Part shown: positions 1-64,000 of the stretch, piece after piece
Numbering within the stretch: the first letter of the stretch is position 1
How the letters are laid out: each line of letters starts with the position of its first letter
Assembly: GCA_021844945.1 (NCBI GenBank)
Contig: JAKBSJ010000002.1
Span: 102,965-166,964 of the forward strand
Source of the DNA: Thermoplasmata archaeon
Lineage (GTDB): Archaea; Thermoplasmatota; Thermoplasmata; Lutacidiplasmatales; UBA184
Reading direction: 5' to 3'
DNA length: 64,000 nt
Position numbers and translations under genes: made by a program
Notes under the pieces: model-generated
Told to the model about the DNA's origin: nothing
Seen by the model: only the letters and a program-made list of their open reading frames with translations
Database searches by the model: none

Positions 1-882
1 AGGGCGAGAGCGTCGCGCGGCCGTCTTCCGCGGCCGGCTCAGGAGCGAGCGGAGTGTCTGCAGGTCTCGCGCGTAGCGGACGTAATCGTCGCCGTCCAGC
101 GGGGTTTCGAGGAATCCCGGGACGGCGGCCCAGCGCGGGTCGTTGATGAGAGCGCGGAACGCCTCCCGTCCGATCCTGCCGGCTCCGATGTTCTCGTGCC
201 GATCGAGATGCGAACCGAGATCGGACTTCGAGTCGTTGAGGTGAAAGGCACGCACGCGCTCGAGGCGAATCGTCCCTCGAACGTGGTCCATCATCTCGCC
301 GTACCCCTCCGGTGTGCGGAAGTCGAACCCCGCGGCGAAGAGATGGCAGGTGTCGAGGGTCACGCCCACCCGATCCGGTCTCGAGATGCGGTCCAGAACC
401 TCCGCGAGCTCCTCGAATCTCGAGCCGATCGTGGTGCCTTGTCCTGCCGAATTCTCGAGCAGGGCGCGCACTCGGTAGGTGGGCGTGGCGGCGATCGCGG
501 CGTTCAACGCGTCCGCGATCCGAGCCACCCCGGCTTCCACCCCGGAGCCCAGATGCGCGCCGGGGTGGAAGATCAGCGAATCCACCCCGAGCAGCTCCGC
601 CCGATCGAGCTCGTCCCGAAAGGCCCGCTCCGATTGCGCGCGACGCGCGTCGGAGGGGTGAGCGAGGTTGAGAAGGTACCCGTGGTGCACGGCGGTCGCT
701 CTGAGGTGGTGGACCACAACTGCGGCGCGAAACCCGGCAGCCGCCTCGGGAGAGATCGGCGGGCCTTTCCACATCTGAGGGCTTTTGGCGAAGATCTGCA
801 GCGATTCGCAGCCGATCCGCTCGGCTTCCGAGGCGGCCATGTCCAAGCCTTTGGCAATCCCAAGGTGAGCTCCGAGGTACAC
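1..882 (-). CDS. nfo: Endonuclease IV (AP endonuclease), 3' end beyond window
   Basis: This TIM-barrel, zinc-dependent AP endonuclease cleaves the backbone 5' to abasic sites in base excision repair. The frame shows the three family signatures: LLENSAGQG, the DTCHLFAAGFD metal motif, and HLNDSKSDLG followed by RHENIGAGRIG. The start is taken as GTG at 882 (VYLGAHLGIAKG), 39 nt after the stop of the upstream membrane protein and the only canonical start near the conserved N-terminus. About 294 codons lie in the window and the family is usually near 280-300 residues, so only the last few residues are missing. The frame is open to position 1. The identification is firm. Confidence 0.93.
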   Translation of the reverse strand, partial: MYLGAHLGIAKGLDMAASEAERIGCESLQIFAKSPQMWKGPPISPEAAAGFRAAVVVHHLRATAVHHGYLLNLAHPSDARRAQSERAFRDELDRAELLGVDSLIFHPGAHLGSGVEAGVARIADALNAAIAATPTYRVRALLENSAGQGTTIGSRFEELAEVLDRISRPDRVGVTLDTCHLFAAGFDFRTPEGYGEMMDHVRGTIRLERVRAFHLNDSKSDLGSHLDRHENIGAGRIGREAFRALINDPRWAAVPGFLETPLDGDDYVRYARDLQTLRSLLSRPRKTAARRSRP

Positions 883-921
883 CCGAACCCGACCAGCGAA
901 CGGCGAGATAGGGTTGCCGAC

Positions 922-1707
922 TCAGTTGTCCGGACCCTCCCGAAGGCCGGAAATGGGTGGCGCACCAGGCTCCGGGGAGACCGCGGATGCGGGAATCGTA
1001 GGACGTGCACCGACCACGAAGGCCGGCGCGAGAATCGCCAGAACTGGGACGGCCGCGAGGAGATAGGTCACGTAGGGCACGGGATAGAGGAGGCCCACGA
1101 ACGGTCCCACGAGGACCGCCAACAGGAGCGCGTAGAGGACGCCAGCCGCCCCGTAGGCCGCTGACCGGAACGACCTCGACGCGAGGAAGAGACCCGCCGC
1201 GAGTCCGATGCCGCCAATCCATCCGAGCCAGAAACCCAGCGTGCCGACATACGCCACGATCGGGCTCGCCGAGTCGATGCACGAGAGGGCGTTCGAATAG
1301 GAGCCCTTGACACACGCCTCGAGCGCTGCGGATCCCCCGGTCGCGAACGCGGCCGCGACGGCGATCAGGATGAGGCCGCTCGATCCGATGAAATAGAGGA
1401 GGTAGGGGCCCCAGAACCCTTGGCGCGCCCTGCGGAGCACGGAGTAGGACCAGGAGTAGCAGAAGAACGACGCCATGACGAGGACGCTGCCCGCGAGGAC
1501 GACGACGCTCGTTAACTGGACGAGCGCCGGCGCGAAGACGAAGAAGCCGCCGGGGTTATACTTCGCGAGATACACGAAGGCGATGGGCAGCCCGAGGGCG
1601 ACGAGCCCGCCGACGGCCCCCAAGAGCCCGCCCGCGTAGAGCCACTGCGTACCGCGCTTCCATGCAGGGTGAGGAGGGGGTACTACCGCCGTCATCCATA
1701 CTCCCAC
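922..1707 (-). CDS. Multi-pass membrane protein of unknown function
   Basis: This 261-residue protein has about six or seven hydrophobic segments: roughly residues 22-48, 58-82, 100-122, 150-175, 185-208 and 212-236. Its C-terminal tail is proline-rich and soluble. It resembles the small archaeal integral membrane proteins grouped as DUF973-like, but I cannot confirm the family by eye. No catalytic motif is visible. It lies just upstream of endonuclease IV on the same strand, with a 39-nt gap, so the two may be co-transcribed. An internal ATG at 1695 is an equally good start. Confidence 0.7.
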   Translation of the reverse strand: MGVWMTAVVPPPHPAWKRGTQWLYAGGLLGAVGGLVALGLPIAFVYLAKYNPGGFFVFAPALVQLTSVVVLAGSVLVMASFFCYSWSYSVLRRARQGFWGPYLLYFIGSSGLILIAVAAAFATGGSAALEACVKGSYSNALSCIDSASPIVAYVGTLGFWLGWIGGIGLAAGLFLASRSFRSAAYGAAGVLYALLLAVLVGPFVGLLYPVPYVTYLLAAVPVLAILAPAFVVGARPTIPASAVSPEPGAPPISGLREGPDN

Positions 1708-1759
1708 GGAGCCCAGAGCTATTTGAGAAACCGTCCGAAGCGGACGTCCGGTCCCGGAG

Positions 1760-1880
1760 GCTGACAGCTTTCCGCGGTTCCCGTAGGCTCGCGCACTTCA
1801 GTACCGCGCGGAACGCCAGTGGGCTTAACTGCCGGGTTCGGAATGGGACCGGGTGTTTCCCCACCGCTTTGGCCGTCAGC
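1760..1880 (-). rRNA. rrf: 5S ribosomal RNA
   Basis: The minus strand carries the conserved 5S core GGTCCCATTCCGAACCCGG, then AGTTAAGCCC and the helix IV/V region GGTACTGAAGTGCGCGAG. The ends are set by helix I pairing: GCTGAC at the 5' end with GTCAGC at the 3' end, giving 121 nt. No 16S or 23S gene is adjacent. A stand-alone 5S gene is known in Thermoplasmata, where rRNA genes are often unlinked. Confidence 0.96.
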
Positions 1881-1900
1881 CGGTCGGTCGGACTCGAGTG

Positions 1901-1911
1901 TGATATTTAAC
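1901..1911 (-). promoter_or_regulatory. TATA box of the 5S rRNA gene
   Basis: Minus-strand GTTAAATATCA is an A/T-rich island in a very GC-rich context. It is centred about 25 nt upstream of the 5S 5' end at 1880, the standard archaeal TATA spacing. Confidence 0.75.
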
Positions 1912-2011
1912 CCCGGCGGATGGGGGATCTCGACACCCATCGCTCCGGATAAGGTCCTCGCCGGATCTCGACCCGAGCTCCGCTGACTTCGGTCGGTTAC
2001 CGGGCGCTCCG

Positions 2012-2021
2012 CCTATAATCG
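2012..2021 (+). promoter_or_regulatory. TATA box upstream of M1 aminopeptidase
   Basis: CCTATAATCG lies about 75 nt before the ATG at 2095, which predicts a 5' UTR of about 50 nt. It is the only A/T-rich element between the 5S promoter and the gene. Confidence 0.5.
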
Positions 2022-2094
2022 AGAGAGAGTCTCGCTACGGCGAACCGGCGCCGGAGGGGACTCGCGCTTCTCCGGGGTCGAGACAACGGTACGC

Positions 2095-4548
2095 ATGCCC
2101 CAGAGCCCCCTCTCTGAAGTTCCCAACGTCGCCGAATACCGCCTGACGCTCGACCTCGACTTTTCGGCCGGATCTTGGACCGGAACGAATGAGTTCGAGA
2201 TCCGGCCCGCCCCCCCGGTGCTCGAGCTGAACTCGGCGGGACTCGAGCTCGATGAGGTCCTCGTCGATGGGGAGCTCGTGGCCGCGACACCCGACCCGTC
2301 GGCCGAGAAGGTCCGGGTGCTCCTGGGCCGGGGCCGCCCGATCGCGAAGATCCATATTCGATTCCGCGGCGCCGTCGAGCCTCAGGCGATGATCGGCCTC
2401 TACCGGAGCTATTCGGGGGAGAGCTATGTACTGACGACCCAGTGCGCCGCGACGGGCGCGCGCAGGATTTTCCCGTGCATCGACCGGCCCGATCGCAAGG
2501 CTCGATTTTCCTTGACGGTCAGCGTCGATGCCGAGGAGGAGGTGATCGCGAATACCGTAGCGACCTCGGTCGAGGTGGAGGGAGGCCGCCGTCGCTGGAC
2601 CTTCGCTCGAACCCCTCCGATGGCCACGTACCTGTTCTACCTGGGCGTCGGGAAATTCGAACGGATCTCGGATCGCTCCGGGACCACCACGATCTCCGTC
2701 GTGACGAGCCCCGGTCGCTCCGACTCGGGCCGGTTCGCCCTGGGGGTCGCGGGACCCCTCCTCCGGTCCTACGAACGATACTACGAGATCCCCTACCCCC
2801 TGGCCAAGCTCGACCTCATCGCGGTCGGCGAACTTGCCTGGGGGGCCATGGAGAACTGGGGCGCGATCACGTTCCAAGAGAGGCAACTCCTGGTCGACGA
2901 GCGGACCGGGGAGTTGGACCGGCGCTTTGTCTTCACCACGGTCGCCCACGAATTCGCGCATCAGTGGTTCGGCGACCTCGTCACGATGCAGTGGTGGGAC
3001 GATGTCTGGCTCAACGAGAGCTTCGCCACGCTCGTCGGCTACGCCACCGTCGACCGCGTCGATCCCTCGCAAGAGCCCTGGGATGACTTTCGCGCCCGCT
3101 GGACAGCGCGGGGACTCTCGAGCGATAGCCTCGCCAGCGCGCCGGCGGTCGCTCCTCCCGGCAATCCTTCCGAAACGGCCGGGGACGTCTACGACCCCTC
3201 GATCACCTACGGGAAGGGCGCGAGCGTGCTGCGCATGCTCGAAACCTACGTCGGCGAAGAGACATTCCGCCAGGGGGTCGTGAACTACCTCAAAGCCCAT
3301 GCGAACGGAACTGCCTCCACGGCGGACCTGTGGGAGGCTCTCTCGGGAGCGAGCGGAGAACCGATCGCCGAGATTGCCGGGCCCTGGATCCAGCGGCCGG
3401 GCCATCCGGTGATCGAGGCGCGCCTGGGGCCGGCGGGACTCGACGCCGTCCAGCGACGATTCCTCTTCGCGCCCCGAGCGGAACCGACCCTCTGGCCGAT
3501 CCCACTGCGAGTGCGGCGGGGCGAGACGGTCGAGCGATACCGTTTCGACACCGAACGACGGACGATCCCGGGCGCGACCGACGCGGTCATCCATCTGAAC
3601 CCGGAGGGGTGTGGTTTCTACCGGGTCCGATACGACGACGAACTGTACGACCGTCTCCGGCGGTCCTTCTCCCGTCTCTCGGTCGGCGATCGATGGAGCC
3701 TGCTCGCCGACCTCGGCGCGTTCGTGGTGAGCGGAGACGTTCCGTTCGAGCGCTACGCGGCGTTCGTTTTCGGGACCCACGAAGCCCCGGAACCATCGCT
3801 CGTGGACCTCGTCCGCTCCCAGTTGGTCGGCCTCGTAGAGTGGGCGTACGACGTCCCGCTCGTCACGGATCTCGCCCGATCGTATCTCGCGGCCCAGTTC
3901 CAGCGAATCGGGCCACGGGCGACCCCGGGGGAGGCTCCTGGGACCCGCGTGCTGCGCGAGCGTATCGCCGGATCGCGGGTCCGGGTCGATGGGGGGTTCG
4001 CCCGTGAGGTTTCCGAGCTGTTCGTGGAGTGGGAGAGGCTCGACCCGGAGATGCGGGAGGCGGTGGCGATCGGACGCGCTCGAACGGACCCGGGCCTGGC
4101 CCGGGACGAGTTGCGTCGCCGGCTCGATCGCCACCCGCCGGACGGGGAAGCGCTCCGCCTTGCCACGGGGCTCGCCTGGATGTCGGACCCGGCCGAGGTG
4201 ACGCGCCTCTTGGACGACACCCTCGCGGGCCGAATCATCGGCCGGGGGCACGTACCAACGGTCGTCATCGAGGCCGCGCGCAATCCGGTGGCGCGCGACG
4301 CCACCTGGCAGTGGCTCTCCCGTCACGGGGAGGAGCTCGCCACGAGCTTCCGCGGATCCGCCTTACTCGCGGAGGCGATGCGCCTCGCGATCCCTCCGCT
4401 CGGGTTGCGGAACCCGGACCCGCTACGCGTCTACTTCTCGGAACACCCGTTCCCCGAGGGCAAGAGAGGGATCGATCAGGGGCTCGAGATGCTCACGATC
4501 GCCGAGAAGTTCCGCCGGCGCTTCGGCGCTTCGGTACCGCTCGGCTGA
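2095..4548 (+). CDS. M1 family aminopeptidase (tricorn-factor / APN type)
   Basis: This cytosolic zinc aminopeptidase removes N-terminal residues from oligopeptides and probably finishes degradation of proteasome or tricorn products. The exopeptidase motif GAMEN is at residues 250-254. The zinc site HEFAH is at 285-289, with the third ligand E308 in LNESF, exactly the HExxH-x18-E spacing. At 817 residues it has the full four-domain length, including a helical C-terminal domain. No signal peptide is visible. Its 3' end overlaps that of the convergent thioesterase gene by 56 bp. Confidence 0.95.
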   Translation: MPQSPLSEVPNVAEYRLTLDLDFSAGSWTGTNEFEIRPAPPVLELNSAGLELDEVLVDGELVAATPDPSAEKVRVLLGRGRPIAKIHIRFRGAVEPQAMIGLYRSYSGESYVLTTQCAATGARRIFPCIDRPDRKARFSLTVSVDAEEEVIANTVATSVEVEGGRRRWTFARTPPMATYLFYLGVGKFERISDRSGTTTISVVTSPGRSDSGRFALGVAGPLLRSYERYYEIPYPLAKLDLIAVGELAWGAMENWGAITFQERQLLVDERTGELDRRFVFTTVAHEFAHQWFGDLVTMQWWDDVWLNESFATLVGYATVDRVDPSQEPWDDFRARWTARGLSSDSLASAPAVAPPGNPSETAGDVYDPSITYGKGASVLRMLETYVGEETFRQGVVNYLKAHANGTASTADLWEALSGASGEPIAEIAGPWIQRPGHPVIEARLGPAGLDAVQRRFLFAPRAEPTLWPIPLRVRRGETVERYRFDTERRTIPGATDAVIHLNPEGCGFYRVRYDDELYDRLRRSFSRLSVGDRWSLLADLGAFVVSGDVPFERYAAFVFGTHEAPEPSLVDLVRSQLVGLVEWAYDVPLVTDLARSYLAAQFQRIGPRATPGEAPGTRVLRERIAGSRVRVDGGFAREVSELFVEWERLDPEMREAVAIGRARTDPGLARDELRRRLDRHPPDGEALRLATGLAWMSDPAEVTRLLDDTLAGRIIGRGHVPTVVIEAARNPVARDATWQWLSRHGEELATSFRGSALLAEAMRLAIPPLGLRNPDPLRVYFSEHPFPEGKRGIDQGLEMLTIAEKFRRRFGASVPLG

Positions 4549-5008
4549 TCGGGGTCGATTCGGTGGACCAGATGTACCAGGTCCCGTGGGCCTGGCTCAG
4601 GAGCCGGCCGTTGGAATCGCTGAGCTCACCCCGTACGAACGCGAGGTGCCGTCCGCGCCGTAGAATGTCCCCCCGCGCGACGATCTTCGTCCCCAATCCC
4701 GTGGAGCGTAGGAACTCCAGGTACAGCGACGTGGTCGCGGTCGTCTCGCCATCGCCGAGGGTCGTGACCACGGCGCCGCCCATCGCCGTGTCGAGGATCG
4801 TCGCGTACACGCCGCCGTGCACGATGCGGTTGATGTTCAGGTGCATCTCTCGGATCGTTCCGATCACGGTGCAGTAGCCCTCGCCGCTGCGGGCCGGGTC
4901 GATCGTGAACCCGACCGCATGGTGGAACCCCCGCATCCGATTGGCGATCGCGAGGTTTCGAGGGGCGTGGCGGGGTCGGGGTTCCTGGGACGCAGGCGGG
5001 TTCGCCAC
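4493..5008 (-). CDS. PaaI-type hotdog thioesterase
   Basis: This is a single hotdog-fold domain of about 120 residues with the family signature HGGVYATILDTAMGGA (HGG motif at the start of the central helix), followed by strands ending in HGTWYIW. Members hydrolyse acyl-CoA or aryl-CoA thioesters; the substrate here is unknown. The start is GTG at 5008 because an A/T element at 5028-5035 lies about 24 nt upstream, the leaderless archaeal spacing. A longer frame to 5071 would run past that promoter into the divergent gene. Confidence 0.85.
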   Translation of the reverse strand: MANPPASQEPRPRHAPRNLAIANRMRGFHHAVGFTIDPARSGEGYCTVIGTIREMHLNINRIVHGGVYATILDTAMGGAVVTTLGDGETTATTSLYLEFLRSTGLGTKIVARGDILRRGRHLAFVRGELSDSNGRLLSQAHGTWYIWSTESTPISRAVPKRRSAGGTSRRS

Positions 5009-5025
5009 GGTGGGGGGAGGGGAGG

Positions 5026-5036
5026 CGGAAAATAAG
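5026..5036. promoter_or_regulatory. Shared bidirectional TATA element
   Basis: GGAAAATAAGA is the only A/T-rich stretch between the two divergent genes. It is about 24 nt from the thioesterase GTG on the minus strand and about 27 nt from an in-frame GTG at 5060 of the decarboxylase on the plus strand, so it could serve both. Confidence 0.5.
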
Positions 5037-5047
5037 ACCGATGGGGG

Positions 5048-6064
5048 ATGTCGCGCGGCGTGGCGCGCCACGGAGAAGGGCGAGCGGTCTTCGAAGCGGC
5101 ACCGAACATCGCCTTGGTGAAGTACTGGGGGATGCGCGATCCGGCGCGCGGTCTTCCGTACAATTCCTCGCTCAGCCTCACGCTCGATCGCATGCGCACC
5201 CGCACCACCGTGTGCTTCGACCCGATGCGGGAGAGGGACGAACTGATCCTCAACGGCGAGAGGATCGATGGTCCCGCGCGGGCGGATGCCTCCCGGTTCC
5301 TGGATTACGTACGCGAGCGCTCGGGCGTCACCAGCTTCGCGGAGATCCGCTCGTCGAACAACTTTCCCACGGCCAGCGGGCTCGCGAGCAGCGCGAGCGG
5401 GTTTGCGGCGCTCGCGGGTGCCGGGGCGAGTGCCGCCGGCCTTCGGTTGACCCCCCGCGCCCTTTCTCAGCTCGCCCGCCTCGGCTCGGGAAGCGCGTCC
5501 CGGTCAATCTTCGGAGGGTTTGTGGAGTGGCGTGCGGGGACGCGGGCGGACGGGCGCGATTGCTACGCGCGCCCGATCGCCGGCCCCCGGCATTGGCCGA
5601 GCTTCCGAGATGTAGTGGTGCTCATCGACGATGCCCCAGTCAAGAAGACTCGATCTGCGGAGGCGATGCAATCGACGGTCCGCACGAGCCCGTACTACCG
5701 CGAACGTCAGCGCGAGATTCCGGGACGTCTCGCTCGTATCCGACGGGCGATCTCCCGCCGCGATACTCGAACGCTGTTCCCACTGATCATGGAAGAGTGC
5801 GACAGTTTCCGCTCGGTGTGCGAGACCACGGTCCCTTCGCTGGACTACCTGACCGCGTCTTCCCGGGCCGTTCTCGCCGAGGTACGGTCGATGAACGACG
5901 CGGCCGGGTTGCCCATTGCGGCCTACACGCACGACGCGGGGGCGCACGTGCACGTCTTCGCGCTCGCCGGCGAGGCGGCCGCGATCCGTCGGCGATTGCG
6001 CCGGATCCCCGGGGTCCGGCGCACGCTGGAGCTCTCCGCGGGCACGGCGGCGCACCCGATCTAG
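5048..6064 (+). CDS. Diphosphomevalonate decarboxylase family protein (GHMP superfamily)
   Basis: This isoprenoid-pathway enzyme performs ATP-dependent decarboxylation of a phosphorylated mevalonate. The N-terminus NIALVKYWGMRD and the block LPYNSSLSLTL match the family, as does the GHMP ATP loop PTASGLASSASG. The catalytic Asp is retained in AAYTHDAGAH. Archaeal relatives act on mevalonate diphosphate, mevalonate 5-phosphate or, in Thermoplasma, mevalonate 3,5-bisphosphate, and the sequence alone does not choose between them. The start is ATG 5048; GTG 5060 is also likely because it sits at leaderless distance from the TATA element. Confidence 0.9.
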   Translation: MSRGVARHGEGRAVFEAAPNIALVKYWGMRDPARGLPYNSSLSLTLDRMRTRTTVCFDPMRERDELILNGERIDGPARADASRFLDYVRERSGVTSFAEIRSSNNFPTASGLASSASGFAALAGAGASAAGLRLTPRALSQLARLGSGSASRSIFGGFVEWRAGTRADGRDCYARPIAGPRHWPSFRDVVVLIDDAPVKKTRSAEAMQSTVRTSPYYRERQREIPGRLARIRRAISRRDTRTLFPLIMEECDSFRSVCETTVPSLDYLTASSRAVLAEVRSMNDAAGLPIAAYTHDAGAHVHVFALAGEAAAIRRRLRRIPGVRRTLELSAGTAAHPI

Positions 6065-6415
6065 CCGGATTCCCCACCCTGCGTGCTCACAGACGGTGAG
6101 CGTTCGCCGTGCGTCCGGGACTAGTCCCCCGCCGCGATGCGATCGCTCGAGGGATCGATGTTCTCCCTACCGCACCTTTTGAGCCAGATGGCCGAGAGCC
6201 GAGTTCGCCGAACCATACCGCACGCGCCGATCGGCCCCGTCCTCGTATCGGAGGAGGGGACTCGGCCGGCCAAAATACCGCGACCTGCCGATGGGGACCC
6301 GTCGCGACCTGCGCAAACGCTCTCGTGACGAAGCGTTTCGCGACCCCTCGACCGGAGTGGCTTAGTCCCGATCGCTCGTCCCCCGCACCGGAGGGGTGGA
6401 GGGTGTCGTCGCGAT

Positions 6416-6433
6416 GTTTTAGAGTGCTAAAAC
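6416..6433. promoter_or_regulatory. Palindromic operator before ABC exporter
   Basis: GTTTTAG-AGTG-CTAAAAC is a perfect 7+7 inverted repeat with a 4-bp centre, just upstream of the TATA box of the exporter operon. The placement suits a winged-helix repressor or activator that controls the exporter. No regulator gene is adjacent. Confidence 0.6.
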
Positions 6434-6440
6434 GACGATG

Positions 6441-6450
6441 GATTAAATAG
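6441..6450 (+). promoter_or_regulatory. TATA box of ABC exporter operon
   Basis: GATTAAATAG is centred about 28 nt before ATG 6474, consistent with a leaderless or very short-leader transcript. It abuts the palindrome at 6416-6433. Confidence 0.7.
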
Positions 6451-6473
6451 GGCACCCGGCTCCAACGCGGCCC

Positions 6474-7457
6474 ATGTCGTCCGTACCCGCCATCGAGGCA
6501 CGAGGGATCACCCGGGTCTTCCAGTCCCGGAAGGGATTCTTCTATCAGGACGTCACCCGCACCGAGGCGCTGCGGGGCGTCGACCTCACGATCGAAACCG
6601 GGGAGATCTTTGGGCTCCTGGGTCCGAACGGGGCGGGGAAGACCACCCTCACGAAGATCCTCACCACATTGCTCCTGCCGACCTCGGGAACCGCGCGGGT
6701 CCTAGGGCTGGATGTTACGAAGGACACCGAGCGACTCCGAGCCCGCATCGGGCTCGTCCTCGGTGGGGAACGAGGGCTCTACAACCGGATCAGCGCCCGC
6801 GAGAACCTGCGCTACTTCGCGGACCTCTACGGGGTTCCGCTCGCCGAGCGGGAAAAACGGGTCAACGAGGTCCTCGAGTGGGTCGGGCTCACTTGGGCCG
6901 CCGACCGGAGGACCGAAGAGTACTCGCGCGGGATGAAGCAAAAGCTCCACATCGCCCGCGGGATCCTGCACCGGCCCGAGGTCCTCTTCCTAGACGAGCC
7001 GACGATCGGTCTCGACCCGAAGTCCGCGCGGGAGACCCGCAAGCTGATCCGCTCCCTCTTGGGCGAAGGCGTGACGATCTTCCTGACGACGCACTACATG
7101 TTCGAGGCGGAGGAGCTGTGCCACCGGATCGGTGTGCTCTCGCGCGGTCGGCTCGCGGCGGTCGACACGGTCGCGGGCCTGCGCGACCTCGTCGGCGGGG
7201 ACCGGACGATCGAGGCGGAGGACTACGGGTTCGAAGACTCTGAGCTCGCGGCGGTCCGCCACCTGCCCGGCGTCTCGAAGGTCGTTAGCGAGGAGTACGG
7301 ACCGGTGACACGCCTCACGATCCGGGTCCGCACCGGGGACCTCACCATCGATACGGTGCGCCAGAACCTCATCGGCCACGGCGGGCTACAGGTACGGGAG
7401 CGACGCACGAGCCTCGAGGACGTCTACCTCGACCTGGTCGAGGAGGAAGCGCGGTAG
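6474..7457 (+). CDS. ABC-2 exporter ATP-binding protein (DrrA-like)
   Basis: This is the ATPase subunit of a drug, lipid or polysaccharide type exporter. Walker A GPNGAGKTT is near residue 50, the signature YSRGMKQKL near 149, Walker B VLFLDEPTIGLD near 170-181, and the switch histidine is in TTHYMFEAEE. A C-terminal domain of about 90 residues, as in the DrrA/CcmA group, follows the NBD. The first permease starts 3 nt after its stop. The substrate is unknown. Confidence 0.93.
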   Translation: MSSVPAIEARGITRVFQSRKGFFYQDVTRTEALRGVDLTIETGEIFGLLGPNGAGKTTLTKILTTLLLPTSGTARVLGLDVTKDTERLRARIGLVLGGERGLYNRISARENLRYFADLYGVPLAEREKRVNEVLEWVGLTWAADRRTEEYSRGMKQKLHIARGILHRPEVLFLDEPTIGLDPKSARETRKLIRSLLGEGVTIFLTTHYMFEAEELCHRIGVLSRGRLAAVDTVAGLRDLVGGDRTIEAEDYGFEDSELAAVRHLPGVSKVVSEEYGPVTRLTIRVRTGDLTIDTVRQNLIGHGGLQVRERRTSLEDVYLDLVEEEAR

Positions 7458-7460
7458 TCC

Positions 7461-8273
7461 ATGGCGACCGTGTCGGTTCCGAGAGCGCACTGGAGCGGCC
7501 GCCGCTCGACGCTGGCGTCGATCCGGCTCGCCGTCCTTACGTTCTTGGCCGATCCGCAGTGGTTGATCCCCTCGATGATCGCTCCGATCGTCTTCGGTTT
7601 CGTCTCCTTCGAGCTCTTCCTCGGAACGCCGGACCTCGTCGTCTACGTCATCCTCGGCGCCGGGATGATGAGCATGTGGGGCCAGACGCTCTACGGGAGC
7701 GGGTGGGCGACCGGGCAGGATCGCAACATCGGCACCCTCGAACCAACGCTCAGCGCACCGACGCCGTACGTCTTCGTCGTGCTGGGCCGGATCCTGTGGA
7801 ACGTCGTGTCGGGGCTCATCGGGATCGTGCTCGTCTTCGTGGTCGTAGTCGTGGCCACGGGAACCGTACCGAGCATCGATAACCCCGTCGCGTTCGTCGT
7901 GCTGTTCGTGTTCACGATGCTCACGCTCGCGGCGGTCGGCACGGTCTTCGCCGCGGCGTACGTCTACACCCGCTACGCCGGGTTCGTACAGAACGTCGGC
8001 GAGTTCGCCTTCTACATCGGGACCGGTTGCATGTTCCCGATCGTCATCCTGCCGTTCTGGACGAACCCGATCGCCTTGCTCTTCCCGCCGAGCTGGGCGC
8101 TGGACGCGCTGCGCTATGCTTCGATACCGGGCTACGTCGGGTTCAGCTGGGGGCTCGGCTGGGACATTGTGGGCGGGGTCGCGACGACCGCGATCTACCT
8201 GTTGATCGCCGGGATCGTCTTCAAGCGCGTCGAGCGCCACGTGCTCGAGGTCGGCAACCTCCAGGAGTACTAG
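7461..8273 (+). CDS. ABC-2 type permease
   Basis: This 270-residue protein has six predicted membrane helices, with hydrophobic stretches near 38-58, 64-82, 113-138, 145-170, 180-200 and 235-258. That is the ABC-2 transporter fold. It sits between the ATPase gene and a second ABC-2 permease, whose ATG directly follows its stop codon. The two permeases probably form a heterodimer with the ATPase encoded upstream. Confidence 0.9.
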   Translation: MATVSVPRAHWSGRRSTLASIRLAVLTFLADPQWLIPSMIAPIVFGFVSFELFLGTPDLVVYVILGAGMMSMWGQTLYGSGWATGQDRNIGTLEPTLSAPTPYVFVVLGRILWNVVSGLIGIVLVFVVVVVATGTVPSIDNPVAFVVLFVFTMLTLAAVGTVFAAAYVYTRYAGFVQNVGEFAFYIGTGCMFPIVILPFWTNPIALLFPPSWALDALRYASIPGYVGFSWGLGWDIVGGVATTAIYLLIAGIVFKRVERHVLEVGNLQEY

Positions 8274-9128
8274 ATGGGGGCTCTGCCGACCGCGCAACCG
8301 GCGAGGGTCCCGTACCGCTCGAAGTTCTGGCGGACGCTCTGGACGAACGCGATCGTCGCGCCGAAAACGACCCTGGGGTTCATGCGCATCGACTTCATCC
8401 TCGGGGAGATCTTCATCATCCCCCTCACGCAGATGGTCTTTTTCGTCTTCGTCGTCGCGTTCTCCTACGCGGGCTCCCCGTCGAGCGTGATCGCCTCCGA
8501 GATTGCCTTCGTCGCGATCGGGAACGCCGTCGCGACCGTCGCGTACTCGAGCATCTTCTCGGTTTGCCAGACCACGGACAGCGAGAAGCAGCTCGGCACG
8601 ATGGAGCACCTGCTCGCCTCTCCCGCCAACCGCACCGCGCTCTACTTCGGCCGGGGCTTCCTCCCGATCCTGATCAGCGTCGCATCCGTGGCGATGGGCC
8701 TCGCCTACGCCGTCCTCTTCTTCGGCGTCACGATCTCGGGGGCCTCGGTGCCGTTCGTCGCCGTGTCCGTGGTCCTGACCGCCTTCTCGATGGTCGGGTT
8801 CGGCCTCTTGCTGGGAGGGGTCGCCCTCTACCTGCGGACGTCGATCATCTTGGGGAACATCTTCCTGTTCATCGGGCTCTTGCTCTCGGGGGTGAACTTC
8901 CCGCTCAGCTCCCTACCGTACCCCGTGCAGGTCGTGAGCTACGGGCTTCCCCTCACGTGGGGAGTCGCGGCGATCCGTTCGGCGATCGACGGGGCGAGCC
9001 TCGCCGGCATGGAACTCCTCTGGTTGGGTCTCGCGCTGAGCGGATTGGCCGCCTACGGCCTATCGATCGCGCTCTGGGGTACGTTCGAGCACCGGGCGAA
9101 GTCGACCGGCAGCATCGCGCGCTTCTGA
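8274..9128 (+). CDS. ABC-2 type permease
   Basis: This second permease of the exporter has 284 residues and six hydrophobic segments with an ABC-2 layout, including the re-entrant region around IFSVCQTTDSEKQLGTMEHL typical of the family. Its ATG immediately follows the TAG of the previous gene, so translation is coupled. A convergent gene ends 22 nt downstream. Confidence 0.9.
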   Translation: MGALPTAQPARVPYRSKFWRTLWTNAIVAPKTTLGFMRIDFILGEIFIIPLTQMVFFVFVVAFSYAGSPSSVIASEIAFVAIGNAVATVAYSSIFSVCQTTDSEKQLGTMEHLLASPANRTALYFGRGFLPILISVASVAMGLAYAVLFFGVTISGASVPFVAVSVVLTAFSMVGFGLLLGGVALYLRTSIILGNIFLFIGLLLSGVNFPLSSLPYPVQVVSYGLPLTWGVAAIRSAIDGASLAGMELLWLGLALSGLAAYGLSIALWGTFEHRAKSTGSIARF

Positions 9129-9149
9129 GCGGGGACGGCGGTCGCCGCC

Positions 9150-9992
9150 CTACGTGACGTGGCGGTCGAAGTCGGTCGCCGGCAGCTCGAGCCCCATCGA
9201 TTTCACGAGGGGTGTGATCTCCTCGATGTAGCGGGTCCGGGCCTCTTCGTTCGTCCAGCGCTTCAATCCGTACTCGATCGCTCGGCGGCTCGTGGCCGAG
9301 TTCGAGTGGCCGAACATGTCGAGCGCGCGCGGGTACCACTTGTAGACCGCCTTCTGCGCCTCCTCCCGAGTGCCGGGATACCCGGGAGTCCCCTGGGCGA
9401 TCCGCTTGAGCACGTGGTACCCGAAGTTGAGGTGGAGCTGCTCCTCGCTCAGCATCAGCGGCATCGCGCGGGCGAGCGGCCCGTAGCTGCACTCCTGGAA
9501 CGCGCGGAGCTGGTAGACGCCGACTCGGTCCACGAAGCAGGTGAACGCGCCGACGTCGCTCCAGCGATCAAACTTCATGTTGAAGGCGTCGAGTTTGTGG
9601 TGACCCTCGGGTCTCGAAAGGAGATCGTCGATCAGCTTCTGCCCCTCCTCCCCGAAGTCGCGAAGGATGCGGCACGCCTGCAGTCCGTGGCGGGCCTCGT
9701 CGGCCACGATGCGAGCCTCGACCCACCGGTCCTCGAGCGTCGGAGCTTTGTCGAGCCACGGGCGGTGCTGCTGGATGGAGGCGAACTCGGTGTCGGCCTG
9801 TACCACCATGAGCTTGACGATGAGCTCGCGCATATCGGGTGGGACCTCGGTCGGGGTCTCGTACTTGCGCACCCCGGCCGACTGGCCCCAGAGGATCTCT
9901 CGGACCGGCTCGACGGTGCCCCCCTGCCGGATGGTGGTGGGCATGCTCGGTGCCGGATTCCCGTCCGGCACCGAGATCGGAGGGGTCCCCAC
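9150..9992 (-). CDS. PaaA/PaaC-like ferritin-fold di-iron protein
   Basis: This protein is related to the catalytic subunit of ring-1,2-phenylacetyl-CoA epoxidase. It shows two di-iron half-sites on a four-helix bundle: a Glu in QADTEFAS with DEARHG, and SEEQLHLNFG. At 280 residues it is near PaaA length (about 310). The reductase PaaE and the small subunits PaaB and PaaD are not nearby. The enoyl-CoA hydratase gene ends 25 nt upstream on the same strand, which suggests a CoA-thioester substrate. The start is GTG 9992; an ATG at 9944 is possible. Confidence 0.85.
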   Translation of the reverse strand: MGTPPISVPDGNPAPSMPTTIRQGGTVEPVREILWGQSAGVRKYETPTEVPPDMRELIVKLMVVQADTEFASIQQHRPWLDKAPTLEDRWVEARIVADEARHGLQACRILRDFGEEGQKLIDDLLSRPEGHHKLDAFNMKFDRWSDVGAFTCFVDRVGVYQLRAFQECSYGPLARAMPLMLSEEQLHLNFGYHVLKRIAQGTPGYPGTREEAQKAVYKWYPRALDMFGHSNSATSRRAIEYGLKRWTNEEARTRYIEEITPLVKSMGLELPATDFDRHVT

Positions 9993-10016
9993 GGTCGTCC
10001 TCCCGGGAATAGGCGC

Positions 10017-10799
10017 TCAGCGGCCCTTAAAGGTCGCCGGGCGCTTCTCAACGAAGGCGGCGATCCCTTCCTTCGCGTCCTCGGTGATGAACAGGCGGTT
10101 TTGCAGCTCCCGTTCCAAGGCGAGCCCGGCGGTGAGCGGCATCTCGATTCCCTCGACGACGGACCGCTTGATGAGGCTGATCGCGCGGCTCGGACCGTGG
10201 GCGAGCTTGGTCGCGAACGCGTGGACCTCCTTCGCAAAGGTCTCCTTCGGAAAGACGTAGTTCACGAGCCCAATCCCCAGAGCCTCATCGGGGGTCAAGA
10301 GGCGACCGGTGACCATGAGGTCGAGGGCGCGCGAGGTGCCGACCAACCGGGGAAGCCGCTGGGTCCCACCGGTACCGGGAAGGACGCCCAGGGTCACCTC
10401 GGGAAGGCCGATCTTCCCGGAGTCCTTCGCCATAATCCGCAGGTCGCAGGCGAGCGCGATCTCAAGCCCGCCACCCACGGTGTGGCCCGGCAGCGCCGCG
10501 ATCACGATCTTGGGCGTCTGGCCGAACTTGTTGAGCGTCTCCTGGCAGTGGAGGCAGAACATCGCCTTGTAGTCGGGCTGGGAGCGCTTCAGCATCTCGA
10601 TGTCCGCGCCCGCGCTGAAGAACCCGGGGAGCCCGCTCGTGACCACGAGCACCTTCGCGGCCTCATCGAACCGCAGCTCTTCGATCGCCACGTCGAGCTC
10701 GCCCATCATCTCGAGATCGTAGGTGTTGGCCTTGGGCTTCGAGATCTCGATATAGCCGACTCCGTCGTCGATCCGGGTTCGAATGTACCTGCCCTGCAT
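10017..10799 (-). CDS. Enoyl-CoA hydratase/isomerase family protein
   Basis: This 260-residue crotonase-fold enzyme has the oxyanion-hole segments FFSAGADIEML and GHTVGGGLEIALACDLRI, and GLPEVTLGVLPGTGGTQRLPR, which carries the usual catalytic Glu region (LPEV). It likely hydrates or isomerises an enoyl-CoA. It is upstream of, and probably co-transcribed with, the PaaA-like protein. Together they resemble a fragment of the phenylacetyl-CoA or benzoyl-CoA aerobic routes, though the other genes are missing here. Confidence 0.93.
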   Translation of the reverse strand: MQGRYIRTRIDDGVGYIEISKPKANTYDLEMMGELDVAIEELRFDEAAKVLVVTSGLPGFFSAGADIEMLKRSQPDYKAMFCLHCQETLNKFGQTPKIVIAALPGHTVGGGLEIALACDLRIMAKDSGKIGLPEVTLGVLPGTGGTQRLPRLVGTSRALDLMVTGRLLTPDEALGIGLVNYVFPKETFAKEVHAFATKLAHGPSRAISLIKRSVVEGIEMPLTAGLALERELQNRLFITEDAKEGIAAFVEKRPATFKGR

Positions 10800-10839
10800 G
10801 GATCGTCTCCGATTCGGCGCTTCGCACGCGCCCGGGCGC

Positions 10840-11559
10840 TTAATCCTGGCGGTGGGCGATGTCGGGACGCCGGCGTTCTTCCACGCGGCCGTCGGGGTGG
10901 CCGATGAGGACGCGCTCGGCCATGCCGGCGAAGATCCCCGTCTCGACCACCCCCGTGTGGGAGCGGAGCGCCTCGTGGGTGGCTCGAGGGTCGGAGAGCG
11001 GTTGGCGCGGCATCAGGTCTAGGACCTCGTTCCCGTTGTCCGTCCGGAATGGGAGCCCGGAAGCGTCCCCACGTAGGCGGACGGTCCACCCTTCGGTCGC
11101 GAGCTCGTTCGCCACGACCGGCCGGGCGAAGGGGACAACCTCGATCGGGATCGGATGTCGGGTCCCCAGATGTTCCACGAGCTTCCCCTCGTCGACGATG
11201 ATCACGAGCCGGTGCGAGAGCTGCGCCAGGAGCTTTTCCCGGAAGAGCGCTCCGCCGCCTCCCTTCGTGAGGTCGAGCGCGGTACTGACCTCGTCCGCGC
11301 CGTCGATCATGAGGTCGAAGCGGTCGTTCTCCCGAAGCGCGCGGACGGGAAGGCCCAAGCTTGCCGCGAGCTCCTCGGTCGCCCGAGAACTCGCGACGAG
11401 GGTGAGGCCGGGACCCTGCGGGAACCGTCTCGCGAGCGCCCGCACGGCCTCCGCAGCCGTCGAGCCGGTTCCCAGCGCGATCCGGCGCTCGTTCTCAGCG
11501 ATGCCCATCACCGCCGACCGGGCCGCGGCTCCTTTCGCCGCCTCCACGTCCTGAGCCAT
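10840..11559 (-). CDS. rpiA: Ribose-5-phosphate isomerase A
   Basis: This enzyme interconverts ribose 5-phosphate and ribulose 5-phosphate. Family motifs are clear: ALGTGSTAAEAV (phosphate loop), IDGADEV, LTKGGGGALFREKL and VDEGKLVEHLG. The start is ATG 11559 (MAQDVEAAKG) because a TATA-like TTCTATAG at about 11583-11590 lies roughly 27 nt upstream; ATG 11571 is the alternative. A longer frame to 11709 is open but crosses the promoter and is low-complexity. It ends 40 nt before the enoyl-CoA hydratase gene on the same strand. Confidence 0.93.
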   Translation of the reverse strand: MAQDVEAAKGAAARSAVMGIAENERRIALGTGSTAAEAVRALARRFPQGPGLTLVASSRATEELAASLGLPVRALRENDRFDLMIDGADEVSTALDLTKGGGGALFREKLLAQLSHRLVIIVDEGKLVEHLGTRHPIPIEVVPFARPVVANELATEGWTVRLRGDASGLPFRTDNGNEVLDLMPRQPLSDPRATHEALRSHTGVVETGIFAGMAERVLIGHPDGRVEERRRPDIAHRQD

Positions 11560-11799
11560 CCGACGCGTCATGCTTCGTTGGCCTATAGAAGGCCCCCTCG
11601 TTCTCTCCTCCTCGGGCTCGGAGCTCCGAGCGCACGGATCGGATCGTAGGCACTGCATTCGGGGGGGATTTCCCTTCGGGTCGACGACCTGTACCGTTCT
11701 CGTAACCAATCTTTCGATCTTTGACGGTGTCGTGCTCCGTCCGTAGAACGACGTCTAGGCCGCGTAGAGGGTGCCGTCCGCTACGCGCGATGGCCCGGG

Positions 11800-13092
11800 C
11801 TATGGAACTGAGAGTTCTAGGGCGGCAACTGGAGGGGCCCGGTTCCCTCCTTCATCCGTCGTAGCATACGCTTGCTCCCCGAACTCACTGACATCCAATC
11901 CGCGTTCCTCTTCGGCCGGAGGTGCTCGGAGCGGCATGAAGCGATTGATGACCCGCAGTAAGACGTAGGATCCCACGAAAGCAAAAGATGCGACGGCCGC
12001 CACCCCGACGAGTTGGACTAGGAACTGGTGCACGTTCCCGTAGACTAAACCGTTCGGTCCCGCCGCATTAATGGCCGTCGCTGCGAAGAGTCCGGTCGCG
12101 ACGGTTCCGAGCATCCCGCCGACGCCGTGGGCGGCGAAGACGTCGAGCGAGTCATCCAGTCGCGTCCGCGCCCGCCAGCTCGCCACGTAGTTACAGGCGA
12201 TCCCCGCCGCGAGTCCGATAAGTATCGCCGCGTAAGGAGGAACGTAACCCGAGGCGGGCGTGACAGCCGCCAGACCGCAGACCGCTCCCACGGCCATTCC
12301 TACCGCAGATGGCCGGCCCTTGTTGATCCAATCGAGCAACATCCAAGCGACCCCTCCGGCCGCTGCCGCGAGGTTGGTGTTGACGATCGCGTAGACCGCG
12401 ACCGAGTTCGCCGCGAGCGCGCTACCGCCGTTGAAGCCGAACCAGCCGAACCAAAGCAAGGCGGTCCCGAGGATCACGTACGGGACATTGTTCGGACGGG
12501 TCTCCTTTCCGAAATCCATACCGCGCCCAATCACGAGCGCGGCGGCCACGGCCGAAACGCCGGCGGAGGTGTGAACAACCAGGCCACCGGCGAAGTCGAT
12601 CACTCCGAGCTGGTGAAGCCAACCACCGGGGTTCCAAACCCACATGGCGATCGGGCAATAGACGAGGGTGGTCCAGAGCACGATGAAGACCAAGAGCGGT
12701 TTGAGGCGCGCGCGGCCCGCGAATGCCCCTATGATGAGGGCGGGAGTAATGGCGGCGAATTTCAATTGGAATGCGAAGTAGAGTAACTCGGGGATCGTAG
12801 CGGAGTAGAGCGCATTTGCGCCCGCCCCTATGTTGTTCAGCCCGAGGTTCTGGAAGTTGCCTATGAAGCCATCAATCGAAGGGGTCCCAAAGGCCAATGA
12901 GTACCCCCAGAGGGCCCAGACAAGACTGACGATCGAGAAAATCATCAGACACTCGACGATCGTCGCGATGAGGTTCTTCCGACCGACCAGCCCGCCGTAG
13001 AAGAACCCCAGGGCTGGGGTCATGATCATGACGAGCGCGGTGGCGGTCGCAACCCAAGCGATATCACCCGAATTCAGGGCCACGCTCCACAC
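11800..13092 (-). CDS. amt: Ammonium transporter (Amt family)
   Basis: This 430-residue protein has eleven hydrophobic segments and Amt signatures: a start at MTPALGFFYGGLVGRKN, the WNPGGWLHQLGVIDFAGG loop, and the pore helix with VHTSAGVSA containing the first pore His. The second conserved His is in FAAHGVGGMLGT. It lets NH4+/NH3 enter across the cytoplasmic membrane. The C-terminal tail after residue 390 is long, acidic and unlike typical short tails. No GlnK gene is adjacent. The start is GTG 13092, or GTG 13083. Confidence 0.95.
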   Translation of the reverse strand: MWSVALNSGDIAWVATATALVMIMTPALGFFYGGLVGRKNLIATIVECLMIFSIVSLVWALWGYSLAFGTPSIDGFIGNFQNLGLNNIGAGANALYSATIPELLYFAFQLKFAAITPALIIGAFAGRARLKPLLVFIVLWTTLVYCPIAMWVWNPGGWLHQLGVIDFAGGLVVHTSAGVSAVAAALVIGRGMDFGKETRPNNVPYVILGTALLWFGWFGFNGGSALAANSVAVYAIVNTNLAAAAGGVAWMLLDWINKGRPSAVGMAVGAVCGLAAVTPASGYVPPYAAILIGLAAGIACNYVASWRARTRLDDSLDVFAAHGVGGMLGTVATGLFAATAINAAGPNGLVYGNVHQFLVQLVGVAAVASFAFVGSYVLLRVINRFMPLRAPPAEEERGLDVSEFGEQAYATTDEGGNRAPPVAALELSVP

Positions 13093-13512
13093 CTTGCCCG
13101 CGTCGCCACGCCAAGCAAGCGGGGTCGATCCGGGTCTTCTCCCGGGTGCGGCCCTCGCGGAAGACCTGGCGGCGCTCGTTCAGAAGTCGCGCTGGAGCGA
13201 CCGAAGAAATCGCCCTCAACGGAGGGTTCGCCACCGTTCCCGAGGGGGGGCGGTCCGCGTTCAACGCGGGTGGGTGAAGGCCCCTAAGATATTCAACCTG
13301 TGGCTCCCGGCTCGGCTCCTCTCGTTCGGGTCGGGGCCCCGAGCGGTTCAGGGTGGCGTGCGGCCACCTCACGCGAATGGGACCGGAGGGAAGATCACCC
13401 TTCCTGTGGGCCAACCGGACCCGTAGCTCCATCCGCTGGCAAGGAGGTCCCGTGGAGCCCGGCTCCGGGCGACCTACACAAACCGTATGCCCCCCAAGCC
13501 TTCGGGAGTTCG
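13093..13512. other. 420-bp divergent intergenic region
   Basis: This separates amt (minus) from UMP kinase (plus). The only clear A/T island is CTAAGATATTCAAC at about 13284-13298, which reads as a minus-strand TATA (GAATATCTTA) some 190 nt before the amt start and so implies a long leader. An imperfect palindrome (AACGGAGGG...GCCACCGTT, 13218-13238) lies in that leader. Nothing else is recognisable. Confidence 0.4.
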
Positions 13513-14214
13513 ATGCCCAACTCTCCAACGAAAGCCGCCGTCGTGCTATCGATTGGTGGCTCCATCTTCCGTACAGGAGAGGATGACGTACCGTACCTTG
13601 AACGCCTCGCGGACCTGATGCGACGCCTTGGGCGACGCCGACCTCTCGCCATCACGGTGGGCGGGGGGCGGACCGCCCGGGAGTACATCGGTATCGGCCG
13701 CGAACTCGGGTTGACCGAGATCGAGTTGGACGAGATCGGGATCGACGTGACGCGCTTGCACGCGCGCCTCCTTGCGGGTCGGATCGGGCCTCCCACGCCG
13801 AGCCACCCTCCGACGACCCTGGCCGAGGCGGTGCTCGAGCTTCGTCACGGTTCGCCGGTCGTGCTCGGCGGCACCGAGCCCGGGCACACCACCGACGGGG
13901 TGGCTGCCCTGCTCGCCGTGCGGTTGCGCGCGGAGCGGTTCGTCAATGCGACGAACGTGGACGCCTTATACGACCACGATCCGAAGGTCGACCCCCAGGC
14001 GCACCCGATCCGCCGGATCTCTTGGCCCAAGTTCCGAGAGCTCGTGCGCGAGCGGTCGGGCGGTCAGGCGGGTCAACAGTTCCTGTTCGACCGTTTGGGC
14101 GCCGATCAGCTCGCGCGCGTCCGCACCCCAACCGCCATCGTCTTCGGGCGGGATCTCCCCAACCTGGAGAAAGCCCTCCTGGGTCGTCCGTTCCTCGGCA
14201 CCGAGATCTACTAG
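13513..14214 (+). CDS. pyrH: UMP kinase, archaeal type
   Basis: This amino-acid-kinase-fold enzyme phosphorylates UMP to UDP. The N-terminal phosphate loop is LSIGGSIF. It has AITVGGGRTAREYI, the nucleotide loop HTTDGVAALLAVR, and the archaeal motif NATNVDALYDHDPKVDPQA. Its 233 residues match archaeal UMPK. ATG 13513 (MPNSPTKAAVVLS) is chosen because the sequence upstream has no family similarity. Adenylate kinase follows 25 nt downstream, giving a nucleotide-kinase pair. Confidence 0.93.
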   Translation: MPNSPTKAAVVLSIGGSIFRTGEDDVPYLERLADLMRRLGRRRPLAITVGGGRTAREYIGIGRELGLTEIELDEIGIDVTRLHARLLAGRIGPPTPSHPPTTLAEAVLELRHGSPVVLGGTEPGHTTDGVAALLAVRLRAERFVNATNVDALYDHDPKVDPQAHPIRRISWPKFRELVRERSGGQAGQQFLFDRLGADQLARVRTPTAIVFGRDLPNLEKALLGRPFLGTEIY

Positions 14215-14239
14215 GCCAACGCCAAGAAGGGAGGGTTGC

Positions 14240-14881
14240 GTGGGCCGGCCGATGTTGCGGATCGTCTTTCTCGGCCCTCCCGGGGCCGGCAAGGGAACCC
14301 AGGCAGCGGAGCTCGCCCGAGACTTCCGTATCGCGCACCTGTCGACCGGCGATATGCTGCGGAGCGCCGTTTCGGAACGGACCCCGCTCGGCCAGGAGGC
14401 GGACGCCTACATGCGGGCGGGCAAGCTCGTTCCCGACGATCTCGTCCTGCGGATCCTCCAAGCACGTCTGGGCGCTCCGGACGCGCGCGACGGGTTCATC
14501 CTCGACGGGTACCCGCGCAACCTCGCCCAAGCGAAGGAGCTCGAACGCCTTACGCCGATCGACCGGGTCGTGTGGTTCGATCTCCCGGAGGACGTGCTCG
14601 TCGAGCGACTCAGCCAGCGCCGGGTATGCCCCCTATGCCACACGGTCTACAACCTAGCGACGCACCCGCCGAAAGTGGAGGGCCACTGCGACAAGGACGG
14701 AGCCGAGCTGATCCAGCGCTCCGACGACCAGCCCGCGGCGATCACGACCCGCCTGAGGGTCTACGCCCAACTGACCGAACCGCTGCTCGCCTACTATCGG
14801 CAGAAGGGAAACTTCCGTTCCGTCGATGCCACTGGGACCCCGGCCGAGGTCGCGAAGCGCATCCGGGCCGCCCTCGCCTGA
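14240..14881 (+). CDS. adk: Adenylate kinase with zinc-type LID
   Basis: This enzyme catalyses ATP + AMP = 2 ADP. The P-loop is FLGPPGAGKGTQ, the AMP site is STGDMLR and DGYPRNLAQA, and the LID carries CPLCHTVYN and HCDKDG, a Cys-rich zinc-binding form close to the bacterial long type. GTG 14240 is preferred because GGAGG (14230-14234) sits 5-6 nt before it. ATG 14252, which starts exactly at the conserved MLRIVFLG, is the alternative. It is likely co-transcribed with UMP kinase. Confidence 0.94.
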   Translation: MGRPMLRIVFLGPPGAGKGTQAAELARDFRIAHLSTGDMLRSAVSERTPLGQEADAYMRAGKLVPDDLVLRILQARLGAPDARDGFILDGYPRNLAQAKELERLTPIDRVVWFDLPEDVLVERLSQRRVCPLCHTVYNLATHPPKVEGHCDKDGAELIQRSDDQPAAITTRLRVYAQLTEPLLAYYRQKGNFRSVDATGTPAEVAKRIRAALA

Positions 14882-14905
14882 AGGACGGCTCGGCTCCCTC
14901 GCTAC

Positions 14906-14914
14906 GTTTATAGC
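14906..14914 (+). promoter_or_regulatory. TATA box of tRNA-Tyr
   Basis: GTTTATAGC is centred about 28 nt upstream of the tRNA-Tyr 5' end, between adenylate kinase and the tRNA. Confidence 0.65.
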
Positions 14915-14938
14915 GGGCCCGCTCGTCTCGCCGAACGT

Positions 14939-15045
14939 CCCGGCTTAGCTCAGTGGTAGAGCGGGGGACTGTAGGTGAGACTGCCGGACCTCCGGCGGCC
15001 CCCGTGGACATCCTCAGGTCGCCTGTTCGAGTCAGGCAGCCGGGA
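14939..15045 (+). tRNA. tRNA-Tyr (GTA) with intron
   Basis: Acceptor arms CCCGGCT and AGCCGGG pair, with discriminator A at 15045. D-arm GCTC/GAGC and T-arm GCCTG-TTCGAGT-CAGGC are canonical. The anticodon stem GGGGA/TCCTC frames anticodon GTA at 14971-14973. A 35-nt intron (14975-15009) interrupts the loop between positions 37 and 38, the canonical archaeal site. The C1-G72 pair is typical of archaeal tRNA-Tyr. Confidence 0.93.
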
Positions 15046-15301
15046 CTCTCCGAGCGAACCGCACGCTACTTCGAGGCGACGAGGTGCCTTCCCCGGAGAT
15101 TGGGATCCGCCAGCTCTTCGCGGGATGAGAGCTCCCGACCGCAAGAGCCGTAGACGAACGGTTCCCCCGCGGCACCTCAGGGTTCTGATCCGGTCGCACC
15201 GCGAGGTAGATCGTTTTGTGACGGCGGTCGAGCCTTCTTCGAAGGGTCATCGCCTGCCACTTAGATCGAGGTGGCTCCCAGACCCCTTGGGGCAAAGGGA
15301 A

Positions 15302-15789
15302 CTACGGGGAATCGGAAACGGTCCCTCGAACGATTACTTCGGGTTCGTGGACGATGGGGAAGTTCACGGAGGCCGCGATGAAGCATTTCCGGTGGGCCTC
15401 GTCGTGGAGCGCACGCGCCCGAGCCGCGTCCCCTTGGGCGATGACGGCCCGGGGGCGCAGGCGGACCTCCTCGAGTCTTCCGCCTCCGCTAGGGTCCTCA
15501 CGCATCCTTCCCTCGGCGCGATCCTCGTACTCGACCCCCCGAATCTGGTTCACGGCGCAGAGGTGAAGGTACCAGAGCATGTGGCAGGAGGAGAGGGAGA
15601 CGACCAGGAGTTCCTCGGGGTTCCAGCGAGAGCTGTCCCCCCGGAACCCGGGGTCGGAGGAACCCAACAGCGTCGGCTTCCCCTCCGAGGGTACCGCGAA
15701 CGCTCGATCGTAGGCGTCGTAGTGTTCCGTGCCGGATCCACGGTCCCGGTCCATTCCATCCGGGCTCGATAGGTGCGAACACGCTCCAT
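15302..15789 (-). pseudogene. OsmC/Ohr family peroxiredoxin-like protein, frameshifted
   Basis: This belongs to the thiol-peroxidase family that reduces organic hydroperoxides. The main frame carries EHYDAYDRAF, GDSSRWNPEELLVVSLSSCHM (first Cys) and HRKCFIAASVNFPI (second Cys). The conserved N-terminus MERVRTYRARMEWTG lies in a different frame, starting at ATG 15789. The frames meet near 15746, where one G seems to be missing from a G4 run; restoring it gives a continuous, full-length N-terminus. This is either a true inactivating deletion or a sequencing error. Confidence 0.75.
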
Positions 15790-15912
15790 CGCCCTCAAAG
15801 ATAACCTCCTCTCTTAGCCAAGGCATGAGGGTCGCCGAGAGGCTGACTTGCGGTCGAGGCTTCCCACGGAGCCTGGTTCTGAGAGACGAACGCGCGCGGA
15901 CGGGCATCCTGC

Positions 15913-15928
15913 GGGAGTGCGGTTGTCG
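15913..15928 (+). repeat. Distal att-like direct repeat
   Basis: GGGAGTGCGGTTGTCG is identical to positions 17431-17446, which include the tRNA-Gly 3' end. Similarity stops at both sides. It is probably the far attachment-site copy left by integration. Confidence 0.65.
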
Positions 15929-16065
15929 AGCATCGCAAGAAAGTTCCGATGCCTGCGCTCAGTCCAGTGTAAGGAGGCGGGAGCGCTAACGGCGCTGGCC
16001 AGGCCGGGTCCTCTCCATAGACCTGAAGTTAAGGCCCGAGGCTAGTCCGGCTCCACAGCTCGCAA

Positions 16066-16074
16066 GTTCTTATC
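16066..16074 (+). promoter_or_regulatory. TATA box of the winged-helix/toxin pair
   Basis: TTCTTATCA is centred about 28 nt before GTG 16099, which fits a leaderless transcript and supports that start. Confidence 0.5.
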
Positions 16075-16098
16075 AGGGGGCACTTCTTCTAGAGCGTC

Positions 16099-16377
16099 GT
16101 GGCAGCCTCGCGTCCGACCCATGGCATCGACGTCACCTTGGGGACCACAGAGGTCGTGATGTGCCTGCTTCAGGAGGCCGGCAATCCAGTAAGCCGAAAC
16201 TGGCTCCTCGAACGGCTAAAACAAGCTGGTCACACGACCAGTCGTGTCCGATTGAATCGGGCCCTTCAATTCTGTTTCGATCTTGGACTCGCAGTCGAAG
16301 GATCGAGAGGTATTCAATGGACCCACACCACCAGCCCGAGCCTCCTCCACGCGCTCTCCAAAGGCAAGCGGCTCTGA
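16099..16377 (+). CDS. Small winged-helix protein, candidate antitoxin
   Basis: This 92-residue protein is built almost wholly of a predicted winged helix: helices around EVVMCLLQEAG, SRNWLLERLKQAG and SRVRLNRALQFCFDLG, then a wing AVEGSRGIQWTH. It is DNA-binding in type and sits 9 nt before a RelE-like gene, the usual place for an antitoxin-repressor. GTG 16099 is chosen because it is in frame and 28 nt after a TATA element; the ATG at 16121 is out of frame. The antitoxin role is inferred from position. Confidence 0.65.
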   Translation: MAASRPTHGIDVTLGTTEVVMCLLQEAGNPVSRNWLLERLKQAGHTTSRVRLNRALQFCFDLGLAVEGSRGIQWTHTTSPSLLHALSKGKRL

Positions 16378-16386
16378 GGCTTTGGC

Positions 16387-16734
16387 ATGCCTTTTCGGCC
16401 CGACGAGATCGTCCTCCATCACGACGTCCAAGCATCCTTTGAGGCGTGGGAATCCCTGGCCTCGCGCCGACGCCAGCCCGCTCAGGCCGTCTGGAAGAGT
16501 CTGCAAGCGTGCATCGCACGGCTTCGGGAGGACGCCCAATGGGGTGAAGTGATTCGTCGAGAATCGATTCCTCCCTACTTTCACGAACACTATGGTGTCG
16601 GCAACTTCTACTGCATCGACCTCGCAGCGTACCACAGATGCTTCTACACGATCGCGAATCGCTCGGTGATCCTGCTCGACCTCGTGGATCACCCCACGTA
16701 CGACAAGTGGTTCCCTGGTCGCCGTCGAAAGTAG
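16387..16734 (+). CDS. RelE/ParE-superfamily-like protein, candidate toxin
   Basis: This 115-residue protein has an alpha-helical N-terminus and a beta-rich C-terminus. The end, HRCFYTIANRSVILLDLVDH, followed by PTYDKWFPGRRRK, resembles the last strands of RelE-like mRNA interferases (normally ...YtI..d.i.il.i.HR..Y). Lys and Arg residues at the C-terminus could serve the usual general acid/base role. It follows the winged-helix gene by 9 nt, so the two are probably one transcript. The toxin assignment needs structure-based confirmation. Confidence 0.6.
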   Translation: MPFRPDEIVLHHDVQASFEAWESLASRRRQPAQAVWKSLQACIARLREDAQWGEVIRRESIPPYFHEHYGVGNFYCIDLAAYHRCFYTIANRSVILLDLVDHPTYDKWFPGRRRK

Positions 16735-16785
16735 TCCGGCGACTGAGAAGCACACCGACCCACATGCAGTCGCCGGCAAAGCGGT

Positions 16786-17421
16786 CTAGGCGGTGTTCTT
16801 TCCCCGGCGGATCCCCGAGGCACCCTCGGCAGGGACTGCCTGGTCTGGGCGGTCCCCGGATTTGAACAGGCTCCAGATCCGCGCCGTGTCGCGGAAGTTC
16901 TGGGCCCGGTCGGCAAGCCTGGCCACCTCCTCCCTGGTGAGGATATCGGAGGCACCATTCGTCGGCTTCCACCGTTCGAACTTAATCCGTAGCCAGGAAG
17001 GGAACTTCGGCCCGTCACGGGCGAGGCGCCAGCGCCAGAACGTAGCAAGGCACTGCGCCACGGTGACACGGGAACCTCGAGCGTACTCCTTCGGTGCGAA
17101 GAGTTCACTGAACCGGACGGGCGTGTCGCGGTTCGGCGCGAGGAAGTCTCCTCCGATACGGGCGGCGGCGACAGGGAGCCAGGCGAGGTAGGTGCGTGTG
17201 CGCAGATCGCTAACCTCTGGACGCCGCGCCCGAACGAACTCGAGGATCGCGTCTCGTTCTGCCCTCCCCACGGGGAAGACCAGCACCCACGGGACCGTCG
17301 GACCGGAGTTGCTCAATGCGGTGCTCGATGTAGCCCCGTACGAGGTGAGGGTCGGCAAACGGGCCCTCTGTCGCCGTCTTCTTCTGGGGCTTCGCTCCGA
17401 GAGAAGGGCATAGCGGGACAT
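16786..17421 (-). pseudogene. Tyrosine recombinase/integrase, truncated
   Basis: The ATG at 17421 (MSRYALLSERS) lies 14 nt beyond the tRNA-Gly 3' end, and the frame is also open back into the tRNA. Residues about 60-170 look like the SAM-like core-binding domain. They end in DILTREEVARLADRAQNFRD and ARIWSLFKSG, the usual entry to the catalytic domain, where ...LLYxTGLRxxE should follow. Here it breaks into an unrelated tail, and the R-H-R-Y residues are absent from this and neighbouring frames. This is a dead integrase left by a deletion. Confidence 0.7.
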
Positions 17422-17430
17422 GAACTTAAG

Positions 17431-17446
17431 GGGAGTGCGGTTGTCG
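17431..17446 (+). repeat. tRNA-proximal att-like direct repeat
   Basis: This is the second copy of GGGAGTGCGGTTGTCG. Positions 17436-17446 are the 3' terminal 11 nt of tRNA-Gly on the minus strand. Confidence 0.65.
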
Positions 17447-17507
17447 GGATTTGAACCCGAGTAGGTAGCTTGGGAAGCTACCGTCCTAACCACTAGACCA
17501 CAACCGC
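17436..17507 (-). tRNA. tRNA-Gly (CCC)
   Basis: This is a 72-nt cloverleaf on the minus strand. The acceptor GCGGTTG pairs with CAACCGC, with discriminator A; the T-loop is GTTCAAATC; the anticodon stem GTAGC/GCTAC encloses TTCCCAA, giving anticodon CCC. It has no intron. Its 3' end forms part of the 16-bp direct repeat. Confidence 0.95.
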
Positions 17508-17569
17508 GCGGAGCCCCCGGAGAAGATTCCCGAGATTAGCCTTTGGACGCGGGGCCACGTCGCTCTCCG

Positions 17570-18058
17570 TCAGAAGAGGAGACCCACCGATTCGGAGGGG
17601 ATCGTCGGAGACCCGGCGACGACGTCGGCATTGGAGATCAGTCGTTCGGCGGACTGCGAAACGAGCCCGGACTGCAGGAGCACCTTGCGGGCCCGAGCCG
17701 GATCGCTCGACGAGAGGGCCACGAGGGCCCGCCCTCCGTCCCTCGTAACGAGGATCGCGACGCTCGAGATGTTGACCTTGGCGCGCGCGAGCGCCTCGAG
17801 CACTTTGAGGAAGCTTCCGGCGCGGTCCTCGAGGCGAACCGCGATCATCTCTCGCTTCTCGACCGTGTAGCCGCGCAGAGCGAGGAGCCCCTCGGCGCGC
17901 TCGGGATCGCTCACGATCATCCGGATGCGGCCCCGGGTCGGCGTCGAGTCCACGCTGATGGCCGCGAGGTTGATGCGCTCCTTCGCGAGAAGACGTGCGA
18001 CCCCCGCCAGCATGCCGGGTCGGTTCGGCAACGAGAGCGAGATCTCGTGGAGGGTCAT
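17570..18058 (-). CDS. Double ACT-domain protein
   Basis: This 162-residue protein contains two ACT domains: residues 1-70 beginning LHEISLSLPNRPGMLAGVARLL, and about 78-150 beginning AVRLEDRAGSFLKVLEALA. ACT pairs bind amino acids and regulate enzymes or transcription. No catalytic domain is attached. ATG 18058 is chosen because both ACT strands start right after it; a longer open frame to 18268 crosses the promoter at 18133-18142. The ligand is unknown. Confidence 0.85.
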   Translation of the reverse strand: MTLHEISLSLPNRPGMLAGVARLLAKERINLAAISVDSTPTRGRIRMIVSDPERAEGLLALRGYTVEKREMIAVRLEDRAGSFLKVLEALARAKVNISSVAILVTRDGGRALVALSSSDPARARKVLLQSGLVSQSAERLISNADVVAGSPTIPSESVGLLF

Positions 18059-18132
18059 CGACGGTGGCGCACTCCCTCGATCCCAGAAAATGGTGACGGC
18101 GAGGTGCGGCGGGTTTCCTTTGCCGCCGTGCG

Positions 18133-18142
18133 TATTTATAGC
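18133..18142. promoter_or_regulatory. Symmetric TATA element between ACT protein and pilus operon
   Basis: GTATTTATAG reads as a good TATA box on both strands. It lies about 37 nt before GTG 18175 of the pilin-like gene and about 75 nt before ATG 18058 of the ACT protein. Confidence 0.6.
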
Positions 18143-18174
18143 CGGCCTCGGGTCGAAACGCTGCTCGGGGTCAG

Positions 18175-19128
18175 GTGACCGAGCAGGCATGCCCCATGCG
18201 GGGCCGTAATACTGTCGGAGCGGTGCGGCATCGGCGTCGGAACTCTCGGTCCCGCCGCGGCGTCGCATCGATCATCGGGGCGCTTCTGGCCCTTCTCATC
18301 TTCCTGGTCGCCTTCGGTCTCGTGCTCACCGAGGCCGTTCCCGTGTGGATGGCTCAGGACGAAGGGGCACTCTCCCGCGGCGTAACGGGCGCGCTCACGG
18401 ACCTTCAGGCCACGCTCACCGTTCAAGCCTCGACCGGAGCTCCGCGCACGGCGTTCACGCCACTTCCGCTCGCATCCGGCTCGGTGCCGGTCCTCGCGGT
18501 TCCCACGGTGGGGTCCGCCGAGTTTCTTTCGGGCACCCCGACCGGGTTCCTCAACATCAGTTGGACGAACGCGACGACGGGGATGCCACAGTTCGACAAT
18601 GTGTCGCTCGGCGCCCTCGAGGTCCAGCTCCCGAACCGGTACACCGCCCCGCAGTCGCTTACGATGGAGGACGGAGCGGTTCTCACCTCTCAAGGGACCG
18701 GCCCCACGATGATGGCCTACCCCCCCGCGTTCTCGATCCTACCGGGTCCGCATGGACCTTCGGTCACGCTCACCGCCGTTTCGATGGTGGGGGTCTCGGA
18801 AAGCGTCAGCGGACCCGGCACCCAAGAGATTGTGGATACGCTGGTAAGCTCCGCCACCTTCCGCGCTACCGCGAACGCTTCGATCGGACCAGCAGGCCCG
18901 TTCACCTTCGTGATCGGCAATGAGTACTCGTGCGCATGGGGCGGCTATCTCGCTGCGACGGCCGCCGGCGCGGGGCTCTCTCCATCCGAGTACACGCTGA
19001 CCGGGCCCACGAGCTGTACCGGATCGCAACCGTCGTTCGCCATCGTCTCGTTCTCGATCCAGGCCATCGCGTCGATGAACCTCATCGTCAGCGACGTCTC
19101 AGTCTCATTCGCGGCCGGCGCGGGGTGA
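18175..19128 (+). CDS. Type IV pilin-like secreted protein
   Basis: The N-terminus has a basic segment (RHRRRNSRSRRG) directly followed by the hydrophobic helix VASIIGALLALLIFLVAFG, the class III signal layout of archaeal type IV pilins, with likely prepilin-peptidase cleavage after RRG. The remaining 260 residues are Thr/Ser-rich beta-type sequence suited to an exposed head, and two Cys (CAWGG, SCTGS) are present. It is the first gene of a pilus operon, 10 nt before the ATPase. GTG 18175 is used; ATG 18196 is possible. Confidence 0.75.
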   Translation: MTEQACPMRGRNTVGAVRHRRRNSRSRRGVASIIGALLALLIFLVAFGLVLTEAVPVWMAQDEGALSRGVTGALTDLQATLTVQASTGAPRTAFTPLPLASGSVPVLAVPTVGSAEFLSGTPTGFLNISWTNATTGMPQFDNVSLGALEVQLPNRYTAPQSLTMEDGAVLTSQGTGPTMMAYPPAFSILPGPHGPSVTLTAVSMVGVSESVSGPGTQEIVDTLVSSATFRATANASIGPAGPFTFVIGNEYSCAWGGYLAATAAGAGLSPSEYTLTGPTSCTGSQPSFAIVSFSIQAIASMNLIVSDVSVSFAAGAG

Positions 19129-19138
19129 GTGAGCTCTC

Positions 19139-20683
19139 ATGGAAAGCGCGCTGGATCCGACCCGGGCGTCCGCCCGCTCGCCGGTGGCGATCGTCGATAC
19201 CCCGGATCGATCCACCTACCCGTACCGCCGCGAGGTGACGCCTCCTTTCGCGCACGTCGAGGTCACCCTCGATCCGGGTTCAGCCTCTCTGCGCTACGAG
19301 GTGCACGAACCCGTGCTCACGGAGGAAGAACGGGAGGCGAGCGACGCGCTCGACCGCGCGCTGCCCCGGATCCTGCCTCCTCTCCCGGGACCTGCCACTC
19401 CCGAGCGGCGCACGGACCACTTGAGGCATACGGTGAACGAGTTCCTGGCCGCGCGCTATCCCGGGCTATCGTCGGCGTCCCGAGAGCGGATCCTGTACTT
19501 CCGACGACGCGACGCGATCGGCTACGGGCCTATTGACGCGATCCTCCGCGACCCCGAGATCGAGGACGTGTCGTGCGACGGGGTCGGGTCCGCGGTCTTC
19601 GTCTATCACGCGCGTTTCGAGTCGATACGCACGAACGTCGTCTTCCCGGATGAGGGCGCCCTCAACGGTTACGTGGTCCGACTCGCGCAGCGATGCGCTC
19701 GATCCGTGAGCGTCGCGCGACCGCTTCTGGACGCCTCGACCCCCGAAGGTCACCGCGTCCAGCTCACCTACGGTCGTTCGGTCAGCGGCCGCGGCTCGAC
19801 CTTCACCCTGCGGCGCTTCCGCGACCGGCCCTTCACCCCGATCGACCTCGTCCGCAACGGGAGCTGGAGCGCCGAGATGGTCGCGTACCTGTGGTTGGCG
19901 GCCGAGCACCGCGACTCGATGATCGTGGTGGGAGGGCCGGGTGCCGGGAAGACCAGCACGCTCAACGCGATCGCCCTGTTCGTAGCGGCATCGGCGAAGA
20001 TCGTCTCGATCGAGGATACGCGGGAGATCAACCTCCCTCACGCCAACTGGGTACCGTTGACGACGCGCACCGGCGCCTCCATGGCCGGGATCGGGACGGA
20101 CCGAGCCCAAGACATCGATCTCTTCGACCTCCTCACCGCCGCGCTTCGGCAGCGTCCGAGCCACATCGTCGTCGGAGAGGTACGGGGCCGCGAGGCCTAC
20201 ACAATGTTCCAGGCGATGAATACCGGCCACGCCACGTATGCGACGATGCACGCGGATTCCCTCCGGGCTCTGGTCCAGCGCTTGGAGAGCCCGCCGATCC
20301 AAGTCCCTCGCGCACTGCTGTCCGCGCTTCGGGAGGTGTTGATCGAGACGTTGACCCGCACCCCATCCGGACCCGCCCGTCGCATCCGGGAGCTGGTCGA
20401 GGTGCGGGGAGTCGATGCCGACACCGGCGAGGTCGTGAGCACGCCGGTATTCACGTGGGACGAAGCGGCCGACACTTTCCACTACCTCGGGCACTCCTAC
20501 CTTTTCGAGCGGATCGCGACGTCGACCGGTCGCTCGGCCGGTGCGGTCGACGAGGAGTTCCGGCGCCGCGCCGCGGCGATCCAGGCTCTCGCCGACTCCG
20601 GGCGCCCGATCGGTCCGACCGCCATGTGGCAGTGGATCCGCGAGAACGGCCGCTGGGCGAGCGGACCTGCGGAGGTCCTGTGA
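19139..20683 (+). CDS. Type II/IV secretion (pilus) ATPase 1, TadA/FlaI-like
   Basis: This hexameric motor is expected to power pilus assembly. At 514 residues it has an N-terminal domain, then DPEIEDVSCDGVG, Walker A GGPGAGKTS near residue 265, the Asp box IEDTREINLPHANWVPL, Walker B HIVVGEVRGREAY, and the His box GHATYATMHADS. The stop overlaps the GTG of the platform protein gene (GTGA). It is clearly paralogous to the second ATPase of the same operon (22551-24071). Confidence 0.92.
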   Translation: MESALDPTRASARSPVAIVDTPDRSTYPYRREVTPPFAHVEVTLDPGSASLRYEVHEPVLTEEEREASDALDRALPRILPPLPGPATPERRTDHLRHTVNEFLAARYPGLSSASRERILYFRRRDAIGYGPIDAILRDPEIEDVSCDGVGSAVFVYHARFESIRTNVVFPDEGALNGYVVRLAQRCARSVSVARPLLDASTPEGHRVQLTYGRSVSGRGSTFTLRRFRDRPFTPIDLVRNGSWSAEMVAYLWLAAEHRDSMIVVGGPGAGKTSTLNAIALFVAASAKIVSIEDTREINLPHANWVPLTTRTGASMAGIGTDRAQDIDLFDLLTAALRQRPSHIVVGEVRGREAYTMFQAMNTGHATYATMHADSLRALVQRLESPPIQVPRALLSALREVLIETLTRTPSGPARRIRELVEVRGVDADTGEVVSTPVFTWDEAADTFHYLGHSYLFERIATSTGRSAGAVDEEFRRRAAAIQALADSGRPIGPTAMWQWIRENGRWASGPAEVL

Positions 20684-21591
20684 CGGACGGATCGGTGCCG
20701 ACCCTCGCTCCCGAAGGGGACCGGCCGAGGCTCACTCGATTCGATCGCTGGGCCTGGAAGGCGTTCGGAAGGCGGGTCGGGGCGACGGGCGCATCGGACG
20801 ATGCGCTGGCGCGGGCGCACTGGCTTCGAACGCCGGACGAGTTCCGGGCCTACACGCTCCTTCTGACCGTGGTGATCGCGCTCGCCGCGGGCGTCGCATC
20901 CGCGGTGGTCGCGACCCTGGACCTCCGATCGATGGGGATGCTCGTCGTGGCGAGCGTCGCCCTGGCCGCCGCCGGGGTCGCCGGCGGTCTCGGCTACGTG
21001 GTCGTCTCCGACCTCCCGAACTCCCGAGCGTTGGCTCGGCGGCAGGGGATCGACCGACACCTGCCGCGAGCCCTCGGGTTCGTCGCGGCCATGAGCTGCG
21101 CCGACGTTCCCCTCGACGAGATCTTCCGCGAACTCTCCCATCAGCCGATCTACGGCGAGGTCGCGAGCGAAGCCGCGTGGATCGTCCGAGACACCGACCT
21201 CTTGGGCCGGGATGTCCTTTCGGCCGTTCGCGACGCGACCCGCCGCAGCCCGTCGCCGGGGTGGGAGGAGTTCCTCCAGGGGCTCGTGACGACCTCCGAG
21301 AGCGGAGGCGATCTGCGCTCGTACTTCCTCGCGCAGGCCGATCGCTACGAACGCGACGGTACGGTGCGCGTCCAGGGTCAGCTCGAGCGGCTTGGGACCT
21401 ACGCCGAGGCCTACGTGACGGTCGCGGTCGCGTTCCCGCTCTTCCTGCTCGTGATCCTAACGGTCTTCACGCTCATCGAAGGAGCGGCGAACCACCTGTT
21501 GACCTTCGTATGGCTTACCGCGCTCGGCATCGTACCGGCGGCCGAGCTCGCCTTCGGGCTTCTGTTCCGACGCCTCGGAGAGGACACATGA
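20680..21591 (+). CDS. Pilus platform membrane protein 1 (TadB/FlaJ-like)
   Basis: This 303-residue protein has hydrophobic pairs near residues 60-105 and 245-295, around a cytoplasmic T2SS-F type helical domain (CADVPLDEIFRELSHQPIYGEV and GWEEFLQGLVTTSESGGDLR). It anchors the ATPase and pilin in the membrane. GTG 20680 is chosen because it overlaps the preceding stop as GTGA. Its own stop overlaps the next ATG (ATGA). Confidence 0.88.
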   Translation: MTDGSVPTLAPEGDRPRLTRFDRWAWKAFGRRVGATGASDDALARAHWLRTPDEFRAYTLLLTVVIALAAGVASAVVATLDLRSMGMLVVASVALAAAGVAGGLGYVVVSDLPNSRALARRQGIDRHLPRALGFVAAMSCADVPLDEIFRELSHQPIYGEVASEAAWIVRDTDLLGRDVLSAVRDATRRSPSPGWEEFLQGLVTTSESGGDLRSYFLAQADRYERDGTVRVQGQLERLGTYAEAYVTVAVAFPLFLLVILTVFTLIEGAANHLLTFVWLTALGIVPAAELAFGLLFRRLGEDT

Positions 21592-22547
21592 GTGGCTCCG
21601 GGGATCGTCCCGCGTCGCCCCGCCTCGAGCGGCCCCCCACCCCCTTCTCCGAGGAACGGGCCCAACGCCGCGACCGCCGGACGCTCCGGGGCTCGATCGT
21701 CGCGGCCCTGGCCCTGTGGGTCGTTGCCGGATTGAACGCCGCGGGCACGGTCACCCTCGAGATCCGTCCCGGCGAAGGCGCCGGATGGAACCCCGCGCTC
21801 GACTTCGTGGTCCTCGGTCTCATCGCCCTGCTCCTGCCGTACGGGATCGTTCGCGCCCGCCACATCCGTGCGGTGGAAGGGATCGAGCGGCGCCTCCCCG
21901 ACTTCCTGGGGGACGTCGCGGAGTCGGGCTCCCAGGGGCTCACGCTCACCGATGCGATACGGACGGCCGCGCGGGGGCAGTACGGACCCCTCACCCCAGA
22001 GATCCGGCGCATGGCCACCGAGCTCAACTGGGGCGTCCCCGCCGAAGAGGTGCTCGCCGGCTTGGAGCAGCGCCTATCAACCCCGCTCGTGAAGGAGGCG
22101 TTCGCTGTCGTGGGCCGCGCCCAGGCGACCGGCGGCCGCTACCCCGAGGTCCTTCGCCGGGTCGCGCACGACCTCCGCTCGACCCAACTCATGCGGGAGC
22201 GCCGACGCGACATGATGCGCACCTACGTCATCGTGGTCGCTCTCGCCTACGCGGTCTTCCTCCTGACGGTCTACGTCCTCGCCGCGGTCTACCTCCCCGA
22301 ACTCTTGGCCGCCGGCGGCTCGTCGGGTTTCGGGTCGACGGGTTACCTCGTCGGGACGGCGGTCGTCGCGAGCCTGTTCCTGGCTCTGTTCGTGGCGGTG
22401 ATCGCCCACGGCCTAGGTGACGGGCTCGTTGCCGGCTTCCTGTACCGCGGTCGGTTCGCGGAGGGGTTGACGCTCTCCGCCGGACTTCTGATGGTCGGTT
22501 GGGTGGTCCTGCGCTTCGTGGTCGCTCCGATCGCCGGAGGAGCGTAG
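21588..22547 (+). CDS. Pilus platform membrane protein 2 (TadC/FlaJ-like)
   Basis: This second T2SS-F domain protein has 319 residues. Helix pairs are near 38-60/68-88 and 215-240/255-310. The cytoplasmic domain contains LPDFLGDVAESGSQGLTLTDAI and GGRYPEVLRRVAHDLRST, typical of TadC/FlaJ. The ATG overlaps the previous stop (ATGA), and the second ATPase follows after 3 nt. Two platform proteins in tandem recall the Tad system's TadB-TadC pair. Confidence 0.88.
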   Translation: MSGSGDRPASPRLERPPTPFSEERAQRRDRRTLRGSIVAALALWVVAGLNAAGTVTLEIRPGEGAGWNPALDFVVLGLIALLLPYGIVRARHIRAVEGIERRLPDFLGDVAESGSQGLTLTDAIRTAARGQYGPLTPEIRRMATELNWGVPAEEVLAGLEQRLSTPLVKEAFAVVGRAQATGGRYPEVLRRVAHDLRSTQLMRERRRDMMRTYVIVVALAYAVFLLTVYVLAAVYLPELLAAGGSSGFGSTGYLVGTAVVASLFLALFVAVIAHGLGDGLVAGFLYRGRFAEGLTLSAGLLMVGWVVLRFVVAPIAGGA

Positions 22548-22550
22548 ACC

Positions 22551-24071
22551 GTGACCGCGCTCCCGGCTCTCGATTCCCGGATCCGCGGGACCGCCGAGGT
22601 TCGTCCCGGAGAAGATTCGGGTGAACTCTCCTACCGGATCGTCGAGCCCGCGCTCTCTACGGAAGAACGCCGAGGCCTCGGCGAGATCCGTCGGCGGCTC
22701 TTCGCGACGGAGCTGATCCGACCGGAGGGTCCGACGGAGGCGGAGGCGCGACTCACCGAGCGGATCGAGGTCCTCGCGCGAGCGGATCCCCGTCTCCAGG
22801 ACCCGGACCGCCGGGCCCGGCTGACGTACTACCTGGTCCGGGACCTGGTGGGCTTCGGACCAATCGACGTACCGATGCGCGACCCCGACATCGAGGACAT
22901 CTCGTGCGACGGGGTGGGAGTCCCTCTGTTCGTTCACCACCGCCGCTGGGGCTCGCTCGCCACCAACCTCTCCTTTCCCGACCCGACCGAGCTCGATCGC
23001 TTCGTAGGGAGCCTCGCGCAGCGCTCGGGCCGCCATCTATCGGTGGCCGAGCCTCTCGTGGAGGGGACGCTTCCCGGGGGTGCCCGGCTCGAGGCCAGCC
23101 TCGGACCGCAGATCACGACGCGCGGGTCTACGTTCACCATTCGCCGGTTCCGGGAACGAGCGTTCACGCCCGCCGATCTCGTCCGCTCCGGCACGATCGA
23201 CGCCGGAACGATGGCCTACCTGTGGCTCGCGGTCGAGTCGGGCCAATCGTTCGTCGTCCTCGGAGGAACGGCCAGCGGCAAGACGACCACGCTGAACGCG
23301 CTCCTCCACTTCGTCCCGGCCGAGCGCAAGATCGTTTCGATCGAGGACACACGGGAGCTCCACCTTCCCCACGAGAACTGGGTCCCGCTCGTGACCCGCG
23401 GCCCCGCGCCCCGGGCCGGAGAGGCCGAGAGTCCGGAGGTCGGGGCCATCGACATGTACGACCTGCTCAGCGCCGCGCTGCGCCAGCGCCCACAGTACCT
23501 GGTCGTGGGCGAGGTTCGAGGGCGAGAAGCCTACACCGTGTTCCAGGCGATGGCGACCGGTCGGACCTGCTGCGCGACCTTCCATGCCGAGAGCCTCCGG
23601 GCGATGGTCCAGAGAATGGAGAACCCGCCGATCTCGCTCCCTCGGGCGCTGCTGGCGGCCCTGCCCATCGTCCTCGTCCAAGCCCAGGTGCGCGTGGACG
23701 ATATGCCGGCCCGCCGCATTCGCTCGGTCATCGAGATCGAAGGGCTGGACCCTGAAACCGAGGAGGTCGTCGCGAGCACGGTCTACCGTTGGGATGCGGA
23801 CGGCGACCGGTTCGAGACCAGCGGCCAGTCCCGAGTGCTCGAGCAACTCGCCCGCGAGCGAGGGGTGGGGACCGACGCGATCCAGCGAGAGCTCGATCGT
23901 CGGCGGTCGCTCCTCGAGCGATGGGCCGGCGCGACCGACCGGGACCCGCTGGCGCCCGATCCCTTCCTGCGCGACGCCGCGGCGTACGCCCGGGATCCGG
24001 AGGGCGCGCTCTCCGCGGCCCTCCGCAGGGAAGAGGTGCCGCCCCCGGCCGGCCGTGGCGGTACGCCGTGA
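22551..24071 (+). CDS. Type II/IV secretion (pilus) ATPase 2
   Basis: This 506-residue paralogue of the first ATPase has IEDISCDGVG, Walker A GGTASGKTT near residue 238, the Asp box IEDTRELHLPHENWVPL, YLVVGEVRGREAY and the His box GRTCCATFHAES. All catalytic elements are intact, so it should be an active motor. It starts at GTG 22551, and its stop overlaps the GTG of the DNA methyltransferase. Whether it extends, retracts or serves another pilus cannot be read from the sequence. Confidence 0.92.
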   Translation: MTALPALDSRIRGTAEVRPGEDSGELSYRIVEPALSTEERRGLGEIRRRLFATELIRPEGPTEAEARLTERIEVLARADPRLQDPDRRARLTYYLVRDLVGFGPIDVPMRDPDIEDISCDGVGVPLFVHHRRWGSLATNLSFPDPTELDRFVGSLAQRSGRHLSVAEPLVEGTLPGGARLEASLGPQITTRGSTFTIRRFRERAFTPADLVRSGTIDAGTMAYLWLAVESGQSFVVLGGTASGKTTTLNALLHFVPAERKIVSIEDTRELHLPHENWVPLVTRGPAPRAGEAESPEVGAIDMYDLLSAALRQRPQYLVVGEVRGREAYTVFQAMATGRTCCATFHAESLRAMVQRMENPPISLPRALLAALPIVLVQAQVRVDDMPARRIRSVIEIEGLDPETEEVVASTVYRWDADGDRFETSGQSRVLEQLARERGVGTDAIQRELDRRRSLLERWAGATDRDPLAPDPFLRDAAAYARDPEGALSAALRREEVPPPAGRGGTP

Positions 24072-25027
24072 CCGGGCTCGCTCGTTCTCCTCCCTTCGCG
24101 CGCTTTCGCCTCCCGGGAGCCCACGGAGCGATCGAGCTCTACCGAGAGGATGGGCTCGCTGGCCTTGGTCGTCGCGCGGGACGGAGATCGCTGGACGTCA
24201 TCGTCACATCTCCCCCGTACAACCTGGGCCAGCCGTACACGGCCTACCGGGACCGCAAACCCCGGGGAGAGTACCTCGGCTGGATCCGCGAACTCGCCGG
24301 CGCCGTCGACGGGTCGCTCTCTCCCCGGGGTTCGTTCTTCCTGAACGTCGGCAGCCCTCCCCGAGACCCGTGGCTCGCCTGGGATGTGGCCCGAGAGGTC
24401 GGGAAGGCCCTCGTCCTTCAGAACGTGCTGCATTGGGTGAAGTCGATCGCCATCGAACGACGGTTCGTCGGCCATGGGGCCGGGCTCGATCGGGATGTCG
24501 CCGTGGGACACTACCGCCCGCTGGGCTCCTCACGCTACGTCCACGGCGCCCACGAGTACATCTTTCACTTCACGCGGGACGGGAACGTCCCTATCGACCG
24601 CCTCGCCCTGGGGGTCGCCTATCAGGATCCGTCGAACGAGCGTCGTTGGGGGTCCGGGCGCGGCCGATTAAGGTGCCGGGGGAACACCTGGTTCCTCCCG
24701 TATGCCACGATCCAGCGACGGAGCCGGGACCGCCCGCACCCGGCCTCGTTCCCGCCCGAGCTCGCGGAATGGTGCGTTCGGCTTCACGGCCGCGCGAGGG
24801 TGCGGCGGTGGGCCGATCCGTTCGTCGGGATCGGTTCGAGCGCGGTAGCGGCGGTCCGGATCGGACGAGCGTTCCTAGGATTCGATATCGACGGGACGTA
24901 TCTCGCCGTAGCGCGCGACCGGGTACGGGCCGCGCTCGAACGCGGAGGGGAAGGGTTCAGTTCTTCCCGCGACCCGGGTCGTTCTCTTCGGGCGGCGGGC
25001 TCCACTCGCGTATCGGACGCTTCTTGA
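24068..25027 (+). CDS. DNA methyltransferase, N4-cytosine/N6-adenine class
   Basis: This 319-residue protein has the catalytic motif IV TSPPYNLG near the N-terminus and the AdoMet motif I WADPFVGIGSSAVAA near the C-terminus, the beta-class order. The target segment in between is about 170 residues. It modifies an exocyclic amino group of A or C in a short DNA site. No restriction endonuclease is adjacent. GTG 24068 overlaps the stop of the pilus ATPase, so it is translationally coupled to the pilus operon. Its 3' end overlaps a convergent gene by 71 bp. Confidence 0.88.
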   Translation: MTGLARSPPFARFRLPGAHGAIELYREDGLAGLGRRAGRRSLDVIVTSPPYNLGQPYTAYRDRKPRGEYLGWIRELAGAVDGSLSPRGSFFLNVGSPPRDPWLAWDVAREVGKALVLQNVLHWVKSIAIERRFVGHGAGLDRDVAVGHYRPLGSSRYVHGAHEYIFHFTRDGNVPIDRLALGVAYQDPSNERRWGSGRGRLRCRGNTWFLPYATIQRRSRDRPHPASFPPELAEWCVRLHGRARVRRWADPFVGIGSSAVAAVRIGRAFLGFDIDGTYLAVARDRVRAALERGGEGFSSSRDPGRSLRAAGSTRVSDAS

Positions 25028-25391
25028 CCCCACCGGCGCGAGCGAGCAGGCTCTTCGTTCCTTGCTTCGCGCTGTGGGTCACGCTCGAGATGGCGCCTCG
25101 GGCCGCCACCGCCGCGCCGCGGGTCTTGGATCCGATCGTGAACCCCGCGTCGCTGAGCGTCGATGGCAGCCCTCGCAGCTCGTCCTCGACGTCCATCCGA
25201 AGGTGGTTCATTTCGCGGCGGATGTCGGCCGCGGAGCGCTCGGCCTCCGCGCCCGTCTCGTCGCTCAAGCGGCCGATCCTGCGGTCCAATCGCTCGATCT
25301 CGAGCGAGAAGTCGTGGCCGATTCCCTTGACAGCTTCCTTGATCTGATTGAGGTGAATGCGCAGCTGAGATTGCTCGCGGTTGTCGGGCAT
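24957..25391 (-). CDS. Coiled-coil protein of unknown function
   Basis: This 144-residue soluble protein has heptad-rich helix from about residue 5 to 75 (QLRIHLNQIKEAVKGIGHDF, then EIERLDRRIGRLSDETGAEA), an Ala/Gly segment and a basic-acidic tail. ATG 25391 is chosen because a TATA-like ATCTTTATCC lies about 30 nt upstream; the longer frame to 25481 crosses it and enters the vWA gene end. It lies downstream of the MoxR-vWA pair and may be a partner. Confidence 0.65.
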   Translation of the reverse strand: MPDNREQSQLRIHLNQIKEAVKGIGHDFSLEIERLDRRIGRLSDETGAEAERSAADIRREMNHLRMDVEDELRGLPSTLSDAGFTIGSKTRGAAVAARGAISSVTHSAKQGTKSLLARAGGVKKRPIREWSPPPEENDPGRGKN

Positions 25392-25477
25392 ATCGACTCG
25401 TTGTGCTAGGTTCGAGGCCACGGATAAAGATTGAGCCGGCTCCGAAACGGATCCGAGGATGCCCAAGAGCTCGGCGA

Positions 25478-27175
25478 TCATCCCCCCATGCGACGGTCGG
25501 CGCGCCGGTGGCGGCCGGCTCCCCCGGGCGATGGGGGCAACGTCGCGGGAACCACTGGAGAGGCGGGGCGGTGCACGACCTCGGTGTCGCGGGTCCAGCG
25601 CACCAAGAGCTCGATGCCCAATCGGGAAGGGTCCGTCACCACGAGCTCGCCTCCGATCGCCCGCGCGATCGCCCGAGCCGCCGTCTCGTACTCGGGGTGC
25701 GACGACTTCAGGAGAACCATCGAGAAGCGTAACGGTCGTACCTTCGCAAGCTCCCGCGCGCGAGCGAGCGCTTGGCTCATCGCCGACTCTCGTTGGCCGG
25801 CTCGGACCGTGCCGTCCGCATCGGTGTAGGCCTCGGGAAGCCCATCGGTGATGAGGAAGAACTCTCGCCGGCTGACGGACCGCGCACTCGCGAAGAGGTG
25901 GTTCGCGGTCCGGAGGGCCTCCGCCGTGTTCGTGAAGGCGCCGGGGGAGCAGCTCCAGAGCTCCACGAGGTCCATCACCTGCACGACGTTATCGAACGCG
26001 AGGACGTCAATCGCCGCGGTCGGGTACTTGCGACGCACCGCGACGTAGAGCGCGAGCAGGGCCTTCTTGGCGGCCTCGAGCTTGCCGCCCTCCGCCATGC
26101 TGCCCGAGCGGTCGAGGGCGAGCACGACCTGGACGGTCTCGCTCGTGGCCTCGCGGTAGATGTAGCTCGTGGATTCGTCCAAGTGCTTCTGCCCTACGAG
26201 CCGGGCCGCGAGCAACGAACTCGGGACGTCGAGGCGGGCAATCTCGTCCGGTTGGCGGAGGCGCGCCTTCTCGTAGATCCCCGTGGCGGCGCCGCCTCGC
26301 AGGGCGAAACGGACCTCGGCCGGGGCCAGGTGCTCCTCCTCCGCGAGCAAGAGCCGGGCGAACCGCTCGACCAGAGCGTAGGTGACCTCGAGGCCGTGCG
26401 CGGTGGGCGCCACCATCCCGCGCTCCCGTAGCTCTCGGTCGATCCGACGGTCCTCGGCCTCTCGGACCTTTCGCTCGACCTCCGCCGAGTTGCGTGCGAG
26501 GGCGGCTTGTCTCTCCTCTTCGAGCTTTCGGCGCTGGGTCTCGGCATCGCGCCGCTTCTGCTCGGCGTGCTTCCGAAGGTCGCTCTCGCTCGCCCGGATC
26601 TGTTCGCCCACGCGCTGGGAGAGTTCCGTCTCTTGCTCCGGCGAGAGCCGGGCGAGCGCCTCCCCGAGCGCCGAGGGTCCCAGGGTCCGACCGTCCAGGG
26701 AGAGGGAAACGAGCGGCACGCGTCGTCCGGTGTCGGGCTCGGGAGCCGCACCGGTCCGCCGTCGGCCGAAGAGACGCCCGAACACCCGAACGAACCAGGC
26801 GCGCAGGCGCTGCCACAGTGAGGGTCGGGGGGGCTGGTTCCAGGAAGCGGACGGAATCAGGAGGGCCGCGGTGACCTCGGGGGCGAGCTCGGGCAAGGCG
26901 AAGGCCGCGCGTCCCCGGGCCCGGCTCGCGCGCAACTTCTCTTCGAGTTCGGCGAACTCACGGTCGATCTCTTCCTTCGAACGACGCTCGGCGATCGAGA
27001 GCTCCTCCAACCGCCGGTCGTACCCCTCGCTCGACCGCGCGATGTTGCGTTCCGCCTGCCGGCGGATCCGCTCGCGGAGGGTGTTGAGCCGTCGCTCGAG
27101 CTCGGCGTCCTCGTGGGAGCGTTCCCGTATCAGGGCGTACGCGCCTTGGGGGCCGCTCTCGGCAAGGGCCCGCAC
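25478..27175 (-). CDS. vWA-domain protein with coiled coils, MoxR partner
   Basis: This 565-residue protein opens with about 90 residues of charged coiled coil. A short hydrophobic/basic patch follows (SLWQRLRAWFVRVFGRLFGR), then a second long coiled coil (about 185-260) and a C-terminal von Willebrand A domain with the MIDAS motif DRSGSM near residue 354 and later FFLITDGLPEAY. Such proteins act with MoxR ATPases in metal-dependent assembly or remodelling. GTG 27175 is the first canonical start. The same frame stays open and protein-like for about 30 codons upstream (EIHLPNCAEYPDDV...), so the true start may be a rare codon. Confidence 0.85.
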   Translation of the reverse strand: MRALAESGPQGAYALIRERSHEDAELERRLNTLRERIRRQAERNIARSSEGYDRRLEELSIAERRSKEEIDREFAELEEKLRASRARGRAAFALPELAPEVTAALLIPSASWNQPPRPSLWQRLRAWFVRVFGRLFGRRRTGAAPEPDTGRRVPLVSLSLDGRTLGPSALGEALARLSPEQETELSQRVGEQIRASESDLRKHAEQKRRDAETQRRKLEEERQAALARNSAEVERKVREAEDRRIDRELRERGMVAPTAHGLEVTYALVERFARLLLAEEEHLAPAEVRFALRGGAATGIYEKARLRQPDEIARLDVPSSLLAARLVGQKHLDESTSYIYREATSETVQVVLALDRSGSMAEGGKLEAAKKALLALYVAVRRKYPTAAIDVLAFDNVVQVMDLVELWSCSPGAFTNTAEALRTANHLFASARSVSRREFFLITDGLPEAYTDADGTVRAGQRESAMSQALARARELAKVRPLRFSMVLLKSSHPEYETAARAIARAIGGELVVTDPSRLGIELLVRWTRDTEVVHRPASPVVPATLPPSPGGAGRHRRADRRMGG

Positions 27176-27263
27176 GAGAGCGGCCGGATCCAGCGTATCG
27201 AGGAGGTCCGTGGAGCGGACATCGTCCGGGTACTCCGCACAATTGGGCAGGTGGATCTCGGCG

Positions 27264-28802
27264 CTAGAGGCTGGCGTCGTCGTCCGTGTCCTCCGGGCAG
27301 GAGAAGAGCGAGAACTTCTCGAGCAGGCGGAACTCCTCGAGCGCCGCTGTGCGGTTCCCGAGGTCCGTCGGTGGGTGCTCGGTCGAATCGACCCACGCCG
27401 AGAACGCGCGGAACTGCGGGAACAGCTGGCCCTCGGTGCGCAGTTGGTCGACGAGCTTCGGATCGGTCGCGAGCCGCCGCCCCTCCCCGATCAGGCTCTG
27501 CGCGTTCGCGTCGTTCTCCTTGAGGGGCCCGCGGAAGTAGCGGCACCAATAGACCCCCGCGCTGCGCTTCAATGCCGGGTCGATGTACTGTCCGACGAAC
27601 TCGGCGACGCGCTTCTCGTTCTGCTGGAACGACTCGCCGCTGCGGGCCCGGATACGCCCGCGCATCGCGTGGATGAGACCGGATCGCAGGTCGTCCGAGC
27701 TCGGAACGATGCGACCCTCGAGGAGTGCGATGGCGCTGGTGCGCGCAGCGACGTCGATGAGCGTTCGGTTCGAGCCGACCTCCCCGATGTCGGGGTTGTC
27801 GTCCGAGTTCCTCAGGCGCCAGGCCTCGACCACGCGGATTCCCGCGTCCGTGAGGATCTCGGGGACGTATCCCGAAGGGCGGTCCCCTCCTCCGACGGCG
27901 ACGATGCGCCGGTTGTCCGCGTGGTGGCGGTTGTAGCCGATGTGCAGGCTCGAGAGGCGGTCGGAGAGCGGGTCGTTGATGTTGTCGAGATCCGAGAGGT
28001 TTGACGTGCAGACGGCGAGGAACTCGGCCGGGAAGCTCTCGCGGGTCTTGGCCGGAGTGACGGTGCCCTCCTGCAGCGCCTGGAGCAGGACGTTCTGCGT
28101 GCCGAGCGGAAGCTTCCCGATCTCGTCGACGAGTAGCATGCCGCGATTCGCTTGAAGCAGCTTCCCGGGCTCGAGGACGAGCGGGCTCATGGGGTCGCCG
28201 ATCTCTTCCAGACGTCGGAGGTTGATGTTGCCCGTGAGGTGGTCGGGGAAGACCTCGGAACTTCCCTGCAGGCGCGCAAAGCCAAAGCCCTCGTGCAGCT
28301 GGACGAGCTCCGCGGGCACCGTCGCGGCGTCCACGGACCCCGGATCGAAGCGGGTCGCGTCGTGGTCCGGTGCGAACCGGCGACGGCAGATCGGACAGGG
28401 CGGGAAACGGTCCGAGGTCTCCGGGTCGACGAGGCTCAACGGATGGTCGAGGACCGGGCATCCCTGGACGGTCCAGGCATCTTTCGGGAACAGTTCCCAG
28501 AGGTCCTTCGCGAGGCTCGTCTTGCCCGCCCCGGAAGGGCCGAAGAAGAGAACGTGGGCCCCGGAGAGCAGGGCGGCGGTCAGGTCCTCATAGGTCCGAG
28601 CCGGAAGGACCGTTCGCGGGAAGAGTGCGGCGAGCGCCTCGGCCCGAGAGGTCCCGGCCTTCTGCGAGGCGCTGAGCCGCTCGAGGATGCGCGCGCGGAG
28701 GCGTTCGGCCGGGCTCCGCGCGATCTCGCCCGCCGCCTTCAGGTCCCGGGCGCTCGCTCGGGATCCGATGGGCATCGACGACACGCGTGAGGCCGCAGCC
28801 AT
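27264..28802 (-). CDS. MoxR-type AAA+ ATPase with embedded Cys-rich insert
   Basis: This 512-residue AAA+ protein has Walker A FGPSGAGKTSL near residue 90, Walker B GMLLVDEIGKLPL, sensor-type AVCTSNLSD and the arginine-finger region LSDRLSSLHI. Between Walker A and B lies an insert with CPVLDH and CPICRRRF, probably zinc-binding and unusual for MoxR. It likely remodels a target together with the vWA protein encoded 88 nt downstream. ATG 28802 sits about 25 nt after the minus-strand TATA-like GAGATAACC (about 28822-28831), supporting a leaderless start. Confidence 0.88.
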   Translation of the reverse strand: MAAASRVSSMPIGSRASARDLKAAGEIARSPAERLRARILERLSASQKAGTSRAEALAALFPRTVLPARTYEDLTAALLSGAHVLFFGPSGAGKTSLAKDLWELFPKDAWTVQGCPVLDHPLSLVDPETSDRFPPCPICRRRFAPDHDATRFDPGSVDAATVPAELVQLHEGFGFARLQGSSEVFPDHLTGNINLRRLEEIGDPMSPLVLEPGKLLQANRGMLLVDEIGKLPLGTQNVLLQALQEGTVTPAKTRESFPAEFLAVCTSNLSDLDNINDPLSDRLSSLHIGYNRHHADNRRIVAVGGGDRPSGYVPEILTDAGIRVVEAWRLRNSDDNPDIGEVGSNRTLIDVAARTSAIALLEGRIVPSSDDLRSGLIHAMRGRIRARSGESFQQNEKRVAEFVGQYIDPALKRSAGVYWCRYFRGPLKENDANAQSLIGEGRRLATDPKLVDQLRTEGQLFPQFRAFSAWVDSTEHPPTDLGNRTAALEEFRLLEKFSLFSCPEDTDDDASL

Positions 28803-28821
28803 GCGCCGCGGAGTTGGGATG

Positions 28822-28831
28822 CGGTTATCTC
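28822..28831 (-). promoter_or_regulatory. TATA-like element of MoxR-vWA operon
   Basis: Minus-strand GAGATAACCG lies about 25 nt before ATG 28802 and is the only A/T-rich site there. Confidence 0.45.
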
Positions 28832-28915
28832 GTTTGCCGAGGAACGCCCGGGTGGTCCGTTGGACCGTCGCTCACCGAAGGGGTACCGGCCGAAGCCGGG
28901 GACCCGCCCGTCGCC

Positions 28916-28926
28916 AGTATTAAGTA
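28916..28926 (+). promoter_or_regulatory. TATA box of eS1 gene
   Basis: AGTATTAAGTA lies about 35 nt before ATG 28956, giving a leader of roughly 10 nt. Confidence 0.6.
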
Positions 28927-28955
28927 GCGCACCCCGCTCGGCCGGCCCCTCGAAA

Positions 28956-29669
28956 ATGCCCGAGAAAGAGTCGTCCTCTCGCAAAGCCGCGGCCGCGCGG
29001 ACGGTCAAGGACAAGTGGAGGTCCAAGGTCTGGTACCGCGTACAGGCGCCGGGCCTGTTCCAGCACGCGATCCTCGGGGAGACGCCGGCGAGCGAGCCTG
29101 ACCAGCTCGTCGGGCGCACGCTGGAGACGACGCTCGAGGAGGTTTCGGGCGGAACCGATCTCGCGAAGGCCCACGTCAAGCTCCGCTTCCAAATCACCCA
29201 AGTAGGCGCCGATCAGGTCGCTCAGACTCGGTTCATCGGACACGATCTCACGAACGACTACGTGCGACGCCTTGCCCGTCGCAAGCGGTCGAAGATCGAC
29301 CTCTCGGTCGAGGTCACGACCCGCGATGCGGTCAAGATGGTGCTCAAGCCGGTCGCCGTCGGGGAGCAGCGCCTGCAGTCCCGCCTGCGCGCCGAGCTGC
29401 GCCACAAGATCCAGGAGATCCTGGTCGAGGAGGCGGCCCAGCGCTCGGCGGTCGAGCTCGTCCGAGAAGTGCTGGGGGGCGAACTCACGAAACTCCTCGC
29501 CCACGGCGTTAAGCCGCTCTATCCCCTCAAGAAGATCGAAATCCGGCGGTCCGACGTGCTCGGGCAGATCGCGGAGGAGCTCCCGCCCTCGGAGGCGCCA
29601 GAGGTCGGCACCCCCTCGGACGGTGGCGCGCTAGCCATGTCCCCAGATGCCCCGGCCCCGGCGGCATAG
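28956..29669 (+). CDS. rps3ae: 30S ribosomal protein eS1 (S3Ae)
   Basis: This archaeal/eukaryotic small-subunit protein shows the family features KDKWRSKVWYRVQAPGLF, GRTLETTLEEVSGG, a basic core RRLARRKRSKIDLSVEV and TTRDAVKMVLKPVAVGEQRLQ. At 237 residues it is slightly longer than the usual 200-220 because of a Pro/Ala-rich tail. ATG 28956 is chosen because it follows a TATA box and begins the conserved N-terminus. Confidence 0.95.
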   Translation: MPEKESSSRKAAAARTVKDKWRSKVWYRVQAPGLFQHAILGETPASEPDQLVGRTLETTLEEVSGGTDLAKAHVKLRFQITQVGADQVAQTRFIGHDLTNDYVRRLARRKRSKIDLSVEVTTRDAVKMVLKPVAVGEQRLQSRLRAELRHKIQEILVEEAAQRSAVELVREVLGGELTKLLAHGVKPLYPLKKIEIRRSDVLGQIAEELPPSEAPEVGTPSDGGALAMSPDAPAPAA

Positions 29670-29715
29670 AGACGGGTCGGTGGGCACGATGGCCCGGTCG
29701 ATCCGTGGGTTTCCT

Positions 29716-29818
29716 GTCGGAGTGGCTCAGCCTGGTAGAGCACGGGACTCATAGCGCGCTGCGGCCGCGCTCCGCGGGAGAGATCCTGGGGCCGGGGGTT
29801 CAAATCCCCCCTCCGACA
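29716..29818 (+). tRNA. tRNA-Met (CAT, elongator) with intron
   Basis: GTCGGAG pairs with CTCCGAC, discriminator A. The D-arm is GCTC...GAGC and the T-arm GGGGG-TTCAAAT-CCCCC. The anticodon stem CGGGA/TCCTG frames CAT at 29750-29752. A GC-rich 29-nt intron (29754-29782) sits between positions 37 and 38. It lacks the AGCGGG start of archaeal initiators, so elongator Met is favoured; tRNA-Ile2 (CAT) is less likely. Confidence 0.92.
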
Positions 29819-29940
29819 CATTGGAATCGCGTCGTAGCCCCCGGCGCTCTGGTCTAATATCGAAGTGGGATTCGTTCGACCGCGGCACCGAACCGGGGTG
29901 ATCAGGTGGATCCGATGGCAGGGGCTAGGATGCCTGGCTC

Positions 29941-31659
29941 GTGACTCGGACCCGTCGAAGTGACAGGCGGGCCCACGACACCCGCGTCGGCGGTCGGATC
30001 TTCTCGCTCGTAGCTATCGCTGCTGTAGCGCTCACCATCACGAGCGCGATGCTGGCGGTATCCTTTACCGGGACGACCGCATACCACGCGGGCCGACTGC
30101 CCGAACTCCGAGCTCATCCACCGATTCCGGGGTCGCCGCGAGTGTTTCCCGTCACGTTCAACGCGACGGGCTTGCCGGCCGACTCGACCTGGAGCGTTAC
30201 ACTGGGCAACACGACGGAGACCGGCGCGGGGGGAGGCGAAGTCGTGTTCGACGAACCAAACGGCTCGTACTCCTACGAGCTGGCCAGTCCGTCCGGATTT
30301 CGGTTGATCTTTCCGGCGGGCGAGGGAACGGTCCACGTAGACGGGGTGCCGAATTCGGTGATCGGCCCGAGCATCGGCGCGGGGAGGGGTCCGTATGCCG
30401 TCGCGTACGACCCGGCCAATGGCTACCTCTATGTCACGAACGTCTTCGGCGACAACCTGACGGTGATCGATGCGATAGACCACCGAGTGGTGGTCCCGAG
30501 CATCGGGGTCGGGAACGGCCCGACGGCCGTCGCGTACGACCCGGCAAACGGCTTCCTCTACGTGTCCAACTGGGGCAGTGACAACGTGACGGTGGTCGAC
30601 GCCGCCACGGACCGGGTGGTGATCCCGGGCATTGGGGTCGGGAGTGGGCCGGACGACGTTGCGTACGACCCGGCAAACGGGTACCTGTACGTAGCGAACG
30701 AGGGCAGCGATACGGTGACGGTGATTGACGGCGCGACCGATTCCGTAGCGGCCCTGTCGATCGGTGTCGGTGTCGAGCCGGATTCCGTTACCTACGATGC
30801 GGCGAACCACTACCTCTACGTCACGAACCTCGCCAGCGACAATGTGACCGTCATCGACGGGACCACCGACACGGTTGTCGTCCCGAGCATCGGCACCGGG
30901 AGCAGCCCGTATGCTGCCGCGTACGACCGGACGAACGGCCACCTCTTTATCGTGAACTACGGCAGTGACAACCTCACCGTGTTGAACGGGACGGGCAACT
31001 CGATAGCGGACCCGAGCGTTGGCGTAGGGAACGGCCCCATCGACGTTGCCTACGACCCGGTGAACGGGTACCTCTACGTCACGAACTATGGTGATCCCAT
31101 CGATGGGTACCCGGGCGACAATGTGACCGTGATCGATGGCACGACGGACCGGGTGGTTGTCCCGGGCATCGTGGTGGGGGTCGGTCCCGCGGAGGCGGCG
31201 TACGACGCAGCGAACGGGTGCCTCTACGTTACGAACCAAGTGAGCGACAACGTGACGGTGATCAATGCAAACGGCCGTCTAGTAAGCTCCTGGGAGGTGG
31301 CCTACACGATGACCTTCACGGAAACGGGCCTCCCCACTGGAACGCCGTGGTCCGTACAAGCGACGGCGGACGCGGGTCCGAGCTGGTCCGCGAACTCGAC
31401 GGGAACCACAGCGAGCCTGGCGCTCCCGGCCGGGACGTATACCTACACGATCTCGGCGGCGGGCTATCGGACGGTGACGGAGTCGGGTCAGATCGTGCCC
31501 GGGAACTCCGGTCATACGGTGGCCGTGGTTCTAACGCCCATGAGCTCTCCTCCCTTCCCCTGGATCGGGGGGATTGTCGGCGCGGCGGTCGTGGTCATGG
31601 TCAGCGCTGCGGTCGTCGTGCTACTCCGCCGGGAACGTAGCCCGCCGAGAAGCGCCTAG
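29941..31659 (+). CDS. Cell-surface 7-repeat YVTN beta-propeller protein
   Basis: An N-terminal membrane/signal segment (about residues 21-42) is followed by seven tandem repeats of about 43 residues of the form VGxGPxxVAYDPANGYLYVTN then SDNVTVIDGTTDRVV, enough for one seven-blade propeller. A domain with FTETGLPTGTPWSVQA, of the kind found in archaeal surface proteins, comes next, then the C-terminal anchor (WIGGIVGAAVVVMVSAAVVVL) and RRE... It is probably exported and anchored, with a binding or adhesive role. GTG 29941 is used; TCTAATATCG near 29850-29859 may be its TATA box. Confidence 0.88.
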   Translation: MTRTRRSDRRAHDTRVGGRIFSLVAIAAVALTITSAMLAVSFTGTTAYHAGRLPELRAHPPIPGSPRVFPVTFNATGLPADSTWSVTLGNTTETGAGGGEVVFDEPNGSYSYELASPSGFRLIFPAGEGTVHVDGVPNSVIGPSIGAGRGPYAVAYDPANGYLYVTNVFGDNLTVIDAIDHRVVVPSIGVGNGPTAVAYDPANGFLYVSNWGSDNVTVVDAATDRVVIPGIGVGSGPDDVAYDPANGYLYVANEGSDTVTVIDGATDSVAALSIGVGVEPDSVTYDAANHYLYVTNLASDNVTVIDGTTDTVVVPSIGTGSSPYAAAYDRTNGHLFIVNYGSDNLTVLNGTGNSIADPSVGVGNGPIDVAYDPVNGYLYVTNYGDPIDGYPGDNVTVIDGTTDRVVVPGIVVGVGPAEAAYDAANGCLYVTNQVSDNVTVINANGRLVSSWEVAYTMTFTETGLPTGTPWSVQATADAGPSWSANSTGTTASLALPAGTYTYTISAAGYRTVTESGQIVPGNSGHTVAVVLTPMSSPPFPWIGGIVGAAVVVMVSAAVVVLLRRERSPPRSA

Positions 31660-31887
31660 ACAACGACGCAGGTCCGAGACGAACCCAGAGTCGAAAATGG
31701 GCGGGTCAGCAGTCCCTGGCACGGATCGGTCTTTGATCTCAAAACCGGGAAGGTTCTCACCCCTCCCGCGCGGAACGACGTCCCTGTCTTCGCCGTCCAG
31801 AAAGAAGGGGACATTGTGATTCTCACCGGTCGAAAGTGACTCCCGCAACCGAGGATCGCTCCATGTCCCTTTGAACCGGTGGCAATC

Positions 31888-32271
31888 ATGACCGTCCAGG
31901 CCAAACGGGTCTACGAACCACCCTCGTCGTCCGACGGACGGCGATACCTCATCGACCGGCTCTGGCCGCGGGGAGTCAAGAAGGCGGATCTCTCCCTCTC
32001 GGAGTGGCTCAAGGACCTCGCCCCTTCGCCCGAATTGCGCACCTGGTTCGGACACGATCCCCTCAAGTACCCGGTCTTCCGCCAGCGATACCGGGCGGAG
32101 CTGGCCCAACATCCGGAGCTCCTGGATCGATTGGCCCGGGAGTCGCGATCGGGAACGGTCACCCTCCTCTTTGCCGCCCACGACAGCGAGCACTGCAACG
32201 CCTCGGTTCTGCGGGAACTCCTGATCGAGCGGTCTCGAGGGAGATCGAAGGCGGAACGATCCCAAGAGTAG
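31888..32271 (+). CDS. DUF488 family protein (YeaO-like)
   Basis: This 127-residue protein has the family's conserved RYLIDRLWPRGVKK, EWLKDLAPSPELRTWFGHDP and TLLFAAHDSEHCNA blocks. Function is unknown across the family; a DNA/RNA- or nucleotide-related role has been suggested but not shown. ATG 31888 is preferred to GTG 31879 because it directly precedes VQAKRVYEPP. The 228 bp before it hold no recognisable gene. Confidence 0.85.
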   Translation: MTVQAKRVYEPPSSSDGRRYLIDRLWPRGVKKADLSLSEWLKDLAPSPELRTWFGHDPLKYPVFRQRYRAELAQHPELLDRLARESRSGTVTLLFAAHDSEHCNASVLRELLIERSRGRSKAERSQE

Positions 32272-32290
32272 GCACACCGAAGGAAGCCGT

Positions 32291-34138
32291 ATGCACATCG
32301 TGACCCTGGTGAAGATCGTCCCCGACCTCGAGCAGATCGCGTTCGACCCGACCACGAGGGCGATGCGACGCCCCGACACCGACCTTTATCTGAACCCCTT
32401 CGACGCACGTGCGGCCATCGTCGCCCCGACCCTCGTGCGAGCCGGGGACACTTCCGCGATCGTCTCCATGGGCCCGCCCGCTGCCCGGGGCCCCCTCGTC
32501 GGAGGGCTGGCAATGGGTTCCGATAGGGCCGTTCTCGTGAGCGACCGGGCTCTCGCGGGATCGGACACGTTCGTCACCTCGAAGGTCCTCGCGGCGGCCT
32601 TACGGCCGATGGCTCCGGATGTGATCCTCACCGGCCGCTGGTCGACCGATTCGTCGACGGGCCAGGTCCCTTCCCAGCTTGCGGAGTTGATGGGTCTCTC
32701 GATGGTCAACGGGGCCCGTCGTATCGAACGAAGAGGTTCGAACGGCCTCGAGGTGCTCGGAGAGACGGAGGAGGGATGGGGGCGCTACGAGGTAACGACC
32801 CCCTGCCTTGTGACGGTCGGCGAGAAGATTGTCAAGATGAGGTTCCCCCCGCCCGAGGCCCGTATGGAAGCGGAGAGCAAACCCCTCGACGTCTGGGGGA
32901 TCGGAGACCTTGGACTTACGCCGGAGGACGTTGGATTCGCAGGCTCGCCCACCGTGGTGAAGGCACTCCGAAACGCCGAACCAGATAGGGCGAAGCTGGT
33001 CTTCGACTTCGGCCCGATGCCCGAAAGGATCCGGGCGGCGGGCGCGAAGATTCGCGACCTCCTCGCTCGGTCCCGAACGCTCCCTCGCCCTTGCCGCGCT
33101 CCTCCGAGGTCCCTATCCCCAACGGGCGAGGTGCTGGTCTTCGTCGCAGGGCCCGAAGGCGGGATTGACCCCGAGTCCCTTCCCCTCCTGTCGGAAGTGC
33201 TCCGTTTGCCCGAGCCGCTCCACTCATCGGCCGTGGGGTTCGGCCCGCTCACGGAGGAAGACCGACACCGCCTGGCTCGAGCTGGGGCCTCCTCCGCATA
33301 CTGGGCTACAGCGAACCGAGGGTGGAGATCGCCGGAGGCGCTCGTTCCGATGGTCGGGGACCTTCTCGGCGAGCGCATGCAGGGACCCGGGGCGCTCTTT
33401 TCGAGCACGACGTGGGCCCGAGAGCTCGCCGGCCGCATCTCCACTCGGATGGGACTCGGGCTCACCGGCGATGCCGTGAGCCTGTCCTGGGACCCTGCCT
33501 CGGGTCTGGTCCTTGGGAAGCCGTCGTTTGGAGGGGGTCTCATCGCCGAGGTGGTTTCCAAGCACCGTCCCTCCCTTGCCACCATACGGCCCGGCTCCTT
33601 TGAATTGGGTCGTTTCGAACGGGATGCGGCCGACGTTCGCTGGATGCCGGTGCCGCTGAAGGAGACCCCGCGCCGTCTGCGGAGGATCGAATCCGGTGTG
33701 GAACGCGACCCGCGCTATGGGGACTTGAACTCGGCCCGCACCGTGGTGGGTATCGGGATGGGCATCGGAGGAGCGGACCACGTGTCCGAGGTCCTCGATA
33801 CGATTCGCCCCCTCGGCGCGGCGCTCGGGGCGAGCCGAAAAGTGGTCGATTCCGGCTGGGTCCCGCCCCAGCTCCAGATCGGTCTTACGGGGAAGTCCAT
33901 CGCGCCCGACCTGTACATAGGATTGGGCATCAGCGGCCAGATGAACCATCTCGTCGGGGTCAAGCGCGCGCGGGTGACCGTCGGCATCAACCCGAAAGCG
34001 TCCGAGCCGGTCTTCTCCCGGGTCGACGTCGGTGTGGTCGGAGATTGGCGGGAGGTCCTTGGACCGCTCGTAAAAGCTCTGTGCGCTCCGGAGGCCGAGG
34101 GTCCGAGAGGCCCATTCTCGCTCGAGCGCTTTACCTAG
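32291..34138 (+). CDS. etfBA: Electron transfer flavoprotein, fused beta and alpha subunits
   Basis: This is one 615-residue chain. Residues 1 to about 250 are EtfB: MHIVTLVKIVPD, NPFDARA, the AMP-site region GRWSTDSSTGQVPSQLAELMG and VTVGEKIVKMRFPP. Residues about 280-615 are EtfA, ending with the FAD site QIGLTGKSIAPDLYIGLGIS and INPKASEPVFSRVDVGVVGDW. It passes electrons from acyl-CoA or other dehydrogenases to ferredoxin or quinone partners. It heads a cluster with a small zinc-type protein, a ferredoxin and a flavin reductase. Confidence 0.94.
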   Translation: MHIVTLVKIVPDLEQIAFDPTTRAMRRPDTDLYLNPFDARAAIVAPTLVRAGDTSAIVSMGPPAARGPLVGGLAMGSDRAVLVSDRALAGSDTFVTSKVLAAALRPMAPDVILTGRWSTDSSTGQVPSQLAELMGLSMVNGARRIERRGSNGLEVLGETEEGWGRYEVTTPCLVTVGEKIVKMRFPPPEARMEAESKPLDVWGIGDLGLTPEDVGFAGSPTVVKALRNAEPDRAKLVFDFGPMPERIRAAGAKIRDLLARSRTLPRPCRAPPRSLSPTGEVLVFVAGPEGGIDPESLPLLSEVLRLPEPLHSSAVGFGPLTEEDRHRLARAGASSAYWATANRGWRSPEALVPMVGDLLGERMQGPGALFSSTTWARELAGRISTRMGLGLTGDAVSLSWDPASGLVLGKPSFGGGLIAEVVSKHRPSLATIRPGSFELGRFERDAADVRWMPVPLKETPRRLRRIESGVERDPRYGDLNSARTVVGIGMGIGGADHVSEVLDTIRPLGAALGASRKVVDSGWVPPQLQIGLTGKSIAPDLYIGLGISGQMNHLVGVKRARVTVGINPKASEPVFSRVDVGVVGDWREVLGPLVKALCAPEAEGPRGPFSLERFT

Positions 34139-34160
34139 CGCGGTCACGTTGGAAGGAACG

Positions 34161-34553
34161 ATGAGAACCAAGTCAGAGAGCCCCTCGGAGATCTGGACGC
34201 GGGAGAAGCTGAAGACGATCGCGCGAGATCACTTCGGAGGCCGGAACGCGGCGCTCGAGAACCTCGTTCGCGGGTTGGTCGAGCGCCACCGGAAGATCTG
34301 GATGTCTCAGCCGACGGGATCCTATCGCCCGACGGCTTCGATGTACGCGCTCGCGCTTCAATGGCAGGTGGATGCGTTGGGCCCCAAGTGCGCCGTCTGC
34401 GACGGGAAGATTGCCCTTCCCGAGACGCCCGCAGAACATTTCGCGACGGGATCCCAACTCACCCTGGCCCCCCGCGTCCTTCCATCCAACGGGGGACGGA
34501 ATGTTCCCCAGAACCTGGTCCTCTGCCATAGCGGTTGCATGCCCGGATTGTGA
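34161..34553 (+). CDS. Small treble-clef protein resembling a degenerate HNH domain
   Basis: This 130-residue protein has a helical N-terminal half. Its C-terminal half has the order CAVCDGK, LTLAPRVLPSNGG, NVPQNLVLCHSGC. In HNH nucleases the same order is CxxC, (D/H)H(I)xPxxxGG, NLxLLCxxCN. Here the catalytic His is Ala (LAPRV), so a zinc-binding but nuclease-dead fold is likely. GGAAGG 6 nt upstream supports ATG 34161. It lies between etfBA and ferredoxin in a tight run (22 and 12 nt gaps), suggesting a role with them. Confidence 0.7.
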   Translation: MRTKSESPSEIWTREKLKTIARDHFGGRNAALENLVRGLVERHRKIWMSQPTGSYRPTASMYALALQWQVDALGPKCAVCDGKIALPETPAEHFATGSQLTLAPRVLPSNGGRNVPQNLVLCHSGCMPGL

Positions 34554-34565
34554 AGGGGCGCCCTC

Positions 34566-34841
34566 ATGGATGTCAAAGTACAGATCGAGAAGTGCACGGG
34601 CTGCCGTCACTGCTTCGACGTATGTCCGGTGAACGTGTTCGTGATGCATCCGCGCAGCGAGTTCCCTCAGGTAGTGGACGACCCCGAGGTCGCGGCGAAG
34701 TTCCAGTTCCGCGAAGAGAAATCCGTCGCAGAGAACGGGTCCGACTGCATCCTCTGCAACGCGTGCCTGACCGAGTGCGAAGGGAGCTGCATCACGATCT
34801 GGGACGACGAGGGGAAGACTTACCAGTCCACGTACAAGTGA
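34566..34841 (+). CDS. Two-cluster ferredoxin (FixX-like)
   Basis: This 91-residue protein has two Cys motifs: CTGCRHCFDVCPVN (CxxCxxCxxxCP) near residue 10 and CILCNACLTECEGSC near residue 61. They are expected to bind two [4Fe-4S] clusters. The spacer between them is about 50 residues, longer than in clostridial ferredoxins and closer to FixX types that partner with ETF. It probably shuttles electrons between EtfBA and the downstream reductase. Confidence 0.9.
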   Translation: MDVKVQIEKCTGCRHCFDVCPVNVFVMHPRSEFPQVVDDPEVAAKFQFREEKSVAENGSDCILCNACLTECEGSCITIWDDEGKTYQSTYK

Positions 34842-34911
34842 CCCAAGGAACCCGGACGAGAGGGGAGTGGGCCGTTCTGCGCCCGGAACCCCGATCGCAC
34901 CGCGTCCACCT

Positions 34912-35748
34912 ATGACCGGGAGTCCCGCCCCTCATTCGGAGGGCAAACCTCAATCACGAACCCCCGGCGATGCCGCAGCGGCCCGCGCGTTGGGGAACCT
35001 ACCTCCGAGGGCGGCCCAGCCCCATCGGCGGGTGGTGATCCTTACGTCGAACTTCGAGGCGGGCCCCTCCATCCATGTCCTCACCTTCGCCCTCCCGCCC
35101 GACGACCCAATGGAGTTCGTGCCCGGCCAGTACGTGACGTTCTACCTGGTCCGAGAGGGAAAGTCCGTGACCCGCTCGTACTCGATTTATTCCTCCGCCC
35201 ACCTCCACGATCGTTTCTCGCTCCTCGTCAAACGCGTCCCCCACGGGTTCGCATCCAATCTCCTCTGTGACCTGACCCCGTCCGCGGGAGCCACGGAGAC
35301 GATCCTGGCTCCGCTGGGGAAGTTCCTCTACCGCGACCCGGAGGACCGCCGCGTGCTCATGGTCGCCACCGGAGTGGGCCTTGCCCCCTTCGTTCCGATG
35401 CTCGAGCGCCTTCACGAGAGAAGCCCCTCGACCGACGCATGGCTCATCTGGGGCAATCGGTACGTCGGCGATATGGTCGGGCGCGGCGAGCTTGAGGCGC
35501 TGGCCGCCTCGTGGCCCCGCTTCCATTTCGTGCCGGTCCTCTCCCGACCTCCCAAGGACGGGAGTTGGACGGGAGCGGTGGGCCACGTCCAAGACGCAGT
35601 GCGAGCCGGCTTCCCCGACCTCGCTCGCGCCGACGTGTATCTCTGCGGGGCCACCCCGATGGTCAACGAAATGCAGGATCTAGCGATAGAACTCCGGTGC
35701 CCCAAGGAGCACGTCTTCGTCGACCGTTGGGGAGAGCACACGGAGTAA
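34912..35748 (+). CDS. Ferredoxin--NAD(P)+ reductase-like flavoprotein
   Basis: This 278-residue protein has an FAD domain with the motif RSYSIYSS and KRVPHGFASNLL, then an NAD(P) domain with VATGVGLAPFVPML and the C-terminal YLCGATPMVNEM, the FNR-family layout. It should connect NAD(P)H to the neighbouring ferredoxin or EtfBA. ATG 34912 begins a 36-residue low-complexity lead before the conserved strand RRVVILTSNFEAG; the longer frame to 34867 is not supported. Confidence 0.88.
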   Translation: MTGSPAPHSEGKPQSRTPGDAAAARALGNLPPRAAQPHRRVVILTSNFEAGPSIHVLTFALPPDDPMEFVPGQYVTFYLVREGKSVTRSYSIYSSAHLHDRFSLLVKRVPHGFASNLLCDLTPSAGATETILAPLGKFLYRDPEDRRVLMVATGVGLAPFVPMLERLHERSPSTDAWLIWGNRYVGDMVGRGELEALAASWPRFHFVPVLSRPPKDGSWTGAVGHVQDAVRAGFPDLARADVYLCGATPMVNEMQDLAIELRCPKEHVFVDRWGEHTE

Positions 35749-35859
35749 GCTCGGGACACCTTCCGCGGACCTAAAGGGCATCTTGAGAGAGTTCTCACCC
35801 ACGCTAAGCCCGGTGCCATCGGCCCGCGCGCTGACGTGGGTCCCCGATGCTGTTACCGG

Positions 35860-36054
35860 CTAGTCCGGCGGGCTGCTCCTCAGGCGGGATAGGCGGGGAT
35901 CGTCCAACTGGAACTCTGCGCCGCATCGCTGGCAATACACGTAACAGTGAACATCACCGCTGACGGGAGGGCTCAGCGTTCCTCGGCACACCGGACACTG
36001 GGAGGGGGGAGGGTCCGGGCGTCTCGCGCCGGAATCATCCGTGGGGGGGAGCAT
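35860..36054 (-). CDS. Small zinc-ribbon protein
   Basis: This 64-residue protein has CPVCRGTL and, 18 residues on, CQRCGAEF, a typical zinc ribbon used in nucleic-acid or protein binding. ATG 36054 gives a compact protein; a longer open frame to 36243 is low-complexity. Function is unknown and expression is not certain. Confidence 0.5.
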   Translation of the reverse strand: MLPPTDDSGARRPDPPPSQCPVCRGTLSPPVSGDVHCYVYCQRCGAEFQLDDPRLSRLRSSPPD

Positions 36055-36284
36055 TGTGCGTACCCGTCCCCTACACGCGACGGGCTTCCCTTGAGCCCTT
36101 CGATGGGACTCTGGGAAAGCCCGATGGCACACCTTGATGGGAGGTCCGCCGGTCGAGACGCGTTCACCGCGATGGTCGTGGGCCCCGGGTGGCGTTTGGG
36201 GCGCCGCCGGGTCGGAAGGCCCGAGGGGAACGCGGCCGGGCAACGTTCACGCAGGGCCCTTCGACCCCGGTGCTCCTAGGTCGG

Positions 36285-36680
36285 CTAGCTTGTCGTCGCG
36301 GCCGGTCGCTTCCAGATGATCGCAAGGATCCCGCCCACGAGGGCGAGGATCGCGCCGATGTAGAAGCCTCCGCCTCCGATGAAGCTGAGGAGCGCGCAGA
36401 CCAGCACGACGACGCCCGCGGTCTGCGAGGTCTCGGGGTGGTTCTTCATCCGCAGGGCGAACACCAATATCAGAATGCCGAGGAGGACAGCCACCGCCGC
36501 AAGGGCCGCGGAAACGACCGCGCCGACACCGAAGGCAATCGAGATGTGGAACGAAGAGAAAGCGGTCGCTATCACGATGTAAAGGATCGCGATGATGATG
36601 CTCAGAAAGAGCACCAAAATTCCACCGATCAGCGACAGGAGATACGCGGTCCGAGGGTATTTCTCAGCGCCCGATGCCAT
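36285..36680 (-). CDS. Four-helix small membrane protein
   Basis: This 131-residue protein is dominated by four hydrophobic segments (about 13-40, 43-75, 87-103 and 104-124), rich in Ile, Val and Gly, with a short basic C-terminus (WKRPAATTS). The layout resembles small DUF4064-type membrane proteins common in archaea. No catalytic motif is seen. The 230 bp between it and the zinc-ribbon gene hold nothing recognisable. Confidence 0.7.
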   Translation of the reverse strand: MASGAEKYPRTAYLLSLIGGILVLFLSIIIAILYIVIATAFSSFHISIAFGVGAVVSAALAAVAVLLGILILVFALRMKNHPETSQTAGVVVLVCALLSFIGGGGFYIGAILALVGGILAIIWKRPAATTS

Positions 36681-36759
36681 AGGAATTCAAGAAGGACATG
36701 TTCTATTTGAAACGCATAGGTGACGGGCCGGGCTCGCACGCCGCCGGGTCCGTCGACGC

Positions 36760-37455
36760 CTACGCTCCGGCCCGGATCTCCGGCTCGGTCGAGCGGTAGA
36801 GCCCGGTCTCGGTGCGGACGTGGGAGCGAAGAGCCACGCGACGAAAGCCGAGGTCTTCAATCGTGCGACGAAGGCGTCCGCCTCGGGAGAAGTCCTTGTA
36901 AACGAGCCATCCGCCGGGACGCAGCACTCGACGGATCTCTCCTACGGCCGTCGGCTGCTGAACGAACTCTCCGTGGTGGCGCTCGACGTGATGGAGCGAC
37001 ATGAGGGCGAAGACCCCGTCGAAAGATTGATCCTTGAACGGGAGCTTCAACGCATCGACCTCACTGAGAAGGACCGGGGACGGGATCGTCCCGAACCGAG
37101 CGCTGAGGAACTCGCGGGCGGATCGCACCTGCTCCGGATCGACGTCGGTTCCTACGTAGAGAGCCGGACGGAAGCGCTCGGTACCGAGCGCGACGAGGCC
37201 GCCACCGCCCATGCCCAGCTCCAAGAGACGGGGACGGTCGGGGAGCGTGAGGGAACCGGACACTTCGCGCAGCACGCGATCCGCTCGGGTGACGGTCCTT
37301 CGATTGATGAGCCAACGGGAGAGCCCGCTCATCCGCGCCATCGTTCGAGCGAGGGGAAGCTCCCCGGGATAAAGACGCCGACCACCGCTTATGTCGGGGG
37401 CGGCTCGATCGTCGAGATGGGCCGATCTGCGATCGATCGAACGCGGGCCGGGCAT
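36760..37455 (-). CDS. Class I SAM-dependent methyltransferase
   Basis: This Rossmann-fold protein has motif I LLELGMGGGGLVALG, motif II TDVDPEQV, SFDGVFALMSLHHVERH (motif IV region) and VLRPGGWLVYKDFS. That is the Methyltransf_11 layout for small-molecule methylation. The N-terminal 60 residues are basic and less conserved, so an internal ATG at 37344 (MARMSGL) may be the true start. The substrate is unknown. Confidence 0.82.
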   Translation of the reverse strand: MPGPRSIDRRSAHLDDRAAPDISGGRRLYPGELPLARTMARMSGLSRWLINRRTVTRADRVLREVSGSLTLPDRPRLLELGMGGGGLVALGTERFRPALYVGTDVDPEQVRSAREFLSARFGTIPSPVLLSEVDALKLPFKDQSFDGVFALMSLHHVERHHGEFVQQPTAVGEIRRVLRPGGWLVYKDFSRGGRLRRTIEDLGFRRVALRSHVRTETGLYRSTEPEIRAGA

Positions 37456-37564
37456 TCCCTCGGCCGGGAGGTCACGTTCCTTTCTCGCTGTGGGATCAAC
37501 GGCTTTTGAGCACCGGCTTCGCCGGCCGGCGATTATGAATAGAGCCAGTCCCCTTCGCCCGACG

Positions 37565-37843
37565 ATGAGCCCGGCGGTCGAAGTTCGGCTCGATGGATGG
37601 CTCCGCCAGTTCGGCGCCCCTTCGCGAGAGTCGGTGGACGCCGATTCGATCGACCACCTTATCGATGCGCTCGAAGAGCGCTATCCTCGCCTCAAGTTCA
37701 AGCTGCGCGACGAGACGGGCCACCTTCGCCGCTACGTGCGCGTTTTCCTGGATGGAAAGGACGTGAGCGCGACGACGGGGGTCTCGACCCCGCTGTCCGA
37801 CGTCCGCGTGGTGGACATCCTCCACTCGATTGCCGGAGGGTAG
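37565..37843 (+). CDS. MoaD/ThiS-like ubiquitin-fold protein
   Basis: This 92-residue beta-grasp protein starts VEVRLDGWLRQF and has LKFKLRDETGHLRRYVRVFL and DGKDV. It ends STPLSDVRVVDILHSIAGG, with the C-terminal Gly-Gly that in this family is adenylated for sulfur transfer or protein conjugation (SAMP). ATG 37565 follows a TATA-like GATTATGAATAG (about 37530-37541) at near-leaderless distance. The BNR-repeat gene starts 9 nt later, and no E1-like or MoaE gene is nearby. Confidence 0.88.
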   Translation: MSPAVEVRLDGWLRQFGAPSRESVDADSIDHLIDALEERYPRLKFKLRDETGHLRRYVRVFLDGKDVSATTGVSTPLSDVRVVDILHSIAGG

Positions 37844-37852
37844 GAAGAGAGC

Positions 37853-38983
37853 ATGACCTACCGACCGAGCCGGATCCAGATCCTCCTCGGCACCCGCAAG
37901 GGGACCTACGTCGTCGAGGGGAACGCGCGCCGTACCTCGTGGAAAGTGGGGCGGCCCGCGCACGTCGGGGAAGAGGTGTACCACGTCATCGCCGACCCCC
38001 GTCATCCGGGGAGCCTGTACGCTGCAGTCAACAACGGGTTCTGGGGACCCGCGGTCCACCGATCCCGAGACGGGGGCCGCACGTGGAAGGAGGTCGCGAC
38101 TCCACTGCTGCCGCGCACGAGGAACCGGCCGAACCCGATGGAGGCGTCCGCGCCGGCGCCCAAACCCGTCGCCAACCTCTGGCACATCGAACCCGGCCAC
38201 CCTAGCGAGCCGAAGACGCTCTACCTCGGCGCCGACCCGCACCTCTTGTTCCGTAGCCCCGACCTCGGCGCGAGTTGGGACCCCATCGACAGCATCAACG
38301 AGCACCCCGCACGGAAGGACTGGGCTCCCGGAGCCGGCGGAGCCTGCCTGCATACGATCCTCGTCGACCCCCGCGACCCGAAGCGAATGTACATCGGCCT
38401 GTCGGCGGTGGGAACGTTCCGCACCGAGAACGGGGGCGATAGTTGGGTGCCCACGAACCGCGGGGTCCTCGCTCCGTTCCTTCCGGACAAGCATCCCGAA
38501 ACCGGACAGTGCGTGCATCACGTCGCGCCCGACGCGCGGGACTCGGACACGTTCTATCGCCAGGATCACGGCGGGATGTACGTGTCCCACGACCGGATGG
38601 ACCACTGGATCCGGATCGGCCGCCCGCTCGGGGACGATTTCGGATTTGCGGTTGCGAGCCCGCCGGCGGCGCCCGGGAGGGCGTATTTCGTTCGGTTGAA
38701 CGGCCGCGACCGAACGACCGGGACCGGTTACTTCCAGGTCCAAGAGTGGAACGACGATCGGAAGAGGTGGCGAGCGCTCGTCCGGCCGAACGCCTTCCCC
38801 GGCACCTTCGGGGTTCATCGTGAAGGGATCTCCACCGACAACCTCGACCCGCCCGGCATCTACGTCGGAACGACCACAGGTCAGCTCTTCGTGAGCCCGA
38901 ATGCCGGGAAGTCGTGGCAGCAGATCCCGTTCGCTTTCCCGGGGATTCACTCGGTCGCCGTGGCGAACCCGGCATCTCGTTAG
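37853..38983 (+). CDS. BNR/Asp-box beta-propeller protein (sialidase-like fold)
   Basis: This 376-residue protein has repeated Asp-box motifs SRDGGRTW, SPDLGASW, TENGGDSW, SHDRMDHW and SPNAGKSW, spaced as in sortilin/sialidase-type propellers. There is no signal peptide, so it is probably cytosolic. Sialidase catalytic residues (Arg triad, Tyr/Glu) are not evident. It is immediately downstream of the MoaD-like gene (9-nt gap) and almost surely in the same operon. Function is unknown. Confidence 0.85.
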   Translation: MTYRPSRIQILLGTRKGTYVVEGNARRTSWKVGRPAHVGEEVYHVIADPRHPGSLYAAVNNGFWGPAVHRSRDGGRTWKEVATPLLPRTRNRPNPMEASAPAPKPVANLWHIEPGHPSEPKTLYLGADPHLLFRSPDLGASWDPIDSINEHPARKDWAPGAGGACLHTILVDPRDPKRMYIGLSAVGTFRTENGGDSWVPTNRGVLAPFLPDKHPETGQCVHHVAPDARDSDTFYRQDHGGMYVSHDRMDHWIRIGRPLGDDFGFAVASPPAAPGRAYFVRLNGRDRTTGTGYFQVQEWNDDRKRWRALVRPNAFPGTFGVHREGISTDNLDPPGIYVGTTTGQLFVSPNAGKSWQQIPFAFPGIHSVAVANPASR

Positions 38984-39025
38984 CGCGGGCCGCGAAGCTA
39001 AATCGCCGCCCGTAATGCGGCGACG

Positions 39026-40123
39026 ATGTCGGCGCCCCAAGTCTCGGCCGCCACACGCTCGAAGGTCGCCCGTTCCGTCCTATCCCGAAACCTCCGTTTG
39101 CGTCCCGGCGAGCGCATCATCGTGGAGGCGTGGACGCACACGCTCCCCTGGGCCGTCGCGTTCGCACGCGAAGCGCGCCGCATGGGGGCGTACCCGATCG
39201 TCCCCTACGAGGACGAGGAAGCGTTCTGGGACCTGGTGGACGACGGCAAGCTCGACGTGCTCGGCGCCAAGGCTCGGCACGAGTGGGCGGCCCTAGCGCA
39301 AACGAACGCATACATTCATTTCTGGGGCCCGGGCGACCGGGTGCGGCTGGACCGGATGCCGAGCGAGGAGCGGGATCGCGCGTTCGCGTTCAACATGGGA
39401 TGGTACGAAGCGGCCCGCAAGGCCGGGCTTCGAGGGGCTCGGATGGAACTGGGGCGGCCGTATTCCACGCTCGCGCGCGCCTACGGCGTCGACCTCGGGA
39501 AGTGGACGGACCAGCTGGTGCAGGCCACGCTCGTGGATCCGAACGATCTCCAACGCGCGGCAACGCCGATCGTCCGCGCGCTCGAGCGCGGCCGTAGGCT
39601 CCGGATCCGGAGCCCTAGGGGTACCGATCTCACCTTGGGTCTTGCGCACCGGCCCGCTACCACGTCCATCGGACGCCCGAAGGTAGGCGACCCGCGCCGA
39701 CCGTTCGACTTCCTGACGAACTTGCCGGCCGGATTGATTCGCGTTGCACTGGATGAGTCCGTGGCGGAGGGCACGATCGTCGCCAATCGGGATTGCTACT
39801 ACGATTCCGGCAGGGCCGCCGGCGGAGTCTTCCGGTTCCGGTCGGGAAAGCTCGTCTCGGCGGAGTTCGATCGGGGGCAGCCGTTCTTCGATCGACCGTA
39901 CCGGACGGGCGGCAAAGGGCGCGACCGGCCCGGGCTGCTCGGCATCGGGCTCAACCCGAAGCTCAAGGACACCCCCCAGGTCGAGGACCTCGAGCGAGGC
40001 GCGGTGATGGTCTCCGTCGGGACCAACACCTTCTTCGGGGGCAAGAACGCATCGTCGTTCTTCGGGTTCGCCATCGACGCCGGAGCGACCGTGGAGATCG
40101 ACGGGCGGACGATCCACCTATAG
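39026..40123 (+). CDS. M29-like aminopeptidase homologue lacking metal ligands
   Basis: This 365-residue protein has the overall M29 (thermophilic aminopeptidase) architecture: an N-terminal Rossmann-like domain (LRPGERIIVEAWTHTLPWA) and a C-terminal domain with FLTNLPAGLI, LLGIGLNPK and FFGFAIDAGATVEIDG. The residues that bind the two metals in M29 enzymes (Glu in PxGEV, Glu before GxGxN, His in the HIALG strand, and HxD) are replaced by L, L, M and FxF-type residues. It is probably not a metallopeptidase. ATG 39026 lies about 25 nt after GAAGCTAAATCG. Confidence 0.75.
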   Translation: MSAPQVSAATRSKVARSVLSRNLRLRPGERIIVEAWTHTLPWAVAFAREARRMGAYPIVPYEDEEAFWDLVDDGKLDVLGAKARHEWAALAQTNAYIHFWGPGDRVRLDRMPSEERDRAFAFNMGWYEAARKAGLRGARMELGRPYSTLARAYGVDLGKWTDQLVQATLVDPNDLQRAATPIVRALERGRRLRIRSPRGTDLTLGLAHRPATTSIGRPKVGDPRRPFDFLTNLPAGLIRVALDESVAEGTIVANRDCYYDSGRAAGGVFRFRSGKLVSAEFDRGQPFFDRPYRTGGKGRDRPGLLGIGLNPKLKDTPQVEDLERGAVMVSVGTNTFFGGKNASSFFGFAIDAGATVEIDGRTIHL

Positions 40124-40238
40124 CTTCCAAGCTCGGGACTCCCGCCCGGCGCGGCGGAACGCTCGATCGACGGGTCGATGACGGGCGGCTCGGGCGTGCG
40201 GCCCCGGGGATCGAGGCGCGAGAGCCGATACGTTCCCG

Positions 40239-40952
40239 TCACCCGCGAGGAACCCTGCCCGCCCCGGGGGACGGAGCGGCGGACCTGTTCCGCGCGCGGG
40301 CCCGGTCCGCCGGCCGCTCCCCCGAAGGAAGGAAACCGAAGAGGCGGACGGTGGGATCGAACTCTCGCGGAAACGCGACCAGCCGATGCGCTCCCACCGC
40401 CATCGTGCTCTCGGGAACCGGGGCGAAGCGGATCTCCTCGAACCCGGACTCCCGAAACCAGGTGCGGATCGAAGGCGTGAGATCCGGTTCGAACCGACCC
40501 CGGGTCCAGAGGACGAACGCACCGGGCGCGGCGAGTTCGGGGAGGTGAGAGATCGTGTTGCGGATATCGGCGTCGGAGATGTTCCCGTAGACACCACACA
40601 CCAAGATCAGGTCGGCCGGGATCGCGCCCTCGTACGCGTGCGCGTGGCCGGCGTTCGCCTCTACGACCTCGACCCCCGAGAGATCGTCGTGGGCCGCCCG
40701 CTCTCGGGCTCCTCGGGCCAGGGTGGGATCGGTCTCGACCAGGCGGGCCGCAACATCGGCCCGTCGTGGATGGGCCGCTAGGACCCCGAGGAGGTCCCGG
40801 CCATCCCCCGCGCACATGCTGATGGCGCGGAGGAGACCGGGAGGCCGTCGATCGATCTCCTCCCGGAGCAGGGATCGAACGAGCTCGAGCCGTTTCGAGA
40901 GCGGGGAGCCCGGCTCGTACTGTCGGTGCCAATCGACCCACTCGCCGGTCAT
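40239..40952 (-). CDS. SAM-dependent methyltransferase-like protein
   Basis: This 237-residue protein contains a class I methyltransferase core: AISMCAGDGRDLLGVLA (motif I), VETDPTLARGA (motif II), LILVCGVYGNIS (motif IV) and AAPGAFVLWTRG. It also has WVDWHRQYEPGSPLSKRLELV at the N-terminus, typical of small uncharacterised bacterial and archaeal methyltransferases. The C-terminal 30 residues are low-complexity. The substrate is unknown. Confidence 0.78.
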   Translation of the reverse strand: MTGEWVDWHRQYEPGSPLSKRLELVRSLLREEIDRRPPGLLRAISMCAGDGRDLLGVLAAHPRRADVAARLVETDPTLARGARERAAHDDLSGVEVVEANAGHAHAYEGAIPADLILVCGVYGNISDADIRNTISHLPELAAPGAFVLWTRGRFEPDLTPSIRTWFRESGFEEIRFAPVPESTMAVGAHRLVAFPREFDPTVRLFGFLPSGERPADRARARNRSAAPSPGAGRVPRG

Positions 40953-41025
40953 GGGGACCTTGCGGGTCCCACCCGGCCCGTTCTCATATCACAGTTCGGG
41001 AGGCGGTCCGGGATAGGGGATGCCG

Positions 41026-41757
41026 CTACGGCCAGTCCTGGGCGGCGAGGGAGAGCTCCGCGAAGCGGTCGCAATCCTCGCAGCCCGGGCTGCGCTTGGG
41101 GGGGCGCGGAGCGTCATAGATCTCGCGAGCGCGCCGCATGAGAGGAGGAAGGAGGTCCGGGTCCAACGGAACGTCTTCGAGGGTCGCGCGGAAGCCCATC
41201 ACGAACCCTTCCTCGGTGCGAGCGCTCTCGAACAGGCCGGGGGACCCGTCGGTGATGGGCTCGGTGTACACGAGCGCGAGCCGGTCGACCGGACCCAAGC
41301 CCCGGGACTCGGCGATCCGGGCGTACCCGTTCAGCTGCACCTCGTAGATCGGCCGCAGTTCGTCCTGCGCCGCGGTGTGCTTCGCGGTCTTGTAATCGAC
41401 GATCACCTTGCGGCCGTCGGCGCGTACGAGGATCCCGTCGGGCGCCCCCGTGAGGCGGATGCCGGTCGCATCGTCGTCGATGTAGAACTTCGGGGGAGCG
41501 GGGGGAGGGATGTACGAGGTGAAGGGCCCCAGCGGGGCCAGCCACAACGGCGGCGCCCCGTGCCGGTCGAACGACGCATGGACGATCTTCTTCGAGTAAG
41601 AGTCGAGCGACGAGAAGATCCCTGGGAAGGGCCCGCCAAACGGGAGGTCGTAATGACGGTCGAGCCAGAAGCAGCGCGGGCAGAACTCGGGCATCGCGAG
41701 CTGTCCGAGGTCCTTCGCGGAGATCCGGAATCGAGGGGTCGCGTCGCGCTCGGCCAC
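41026..41757 (-). CDS. PD-(D/E)XK superfamily nuclease (RecB/Cas4-like)
   Basis: This 243-residue protein has GAPDGILVRADGRKVIVDYK, which carries the D-x(n)-D-x-K active-site pattern, followed by QLNGYARI, the family's QL.Y motif. Cys residues at CPRCFW near the N-terminus and CEDCDRF near the C-terminus match the Cys arrangement that binds an iron-sulfur cluster in Cas4/AddB-type nucleases. No CRISPR or other cas genes are seen, so it is probably a DNA-repair nuclease. GTG 41757 gives the conserved N-terminus; the longer frame runs antiphase through the permease gene. Confidence 0.82.
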   Translation of the reverse strand: MAERDATPRFRISAKDLGQLAMPEFCPRCFWLDRHYDLPFGGPFPGIFSSLDSYSKKIVHASFDRHGAPPLWLAPLGPFTSYIPPPAPPKFYIDDDATGIRLTGAPDGILVRADGRKVIVDYKTAKHTAAQDELRPIYEVQLNGYARIAESRGLGPVDRLALVYTEPITDGSPGLFESARTEEGFVMGFRATLEDVPLDPDLLPPLMRRAREIYDAPRPPKRSPGCEDCDRFAELSLAAQDWP

Positions 41758-41813
41758 GGCGACCCCAACGCGGAGGGAAAGTGAACGTTTTCGGTCGCGG
41801 TCTGGTTCGGATT

Positions 41814-42791
41814 CTACAGGCCGAAGCGTAGCCACTTCTCGAGCCCGTCGCAGGCGAGAGCGATCGCGATCCCCAGGCCCACGATGGCCAGCAGCGGGAA
41901 GAGGAACATCCACCAGTAGATCGGTCCCCCCGGAACGAGGAACGCGTCGCACGCGCTGAATCCGAGCTGGAATCCCCATTCGGGGAACAGGGTCGTCGGA
42001 AGGGGCGAGAACGGCGGGAGCCCGGGAACGTGATACCCGACCCCGGGGCCCGGGTACGGGCTCGCGCAGTTGAAGAACCACGGGTACACGCTGAGGAAGA
42101 AGAAGACCGCCGCGACATCCACCGGGAGCTGCGCGAGGACCGGGCCCAGCGAGTTCGGCAGGAGGTGACGGAAGAGGAGGCGGCGATTGGTCGCACCGTT
42201 CGCCCGCGAGGCCTCCACGTACGGCCGCTGGGCCAGGACCCGCACGCGCTCCCGGACCGTCCGCGCGCTTGGCGGCCACAACAACAGACCGAAGAGGACG
42301 ACAAACAGCCATAACGAACGATCCGCGGGGACTGCAAGCACGACCCCCGCGAAAATCACGGCGACGAGGATGACGGCCGGGATCGCACCGAGCGAATCGC
42401 CGAGGAACGTGACGGCGTGATCGATCGCGCTCCCCTCGTGGAGGCCGGCGATCGCGCCGATGAGGGCGCCGAGCGCCCCGTCGATGGCCAGGATCCCGAA
42501 GACGATCGCGAGGTCCCACGGCGTCGCCTGCCAGATCGCGTCGAGCAGGTTGACGCCGAACCCCGGGAGGATCCCGAACGGATACGTCCAGGACGGCCCG
42601 ATCGGCGGCAACGGGGTTTGCCAGGCAAAGTTCTCGGAGAGGGCGCCGAGCGAGCCGCGGAACACGACGAGCGCGCTGAGGGCGACGGCGACGTAGAAGG
42701 CGAGCATGCCGATCCCGACCCACAGCTGCGTCCCGAACGGGTGCCGACGGTAGACGTCCATGCGGCGGGGCGGCGAGATGTTCTCCGTCAT
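41814..42791 (-). CDS. ABC permease, dipeptide/oligopeptide type (DppC-like)
   Basis: This 325-residue integral membrane protein has the binding-protein-dependent transport signature near EASRANGATNRRLLFRHLLP (EAA-like loop) and about six helices. Residues 230-300 form a long external insertion with CASPYPGPGVGYHVP. It overlaps the preceding permease gene as ATGA. No ATPase or solute-binding gene is adjacent, so the rest of the importer must be elsewhere or absent. Confidence 0.87.
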   Translation of the reverse strand: MTENISPPRRMDVYRRHPFGTQLWVGIGMLAFYVAVALSALVVFRGSLGALSENFAWQTPLPPIGPSWTYPFGILPGFGVNLLDAIWQATPWDLAIVFGILAIDGALGALIGAIAGLHEGSAIDHAVTFLGDSLGAIPAVILVAVIFAGVVLAVPADRSLWLFVVLFGLLLWPPSARTVRERVRVLAQRPYVEASRANGATNRRLLFRHLLPNSLGPVLAQLPVDVAAVFFFLSVYPWFFNCASPYPGPGVGYHVPGLPPFSPLPTTLFPEWGFQLGFSACDAFLVPGGPIYWWMFLFPLLAIVGLGIAIALACDGLEKWLRFGL

Positions 42792-43903
42792 CGTGAGGTT
42801 ACGCCCCGTGGGTCCGACCTCGCCGCCAGGAGATCGACGGCCAGGGTCCAGGCGAGCACCACGACCGCGAGCACGAAGACCATCCCTTCGATCCCGGCAA
42901 GGTTCTCACTCCCCTTCGGTGCGGTCAGGACCGTCAGCGTGAGGTAGCCCACCCCCGGGTCTACGAACACCGACTCGACGACGAACTGCGTCGCGAGATA
43001 GGCGGGGACCGTCAGCGCGAACAGGAGAAGGAACGTGGGGCGCACCTGAGCGGCGGTATGCCGCCATAGGAGGGTGGGTTCGGATATTCCCCGAGAGCGA
43101 GCGGCGGTGATCGACGTTTCCTGGCTCGTGGAGGCGACGACGTTGCGGGCGTGCCGCATGAAGATCGCCACGTAGACGAGCGCGACGACGATCGCCTGCA
43201 TCAGCGTCTTCGCGAGGGTGATCGCCTCGAACGGCCAGTCCTCGTGGAGGATCCCATCGATCATCGGGAGGCCGGTGGGGTGCGTGATCCAGCCACCGGT
43301 GATCCACGAGGGGAAGATGCCGTTCGGGTACCACGAGGGCGAGGGAATGATCCCGTCGCCGGGGATGTCGTGGAAGACGTGGTAGAACACGAAGAAGAGC
43401 GCGAACTCAACCAGCAGGCCGATGAGGAAGGCGGGGACGAGCCCGAGGCCCAGCGTGGTGATCCGGCTCGGCGTGTCGTACTCCGGGCGCTTCGTCCATC
43501 CCGAGGAGAGGCCGATCACGTACGCGAGCGCGGCCGCGATCGGCAGGGCGAACAGCGCGATTTGGAGGGAGTTCGGGAGGAAGTCGCGGTACAGCTGGAA
43601 CCACGAGTAGCCGTCGTAGGTGAGCGTGCCGCTCGCGACCCCCCAGTGACCGGTGAAGATGTTCGCGACCATCCCCCAGAACCCGGTGAGGAAGGTCGTC
43701 ACGGTGAGCGGGGGAGCGCCGTAGCGGGTGAGGTCGCTCGGAACTTGGATCGACAGGTACGCGACGAGCAGCACGAACACGAGCTGCGCGGGGATCAGAA
43801 GGCTGCGCGTCAGCGCGAAGCGCGAGAACGGAGAGAACCCGGCCCGGGGCCGTGCGTGCTTCCTCGACGGATCCGTGGGACGAGGATTACTGGATGTGCC
43901 CAT
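42788..43903 (-). CDS. ABC permease, dipeptide/oligopeptide type (DppB-like)
   Basis: This 371-residue permease has a basic cytoplasmic N-terminus, then about six helices. The EAA-like loop is AARSRGISEPTLLWRHTAAQ, preceded by MRHARNVVASTSQE, typical of DppB/OppB. A long extracellular segment (about 185-230, rich in Pro, Gly and Trp) is unusual. It is the first gene of a two-permease unit with DppC. Confidence 0.87.
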   Translation of the reverse strand: MGTSSNPRPTDPSRKHARPRAGFSPFSRFALTRSLLIPAQLVFVLLVAYLSIQVPSDLTRYGAPPLTVTTFLTGFWGMVANIFTGHWGVASGTLTYDGYSWFQLYRDFLPNSLQIALFALPIAAALAYVIGLSSGWTKRPEYDTPSRITTLGLGLVPAFLIGLLVEFALFFVFYHVFHDIPGDGIIPSPSWYPNGIFPSWITGGWITHPTGLPMIDGILHEDWPFEAITLAKTLMQAIVVALVYVAIFMRHARNVVASTSQETSITAARSRGISEPTLLWRHTAAQVRPTFLLLFALTVPAYLATQFVVESVFVDPGVGYLTLTVLTAPKGSENLAGIEGMVFVLAVVVLAWTLAVDLLAARSDPRGVTSR

Positions 43904-44022
43904 CGTGCTCTCGCCGCGCGCGAACCCGGGCGAGCCCGGGGGGTCCTCTCGGGGAAGGGGTGCGCTCAGGTCGTCTCCGCGTTTCTACCCCGCTGCGAGC
44001 TCGCACGGCGTCCCCACGGCAT

Positions 44023-44604
44023 CTACGGGGCGGTTCGGGGCCGCAGGAGCTTCGCGTACTTCGCCCGGAACTTCGACATCTTCGGCGCGATGACCAGTTG
44101 GCAGTATCCTCGCTCGGGGTTCCGGAGGAAGTACTCCCGATGGTACTCCTCCGCGGGATAGAACTTCTCGAACGGCACTACCTGGGTGACGATGGGCCGT
44201 CGCCAGACCTTCTCCCGCTCGAGCGAAGCGATGACCTCCTCCGCCTCCCGGTGCTGACGTTCGTCGTGGAAGAAGATCGCGGAGCGGTACTGCGTCCCCA
44301 CGTCGTTGCCCTGGCGGTTCATCGTCGTGGGATCGTGGGTGGCGAAGAAGACCGTCAGCAGGTCGCGGTAGGAGATCTCCTTGGGATCGAAGATGATCTC
44401 GACGGTCTCCGCATGTCCCGTCGCGCCGGTGCAGACGTCCTCGTACGACGGGTCGGGAACGGTACCGCCGGAATACCCGGGAAGCACCTGACGAACTCCC
44501 TTCAGCTCGGAGAAGACCGCCTCCGAGCACCAGAAGCACCCGGCGGCGAAGGTCGCCACCTCCTCGCCCGGTGCCGGAGATCGCGGAGGGGGGAGCGCGG
44601 GCAT
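44023..44604 (-). CDS. msrA: Peptide-methionine (S)-S-oxide reductase A
   Basis: This enzyme reduces oxidised methionine in proteins. The catalytic motif GCFWCSEAVF is near residue 22, followed by GYSGGTVPDPSYEDVCTGATGHAE and DPTTMNRQGNDVGTQYRS, both diagnostic. A resolving Cys is likely that in ERGYCQLVI. It is the last gene of a minus-strand run with an unknown protein (7-nt gap) and a DUF885 peptidase. Confidence 0.96.
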   Translation of the reverse strand: MPALPPPRSPAPGEEVATFAAGCFWCSEAVFSELKGVRQVLPGYSGGTVPDPSYEDVCTGATGHAETVEIIFDPKEISYRDLLTVFFATHDPTTMNRQGNDVGTQYRSAIFFHDERQHREAEEVIASLEREKVWRRPIVTQVVPFEKFYPAEEYHREYFLRNPERGYCQLVIAPKMSKFRAKYAKLLRPRTAP

Positions 44605-44611
44605 GCTTTCC

Positions 44612-45250
44612 TCAGGCTGGCACGTACGAGGCTTCGGTCACTTTCGTTGAGCGCACCGGGACCCGGGTGCGCAGGGCCCCCACCAGGTCATCGACCACTC
44701 CCTCGGGGAACCGCCCGCGCAGGTCGATCGACACCGTGTGGTGTCGCTCCCGGTGCATCCGACGGACGATGATGTCCGCGTGGAGGTGGCCCATCGCGCC
44801 GAGCCGCATCGAGAACGAACGGGCCGCACGCAACTGGGACCAAGCGTCGCTCTGGAGCGCGCGCAGGAAATGGCCCAGCGGCTCCTCCTCCCTCGCGCCC
44901 GACCGGTCCTCGGGGAGCGGGAGCCACCCTCCGGGCTGGGCTTCCCAGTGACGGATGCGAACGAAGCCGGCAGCGCTGAAGGCGTGCAGGACGCCCGCGG
45001 TGAATCGCAGCAGATCGGGGGATTCAACGACCTCGCGCTCGCGAAGTACCTTCTCGACCTTCCCGGCCAGGCCGGTGCTCGGCGGAGGCGACGTGGGTTT
45101 CAGGTCGACCTCGATGTGGACGTGAGCGAAGGGACGCTGCTTGCGCCGTCGTTGCGCGCGAGGGCCGGAGATCGGCCAGTTGAGGATCGACGTCGGCCCC
45201 GTTATGTCCGGTGCCTGGAGTCCGCCCGCGGGAAACGCCGGAGGGGTCAT
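44612..45250 (-). CDS. Unknown protein between DUF885 peptidase and MsrA
   Basis: This 212-residue protein has no motif I recognise. After a Pro-rich N-terminus it has PFAHVHIEVDLKPT, a helical centre (VEKVLREREVVESPDLLRFT) and a C-terminal half with repeated strands (GHLHADIIVRRMHRERHHTV). That half hints at an alpha/beta fold with His-rich strands but no clear metal site. ATG 45250 is chosen because the region upstream is low-complexity. It is probably co-transcribed with both neighbours. Confidence 0.6.
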   Translation of the reverse strand: MTPPAFPAGGLQAPDITGPTSILNWPISGPRAQRRRKQRPFAHVHIEVDLKPTSPPPSTGLAGKVEKVLREREVVESPDLLRFTAGVLHAFSAAGFVRIRHWEAQPGGWLPLPEDRSGAREEEPLGHFLRALQSDAWSQLRAARSFSMRLGAMGHLHADIIVRRMHRERHHTVSIDLRGRFPEGVVDDLVGALRTRVPVRSTKVTEASYVPA

Positions 45251-45309
45251 CGGCTCCGGACGAACGTGCTCGCCGCATGAACCTTTCCGGCCGATCCTTG
45301 GCTCGTCCC

Positions 45310-46935
45310 CTACGCCGCGGCCCGCGCCATCAGACGCTCCAGAAGGCCGAGCGGGGGACACCCGAAGTCCAAGAGCGTGTCGTGGAATCCCCGGAGGGAG
45401 CCGCCGAACTGCGTTCGGAGGACCTTCGCCCGCACGTCCAAGATCGCGAGCTTCCCGAGCGTGTAACAGAAGTACTCGGGGTTGTACGTCCCGCGGATCG
45501 CCTCGCGTTCGGCCGGGTGGTGCTCGAAGTGGGCTTCCTTCTCAATCAATTCCGTCGCCCGCGCCACGCTCCACCCCGCCGTGTGCAGTCCGATCGAGGA
45601 GAGCAGCCGGCAGTCCCTCAGCAGGGCGTCGTGCAGCTGGGCGACCTCAGCGTCCACGGCCGGCGCCCCGAACCCCTCCTCGATGACGAGCTGCTCGGAG
45701 TAGTGGGCCCATCCTTCGACGAACGATGGCGATAGGTACACTTTGCGCGCGAGCGAGCCCTTCGCCCGGCGGAGGTGGAGGAACTGCAGGTAGTGGCCGG
45801 GGTAGACCTCGTGCGCGGTGATGTTCGCGAGCATCTCGCGGTTGAGGGAACGCAGCCACTCCTCCTGTTGCGCGGGGGTCCACGCGGGGTCCACTGGGGT
45901 CACGTAGTAGATCCCCTCGTCGCTCGACGTCTCGAACGGGCCGGGGGACTCCATGCTCGCTGTCGAGAGCGAGCGGCCCCACGCGGGGGTCTCCTCGACA
46001 CGGACGCGAGCCCCTTCGGGAATCGTGGCGAGGGCGTGCTCCTCCACGAAGCGTCGCGCGCCCTCGACCAGCGATCGCGCCGTCGGAATCAGTTCGGCGG
46101 CGACCGGGTGGTCTACGTTGAGGTGCTCGAGCAGCTGAGGGATCGTCTTCCCGCTCTCCCGGGCGATCTGCTCGAGGCGGCGCTGGTTGCGTTCGAGGTC
46201 GGCCCGGCCGGCCTTCTCGATCTCGGCGAACGGACGCTCGATCCCCTCGCGGACGTAGAGCAGTCGCTGGTAGAGCTCCGGACCGAGGGCGAATGCGTCG
46301 CTCGCCTTCGGGAGGCGGCGGGTTTGGAGGTCCTCGAGGAGCGTTTGGATGCCGGCTTCGGCCTGCGTGCGCGCGGCGGCAACTCGATCACCGAGCGCGG
46401 GGGATTCACGCCGTGCGAAGTCCTCGGCTTCGGCAAAGTGGCTCGGCAGCCCCTGCGCCATCGAAATCGCGAGGGAGACGAACGGCTTCGGAAGAACGGC
46501 GCGCAGACGCCGGCGGCCCCCCTCCAGATACGCCGGGATCGCCTCGAGCAGACGCACGATCCCTTCCACGCGCTTCGGGACCGGGGCGTACTCCCGCGCG
46601 ATGTAGCTCGTCATCGAGAGCGAGGCGAGGTACACCATCGGGTTCCGGTCGAATTCCTGAACCTCCGCGAGGTCGAACCGGGGACCCGCGAGGAGAAGCT
46701 CGAGGAGGAGCCGGTCGATCTGACGGTCCTCGGAGAGGTTCTCGGTCCCCACCTTCTTCAGACGGGCTTCGAAGTGGGCCGCCTCCGAGAGCCAGCGATC
46801 GGTCGCCGATCGATCCGAAAGCGGGAGACGTCCATCATACGCATGCAGCCCCAGACCGACCGCGGATGGAGGATACAGTTCGAACACATGGTCGACCACC
46901 TCGCGCTCGAGCGCGTCGAACTCGTCGTTCGCCAT
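45310..46935 (-). CDS. DUF885 family HExxH-like metallopeptidase
   Basis: This 541-residue, mainly helical protein has the DUF885 zinc motif NITAHEVYPGHYLQFLHLRR near residue 375 (HEVYPGH) and a downstream Glu helix (SFVEGWAHYSEQLVIEEG). The family is related to M32-like carboxypeptidases, and some members are linked to peptide or drug hydrolysis. There is no signal peptide, so it is probably cytosolic. ATG 46935 lies about 33 nt from the TATA element at 46964-46975. Confidence 0.88.
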   Translation of the reverse strand: MANDEFDALEREVVDHVFELYPPSAVGLGLHAYDGRLPLSDRSATDRWLSEAAHFEARLKKVGTENLSEDRQIDRLLLELLLAGPRFDLAEVQEFDRNPMVYLASLSMTSYIAREYAPVPKRVEGIVRLLEAIPAYLEGGRRRLRAVLPKPFVSLAISMAQGLPSHFAEAEDFARRESPALGDRVAAARTQAEAGIQTLLEDLQTRRLPKASDAFALGPELYQRLLYVREGIERPFAEIEKAGRADLERNQRRLEQIARESGKTIPQLLEHLNVDHPVAAELIPTARSLVEGARRFVEEHALATIPEGARVRVEETPAWGRSLSTASMESPGPFETSSDEGIYYVTPVDPAWTPAQQEEWLRSLNREMLANITAHEVYPGHYLQFLHLRRAKGSLARKVYLSPSFVEGWAHYSEQLVIEEGFGAPAVDAEVAQLHDALLRDCRLLSSIGLHTAGWSVARATELIEKEAHFEHHPAEREAIRGTYNPEYFCYTLGKLAILDVRAKVLRTQFGGSLRGFHDTLLDFGCPPLGLLERLMARAAA

Positions 46936-46963
46936 GGAAGCCCGCGGGCCGCACTCCCCCAGT

Positions 46964-46975
46964 CAATAAAGTATC
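46964..46975. promoter_or_regulatory. Shared TATA element of DUF885 and RidA genes
   Basis: CAATAAAGTATC is the only A/T-rich site between the divergent genes. It is about 33 nt from the DUF885 ATG (46935) and about 50 nt from the RidA ATG (47019). Confidence 0.5.
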
Positions 46976-47018
46976 CTCGGCCCACGGTCTTTTCCGTCCG
47001 CGTCGCTCACGTCGAACG

Positions 47019-47483
47019 ATGGACGCGATCGCTCACCGCCTCCAAGAGCTCGGGATCGTTCTCCCCCCACCGCCGACACCTCGCGGGAGCTACACACCCG
47101 TCGTCCGGCACGGCCCGTACGCATGGGTGGCCGGCCAGATCGTTCTCGAAGAGGGAAATGCGGTCAAGCCCGGGCTCGTCGATCGGGATGTACCGGTGGC
47201 CGATGCCCAGGCCGTGGCTCGACTCGCGACGCTCCAAGCCCTGAGCGCGCTCCATCACGTGCTGGGGGGTCTCGACTCGATCGTCCGGGTCGTTCGGGTA
47301 TCCGTCTACGTCGCCTCCTCCCCCGGTTTCACCCGACCCCATGAGGTGGCCAACGGAGCGACCGATCTCCTGGTCGAGATCTTCGGAGAAGCGGGCCGGC
47401 CGGCGCGCGTCGCGATGGGGGTCGCCGCACTCCCCCTCAACGCACCGGTCGAGGTCGAGATCCAGGTCGCGATCGGCGAGTGA
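47019..47483 (+). CDS. RidA/YjgF-like enamine deaminase
   Basis: This 154-residue protein has the RidA core: AWVAGQIVLEEG, VARLATLQALSALHHVLGGL, VRVVRVSVYVAS, RPARVAMGVAALPLNAPVEVEI. The Arg in GRPARVAMG is the usual acid-binding residue. Such proteins hydrolyse reactive imines from PLP enzymes. Fibrillarin follows 10 nt downstream. Confidence 0.9.
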   Translation: MDAIAHRLQELGIVLPPPPTPRGSYTPVVRHGPYAWVAGQIVLEEGNAVKPGLVDRDVPVADAQAVARLATLQALSALHHVLGGLDSIVRVVRVSVYVASSPGFTRPHEVANGATDLLVEIFGEAGRPARVAMGVAALPLNAPVEVEIQVAIGE

Positions 47484-47493
47484 AGAGCGGACC

Positions 47494-48153
47494 GTGCAAC
47501 CGACGGGCTGGGCCGGGGTCTACCGCGAAGGCCGCGACCTCTACACCGCAAACTCCCGCCCCGGGGAGCGGGTCTACGGGGAGACGTTGCGCACGGCCGA
47601 CGGACGGGAGTACCGTCAGTGGGATCCCTTCCGTTCGAAGCTTGCGGCGCTCCTCGTTCGGGGAGCTCGCGAACCGGGCCCGTGGGCCGGGGCTGGATCG
47701 GTTCTCTATCTCGGGGGAGCGCATGGAACCACGGTGAGCCATCTCTCGGATCTCCTCCCCGAGGCGCGGCTGTTCGTCGTCGAGAAGAGCCCCACATCGT
47801 TCGCACCGCTCCTCGCGCTCGCGCGACGGCGCTCGAACATCTATCCGATCCTGGACGACGCGCAACTGCCCGAGCGGTATTCGGCGGAGGTCGGCGCGGT
47901 CGATCTTGTGTACCAGGATGTCGCGCAGCGGAACCAAGCGGCGATCTTTGCCGAGAACGTTCGCGTGGCCCTGGCCCCGGGCGGACGGGCGGTGCTGATG
48001 CTCAAGGTCCGCTCGGTTTCACAGCGGCGCTCCGCGGAAGCCATCGTCCGCGAGGCGCGCCGGACGCTCGAGGGGGCCTCGCTCTCGATCTCCGAGGAGA
48101 TCGCGCTCTCCCCCTTCGCGCGCGAACACGTCGCGCTCGTCGTGCGCCGGTAG
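47494..48153 (+). CDS. flpA: Fibrillarin (box C/D RNP 2'-O-methyltransferase)
   Basis: With Nop5, L7Ae and box C/D guide RNAs, this methyltransferase modifies rRNA and tRNA riboses. Motifs: EYRQWDPFRSKLAALLVRG, the AdoMet loop LGGAHGTTVSHLSDLLPE, VVEKSP, DLVYQDVAQRNQA and LMLKVRSVSQRRSAE. At 219 residues it has archaeal length. GTG 47494 precedes the conserved start. The usual neighbour nop5 is not present on either side. Confidence 0.95.
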   Translation: MQPTGWAGVYREGRDLYTANSRPGERVYGETLRTADGREYRQWDPFRSKLAALLVRGAREPGPWAGAGSVLYLGGAHGTTVSHLSDLLPEARLFVVEKSPTSFAPLLALARRRSNIYPILDDAQLPERYSAEVGAVDLVYQDVAQRNQAAIFAENVRVALAPGGRAVLMLKVRSVSQRRSAEAIVREARRTLEGASLSISEEIALSPFAREHVALVVRR

Positions 48154-48232
48154 AGATCCGGCGTCTTCCCTCACCTTCCACGGGCTCGCGTCGGCCCAAG
48201 TACCTCCCCCCGCTCGTTCGGCGGGGACGGGT

Positions 48233-48715
48233 ATGCAAGGGACATCGATCGGCATTGGGAACTGGTGGAATGCGACGAACCGGCCGGGGGGTAGGGTCGG
48301 AGCGGCGGCAGGGGATCGACGCGCGCTCTGCATCATCCTGGCCGCGACCATCGGGGTGGCGATCGCCCTGGTCGTGGCGATCGCCCCGTTCGCGCCGACG
48401 ATCGCGGCCCACATGCCGCCGGCGCGCGAGCTCCACGCGCTCGTGCCGTCGAGGGCGGCTCAGGGGACCTCGACGGCCGTGACGAACTTCACGAGCTCGA
48501 TCTCGAGGCTCGTCGACCTGGTGGCCCTCGCCGGGGGCGGAGTCCTCGCCCTCGTATGGACCCGGGTCGCGCTCAGCTGGTTCTCCGGCGATATCTCGAA
48601 GAAGGTCCAAGCCAAGGATCGCGCTCGGGACGCGCTGATCGGGACGCTGATCTTCACCGCGGCGATCACGGGTCTCGTTTGGGGACTCGCCCAGTGGGTC
48701 ATTTCCGGCGTGTGA
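48233..48715 (+). CDS. VirB2/CedA1-like small membrane protein (candidate pilin)
   Basis: This 160-residue protein has a hydrophobic segment at about 32-57 (possible signal/anchor), then two helices at about 92-115 and 135-157. They are joined by a short basic cytoplasmic loop, RVALSWFSGDISKKVQAKDR. Two helices around a basic loop of the form SG-KK-AK-R are the layout of VirB2/TrbC pilins and of CedA1/TedC in archaeal DNA importers. It is the first gene of an operon with VirB6-like and VirB4-like proteins. The assignment is from topology and context. Confidence 0.7.
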   Translation: MQGTSIGIGNWWNATNRPGGRVGAAAGDRRALCIILAATIGVAIALVVAIAPFAPTIAAHMPPARELHALVPSRAAQGTSTAVTNFTSSISRLVDLVALAGGGVLALVWTRVALSWFSGDISKKVQAKDRARDALIGTLIFTAAITGLVWGLAQWVISGV

Positions 48716-48722
48716 GACGGCC

Positions 48723-49832
48723 GTGAGCGATCCGTGGGGCGAGCTGGTCCAGGCCCTGCTTGCCGGGGCGTTCGGGTTGTTCGCTCTCGCGATGAATACG
48801 GCGATCACCCCGACGTACAACAATCTCTTTGTCCCGGCGATGTCCCCCGGGCAACTCTTCCCATCGCTCTCGGATCCGGGCGGAGGAGCCACGTTCCTCG
48901 CGGAAGCGGCAAAGTTCAGCTCCTACCTCCTCGTCAACATCGTCGATCCTGCCGTAGCGCTCGTCGCCGTCGGATTGGGCCTGTTGTACCTCTCGAAGGC
49001 CCTCTACCAACGAAGTGGACCTTGGGCGGAAGCGCTGATCGTCCGGTTCATCGTCGCGGTGGTCGTCGCGAACTTCACAATCCTGTTCGCTACCGGGATC
49101 CTCGACCTCGGGGCGATCACCTACCCGACGATCGCCGCTTGGGACGGCGGCGCGTGGCAGAACTGGACCAACCTGGCGGGGTGGGGCCAGGGAACGTTCA
49201 TCTGGCAGAACGGGGCGCTCGCGTTCGTCCTCACGTTCGTCGAGTTCTCGCTCGTTCTCTTGTTGGCCATCCTGATCGGGCTGCGCGATGCCGGGCTCGC
49301 GGTCCTCCTCGTCGTGCTCCCGGTGTTCACCCTGCTATGGCCCATCCATCCGTTCTCCGCTCTTGCGCGTCGCGGTTGGATGCTCTTCATCGAGTTGGCC
49401 CTCCTCCCGTGCGTCTTGGTCGTCCCGCTCGAACTCGCGGTCCACTCGCCGAATCCGATCCTCCTCGTCGCGTTCCTCACGCTGGCGCTGTCGACCCCCT
49501 ACCTGATCTCGATCAGCGGAGCGCAGCTCTCCCAACTCGGATTCCCGGCGGCCGGAGCGGCGCTTTCGGGCGCCGTGGAACGAGGCTTGCTCGGGGCATC
49601 CCGTACGACCTCGGGCCCGATCAGCGGAACCTCCGTCGGGGGCACCGGCATCGCCGGCGCACTCACCCCGAGCGTGCGGGCGGCCAGCTCGGTAGCCCTT
49701 CCCGCCGCCGCTCCGGCCGCGATCGCCGGCGCCCTGGGCCAGGGAGCGAGCCACCTAGTGCAGCACGTTCGTACCCCCTCGGGCGAGTTCAAGCCCTCGT
49801 GGAAGCCGGTGCCGCCGGCGGGTGAGGAATGA
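48723..49832 (+). CDS. VirB6/CedA-like polytopic membrane protein
   Basis: This 369-residue protein has about seven membrane segments between residues 8 and 270, including LLLAILIGLRDAGLAVLLVV with the conserved aromatic/basic region RRGWMLFIELALLP after it. A Gly/Ala/Ser-rich cytoplasmic tail follows (about 280-369). VirB6, TrbL and CedA have this polytopic core plus low-complexity tail. GTG 48723 follows the VirB2-like stop by 7 nt, and its own stop lies next to the following start. Confidence 0.7.
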   Translation: MSDPWGELVQALLAGAFGLFALAMNTAITPTYNNLFVPAMSPGQLFPSLSDPGGGATFLAEAAKFSSYLLVNIVDPAVALVAVGLGLLYLSKALYQRSGPWAEALIVRFIVAVVVANFTILFATGILDLGAITYPTIAAWDGGAWQNWTNLAGWGQGTFIWQNGALAFVLTFVEFSLVLLLAILIGLRDAGLAVLLVVLPVFTLLWPIHPFSALARRGWMLFIELALLPCVLVVPLELAVHSPNPILLVAFLTLALSTPYLISISGAQLSQLGFPAAGAALSGAVERGLLGASRTTSGPISGTSVGGTGIAGALTPSVRAASSVALPAAAPAAIAGALGQGASHLVQHVRTPSGEFKPSWKPVPPAGEE

Positions 49833-49833
49833 G

Positions 49834-50610
49834 ATGGGGGCGGGAGCGACGTTCCCGGACGTCGCGCTGCCGGTCGCGATCGGCCGGCGGATGCGACTGG
49901 GCCCATTTCCTTCCGCTCGCGACGCTCTCCGATTTCTCGCGTATGCAACGGCCGGCGCGGTCGTCATTCCGTTCTTCGGAGCGGTCGCATGGCTCCCCTT
50001 CCTCGGTGCCGGGTTCCTCCTCACGGTGGTTCCGATCGACGGAACATCGCTCGACCTCGAGCTCGCGCGGCGGGTCTCGCACTGGCATCGCTCCACGATT
50101 CCCGTCGAGAGCCCTATGACGCCGATCCGGCGATCGAGAGGTGCCGTGGTGGAAGTGGGGACGGGAGCGGAGGTCGCGGTCCTCCGTTGCCGTGGAAAGC
50201 CGATCGCCTTCCTTCCTCCGGAGCAGCTACGGCAGCGCTTCGACGCCTTCCGGGAGCTCCTGCGCTCCACCGACGGCGGCATCGTGCTCGCGACGGCCGG
50301 CGTCCCGGTCAATCCCACGCCGTTCCGGCCGGCGATCCCCCACGGAGAAGACGGAGAAGCGCGGGCGGCCCGCGCCTACTCGGAGATGGTCTGCCTTCTC
50401 TGCCGCCGGCGCTCCCAGCGCCGCATCTACGTGCTGCAATGGGACGCGACGGTCCTCGCCGGCGGGACATCGCGGCTCGAGCATCGGCTCGGCGAACTCG
50501 CGGCGCGTCTCGCGCATCTCGGGGTCGAGCCGGAGCGACTGGCCGGTAGGGAGCTGACGGGGGCCTTGCATCGGTTCGGGTTCGCCAACGCGCCGCGAGG
50601 CTCGCGGTGA
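49834..50610 (+). CDS. Two-helix membrane protein with soluble domain (VirB3/PrgI-like)
   Basis: This 258-residue protein has two close helices at about 30-68 after a basic N-terminus (GRRMRLGPFPSARDALRFL). A soluble alpha/beta domain of about 180 residues follows, containing FLPPEQLRQRFDAFRELL and YVLQWDATVL. Small proteins with two helices precede VirB4 in many type IV secretion loci (VirB3, PrgI). ATG 49834 is chosen because GAGG lies 6 nt upstream. It ends in a GTGA overlap with the next gene. Confidence 0.6.
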   Translation: MGAGATFPDVALPVAIGRRMRLGPFPSARDALRFLAYATAGAVVIPFFGAVAWLPFLGAGFLLTVVPIDGTSLDLELARRVSHWHRSTIPVESPMTPIRRSRGAVVEVGTGAEVAVLRCRGKPIAFLPPEQLRQRFDAFRELLRSTDGGIVLATAGVPVNPTPFRPAIPHGEDGEARAARAYSEMVCLLCRRRSQRRIYVLQWDATVLAGGTSRLEHRLGELAARLAHLGVEPERLAGRELTGALHRFGFANAPRGSR

Positions 50611-50969
50611 TCGCGGCTCCCTGGATCGCCCGTCTGGAAGCCGATCCGGTACGCATCTCGGTCGGCATGGCGATCGTTTGCGGCGCGGCGGCGCTGATCG
50701 AGCCGTCTTTCGCCGGTCTGACCTTCGCGCTGTTCGCGCTCGCCGTTGCGAGTTTCCTCCTCCGGTATCACCGAGCCGATCCCGCCCTGCGACGGTTCTC
50801 CGCGATTGCGGCCGCGGTCTATGCCGGCCTCGCGGTCGGAGTCGCGGGCTACTTCGGCCTCCCGGCGCCGTGGGAGATGGCGCGAGCCCTCTCGCTGGCC
50901 CTGTCGGCGACTCCCCTCGCGTTCTATGCGCGCGGAACCCGCGTTCGCACGCCGGAGGCGTCACCGTGA
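50607..50969 (+). CDS. Small polytopic membrane protein of the T4SS-like operon
   Basis: This 120-residue protein is largely hydrophobic, with about four short segments (18-34, 36-53, 67-85 and 90-108) and basic loops (RYHRADPALRRF). GTG 50607 overlaps the preceding stop, and its stop overlaps the VirB4 start (GTGA both times). It could be the true VirB3 counterpart directly before VirB4. No catalytic motif is seen. Confidence 0.65.
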   Translation: MIAAPWIARLEADPVRISVGMAIVCGAAALIEPSFAGLTFALFALAVASFLLRYHRADPALRRFSAIAAAVYAGLAVGVAGYFGLPAPWEMARALSLALSATPLAFYARGTRVRTPEASP

Positions 50970-52653
50970 CGAATCCTTCGATCGTTGAGGACGCCGAGTG
51001 GCGAATCCGCGGAACCCGTGCGGTCGCGCCCCTCCTCCTTCGTCAGCTCCCGAACGAGGTACCGTTCGGATTCGTGGGGCGGCTCGCACCGACCTCGACT
51101 CCGATCGAGCTCTACCTGGAAGCGTTCCCCATCTCACCGGGACGCGCCCTCGAGATCTTGCACGGGGCTCGCGCGGTCGCCCGCGTCGAGCTGGTTCGGG
51201 GCGGCGCCGACGACGCCCGCGCGGCCGAGCTCGAGGCGGAGCAGGCCGGAGCCGAGGAGCTCGGTCGGCAGGTGGCGCGTCGCGAGCAGGAGCTCTGGCG
51301 TGTCGGTATTCGCTGGACCGCCTCAGGGAGTTCCGCGCCCCGGGCCCTAGAAGCACGCGTCGCGCTGGAGTCGCGGCTGGCCGCGCTCGGATTTCGCGCG
51401 CATGTGCCACGCCATGAGGTGGGGGCGGCGCTCGCTCCCCCGGACCTTACGGGTCCGGGCGCGCGCCCGCTCCGCTTCTTCCACACGTTGCCGACCGACG
51501 GGCTCGCCGCGTTCTATCCGTTCGTGGACGAGACCGTCCTCGAACCGGGGGGATTCTGATCGGCCTTCTGCTCGAGGACGCCGCGCCGGTTTTCATCGAT
51601 CGCTGGGCGCATGCCAGCCACTCGTGGGGTATCTTCGGCACGACCGGCAGCGGGAAGTCGTTCGCCGCGGCGTTGACCATCCTCCGGTCCCGATGGATGC
51701 GACCGGACCTCTCGGTGACGATTCTCGACCCTCTCGGAGAGTTCGGGCACCTGGCCGAGACGTTGGGCGGGAACGTCATCCGACTGGGACCTCAAGGCGG
51801 CGATCGCCTCAACCCGCTCGATCCCGCGACGGCGGGCGGGGATCGTCGAGAAAAGGCGGGCCGCGTGGCCGCCATGCTCCGCGCGCTCTTCCCGTCCCTG
51901 CGGGACGAGGAAGGAGCGACGCTTGACGCCGCGGTCAGCACCCTGTACGCCGACGGTCCGAAGGTCCCGGTCTTCTCCGATCTGCTGAACGCGATCGCCG
52001 ATCGAACCCGAGGAACGGACCGGCTCGGGACATTGCTCGAGATCTTCCGTTCGGGTTCTCTCCGGGCGGTCAACGGTCCCACGACCGTTGACCCGGAGGC
52101 CACGGTCGTCGCCGTGGACTTCCGGGGAGTCCCCGAGGAACAGCTGGCGTTCCATCTTGCCTACGTCCTGGACTGGGCGTACGGCCGCCTGCAGCACGTG
52201 AAGGGCCCGAAGCTCCTCCTCGTCGATGAGGCGCATCTGCTCGCACGGCATCCCGCCACGGCCGAGTTCCTGGATCGCGTCGTCCGTCACGTGCGGCACT
52301 TCGATGCCGGTGTGCTGCTCCTCAGCCAGCATCCCAACGACTTCCTGGAGCATCTGACCGGCCGCTCGCTGCTCGGAAACCTGAGCGCGACGCTCCTCCT
52401 CCGGATCCCGCGGCCCGACCCCGCCCTTTCCGCTTTCTTCTCGCTCACGCCGAGCGAGGTCGACTGGCTGCCGCGCACGCATCTGCCGAAGGAGGCGGGG
52501 TTCTCCGAGGGTTTGCTCCGGGTCGGAGAGTTTCACTTGCCGATCGCGGTGGTCGCGTCGACGCCCGAGTACGAGTTCCTAGCGGGGCAGCTCGGCTCGG
52601 CCACGACGTCGTCGAAGGAGACCCACGATGCACTTCGAGCATCAGATTTATGA
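50966..52653 (+). CDS. VirB4/CedB-like ATPase, two frames joined by a -1 shift
   Basis: Frame 1 (GTG 50966 to TGA 51557-51559; 197 residues) looks like the VirB4 N-terminal domain. The ATPase domain is in the -1 frame: ILIGLLLEDAAPVF, Walker A FGTTGSGKSFAA, KLLLVDEAHLLARH (Walker B) and VLLLSQHPNDFL. The frame change falls at G GGG GGA (51547-51553), just before the stop. No ATG, GTG or TTG exists in the second frame before Walker A; the first, TTG 51673, would delete it. So one chain of about 562 residues is needed, through frameshifting or a missing base. This is the motor of the T4SS/Ced-like machine. Confidence 0.8.
51547..51553 (+). promoter_or_regulatory. Candidate -1 frameshift slippery heptamer
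   Basis: In the upstream frame the codons read CCG GGG GGA TTC TGA, so G GGG GGA fits the X XXY YYZ slippery rule with a stop codon one codon later. A -1 slip yields ...PGG-ILIGLLL..., which joins the VirB4 domains. A sequencing error in the six-G run would look the same. Confidence 0.5.
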
Positions 52654-53171
52654 GTGGCTCATCGGCTCGAACGCCGATGAGCGCGGCGGAAGAAGCGACC
52701 GCCGAGCACCCGCGTCGCAAGCGGACGCCGTGGAGCCTGAAGTCGATCGTGGTCGACGTGACCGGCCGGGAGATGTCCGAATTCCAGGACCGGCCGAGCC
52801 CTGCTGGCGGGGGATCGCCGGCCCATGCCCCACGGCTTCACGAACCTGTCGCGGAGATCGGGGATCTCGATCCGGTCGAGCGTATCACCCCGCCGCTTTC
52901 CCGTGCCAACGGCCGACGCTACCACGGCCACGCGGACGAGGACCATGCGGCGACCATGGAGCGGCACCGTCCCGCGAACGGGGGTTCCGGCTCGCCCGCG
53001 AACCGCCCGGAGCGGATTTACCTCCACTACCTGCTCCTCCACCTCGACAAGCTGAGCCTTCCGGCGTTGTGGTACTTGCGGCGCCAGGTCAACGAGGAGA
53101 TCGCCTACCGCTCGTCGTCCTCGGCGCCGACGGCCAGTCCTCCTCCGGCGAGCCCCCCGACACCTCCATGA
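52650..53171 (+). CDS. Soluble protein at end of the T4SS-like operon
   Basis: This 173-residue protein starts at an ATGA overlap with the VirB4 stop, so it is coupled to the operon. The middle is Pro/Gly/His-rich and probably disordered. A short conserved-looking helix pair near the end, IYLHYLLLHLDKLSLPALWY followed by LRRQVNEEIAYR, could be a docking domain. It has no membrane segment. The last 83 bp overlap a convergent methyltransferase gene. Confidence 0.65.
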   Translation: MSGSSARTPMSAAEEATAEHPRRKRTPWSLKSIVVDVTGREMSEFQDRPSPAGGGSPAHAPRLHEPVAEIGDLDPVERITPPLSRANGRRYHGHADEDHAATMERHRPANGGSGSPANRPERIYLHYLLLHLDKLSLPALWYLRRQVNEEIAYRSSSSAPTASPPPASPPTPP

Positions 53172-53964
53172 GGCCACGACGAGCGGCTTCGGCCTGCAAG
53201 CGGGCGTAGGTCGCGTCATCGCGTTCGACCCCGATTGCGCTCCGACCGAGGGCGAGGGCCGTCCACACGGTCGTCCCGGTGCCCGCAAAGGGATCGAGCA
53301 CCGTATCGCCCTTCACGGAGAACATCCGCACGAGTCGTCGGGGGATCTCGGCAGGGAACGCACCGGTTCGACGTCCGTCGCGGACCTGCGCCGCCCCTCG
53401 GATGTCGCTCCAGATCTGGCTGAACCAATGGTCCCGCTCCGGCCTCGAGAAGCGGCTCGCGTAGCGCGCCGCGTCGTGCGGGGGGAACCGGCGAAGTCCG
53501 CCCCGTCGGAACAGGAGCACGAACTCGCAGTCGATCGTGACGTAGGCGTTGGGAGGGAGGAATCCACTGCCGAGGAAGGCGTTCGGCTTGTTCGTCGGTT
53601 TCTTCCATAAGACGTACGGGAGCGGGACGAAGCCGCATCGGGTCGCTCGAGAGAGGACCTCGGAATGGTTCGGCCAGAGCCGGAACCCCCCGTCGATCGA
53701 GCGAAGGGCGTCCCCGACCACGACCGCGAGCACCGCTCCCGGGGCGAGGACGCGAAACGCCTCCCGCCAGGCCCCTTCCAAGAGGTCGTGCATCGCGTCG
53801 TAGTCGGCCGCTCCTTGCGCGAGGAAGATCGCATCCCACTGCGGGATCATGGGATACGGCGGGCTCGTGACGATAAGCTGGACCGAACCGTCGGCGAGCG
53901 CCGAGAGCGCCCCCGCCGACCCGTGGATGAGGGATAGGCTCGGTGTGCGATCGTGCGAGTCCAC
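53089..53964 (-). CDS. DNA methyltransferase, N4-cytosine/N6-adenine class
   Basis: This 291-residue beta-class enzyme has motif IV VTSPPYPMIPQWDAIF near residue 33, a middle target region with YVLWKKPTNKPNAFLGSGF, and motif I VLDPFAGTGTTVWTALALG near residue 220, followed by GVERD. No restriction endonuclease is nearby, so it is an orphan methyltransferase. It is convergent with the T4SS-like operon and overlaps its last gene by 83 bp. Confidence 0.92.
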   Translation of the reverse strand: MDSHDRTPSLSLIHGSAGALSALADGSVQLIVTSPPYPMIPQWDAIFLAQGAADYDAMHDLLEGAWREAFRVLAPGAVLAVVVGDALRSIDGGFRLWPNHSEVLSRATRCGFVPLPYVLWKKPTNKPNAFLGSGFLPPNAYVTIDCEFVLLFRRGGLRRFPPHDAARYASRFSRPERDHWFSQIWSDIRGAAQVRDGRRTGAFPAEIPRRLVRMFSVKGDTVLDPFAGTGTTVWTALALGRSAIGVERDDATYARLQAEAARRGLMEVSGGSPEEDWPSAPRTTSGRRSPR

Positions 53965-53984
53965 GCCGCGGGGAGCGGGTGGGA

Positions 53985-53994
53985 CCGTTTATAC
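53985..53994 (+). promoter_or_regulatory. TATA box of the HPS-RraA fusion
   Basis: CGTTTATACG lies about 27 nt before ATG 54016, supporting that start over the ATG at 53998. Confidence 0.6.
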
Positions 53995-54015
53995 GCGATG
54001 CCGCTCCCGGGCAGC

Positions 54016-55323
54016 ATGCGGCTCGACAAGCCCGTCCTCCAGGTGGCTCTCGACTTCGAAAACCTTTCGCGGGCGCTCACCGCCGCCCGCGAAGCAGTCG
54101 AGGGCGGGGCCGACTGGATTGAGGCGGGCACGCCCCTCGTGAAGAGCGAGGGCCTTGACGCCGTACGGGAGCTGAAGAAGGCGTTCCCAAACCATCGGAT
54201 CGTCGCGGATCTCAAGGTCATGGACACGGGAGCTTTCGAGGTCGAGATCGCGGCGAAGGCGGGCGCCGACCTGGTCACGGTTTTGGGAGCCGCGGACGAC
54301 GATACAATTGCCGAGGCGGTCCGGGGCGGCGAGCTCTACGGCGCCGAAATCGTGGTCGATCTGCTCAACGTTCCCGATCCGATCGCGCGCGCGAAGCGTT
54401 CTGCGGAGCTTGGGGCGGCGGCCGTCTGCTGGCACGTGGGGATCGACATGCAGATGCAGGCTCGCACCCCCTTCGAGACCCTCGAAGCGCTCGCCCGGGA
54501 ATGCCCGATCCCGGTCGCGGTCGCCGGAGGGCTCACCAGTGAGTCGGTCGCTCGAGCCACCCGCGCCGGCGCGCAGATCCTGATCGTGGGCGGTGCCATC
54601 ACGAAAAGCCCCAACATCGTGGAAGCCACCCAGCGGATCCGAACGGCGATCGACACGCGAACGGAGGTCGCCTCGGAGCACTTCCGGCGATTCGCGGGCG
54701 CGGATGTGCGCGAAGCGTTCCGGAAGGTCTCGAGCCCGAACGTCACCGACGCGATGCAGCGGCAGGGGGCGATGCACGGGATCCTGCCGCACCTCAAAGA
54801 CCCGCTCTCCCGGATGGTCGGACCGGCCGTGACGGTCGTGACGCGCGACGGGGACTGGGCGAAACCGGTCGAGGCGATCGATCACGCCGGCCCGGGGGAC
54901 GTTATCGTCATCGACGCGGGCGGCGGGACGACCGCGGTCTGGGGGGAGCTCGCGAGTTGGAGCGCCCACGGACGAGGGGTCGCGGGCGTCGTGATCGACG
55001 GCGCGGCCCGGGACCTCGATGCGGCGGTCGTCGACCTCGGTTTTCCGATCTTCAGCCGGAGCGTTAGCCCGAACGCGGGAGAGCCGAAGGGACATGGAGA
55101 GATCGGGGTAGAGGTCGTAGTCGGGGGGCAGAAGGTCCGGCCCGGCGACTGGATCGTCGGCGATCTGAGCGGGCTGGTGGTCGTCCCGCGGGAGCGAGCC
55201 CAGGAGATCGCGAACCGCGCGCTGGACGTCCTTGAGCACGAGAATCGCGTGCGCGAGGAGATCAAACGCGGCTCGACGCTGGGCAAGGTCCAGAAGCTCG
55301 AGCGCTGGGAACGGGTAGGGTAG
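54016..55323 (+). CDS. Hexulose-6-phosphate synthase fused to RraA-like domain
   Basis: Residues 1 to about 210 form an OMPDC-like barrel: VLQVALDFENLSRAL, GADWIEAGTPL, VADLKVMDTG and CWHVGIDMQMQA. This is hexulose-6-phosphate synthase, which in archaea often runs in reverse to make ribulose 5-phosphate. Residues about 215-435 are RraA-type: SPNVTDAMQRQGAMHGI, GPGDVIVIDAGGG, the metal-site GVVIDGAARD and KVRPGDWIVGDLSGLVVVP. RraA-fold proteins include RNase E inhibitors and HMG/oxaloacetate aldolases. Similar fusions occur in other archaea. ATG 54016 is supported by the TATA box. Confidence 0.93.
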   Translation: MRLDKPVLQVALDFENLSRALTAAREAVEGGADWIEAGTPLVKSEGLDAVRELKKAFPNHRIVADLKVMDTGAFEVEIAAKAGADLVTVLGAADDDTIAEAVRGGELYGAEIVVDLLNVPDPIARAKRSAELGAAAVCWHVGIDMQMQARTPFETLEALARECPIPVAVAGGLTSESVARATRAGAQILIVGGAITKSPNIVEATQRIRTAIDTRTEVASEHFRRFAGADVREAFRKVSSPNVTDAMQRQGAMHGILPHLKDPLSRMVGPAVTVVTRDGDWAKPVEAIDHAGPGDVIVIDAGGGTTAVWGELASWSAHGRGVAGVVIDGAARDLDAAVVDLGFPIFSRSVSPNAGEPKGHGEIGVEVVVGGQKVRPGDWIVGDLSGLVVVPRERAQEIANRALDVLEHENRVREEIKRGSTLGKVQKLERWERVG

Positions 55324-55382
55324 ACCCGCCGCCGCAATCGCCTTAGGCTCGGGCCCTGCTCGGCGCCCCAAGCCGACCCGAT

Positions 55383-55457
55383 GCTCCCGTAGTCTAGTCC
55401 GGTCAAGGATCCGTGGCCTTCGACCACGAAACGCGGGTTCGAATCCCGCCGGGAGCA
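55383..55457 (+). tRNA. tRNA-Glu (TTC)
   Basis: This is a 75-nt cloverleaf. GCTCCCG pairs with CGGGAGC, discriminator A; the T-arm is GCGGG-TTCGAAT-CCCGC; the anticodon stem CGTGG/CCACG encloses CCTTCGA, giving anticodon TTC. It has no intron. Confidence 0.95.
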
Positions 55458-55493
55458 TCCCCATCCTCGAACGACTGGGCGGGTTCGACGTGT

Positions 55494-55521
55494 AGGTCGC
55501 TTGAGATCGCGGAGGCGACCT
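55494..55521. other. Inverted repeat downstream of tRNA-Glu
   Basis: AGGTCGC (55494-55500) and GCGACCT (55515-55521) form a perfect 7-bp stem with a 14-nt loop in the 209-bp gap between tRNA-Glu and the surface protein gene. The role is unknown: a hairpin, an operator or chance. Confidence 0.35.
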
Positions 55522-55666
55522 CGGCAGAGATCCCTCTCCAAGTTCCTCCTCGAGGGGGACCCATCCTTCTCCCGCGCTACCGTCGTGCAGGTACGGGAGG
55601 CCTTCTTCCGTTGCCCGTGGAAACGACGCCGTAACATCTTAGGGCCCCGACTCCATCGCGGAGGGG

Positions 55667-58093
55667 ATGCCGAAGCTGCGCAGGGGCCGGGCCCGCCTGC
55701 TGGAATCCATCGCGTTCATGGTGGTAGGATTCCTGATCTTCGGCACCATCGTTGTCGGGGGCGCGCCGGCCACGGCCGGCCTCCACGACGTGACGGCCCT
55801 CCCGTCGCCGGGGACCGCGGTCTCTGCGACCGCCCTTCCGTACGTTGCCTACACGCTGAATCTTCTCAACGGGAGCCTCCTCGACCAGAACGTGCCCACC
55901 CCCGGATGCGCGCTGCCCACGCCGGCCCCGTACGTGGTCCACGTGCCCGAGGGGCCGTCGAGCGCTCTCGCCCTGCCGAACCTGCACCAACTCCTCGTGG
56001 CCTGCCCCACGGGCAACGTTCTCGTGATCAACGACACCACCGGAGCGCTTCTCGGCCGGGTGGTGGTGGGAGCGCGGCCGATCGCCCTCCTCGCTCAGGA
56101 AGGCGTGGGCTCGGACCGCGTCTACGTCGCTAACTCGGGCTCGAACAACGTCAGCATCGTTTCCATCGCGACCGACCGCGCCGTCGGAAACCTCTCGCTC
56201 CCCTCGGGATCCATGCCTTCCGGCCTCGCGCTCGGGCCGGACGGGACCCACCTTTACATCACCAACCGGGGGTCCGGTTCCGTCAGCGTCTTCAGCACGC
56301 TCACGCGGACGCTTACCGGATCGATCTCCGTGGGTAGCGCGCCCCGAGGGATCGCCTTCGATCCGTTCAACGGCAGGATCTATGTCGCGAACACCGGCTC
56401 GGACAACGTAAGCGTGATCTCTCCGGTCACGAACTCGGTGGTGGCGACGGTCCCGGTCGGCGCGGATCCTACCGGGGTCGCCGTCTCGGGAACGAACGGC
56501 AACGTCTACGTGTCGAACGCGAACTCGAGCTCCGTCTCGGTCCTCTCCGCGACGAACGGATCCGTGATCGCGTCGGTGCCGGTCGGACCGACGCCCCTCG
56601 GCATCGCCTACTCCGCGTCCGACCAGGCCGTCTACGTGGCGAACGCGAACGGCGATTCGGTCTCCGTGATCGACGTCGGGACGGACTCCGTTACGCAGAC
56701 ACTCTCCGTCGGTGTCCGACCGATCGGGATGGCGGCGGCCCCCACCGTGGTGTACTGCGTCAACTCAGGGTCCTACAACGTCAGCATGATCGCAACGGCC
56801 TCCCAAGCGGTCGTCGCGAGCCTGAGGGTTGCGACCTCCCCGCGGGGCATGGCGTATGACCCCTCGAACGGACGGCTCTTCGTTCCGCTCGGTGGCAACG
56901 GCAGCGTCGCCGTGATCGACACCGCGACGAACCGGGTGATCACCACCCTGGCGACGGGGCTCGAACCGTCGCTGGCGACCTACGACCCGTACAACGGCCT
57001 CGTCTACGTCGACAACCACGAAGCGAACACGATCTCGGTCATCAACGGGACGACCGACTCGGTGGTCGCGACGTTCCCGGTAGGCAACGGTCCGACCAGC
57101 ATGGTCGTCGACCCGGTCTCCCAGCAGCTGTTCGTGGGCATCGGACACTCGGATCTCGTTCAGGTGATCAACACCTCGACGAACACGGTAGTCGCGTCGA
57201 TCCCGGTGGGGAAGACTCCGTACGGCATGATCTACGTTCCGGTGGATGGGGGCCAGATCTTCGTGACGAACCAACGTTCCAAAGACCTCACGGTGATCGA
57301 CCCCGCGACGGAGACGGTCGTCGGGAATTACTCGATCGCCGCGGAACCGACCTTCATGGCGTACGACGCGAGCAACGGGATCGTCTACATCTCCTCGTTC
57401 TCTACGGGGCGCGTCTTCGAGCTGGATGCGGCCACCGACGCGGTCGTCGGCAGCATTGCGGTCGGCGCTTCACCGATGGGAGTACTCGTGAACGGCCCGA
57501 GCGGCCTCGTCTATGTGGTTAACTATGGCTCGACGAACCTTACCGCGATCGATCCCTCGACGGCGACGGTCGTCGGCTCGGTACCGGTCGCCTCCGAGCC
57601 CATCGCGGCGGCCCTTCTCCCGAACGGGGAGACGTACGTGACCAACGCCGGGGCGAGCTCGATCTCCATCCTCGGGAACAACACGCTGACCGCGCTGCAT
57701 CTCACCTCAGGATCGTCGAGGATCGCCCCCGGAGCCTCCACCGTCCTCCGGGCGACGGCGAGCTGCGCCTCTGGCCCGTGCCCCGGCAGCGTCCTCTACC
57801 GCTGGTCCCTTTCCAACACGAACGATTCCTTGAACCGCACGGACGGCGCGTCCGTCACGATCTACGCTGGGGCGAGGGGCGGAACGACCAACGTCACGGT
57901 TCGGGCGGTGCTCGGCCCGGTGAACCTCACCGCCTCGCTCGCGATCCGGGTCGGCCCAGGACCGGGGTCCCCGACGCTCTTCGGGCTCCCACCGAACGCC
58001 GCCTACGCGGTCATCACGAGCGCCGTGATCGCGGCGGCGGCCGTCGTTGTGGCGGCCGTCTACGTCCTTCGCCGTACGCCGGGAGGGAAGTGA
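55667..58093 (+). CDS. Cell-surface 14-repeat YVTN beta-propeller protein
   Basis: This 808-residue protein has a basic N-terminus plus hydrophobic helix (about 12-35) as signal or anchor. About fourteen repeats of 40-43 residues follow, of the type GxxPxGIAFDPFNGRIYVAN, then SDNVSVISPVTNSVVATVPV, enough for two seven-blade propellers. An Ig/PKD-like beta domain is at about 680-770, with a Cys pair in CASGPC. The C-terminal membrane anchor (AVITSAVIAAAAVVVAAVYV) ends in RRTPGGK. It is likely an S-layer-associated or adhesive protein. Confidence 0.88.
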   Translation: MPKLRRGRARLLESIAFMVVGFLIFGTIVVGGAPATAGLHDVTALPSPGTAVSATALPYVAYTLNLLNGSLLDQNVPTPGCALPTPAPYVVHVPEGPSSALALPNLHQLLVACPTGNVLVINDTTGALLGRVVVGARPIALLAQEGVGSDRVYVANSGSNNVSIVSIATDRAVGNLSLPSGSMPSGLALGPDGTHLYITNRGSGSVSVFSTLTRTLTGSISVGSAPRGIAFDPFNGRIYVANTGSDNVSVISPVTNSVVATVPVGADPTGVAVSGTNGNVYVSNANSSSVSVLSATNGSVIASVPVGPTPLGIAYSASDQAVYVANANGDSVSVIDVGTDSVTQTLSVGVRPIGMAAAPTVVYCVNSGSYNVSMIATASQAVVASLRVATSPRGMAYDPSNGRLFVPLGGNGSVAVIDTATNRVITTLATGLEPSLATYDPYNGLVYVDNHEANTISVINGTTDSVVATFPVGNGPTSMVVDPVSQQLFVGIGHSDLVQVINTSTNTVVASIPVGKTPYGMIYVPVDGGQIFVTNQRSKDLTVIDPATETVVGNYSIAAEPTFMAYDASNGIVYISSFSTGRVFELDAATDAVVGSIAVGASPMGVLVNGPSGLVYVVNYGSTNLTAIDPSTATVVGSVPVASEPIAAALLPNGETYVTNAGASSISILGNNTLTALHLTSGSSRIAPGASTVLRATASCASGPCPGSVLYRWSLSNTNDSLNRTDGASVTIYAGARGGTTNVTVRAVLGPVNLTASLAIRVGPGPGSPTLFGLPPNAAYAVITSAVIAAAAVVVAAVYVLRRTPGGK

Positions 58094-58221
58094 ATCCCTC
58101 CCCCGCGGATCCGCCGTGACCGTGGGGGGTCGGGGAACGCGAAGAACGTCCCGGACGGAAGGGGCCGACCCGAGAGCCACGGCCTCGTTGGATGGGGCCG
58201 AACCGTATACCGCGACGCGGT

Positions 58222-59763
58222 TCAGGAGAGGAGGTCGCTCAGGAGCTTCGATCCTTCGGGGGAGCCGAGACCGGTGCACGGGTTCCAACCGGGCCCCGCC
58301 GAGTAGCCGTCGTTGTTCCCTCGGGTGATCTCGCGGAAACCCGAGGAAAGGGGCGGCGAGTAGAGAAGGGGGTTCACGTAGCCGATCGGCGCACCGAGCG
58401 CCTGGATGAATCGCGCGAAGAGAGCCGCCCATAAGGGAGCGGCGGCGCTGGTCCCGCCGATGATCGTAGACGCGCCGTCGACCACGATCGAGTACCCGGT
58501 GTCGGGATCGGCGTCGGCGGCCACATCCGGGACGCCCCGTCCAGCGAACCCGTTCGGAGCGGGAGGAACGTTCGCGTCGGCCTGATAGCTGGGACGCGGG
58601 AAATCCTCGCTCACTCCACCTCCCGTGGCTCCCGCCCCCTCGGCAAGGTCGTTCCAGACCACCTCCGAGACGATCGTCGATCCCGAGAGCGTGAGACGGG
58701 TGCCACCGCAGCCGACGACGTACGGACTCGACGCGGGAAAGTCCACGGCTCTCGCACCGCCGGGCTCCCCGTCGGACGCGCCCTGATCGCCCGAGGCCGC
58801 GAGGATGGTCACCCCCATCTCGGCCCCGTCGTCGGCGGCATCCTCGAGGGCGGTAAGTCCCTGGGGCGTCCACGACGGCTCCGCGCCGCCCCAACTGATC
58901 GAGAGGATCGAGGGATGATGGATCGCGTCGTGGATCGCGGTGGTGAGGGCGTCGACGAACCCCCGCGCGCGGTTCGGGGCGAAGTACACGACGATTTCCG
59001 CGCCGGGCGCGAGAGCGCCAGCCATTTCGATATCAAGCTCGACCTCGGCGTCGGGACCGTTGGGGTTCCCGGTAGGGGCGTTCGACCCGCCTCCCACTCC
59101 TACGGCGGTGACCGAGGGGATCGGGACACCGATCGAGGAGAAATACTGGGACAGATCCGCGTCCGAGTAGCCACCGCCGAACTCGAGAAGGCCGATGGTG
59201 ACACCGCTCCCGTTCATGCTCGACGGGAAGCCGTACGCGGCACCGACCGTGGGGATCGCGTAGCTCGTCGCCGCGTTCGGTTTCGCGCTGCGGCGAAAGT
59301 GCGGCCGCAGCATCGGCCGCGTGTCGAGGCCGAAGACCCCCCGAACGATCCCCGTGAGCTCGGGCGGAATCTCGGGAGGGACGTCCGTCTCCCAATACGC
59401 GAGCCTTCCCCGTCCCCGGCGTCGCAGCCGCACCCCGAAGGCGCCCGAGAGCCGGGCCGCAGTCCCCGACGCGGTCACGACCCGGCGGGCCGGCTCTACC
59501 CGCTCGATGTAGAGCCCCGTCCGGTCCGCGAATCGTCGAACGGTCGCGATGTCCTCCTCGCGGGCCGAGTGGGCCGCGGCGAACTCCTCTCGGCTTCGGA
59601 ACGCTCGTCGGCCGAGGGGCGTCCGACCCCGTTCGTCCATGGAAGGGAGCGAGCCCGGGGGCGAACCCCTGCGCAGCAGGATCGAGAGTTCGATCCGGTC
59701 GTTGGACGGCTCGGGGGATCCGGTTGCCGGTGGAAGCGCGTTCCTGCGGAACCTTCGGGCCAC
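58222..59763 (-). CDS. S53 family serine-carboxyl peptidase (kumamolisin-like)
   Basis: This is an acid-active endopeptidase. The pro-domain (about 20-150) contains FADRTGLYIERV and RGVFGLDTRPMLRPHFR. The catalytic domain has the Glu/Asp pair in AEVELDIEMAGAL, the oxyanion Asp in AASGDQGASDG and the serine in GGTSAAAPLWAAL, all conserved. The C-terminal calcium site region ITRGNNDGYSAGPGWNPCTG is present. GTG 59763 is chosen because a TATA-like GGTATTCG lies about 32 nt upstream; a GTG at 59814 is possible. There is no classical signal peptide, which is also true of some kumamolisins. Confidence 0.92.
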   Translation of the reverse strand: MARRFRRNALPPATGSPEPSNDRIELSILLRRGSPPGSLPSMDERGRTPLGRRAFRSREEFAAAHSAREEDIATVRRFADRTGLYIERVEPARRVVTASGTAARLSGAFGVRLRRRGRGRLAYWETDVPPEIPPELTGIVRGVFGLDTRPMLRPHFRRSAKPNAATSYAIPTVGAAYGFPSSMNGSGVTIGLLEFGGGYSDADLSQYFSSIGVPIPSVTAVGVGGGSNAPTGNPNGPDAEVELDIEMAGALAPGAEIVVYFAPNRARGFVDALTTAIHDAIHHPSILSISWGGAEPSWTPQGLTALEDAADDGAEMGVTILAASGDQGASDGEPGGARAVDFPASSPYVVGCGGTRLTLSGSTIVSEVVWNDLAEGAGATGGGVSEDFPRPSYQADANVPPAPNGFAGRGVPDVAADADPDTGYSIVVDGASTIIGGTSAAAPLWAALFARFIQALGAPIGYVNPLLYSPPLSSGFREITRGNNDGYSAGPGWNPCTGLGSPEGSKLLSDLLS

Positions 59764-59823
59764 GGTCGGTAGCACTCTAGGATCGGGGGCCGAATACCTT
59801 CTCGGCCCGAGCACAGGGCCGGG

Positions 59824-60726
59824 TCAAGGCCCGTACTCGGACCGGTCCGCGATGTGCCGGGGTCGCTCGCCTCGGAAGTACCGCGCCAAGTTCTCCAACG
59901 CGATCTCGAGCACGTAGGACGGTACCCCCGGGCCGAATCCGGCGGTGTGGGGCGTTGCGATGACGTTCGGGAGCGAGGCGAACGGGAACCGGTTCGTCAG
60001 CACCCCCGTCTCGAACCCCTCATGCCACCAGACGTCGATGCCTGCACGGAACTCCGGATGGGCGACGAGGTGCCGGTAGAGCGCTTCCTCGTCGACGGTC
60101 CCGGCGCGTCCGACGAGGACGAGGATCGCGCCCGGCTTCATGGCGTCGAGCTCGGCCGTGCCGATCGTTGCGCGGGTGGATCGGGTCAACGGGCGCACGT
60201 CGAAGACCAAGTCCCCGAGCGCGATCGCCGTTCTCAGCTCGCTGGCCGGGAGCATTCGTTCGGCGCCGGGCGCCGCCCTACCGGTCCGGTTCACCCCGAT
60301 CACGTGCGTGTGGAATCCCGCCAAGCGTTCCGAGAGGGCCCGGCCGATGGCTCCGTAACCGAGTATCACGGCGGTGCGCTCGAGCAGGAGCCTATGGTCC
60401 GGTGCGGGTCGCAATCGGCCCGCGGCCACCTGGGCCTGCGCGACGACGATGTGGCGGGCTGCCGCCAAAGCGAGGGCCATCGCGTGTTCGGCCACGAACG
60501 GTGCATACGCGCCGACGTTCCCCGCCACCGCGACCGAATCCGGAAAGTATTCGAGCGGAACTCCATCGAGCCCGGTGAATAGGGTCTGGACGAACTTCAG
60601 GCGAGGAAGCGCCCGGGGGTCCAGCCGACCGGATTCGGCGCGCTGAGGGCCGAGAAGGACCGCCTCCACCGAGCCCCACGTCGCAGGATCCCCGGTCGTG
60701 GCATACGCCCAAGGCACGCGCGGCAT
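59824..60726 (-). CDS. D-2-hydroxyacid dehydrogenase family protein
   Basis: This NAD(P)-dependent enzyme acts on 2-hydroxy or 2-keto acids. The Rossmann motif is ILGYGAIGRALSERL, the catalytic Arg region is LVGRAGTVDEEAL, Glu is in DVWWHEGFE and His in IATPHTAGFG. ATG 60726 is the first canonical start. The same frame is open and protein-like upstream (VKTLLGVVVATNDPSPLLLV...) right back to the stop of the VOC gene, without any ATG, GTG or TTG. So the real N-terminus may be about 35-45 residues longer with a rare start codon. Confidence 0.85.
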   Translation of the reverse strand: MPRVPWAYATTGDPATWGSVEAVLLGPQRAESGRLDPRALPRLKFVQTLFTGLDGVPLEYFPDSVAVAGNVGAYAPFVAEHAMALALAAARHIVVAQAQVAAGRLRPAPDHRLLLERTAVILGYGAIGRALSERLAGFHTHVIGVNRTGRAAPGAERMLPASELRTAIALGDLVFDVRPLTRSTRATIGTAELDAMKPGAILVLVGRAGTVDEEALYRHLVAHPEFRAGIDVWWHEGFETGVLTNRFPFASLPNVIATPHTAGFGPGVPSYVLEIALENLARYFRGERPRHIADRSEYGP

Positions 60727-60864
60727 CTGCCGGTGGACGGCCTCGTCGACCTTCGGATCCGGACGGACCGCGACCAGCAGTAGCGGGGACGGGTCGTTCG
60801 TGGCGACGACAACCCCGAGGAGGGTCTTGACGTTCCCGCTCGGCTCGGATGCGAGGACCGCGGG

Positions 60865-61335
60865 TCAGGTCCGGCTCCGTCGCTTTCGGGGAGGCGCGGC
60901 GATGCGGGTCGGTGCTCGGCGCCGGTGGCCGGGACGACGGCGTACCGTTCCGAAGAACTCGAGCCAGACGTTGTCCGGGTCTCGAACGTAGACGACGCGC
61001 TGTGTGCCCTCGGTGAAATCGAGCGCCAACGGGATGTGACGCCGGCGAAGGAAACGGAGCCATGCCTCCAGGTCGGGCGCGTAGAAACCGACATGGTCGA
61101 GCTCCGTACCCACGCGGAACGGTTCGTAGTAAGGGTTGGATCGAGGGTAGTAGTTCAGTTCGAGCCGGTGCGCTTGGCCCGGATAGACGAGCTGGACGAA
61201 GATGCCGCCGTGCTCCATCTTTCCCCGGAAGCGCTCGCGGAAGCCGAGGGAGCGATAGAACCGTAACGACCGCGCGATGTCTCGGACCCGGATCCCGGTG
61301 TAGAGCAGGCGCGGGCCCTTGCGTCGACTCGGCAC
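60865..61335 (-). CDS. Glyoxalase/VOC (bleomycin-resistance) family protein
   Basis: This 156-residue protein has two beta-alpha-beta-beta-beta modules: LLYTGIRVRDIARSLRFYRS with LELNYYP, and ELDHVGFYAPDLEAWLRFLR with VVYVRDPDNVWLEFFG. The metal-site pattern (His/Glu per module, with Glu in the final WLEFFG) suits glyoxalase I-like or dioxygenase-like enzymes. The basic tail (RRRPGHRRRAPTR) may be unstructured. Its TGA is in the same frame as the downstream dehydrogenase. Confidence 0.88.
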   Translation of the reverse strand: MPSRRKGPRLLYTGIRVRDIARSLRFYRSLGFRERFRGKMEHGGIFVQLVYPGQAHRLELNYYPRSNPYYEPFRVGTELDHVGFYAPDLEAWLRFLRRRHIPLALDFTEGTQRVVYVRDPDNVWLEFFGTVRRRPGHRRRAPTRIAAPPRKRRSRT

Positions 61336-61438
61336 TTCACCGGGCAGGGCCCTAAGTCACTTAACGGTCTCTGGACACGCCCGATCTGCGGTGGCCAATG
61401 CTTTGCCTCCGCCCACGCCCCGGGTGGGGTCGTCTCTC

Positions 61439-61972
61439 TTAGCCCTGCTTCGCGGGAGCCGGAGCGACGGTGTACTCCTCGGTCCACTTGGTCGCGAGCT
61501 CGTCCCGTCGCGGCTTGTAGACTTGAGAGAAGAACCGGCTACGCGAGCCCAAGGTCTCCTCATCGAACCCTGCGATGATCTCCTGCGCCTCACGCCACGC
61601 CGAGCGGAAGTTGCGCTCGGTCCCGAAGCGCGCCGCGACCTGGCGGTCGAAATCCGCTTTCGTCTGGATCTCCCCTCCGATCGTGAACCGGGGTTCCGAA
61701 CTCGCCGGATCGCGATAGGCCATCTCGTCGCCGAGATAGTACGTGGATTCCTGCTTCGCCTCGGGCCGAGCCTCGTGAGGACCTTGTTCGCCCGGACCCG
61801 AGCGAAATCCCCGCTTCGCCGCCGCGTAGAATATCGCTCGGTTCAATCCCCACGAGAACGCCGACTCATCGGGTAGGCCGAGCCGCTTGGCGCGGGCCGC
61901 TTGGAGGATCGCCATCACCGCGAATCGGCCGATACGAAGTGGCCGCTTCGCGCGCGCGCCCATCCTCCCCAA
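61439..61972 (-). CDS. Conserved-looking unknown protein
   Basis: This 177-residue protein begins with a basic stretch (RAKRPLRIGRFAVMAILQAARAKR). Then come LPDESAFSWGLNRAIFYAAAKR, a charged linker, and a C-terminal half rich in aromatic residues (STYYLGDEMAYRD, RFFSQVYKPRRDELATKW). I do not recognise a family. It has good coding character, no membrane helix and no metal motif. ATG 61972 overlaps a GGGAGG run, and an upstream in-frame start at 62062 is less likely. Confidence 0.6.
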   Translation of the reverse strand: MGRMGARAKRPLRIGRFAVMAILQAARAKRLGLPDESAFSWGLNRAIFYAAAKRGFRSGPGEQGPHEARPEAKQESTYYLGDEMAYRDPASSEPRFTIGGEIQTKADFDRQVAARFGTERNFRSAWREAQEIIAGFDEETLGSRSRFFSQVYKPRRDELATKWTEEYTVAPAPAKQG

Positions 61973-62086
61973 CCGCGCTCGAGAAGAGCGCTCGCCCGCA
62001 TCAACTCTCTCATTTCCTAGCTCGCCGCCACCTTCGAGAGAATGGCCGGCGGCCGTTGGCATGGGACCCGGGCCGCGGGTGGAACG

Positions 62087-62890
62087 CTACGTTCGGTCCT
62101 CGACGAGGAGTCCGGAGATTCTCCGGCGAACGCTCGCGTGCCGCTTCGCTTCCGCTAGATAGGCTCGTTGGTGGCGAGACCGCCAAGAGGTTCGATAGGT
62201 CCATCGACCCGGATAACGGACCTCCCATAGAACGAGGGAATCCGCCGGCGCGAGCGGGAGGGTGAGCGGTCGACGCCCCGAGGCGGCATCCTGGAGTTCG
62301 TCGAGCGAGCGTCGTCCCTCCGCGCACTCGGTCATCCCGGCCACGAGCTTGCGGATCATGCCCCATACGAAGGACCGGGCGCGCACCTGGAGCCAAGCCC
62401 CGTCCGCGCCCGTGCGGACGCGGAGGAGGTCGATCTCGCGGAACGCCGGCCCTTCCGCACGGATTCCGCGTCCGAACGTACGGGTGTCGACCTCGCGCGG
62501 GAGCCGGTTCGCGATCGCTCCCAACCGGCGATTGCTCGCAGGCGACCCGAGGAGCAGGTAGCGATACTCGCGCCACAGTGCCTGCCGTACACGAAACCCT
62601 TCCGAGACCGGTCGAGCGGCGCCGAAGTAAATGTCGGGAGCGAGTCCATTGAGCGCGCGCAACAGCGAGGAGGCGGGCAAATCCGAGCGTAGGACCAGCG
62701 CGTTCCTGCGCGCGCTCACGCCGGCGTCGGTCCGACTCGCGACCTCGATCCCGGCCTCGTCCAGATCCCGAACGAGACGGTGACGCGCGACTCCATCCCG
62801 AACGACCCCTTCGACGGTACGCCGCCCGGGTTGCCGCGCCCAACCGGCGAACCCCTCTCCGTCGTACCCGAAGCGGACCAGCCAGCGCAT
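62087..62890 (-). CDS. truA: tRNA pseudouridine synthase A
   Basis: This enzyme makes pseudouridine at positions 38-40 of the tRNA anticodon arm. The N-terminus RWLVRFGYDGEGFAGWARQ and the catalytic motif ASRTDAGVSARRNAL (nucleophile Asp) are diagnostic, as is VRARSFVWGMIRKLVAGM. At 267 residues it has normal length. Both intron-containing tRNAs in this window have a T or A near positions 38-39 that could be substrates. Confidence 0.95.
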   Translation of the reverse strand: MRWLVRFGYDGEGFAGWARQPGRRTVEGVVRDGVARHRLVRDLDEAGIEVASRTDAGVSARRNALVLRSDLPASSLLRALNGLAPDIYFGAARPVSEGFRVRQALWREYRYLLLGSPASNRRLGAIANRLPREVDTRTFGRGIRAEGPAFREIDLLRVRTGADGAWLQVRARSFVWGMIRKLVAGMTECAEGRRSLDELQDAASGRRPLTLPLAPADSLVLWEVRYPGRWTYRTSWRSRHQRAYLAEAKRHASVRRRISGLLVEDRT

Positions 62891-62905
62891 GGCTCCGACG
62901 CCGAC

Positions 62906-64000
62906 CTATGCCGGCGAGCTCGCCCCGCTCCGGGTCCCGGAGGAGACCTGCTCGTCCGCGACCTTCAGGGCCGCGTCGAGCGCTTCGAGGCCCCGGTCGA
63001 GCTCGTCCCGGCGGACGATCAGGGGGGGCGCGATCACGAGGTGGGAAACCCAGCTGATGCAATAGACGCCCTGCTTCATCATCGCCTGGGCGACCATGTC
63101 CGCGACAAGCGGCTTCCCCGCGATTTTGTCGTCCTCGGTGTTGAACGGCTCCTTCGTCGCGCGATCGCGAACGAGCTCGACCGCCGCGAAGAGGCCCATG
63201 CCTCGAACGTCCCCTACGGCCGGGTGACGCCCCTGGATCTCTCGGAGCCGGGAAAGGAGGTACTCCCCGTCCTTCCGGGACTTGGCCATCAGGTCGAGCC
63301 GGCGATATTCGTCGATCGCCGCGACGGCCGGAGCGAGGGTCACCGGGTGGGCTTCGTAGGTGTGGCCATGAGGGAAGTACCGATCGAGGAAGACATCGTG
63401 GATCGCGGCGCTCGTGGCCGTAAGGCCGAGCGGGATCGCGGCCCCGGTAATCCCCTTCGCGGTCGTCAGGATGTCGGGGACGACGTTCCAATGCTGGACC
63501 GCGAACCACTCGCCGACGCGCCCCCAGGCGCTCATCACCTCGTCCGCGATCAACAGCACGTCGTTCCTCTTCGTGATCTTCCGGATCCTCGGGAGATACT
63601 CCGGTACCGGCACCAGCACGCCGTTGGTGCCGACGACCGGCTCCACGATCATGGCGGCGACGTCGCCCTCCTTGCGGATCTGTTCGTCCACCACGTCCGC
63701 GCACGCGACATGGCACGAGGGGTAGGTGAGGCCGAAGGGACAGCGGTAGCAGTAGCAGTCCGGGGCGAAGACCGTTCCCGGGACCTTCTGGTGGCGTTCG
63801 ATCACCCGGCGGCGGAGCTCTCCCGTCACACTGATCGATGCGGCGGTCGCGCCATGGTAGGAACGAAACCGCGAGATGATCTTGGATCGGTGGGTGACCG
63901 CTCGGGCGATCTTGAGGGCGGCCTCGTTCGCTTCCGTCCCGGAGGTGCTGAAGAAGAAGTGGTCCAGGCCCGGGGGAACGATCTCTCGAAGCTTCTGACT
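62906..64000 (-). CDS. Class III aminotransferase, 5' end beyond window
   Basis: This PLP-dependent omega-amino acid or taurine-type transaminase is visible for its last 364 residues, starting within SQKLREIVPPGLDHFFFSTS. It has STSGTEANEAALK (PLP phosphate site), RSYHGATAASIS, IADEVMSAWGRVGEWFAVQ and the PLP lysine in TTAKGITGAAIPLG. The Cys-rich insert APDCYCYRCPFGLTYPSC matches taurine:pyruvate-type enzymes. The frame is open to 64000. Its stop is 15 nt before the truA start. Confidence 0.92.
   Translation of the reverse strand, partial: SQKLREIVPPGLDHFFFSTSGTEANEAALKIARAVTHRSKIISRFRSYHGATAASISVTGELRRRVIERHQKVPGTVFAPDCYCYRCPFGLTYPSCHVACADVVDEQIRKEGDVAAMIVEPVVGTNGVLVPVPEYLPRIRKITKRNDVLLIADEVMSAWGRVGEWFAVQHWNVVPDILTTAKGITGAAIPLGLTATSAAIHDVFLDRYFPHGHTYEAHPVTLAPAVAAIDEYRRLDLMAKSRKDGEYLLSRLREIQGRHPAVGDVRGMGLFAAVELVRDRATKEPFNTEDDKIAGKPLVADMVAQAMMKQGVYCISWVSHLVIAPPLIVRRDELDRGLEALDAALKVADEQVSSGTRSGASSPA

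Follow-up and report, generated by a model that had tools for sequence, protein, structure and literature searches.

A chromosomal operon for a predicted minimal T4SS with a split VirB3-VirB4 in Thermoplasmata

Do six closely spaced genes in a Thermoplasmata archaeon encode a DNA-transfer machine, and does that machine belong to the host or to a mobile element? The genes, here called O1 to O6, span positions 48233-53171 on the (+) strand of the 64,000-nucleotide stretch of DNA that was analyzed (the window), and are separated by gaps of 1-8 nt or overlap by 4 nt. The initial annotation had described six tightly spaced cistrons on one strand in a Thermoplasmatota host; the layout, the gaps and the host, most likely one of the Lutacidiplasmatales, stand, whereas the ATPase is not one open reading frame (ORF) in the window. 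Intergenic spacing is alike in nine relatives (O1 to O2, 7-19 nt; O2 to O3, mostly 1 nt; O3 to O4 and O4 to O5, mostly -4 nt), and the arrangement is not due to chance, because the homologues are kept in the same order throughout the genus. By computational comparison, the operon comprises a T4SS pilin, a VirB6-like channel protein, a split VirB3-VirB4, a small membrane protein and a basic protein. The reading that we favor, with moderate confidence, is a chromosomal, vertically inherited minimal T4SS of Thermoplasmata, a domesticated conjugation apparatus that most likely moves DNA between cells in a Ced/Ted-like exchange.

O1 (48233-48715, +; 160 aa) is predicted to be a VirB2-like T4SS pilin. 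It is composed of an N-terminal hydrophobic segment, a helix, a basic loop (KKVQAKDRARDA) and a further helix, and the C-terminal half is conserved in the family. The T4SS_pilin profile PF18895 was matched by 5 of 16 O1 family members (best E-value 1.7e-8), in line with the VirB2-like small protein proposed at the outset; the window's own O1 alone falls below threshold. O2 (48723-49832, +; 369 aa) is polytopic and was putatively assigned as a VirB6/TrbL-like channel protein on weak matches. Three of 21 homologues from across the class match PF04610 (best 3.7e-5), in agreement with the VirB6-like polytopic protein of the initial annotation, and for a low-confidence structure model TrwI/VirB6 came first in the PDB, though without significance (E 1.3). 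Searching PDB sequences with the pilin and VirB6-like family profiles gave nothing useful, and neither O1 nor O2 found a helpful counterpart in PHROGs. Pilin profile A2 matched no PDB chain, although pilus structures have been reported for TedC and CedA1 (PMC9905601).

O3 (49834-50610, +; 258 aa, or 262 aa from an alternative start at 49822) consists of a TM hairpin and a soluble piece of the VirB4 N-domain. The SCO6880 family match is weak (4 of 17 members, best 5.6e-5) and, like that to PrgI (0.013 in one member), below the curated cut-off; the structure model shows the hairpin, and among PDB entries TrwK/VirB4 matched it best (E 2.3e-4, prob 1.0). O3 joins a VirB3/PrgI/SCO6880-like hairpin to part one of the VirB4 N-terminal domain. 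The first part of O5 (50966-51559, +; residues 1-197, ending at a TGA) corresponds to the second part of that domain and shares 45-62% identity with the N-terminus of the undivided 550-570 aa ORF that relatives have, and the second part of O5 (51553-52653, +) is the VirB4 ATPase domain, with the Walker A motif GTTGSGKS. O3 and O5 are predicted to be two pieces of one split VirB3-VirB4, because they cover consecutive parts of one profile (at the DHVE2-type locus, positions 126-273 and 275-829 of the VirB4 profile, respectively) and are fused in related T4SSs (in L161, a single 859-aa protein holds the O3 profile at 5-301 and the O5 profile at 330-847). Of two small membrane proteins noted earlier, O4 stands as such, whereas the 262-aa protein is the hairpin with its soluble VirB4 piece. 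A VirB4 motor in two, with VirB3 on one half, would offer a natural experiment on the assembly of the ATPase ring.

O4 (50607-50969, +; 120 aa), encoded between the two VirB4 pieces, is a small polytopic membrane protein without known family, and its place in the order is conserved in the genus and in DHVE2-type loci. O6 (52650-53171, +; 173 aa) was seen in the genus only; alignment of 14 orthologues showed that its N-terminus bears a basic motif and that the helix at its C-terminus (PERxYLHYLLLHxDxL) is invariant, and there was no match in Pfam or NCBIfam. The convergent neighbor, an N4/N6 DNA methylase gene (53089-53964, -; PF01555, E 1.9e-31), adjoins the operon in 12 genus loci and the DHVE2-type locus. 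The methylase was rejected as a core part, which it probably is not, because its distances do not track those of the upstream fibrillarin (r = 0.07) and because it is replaced in some genomes; a VirD4-like ATPase stands in its place in L042, L157 and L158.

Computation shows what the components are, that VirB4 is split, that the system is conserved and vertically inherited, and that it has a VirD4-like partner and a promoter motif in common with it; that a pilus is assembled, that DNA is the substrate, which way it moves, and that repair or recombination is the purpose are inferred. O1 would be secreted and polymerize into a pilus, O2 would form the membrane channel, and a VirB4 ring would be built from two polypeptides, with O3 contributing the first N-domain part and O5 the second part and the motor. 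The O3 hairpin may anchor the ring, O4 may be its membrane partner, and the coupling motor is likely a VirD4-like ATPase encoded elsewhere. In most relatives the first gene of the operon encodes a PKD-repeat surface protein with a transmembrane segment and a cytoplasmic winged-helix-like tail. This gene is missing in the window and is absent or reduced in L033, L037 and L038, where VirB4 is intact. Large PKD/Ig-type surface proteins at the head of most relatives' operons, several VirB2-like proteins with big ectodomains at the DHVE2-type locus, and the other roles that relaxase-less Patescibacteria T4SSs are thought to serve (PMC12102498) would also suit a protein-delivery or contact/antagonism device, i.e. 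a T4SS for exporting effectors or displaying surface proteins and not for moving DNA. We regard such a device as rather unlikely, since no effector or toxin-immunity pair was recognized in the loci, a VirB4 and VirD4-like pair suits a nucleic-acid pump equally well, and the nearest functional precedents in archaea (Ced and Ted) move DNA.

Whether the window's own copy works is a separate matter. The ATPase had been taken as one ORF of ~562 aa; its frame is in fact broken by the TGA at 51559 and resumes at 51553, after a -1 frame shift at a run of six G (51547-51552, +), a site at which 18 of 18 aligned relatives have one open frame. Programmed -1 frameshifting was considered, for which the heptamer G GGG GGA fits, yet the relatives read in one frame, so that an assembly error or a recent mutation is the simpler account. 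In the promoter region of the operon (48154-48232, +), relatives carry a CGTTCANCGTTCG site at -66 to -68 relative to the start codon of the first gene; the window has only a degenerate match, with 3 mismatches and at another place within the 220 bp upstream. Should the sequence be correct, the window genome's copy could be inactive because its ATPase is frameshifted and its promoter motif degenerate. Together with the missing surface-protein gene, these features raise the prospect of a decaying pseudogene, which would be compatible with a domesticated T4SS in the relatives. We judge such decay unlikely: the five other genes are intact, one G missing from a G run is a typical sequencing or assembly error, and the three relatives with intact VirB4 likewise lack the surface gene or have it in reduced form.

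The operon is not confined to one odd genome. Its VirB4 was found in 57 of 70 sampled genus genomes and 24 of 25 other genomes of the family, and related operons occur in five further families (six families of the class in all). Absence from 13 of the 70 genus genomes may be true loss or missing sequence; the two are not separable because the contig of G308 breaks off within the first gene of the operon, and in five other genus genomes examined and in G311 the best fibrillarin match is divergent and located elsewhere. Fibrillarin (Nop1; 47494-48153, +; PF01269, E 5.5e-59) is a conserved anchor upstream of the operon; preceded by a RidA-like gene, it has an identical position in the 11 genus loci having that flank. 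Flanks are conserved genus-wide on the chromosome, and the distance correlation of O5 with fibrillarin (r = 0.76) is close to that of fibrillarin with RidA (0.71). In a VirB4 tree that leaves out CedB and TedB, all chromosomal copies fall in one clade (support 92/92), each family is monophyletic, and mobile-type VirB4s are separate. The operon is chromosomal, non-mobile and vertically inherited, which bears out the domesticated look reported initially.

It is accordingly quite improbable that the genes belong to an integrated conjugative element (ICE), as its transfer module or what is left of one, and not to the host, given these flanks, the tracking of fibrillarin distances, the position of mobile-type VirB4s in the tree, and the lack of a recognized relaxase or integrase gene beside the operon. 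What favors an ICE comes from other loci: the T4SSs of L161 and L162, of the same family, look plasmid- or ICE-like, with VirB3-VirB4 fused and a VirD4-like gene downstream; distant VirB4s reside on haloarchaeal megaplasmids; and 40 kb away from the operon of the DHVE2-type genome lie a true VirD4 and a relaxase-like gene. The PF03432 relaxase was found in none of the 6 genus genomes tested and was absent from 13 of 14 genomes overall.

The proposed domesticated T4SS does have a candidate partner. Relaxase and VirD4 were said to be lacking nearby; this holds beside the operon, but a VirD4/TrwB-like ATPase that exceeds the PF10412 cut-off, and also resembles HerA, is encoded 131 kb upstream on the same contig (G000:C4:19963-22503). 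The VirD4-like gene is in trans to the operon in most genomes, adjoins it in G010, G256 and G198, and is directly downstream of VirB4 in f31. A rare candidate promoter motif is common to the operon and the VirD4-like genes and would tie these unlinked motors to the machine: CGTTCANCGTTCG occurs within 2 mismatches in 7 of 16 upstream regions (0.18 expected from shuffles), and over 78 genomes the shared motif has 68 sites (2 in the control), ~27 of which precede the operon or a VirD4-like gene. An RPA-like gene was tried as a regulon member and rejected; exact sites lie upstream of it in L214 and L232, with none in L245 and L246 (2 of 8 orthologues placed) and none found in G002 or the window genome, and no link to DNA damage emerged. 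A bolder and doubtful proposal is a class-wide chromosomal mating machine with split VirB3-VirB4 and unlinked VirD4-like motors in one regulon, in which the PKD-repeat protein would sense contact and its winged helix would bind CGTTCANCGTTCG sites and switch the machine on at cell contact.

As to its class, the ATPase domain of the window matched the VirB4 CD1110 family (NF045971, E 7.8e-35), PF01935 (1.1e-10) and PDB 4ag5 (VirB4; E 1.1e-13, or 2e-34 with profile). Family E-values were 3e-41 for VirB4 CD1110, 6e-9 for CedD (35 of 600 bits, far under cut-off) and 5e-5 for HerA (NF040819, 22 of 970 bits), in keeping with the earlier call of a VirB4-type ATPase. A HerA-type repair helicase among unrelated membrane proteins is extremely improbable: taken alone, the ATPase domain has its best Pfam match in PF01935 (HerA central domain), but the VirB4 profile is better by >30 orders of magnitude in E-value, the same operon holds genes for a VirB2 pilin and for a piece of the VirB4 N-domain but none for a nuclease, and the 859-aa protein of L161 fuses the O3 and O5 homologues.

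DNA exchange by chromosomal derivatives of T4SSs is on record for Thermoproteota, and the literature cited for it makes no mention of Thermoplasmata. Ced (Sulfolobales; CedA, CedA1, CedA2, CedB, CedD, CedE) likewise derives from a T4SS, sits in the chromosome, lacks a relaxase and has homologues of VirB2, VirB6 and VirB4, and its VirB4 N-domain is also spread over two proteins, CedB and CedD (PMC11868833). However, CedB and CedD have one motor domain each, whereas the operon has a single one, split as VirB3 plus N-domain part 1 and part 2 plus ATPase; its ATPase is nearer VirB4 than CedD, and with the VirB3-like hairpin present, the parts do not bear out an identity with Ced. Ted (Thermoproteales; TedA, TedB, TedC) shares the chromosomal setting, VirB6, VirB4 and a VirB2 pilin whose N-terminal segment is hydrophobic (PMC9905601); the operon differs in phylum and in its tight six-gene layout and, unlike Ted, has no recognized HerA/NurA, Rad50 or ParA gene at its locus. 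MPF_FATA conjugation systems, Thaumarchaeota ICEs and Patescibacteria T4SSs (PMC6563490, PMC12102498) resemble it in the VirB4 and PrgI/VirB3 class, PF18895 pilin and VirB6, and differ in that the operon has no recognizable mobile element, no relaxase found, a VirD4-like gene unlinked in most genomes, and a split VirB3-VirB4 with O4 interposed.

These comparisons point to a previously unrecognized cell-to-cell DNA-exchange device, a stripped-down transfer machine fixed in the chromosome of acid-soil archaea, and to a candidate mechanism, now testable, for gene exchange in Thermoplasmata, including the culturable Thermoplasmatales and Aciduliprofundum-type archaea. The novelty outside Ced and Ted lineages claimed initially stands for Thermoplasmata in part, as the 2016 annotation of Cuniculiplasma already lists a VirB4/VirD4/multipass cluster; in the portion of that report considered here it figures as T4SS components only, and neither a pilin nor a split VirB4, nor a survey of the class, nor a regulon is described (PMC5155288). 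Being of the same class, with VirB4, multipass and membrane proteins clustered and a VirD4-family ATPase elsewhere, that cluster is probably the same system in another family.

The operon (48233-53171, plus strand) comprises six genes reading in one direction in the window, which encode a VirB2-like protein (O1, 160 aa), a VirB6-like protein (O2, 369 aa), a VirB3/VirB4-N protein (O3, 258-262 aa), a membrane protein (O4, 120 aa), a VirB4 ATPase (O5, spread over two frames) and a basic protein (O6, 173 aa). A fibrillarin gene is the same-strand neighbour upstream, and a DNA methylase gene lies downstream, convergent toward the operon. The tight spacing of six cistrons described in the initial annotation (1-8 nt gaps or 4-nt overlaps) holds and is almost identical in nine relatives, but its ~562-aa ATPase is not one reading frame in the window. 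The first 197 codons of O5 stop at TGA 51557-51559, and the ATPase frame resumes one base back, at 51553, at a run of six Gs; 18 aligned relatives have a single open frame of ~550-570 aa across this point. On the simplest reading, one G would be missing from the assembly (1.26 Mb, 5 contigs) or the frame would have broken by recent mutation.

Profile searches bore out the VirB2- and VirB4-like identities first proposed for O1 and O5 and, more weakly, the VirB6-like identity of O2. The T4SS pilin model PF18895 was matched by 5 of 16 members of the O1 family (best E 1.7e-8). For O2, the genus family on its own gave no profile match; 3 of 21 class-wide homologues matched TrbL/VirB6 (best 3.7e-5), and the poor predicted structure (pLDDT 58) had TrwI/VirB6 as its top PDB match, which is not significant by itself. 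O5 was identified as VirB4 both in a PDB sequence search and by NF045971, which gave E 3e-41 for a full-length relative and left CedD and HerA far behind. O4 and O6 matched no known family; in alignment, O6 keeps an invariant PERxYLHYLLLHxD motif. Separately, the DHVE2-type locus (L043:13826-18685) carries about five tandem VirB2-like genes in one operon, four with large N-terminal ectodomains, apparently a repertoire of alternative, decorated pilins.

O3 (262 aa), initially listed as one of two small membrane proteins, and the O5 ATPase together make up a single motor that is split in two, with O4 encoded in between. O3 is modelled as a hairpin plus a soluble alpha/beta domain, and the PDB structures it matches best are TrwK/VirB4 chains; in the DHVE2-type locus, O3 residues 102-244 and O5 residues 3-504 match consecutive stretches (positions 126-273 and 275-829) of the same VirB4 model, NF045975; and at the T4SS loci L161 and L162, from related genera, a single polypeptide (859 or 877 aa) contains both pieces. 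Another genome (G118) encodes a single 639-aa VirB4 with a hydrophobic, hairpin-like N-terminus. The split resembles, but differs from, that in Ced, where the VirB4 N-domain is divided over CedB and CedD (PMC11868833). Genera g24 and g28 carry a second, mobile-type T4SS with VirB3-VirB4 fused (L161, L162, L160, L114), which a VirD4-like ATPase adjoins in L160-L162.

The initial annotation reported neither relaxase nor VirD4 nearby. Both statements hold beside the operon. Searches of a set of genus genomes yielded no PF03432 relaxase, and the gene for an 849-aa VirD4/TrwB-like ATPase (PF10412 32 bits vs cut-off 20.5) lies 131 kb from the operon (G000:C4:19963-22503). This ATPase adjoins the operon in three genomes (G010, G256, G198) and probably in a fourth (G246, partial match), lies immediately 3' of VirB4 in family f31 (L104, L119), and has kin that come after VirB4 in the mobile-type T4SSs. 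Its distribution follows that of VirB4 (both in f1, f11, f19, f27 and f31), an agreement inflated by genome kinship. In most relatives the first operon gene encodes a 500-1800-aa PKD/Ig-type surface protein with a C-terminal TM segment plus small winged-helix-like domain (stand-alone version: DUF5817_CT, E 3.7e-4); the window and L037 are without this gene. As a side observation, an Aciduliprofundum-type genome (L139, G051:C1:966000-985000) encodes at 780-10477 a presumed ArdC-like protein (780-2111, by our reading of the sequence), a 172-aa HUH relaxase-like protein (MobL 0.0022, PF03432 0.0085) and a true VirD4/TrwB (PF10412 2.5e-38).

A shared motif, CGTTCANCGTTCG, occurs in the fibrillarin-operon gap, in several species at a fixed distance (-66 to -68) relative to the operon's first start codon. 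With at most 2 mismatches it is found in 7 of 16 operon upstream regions (0.18 expected from mononucleotide shuffles). Exact sites number 68 across 78 genus genomes, vs 2 for the pattern read backwards; about 22 sites within 50 regions lie within predicted genes, showing a background that this control understates. By coordinate comparison, the operon is preceded by ~10 exact sites, the VirD4-like ATPase gene by 13 and genes for additional ATPases of that type by ~4. The count at the operon is not independent evidence, because the motif was spotted in operon promoters by eye before testing, whereas the sites at VirD4-like genes largely are. At the VirD4-like gene the motif stands ~0.5 kb ahead of its small partner gene and not near a start codon; G210, of another genus, also has an exact site upstream of its VirD4-like gene. 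The exact-site search found none in the window genome. Further exact sites (L214, L232, L236, L209, L211) precede two OB-fold RPA/SSB-like genes, an Orc-like-looking ATPase and surface-protein genes, placements not confirmed in other genomes.

We propose that O1 would be exported and polymerised into a thin pilus, O2 would form the channel through the membrane, and O3 and O5 would build the VirB4 ring, with O3, perhaps together with O4, as its membrane anchor; the VirD4-like motor would pass the substrate on. That substrate is most likely DNA, because Ced and Ted, the nearest archaeal chromosomal systems, move DNA (PMC9905601, PMC11868833); the VirB4/VirD4 pair, for which no effectors were recognised, fits this as well. 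Protein delivery instead of DNA transfer is a main rival.

The other main rival is an old ICE rather than a host system, against which the conserved flanks, gene distances and VirB4 tree speak. In a class survey of 400 genomes (O5 profile, E at most 1e-10), 163 matched, including 57 of 70 genus genomes, 24 of 25 from the remaining genera of this family, and some from each of five further families (f11, f15, f19, f27, f31; matches in f19 and f31 are weaker and cover part of the profile only). Gene order in representative loci is O1-O2-[O3]-[O4]-O5, with O1 and O2 recognised by profile in most, not all. Genus loci place the operon between RidA/fibrillarin and, usually, the DNA methylase, and O5 distances track flanking genes (fibrillarin r=0.76, RidA 0.74, DUF885 0.78) as strongly as fibrillarin tracks RidA (0.71). 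In an IQ-TREE VirB4 tree every family is monophyletic (support 99-100), and a branch with 92/92 support, short of the star threshold of the tool, sets the chromosomal copies apart. Six genomes without VirB4 (L148, L149, L150, L151, L152, L154) have a divergent fibrillarin (39-45% identity) at a different locus, in four of them near a VirD4-like paralogue.

Thermoplasmata systems are not named in the Ced and Ted papers or a 2025 T4SS review (PMC12857230); an earlier Cuniculiplasma study lists a VirB4/VirD4/multipass cluster (PMC5155288). The operon is present in AcS5-116 (L056), counted among Lutacidiplasmatales genomes in a paper whose text does not contain the words "secretion" or "conjugation" (PMC9287336). 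Since the relatives identified through sequence matches are MAGs of Thermoplasmata, with AcS5-116 among them, the host order is likely Lutacidiplasmatales, judging by this kinship. VirB3 has been stated to be absent in archaea (PMC11868833), which was already too strong given the VirB3 homologues known, with those of VirB4 and VirB6, from thaumarchaeal ICEs (PMC6563490). The class-wide chromosomal system, split motor and regulon were not found in the open-access literature searched; prior reports may exist.

The window also holds a type IV pilus-like cluster (18196-25024, plus strand), in the order pilin-like DUF7289 protein, two T2SSE ATPases, two T2SSF membrane proteins and a DNA methylase. 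Its possible link to the operon is of interest because Ups pili act together with Ced in Sulfolobales.
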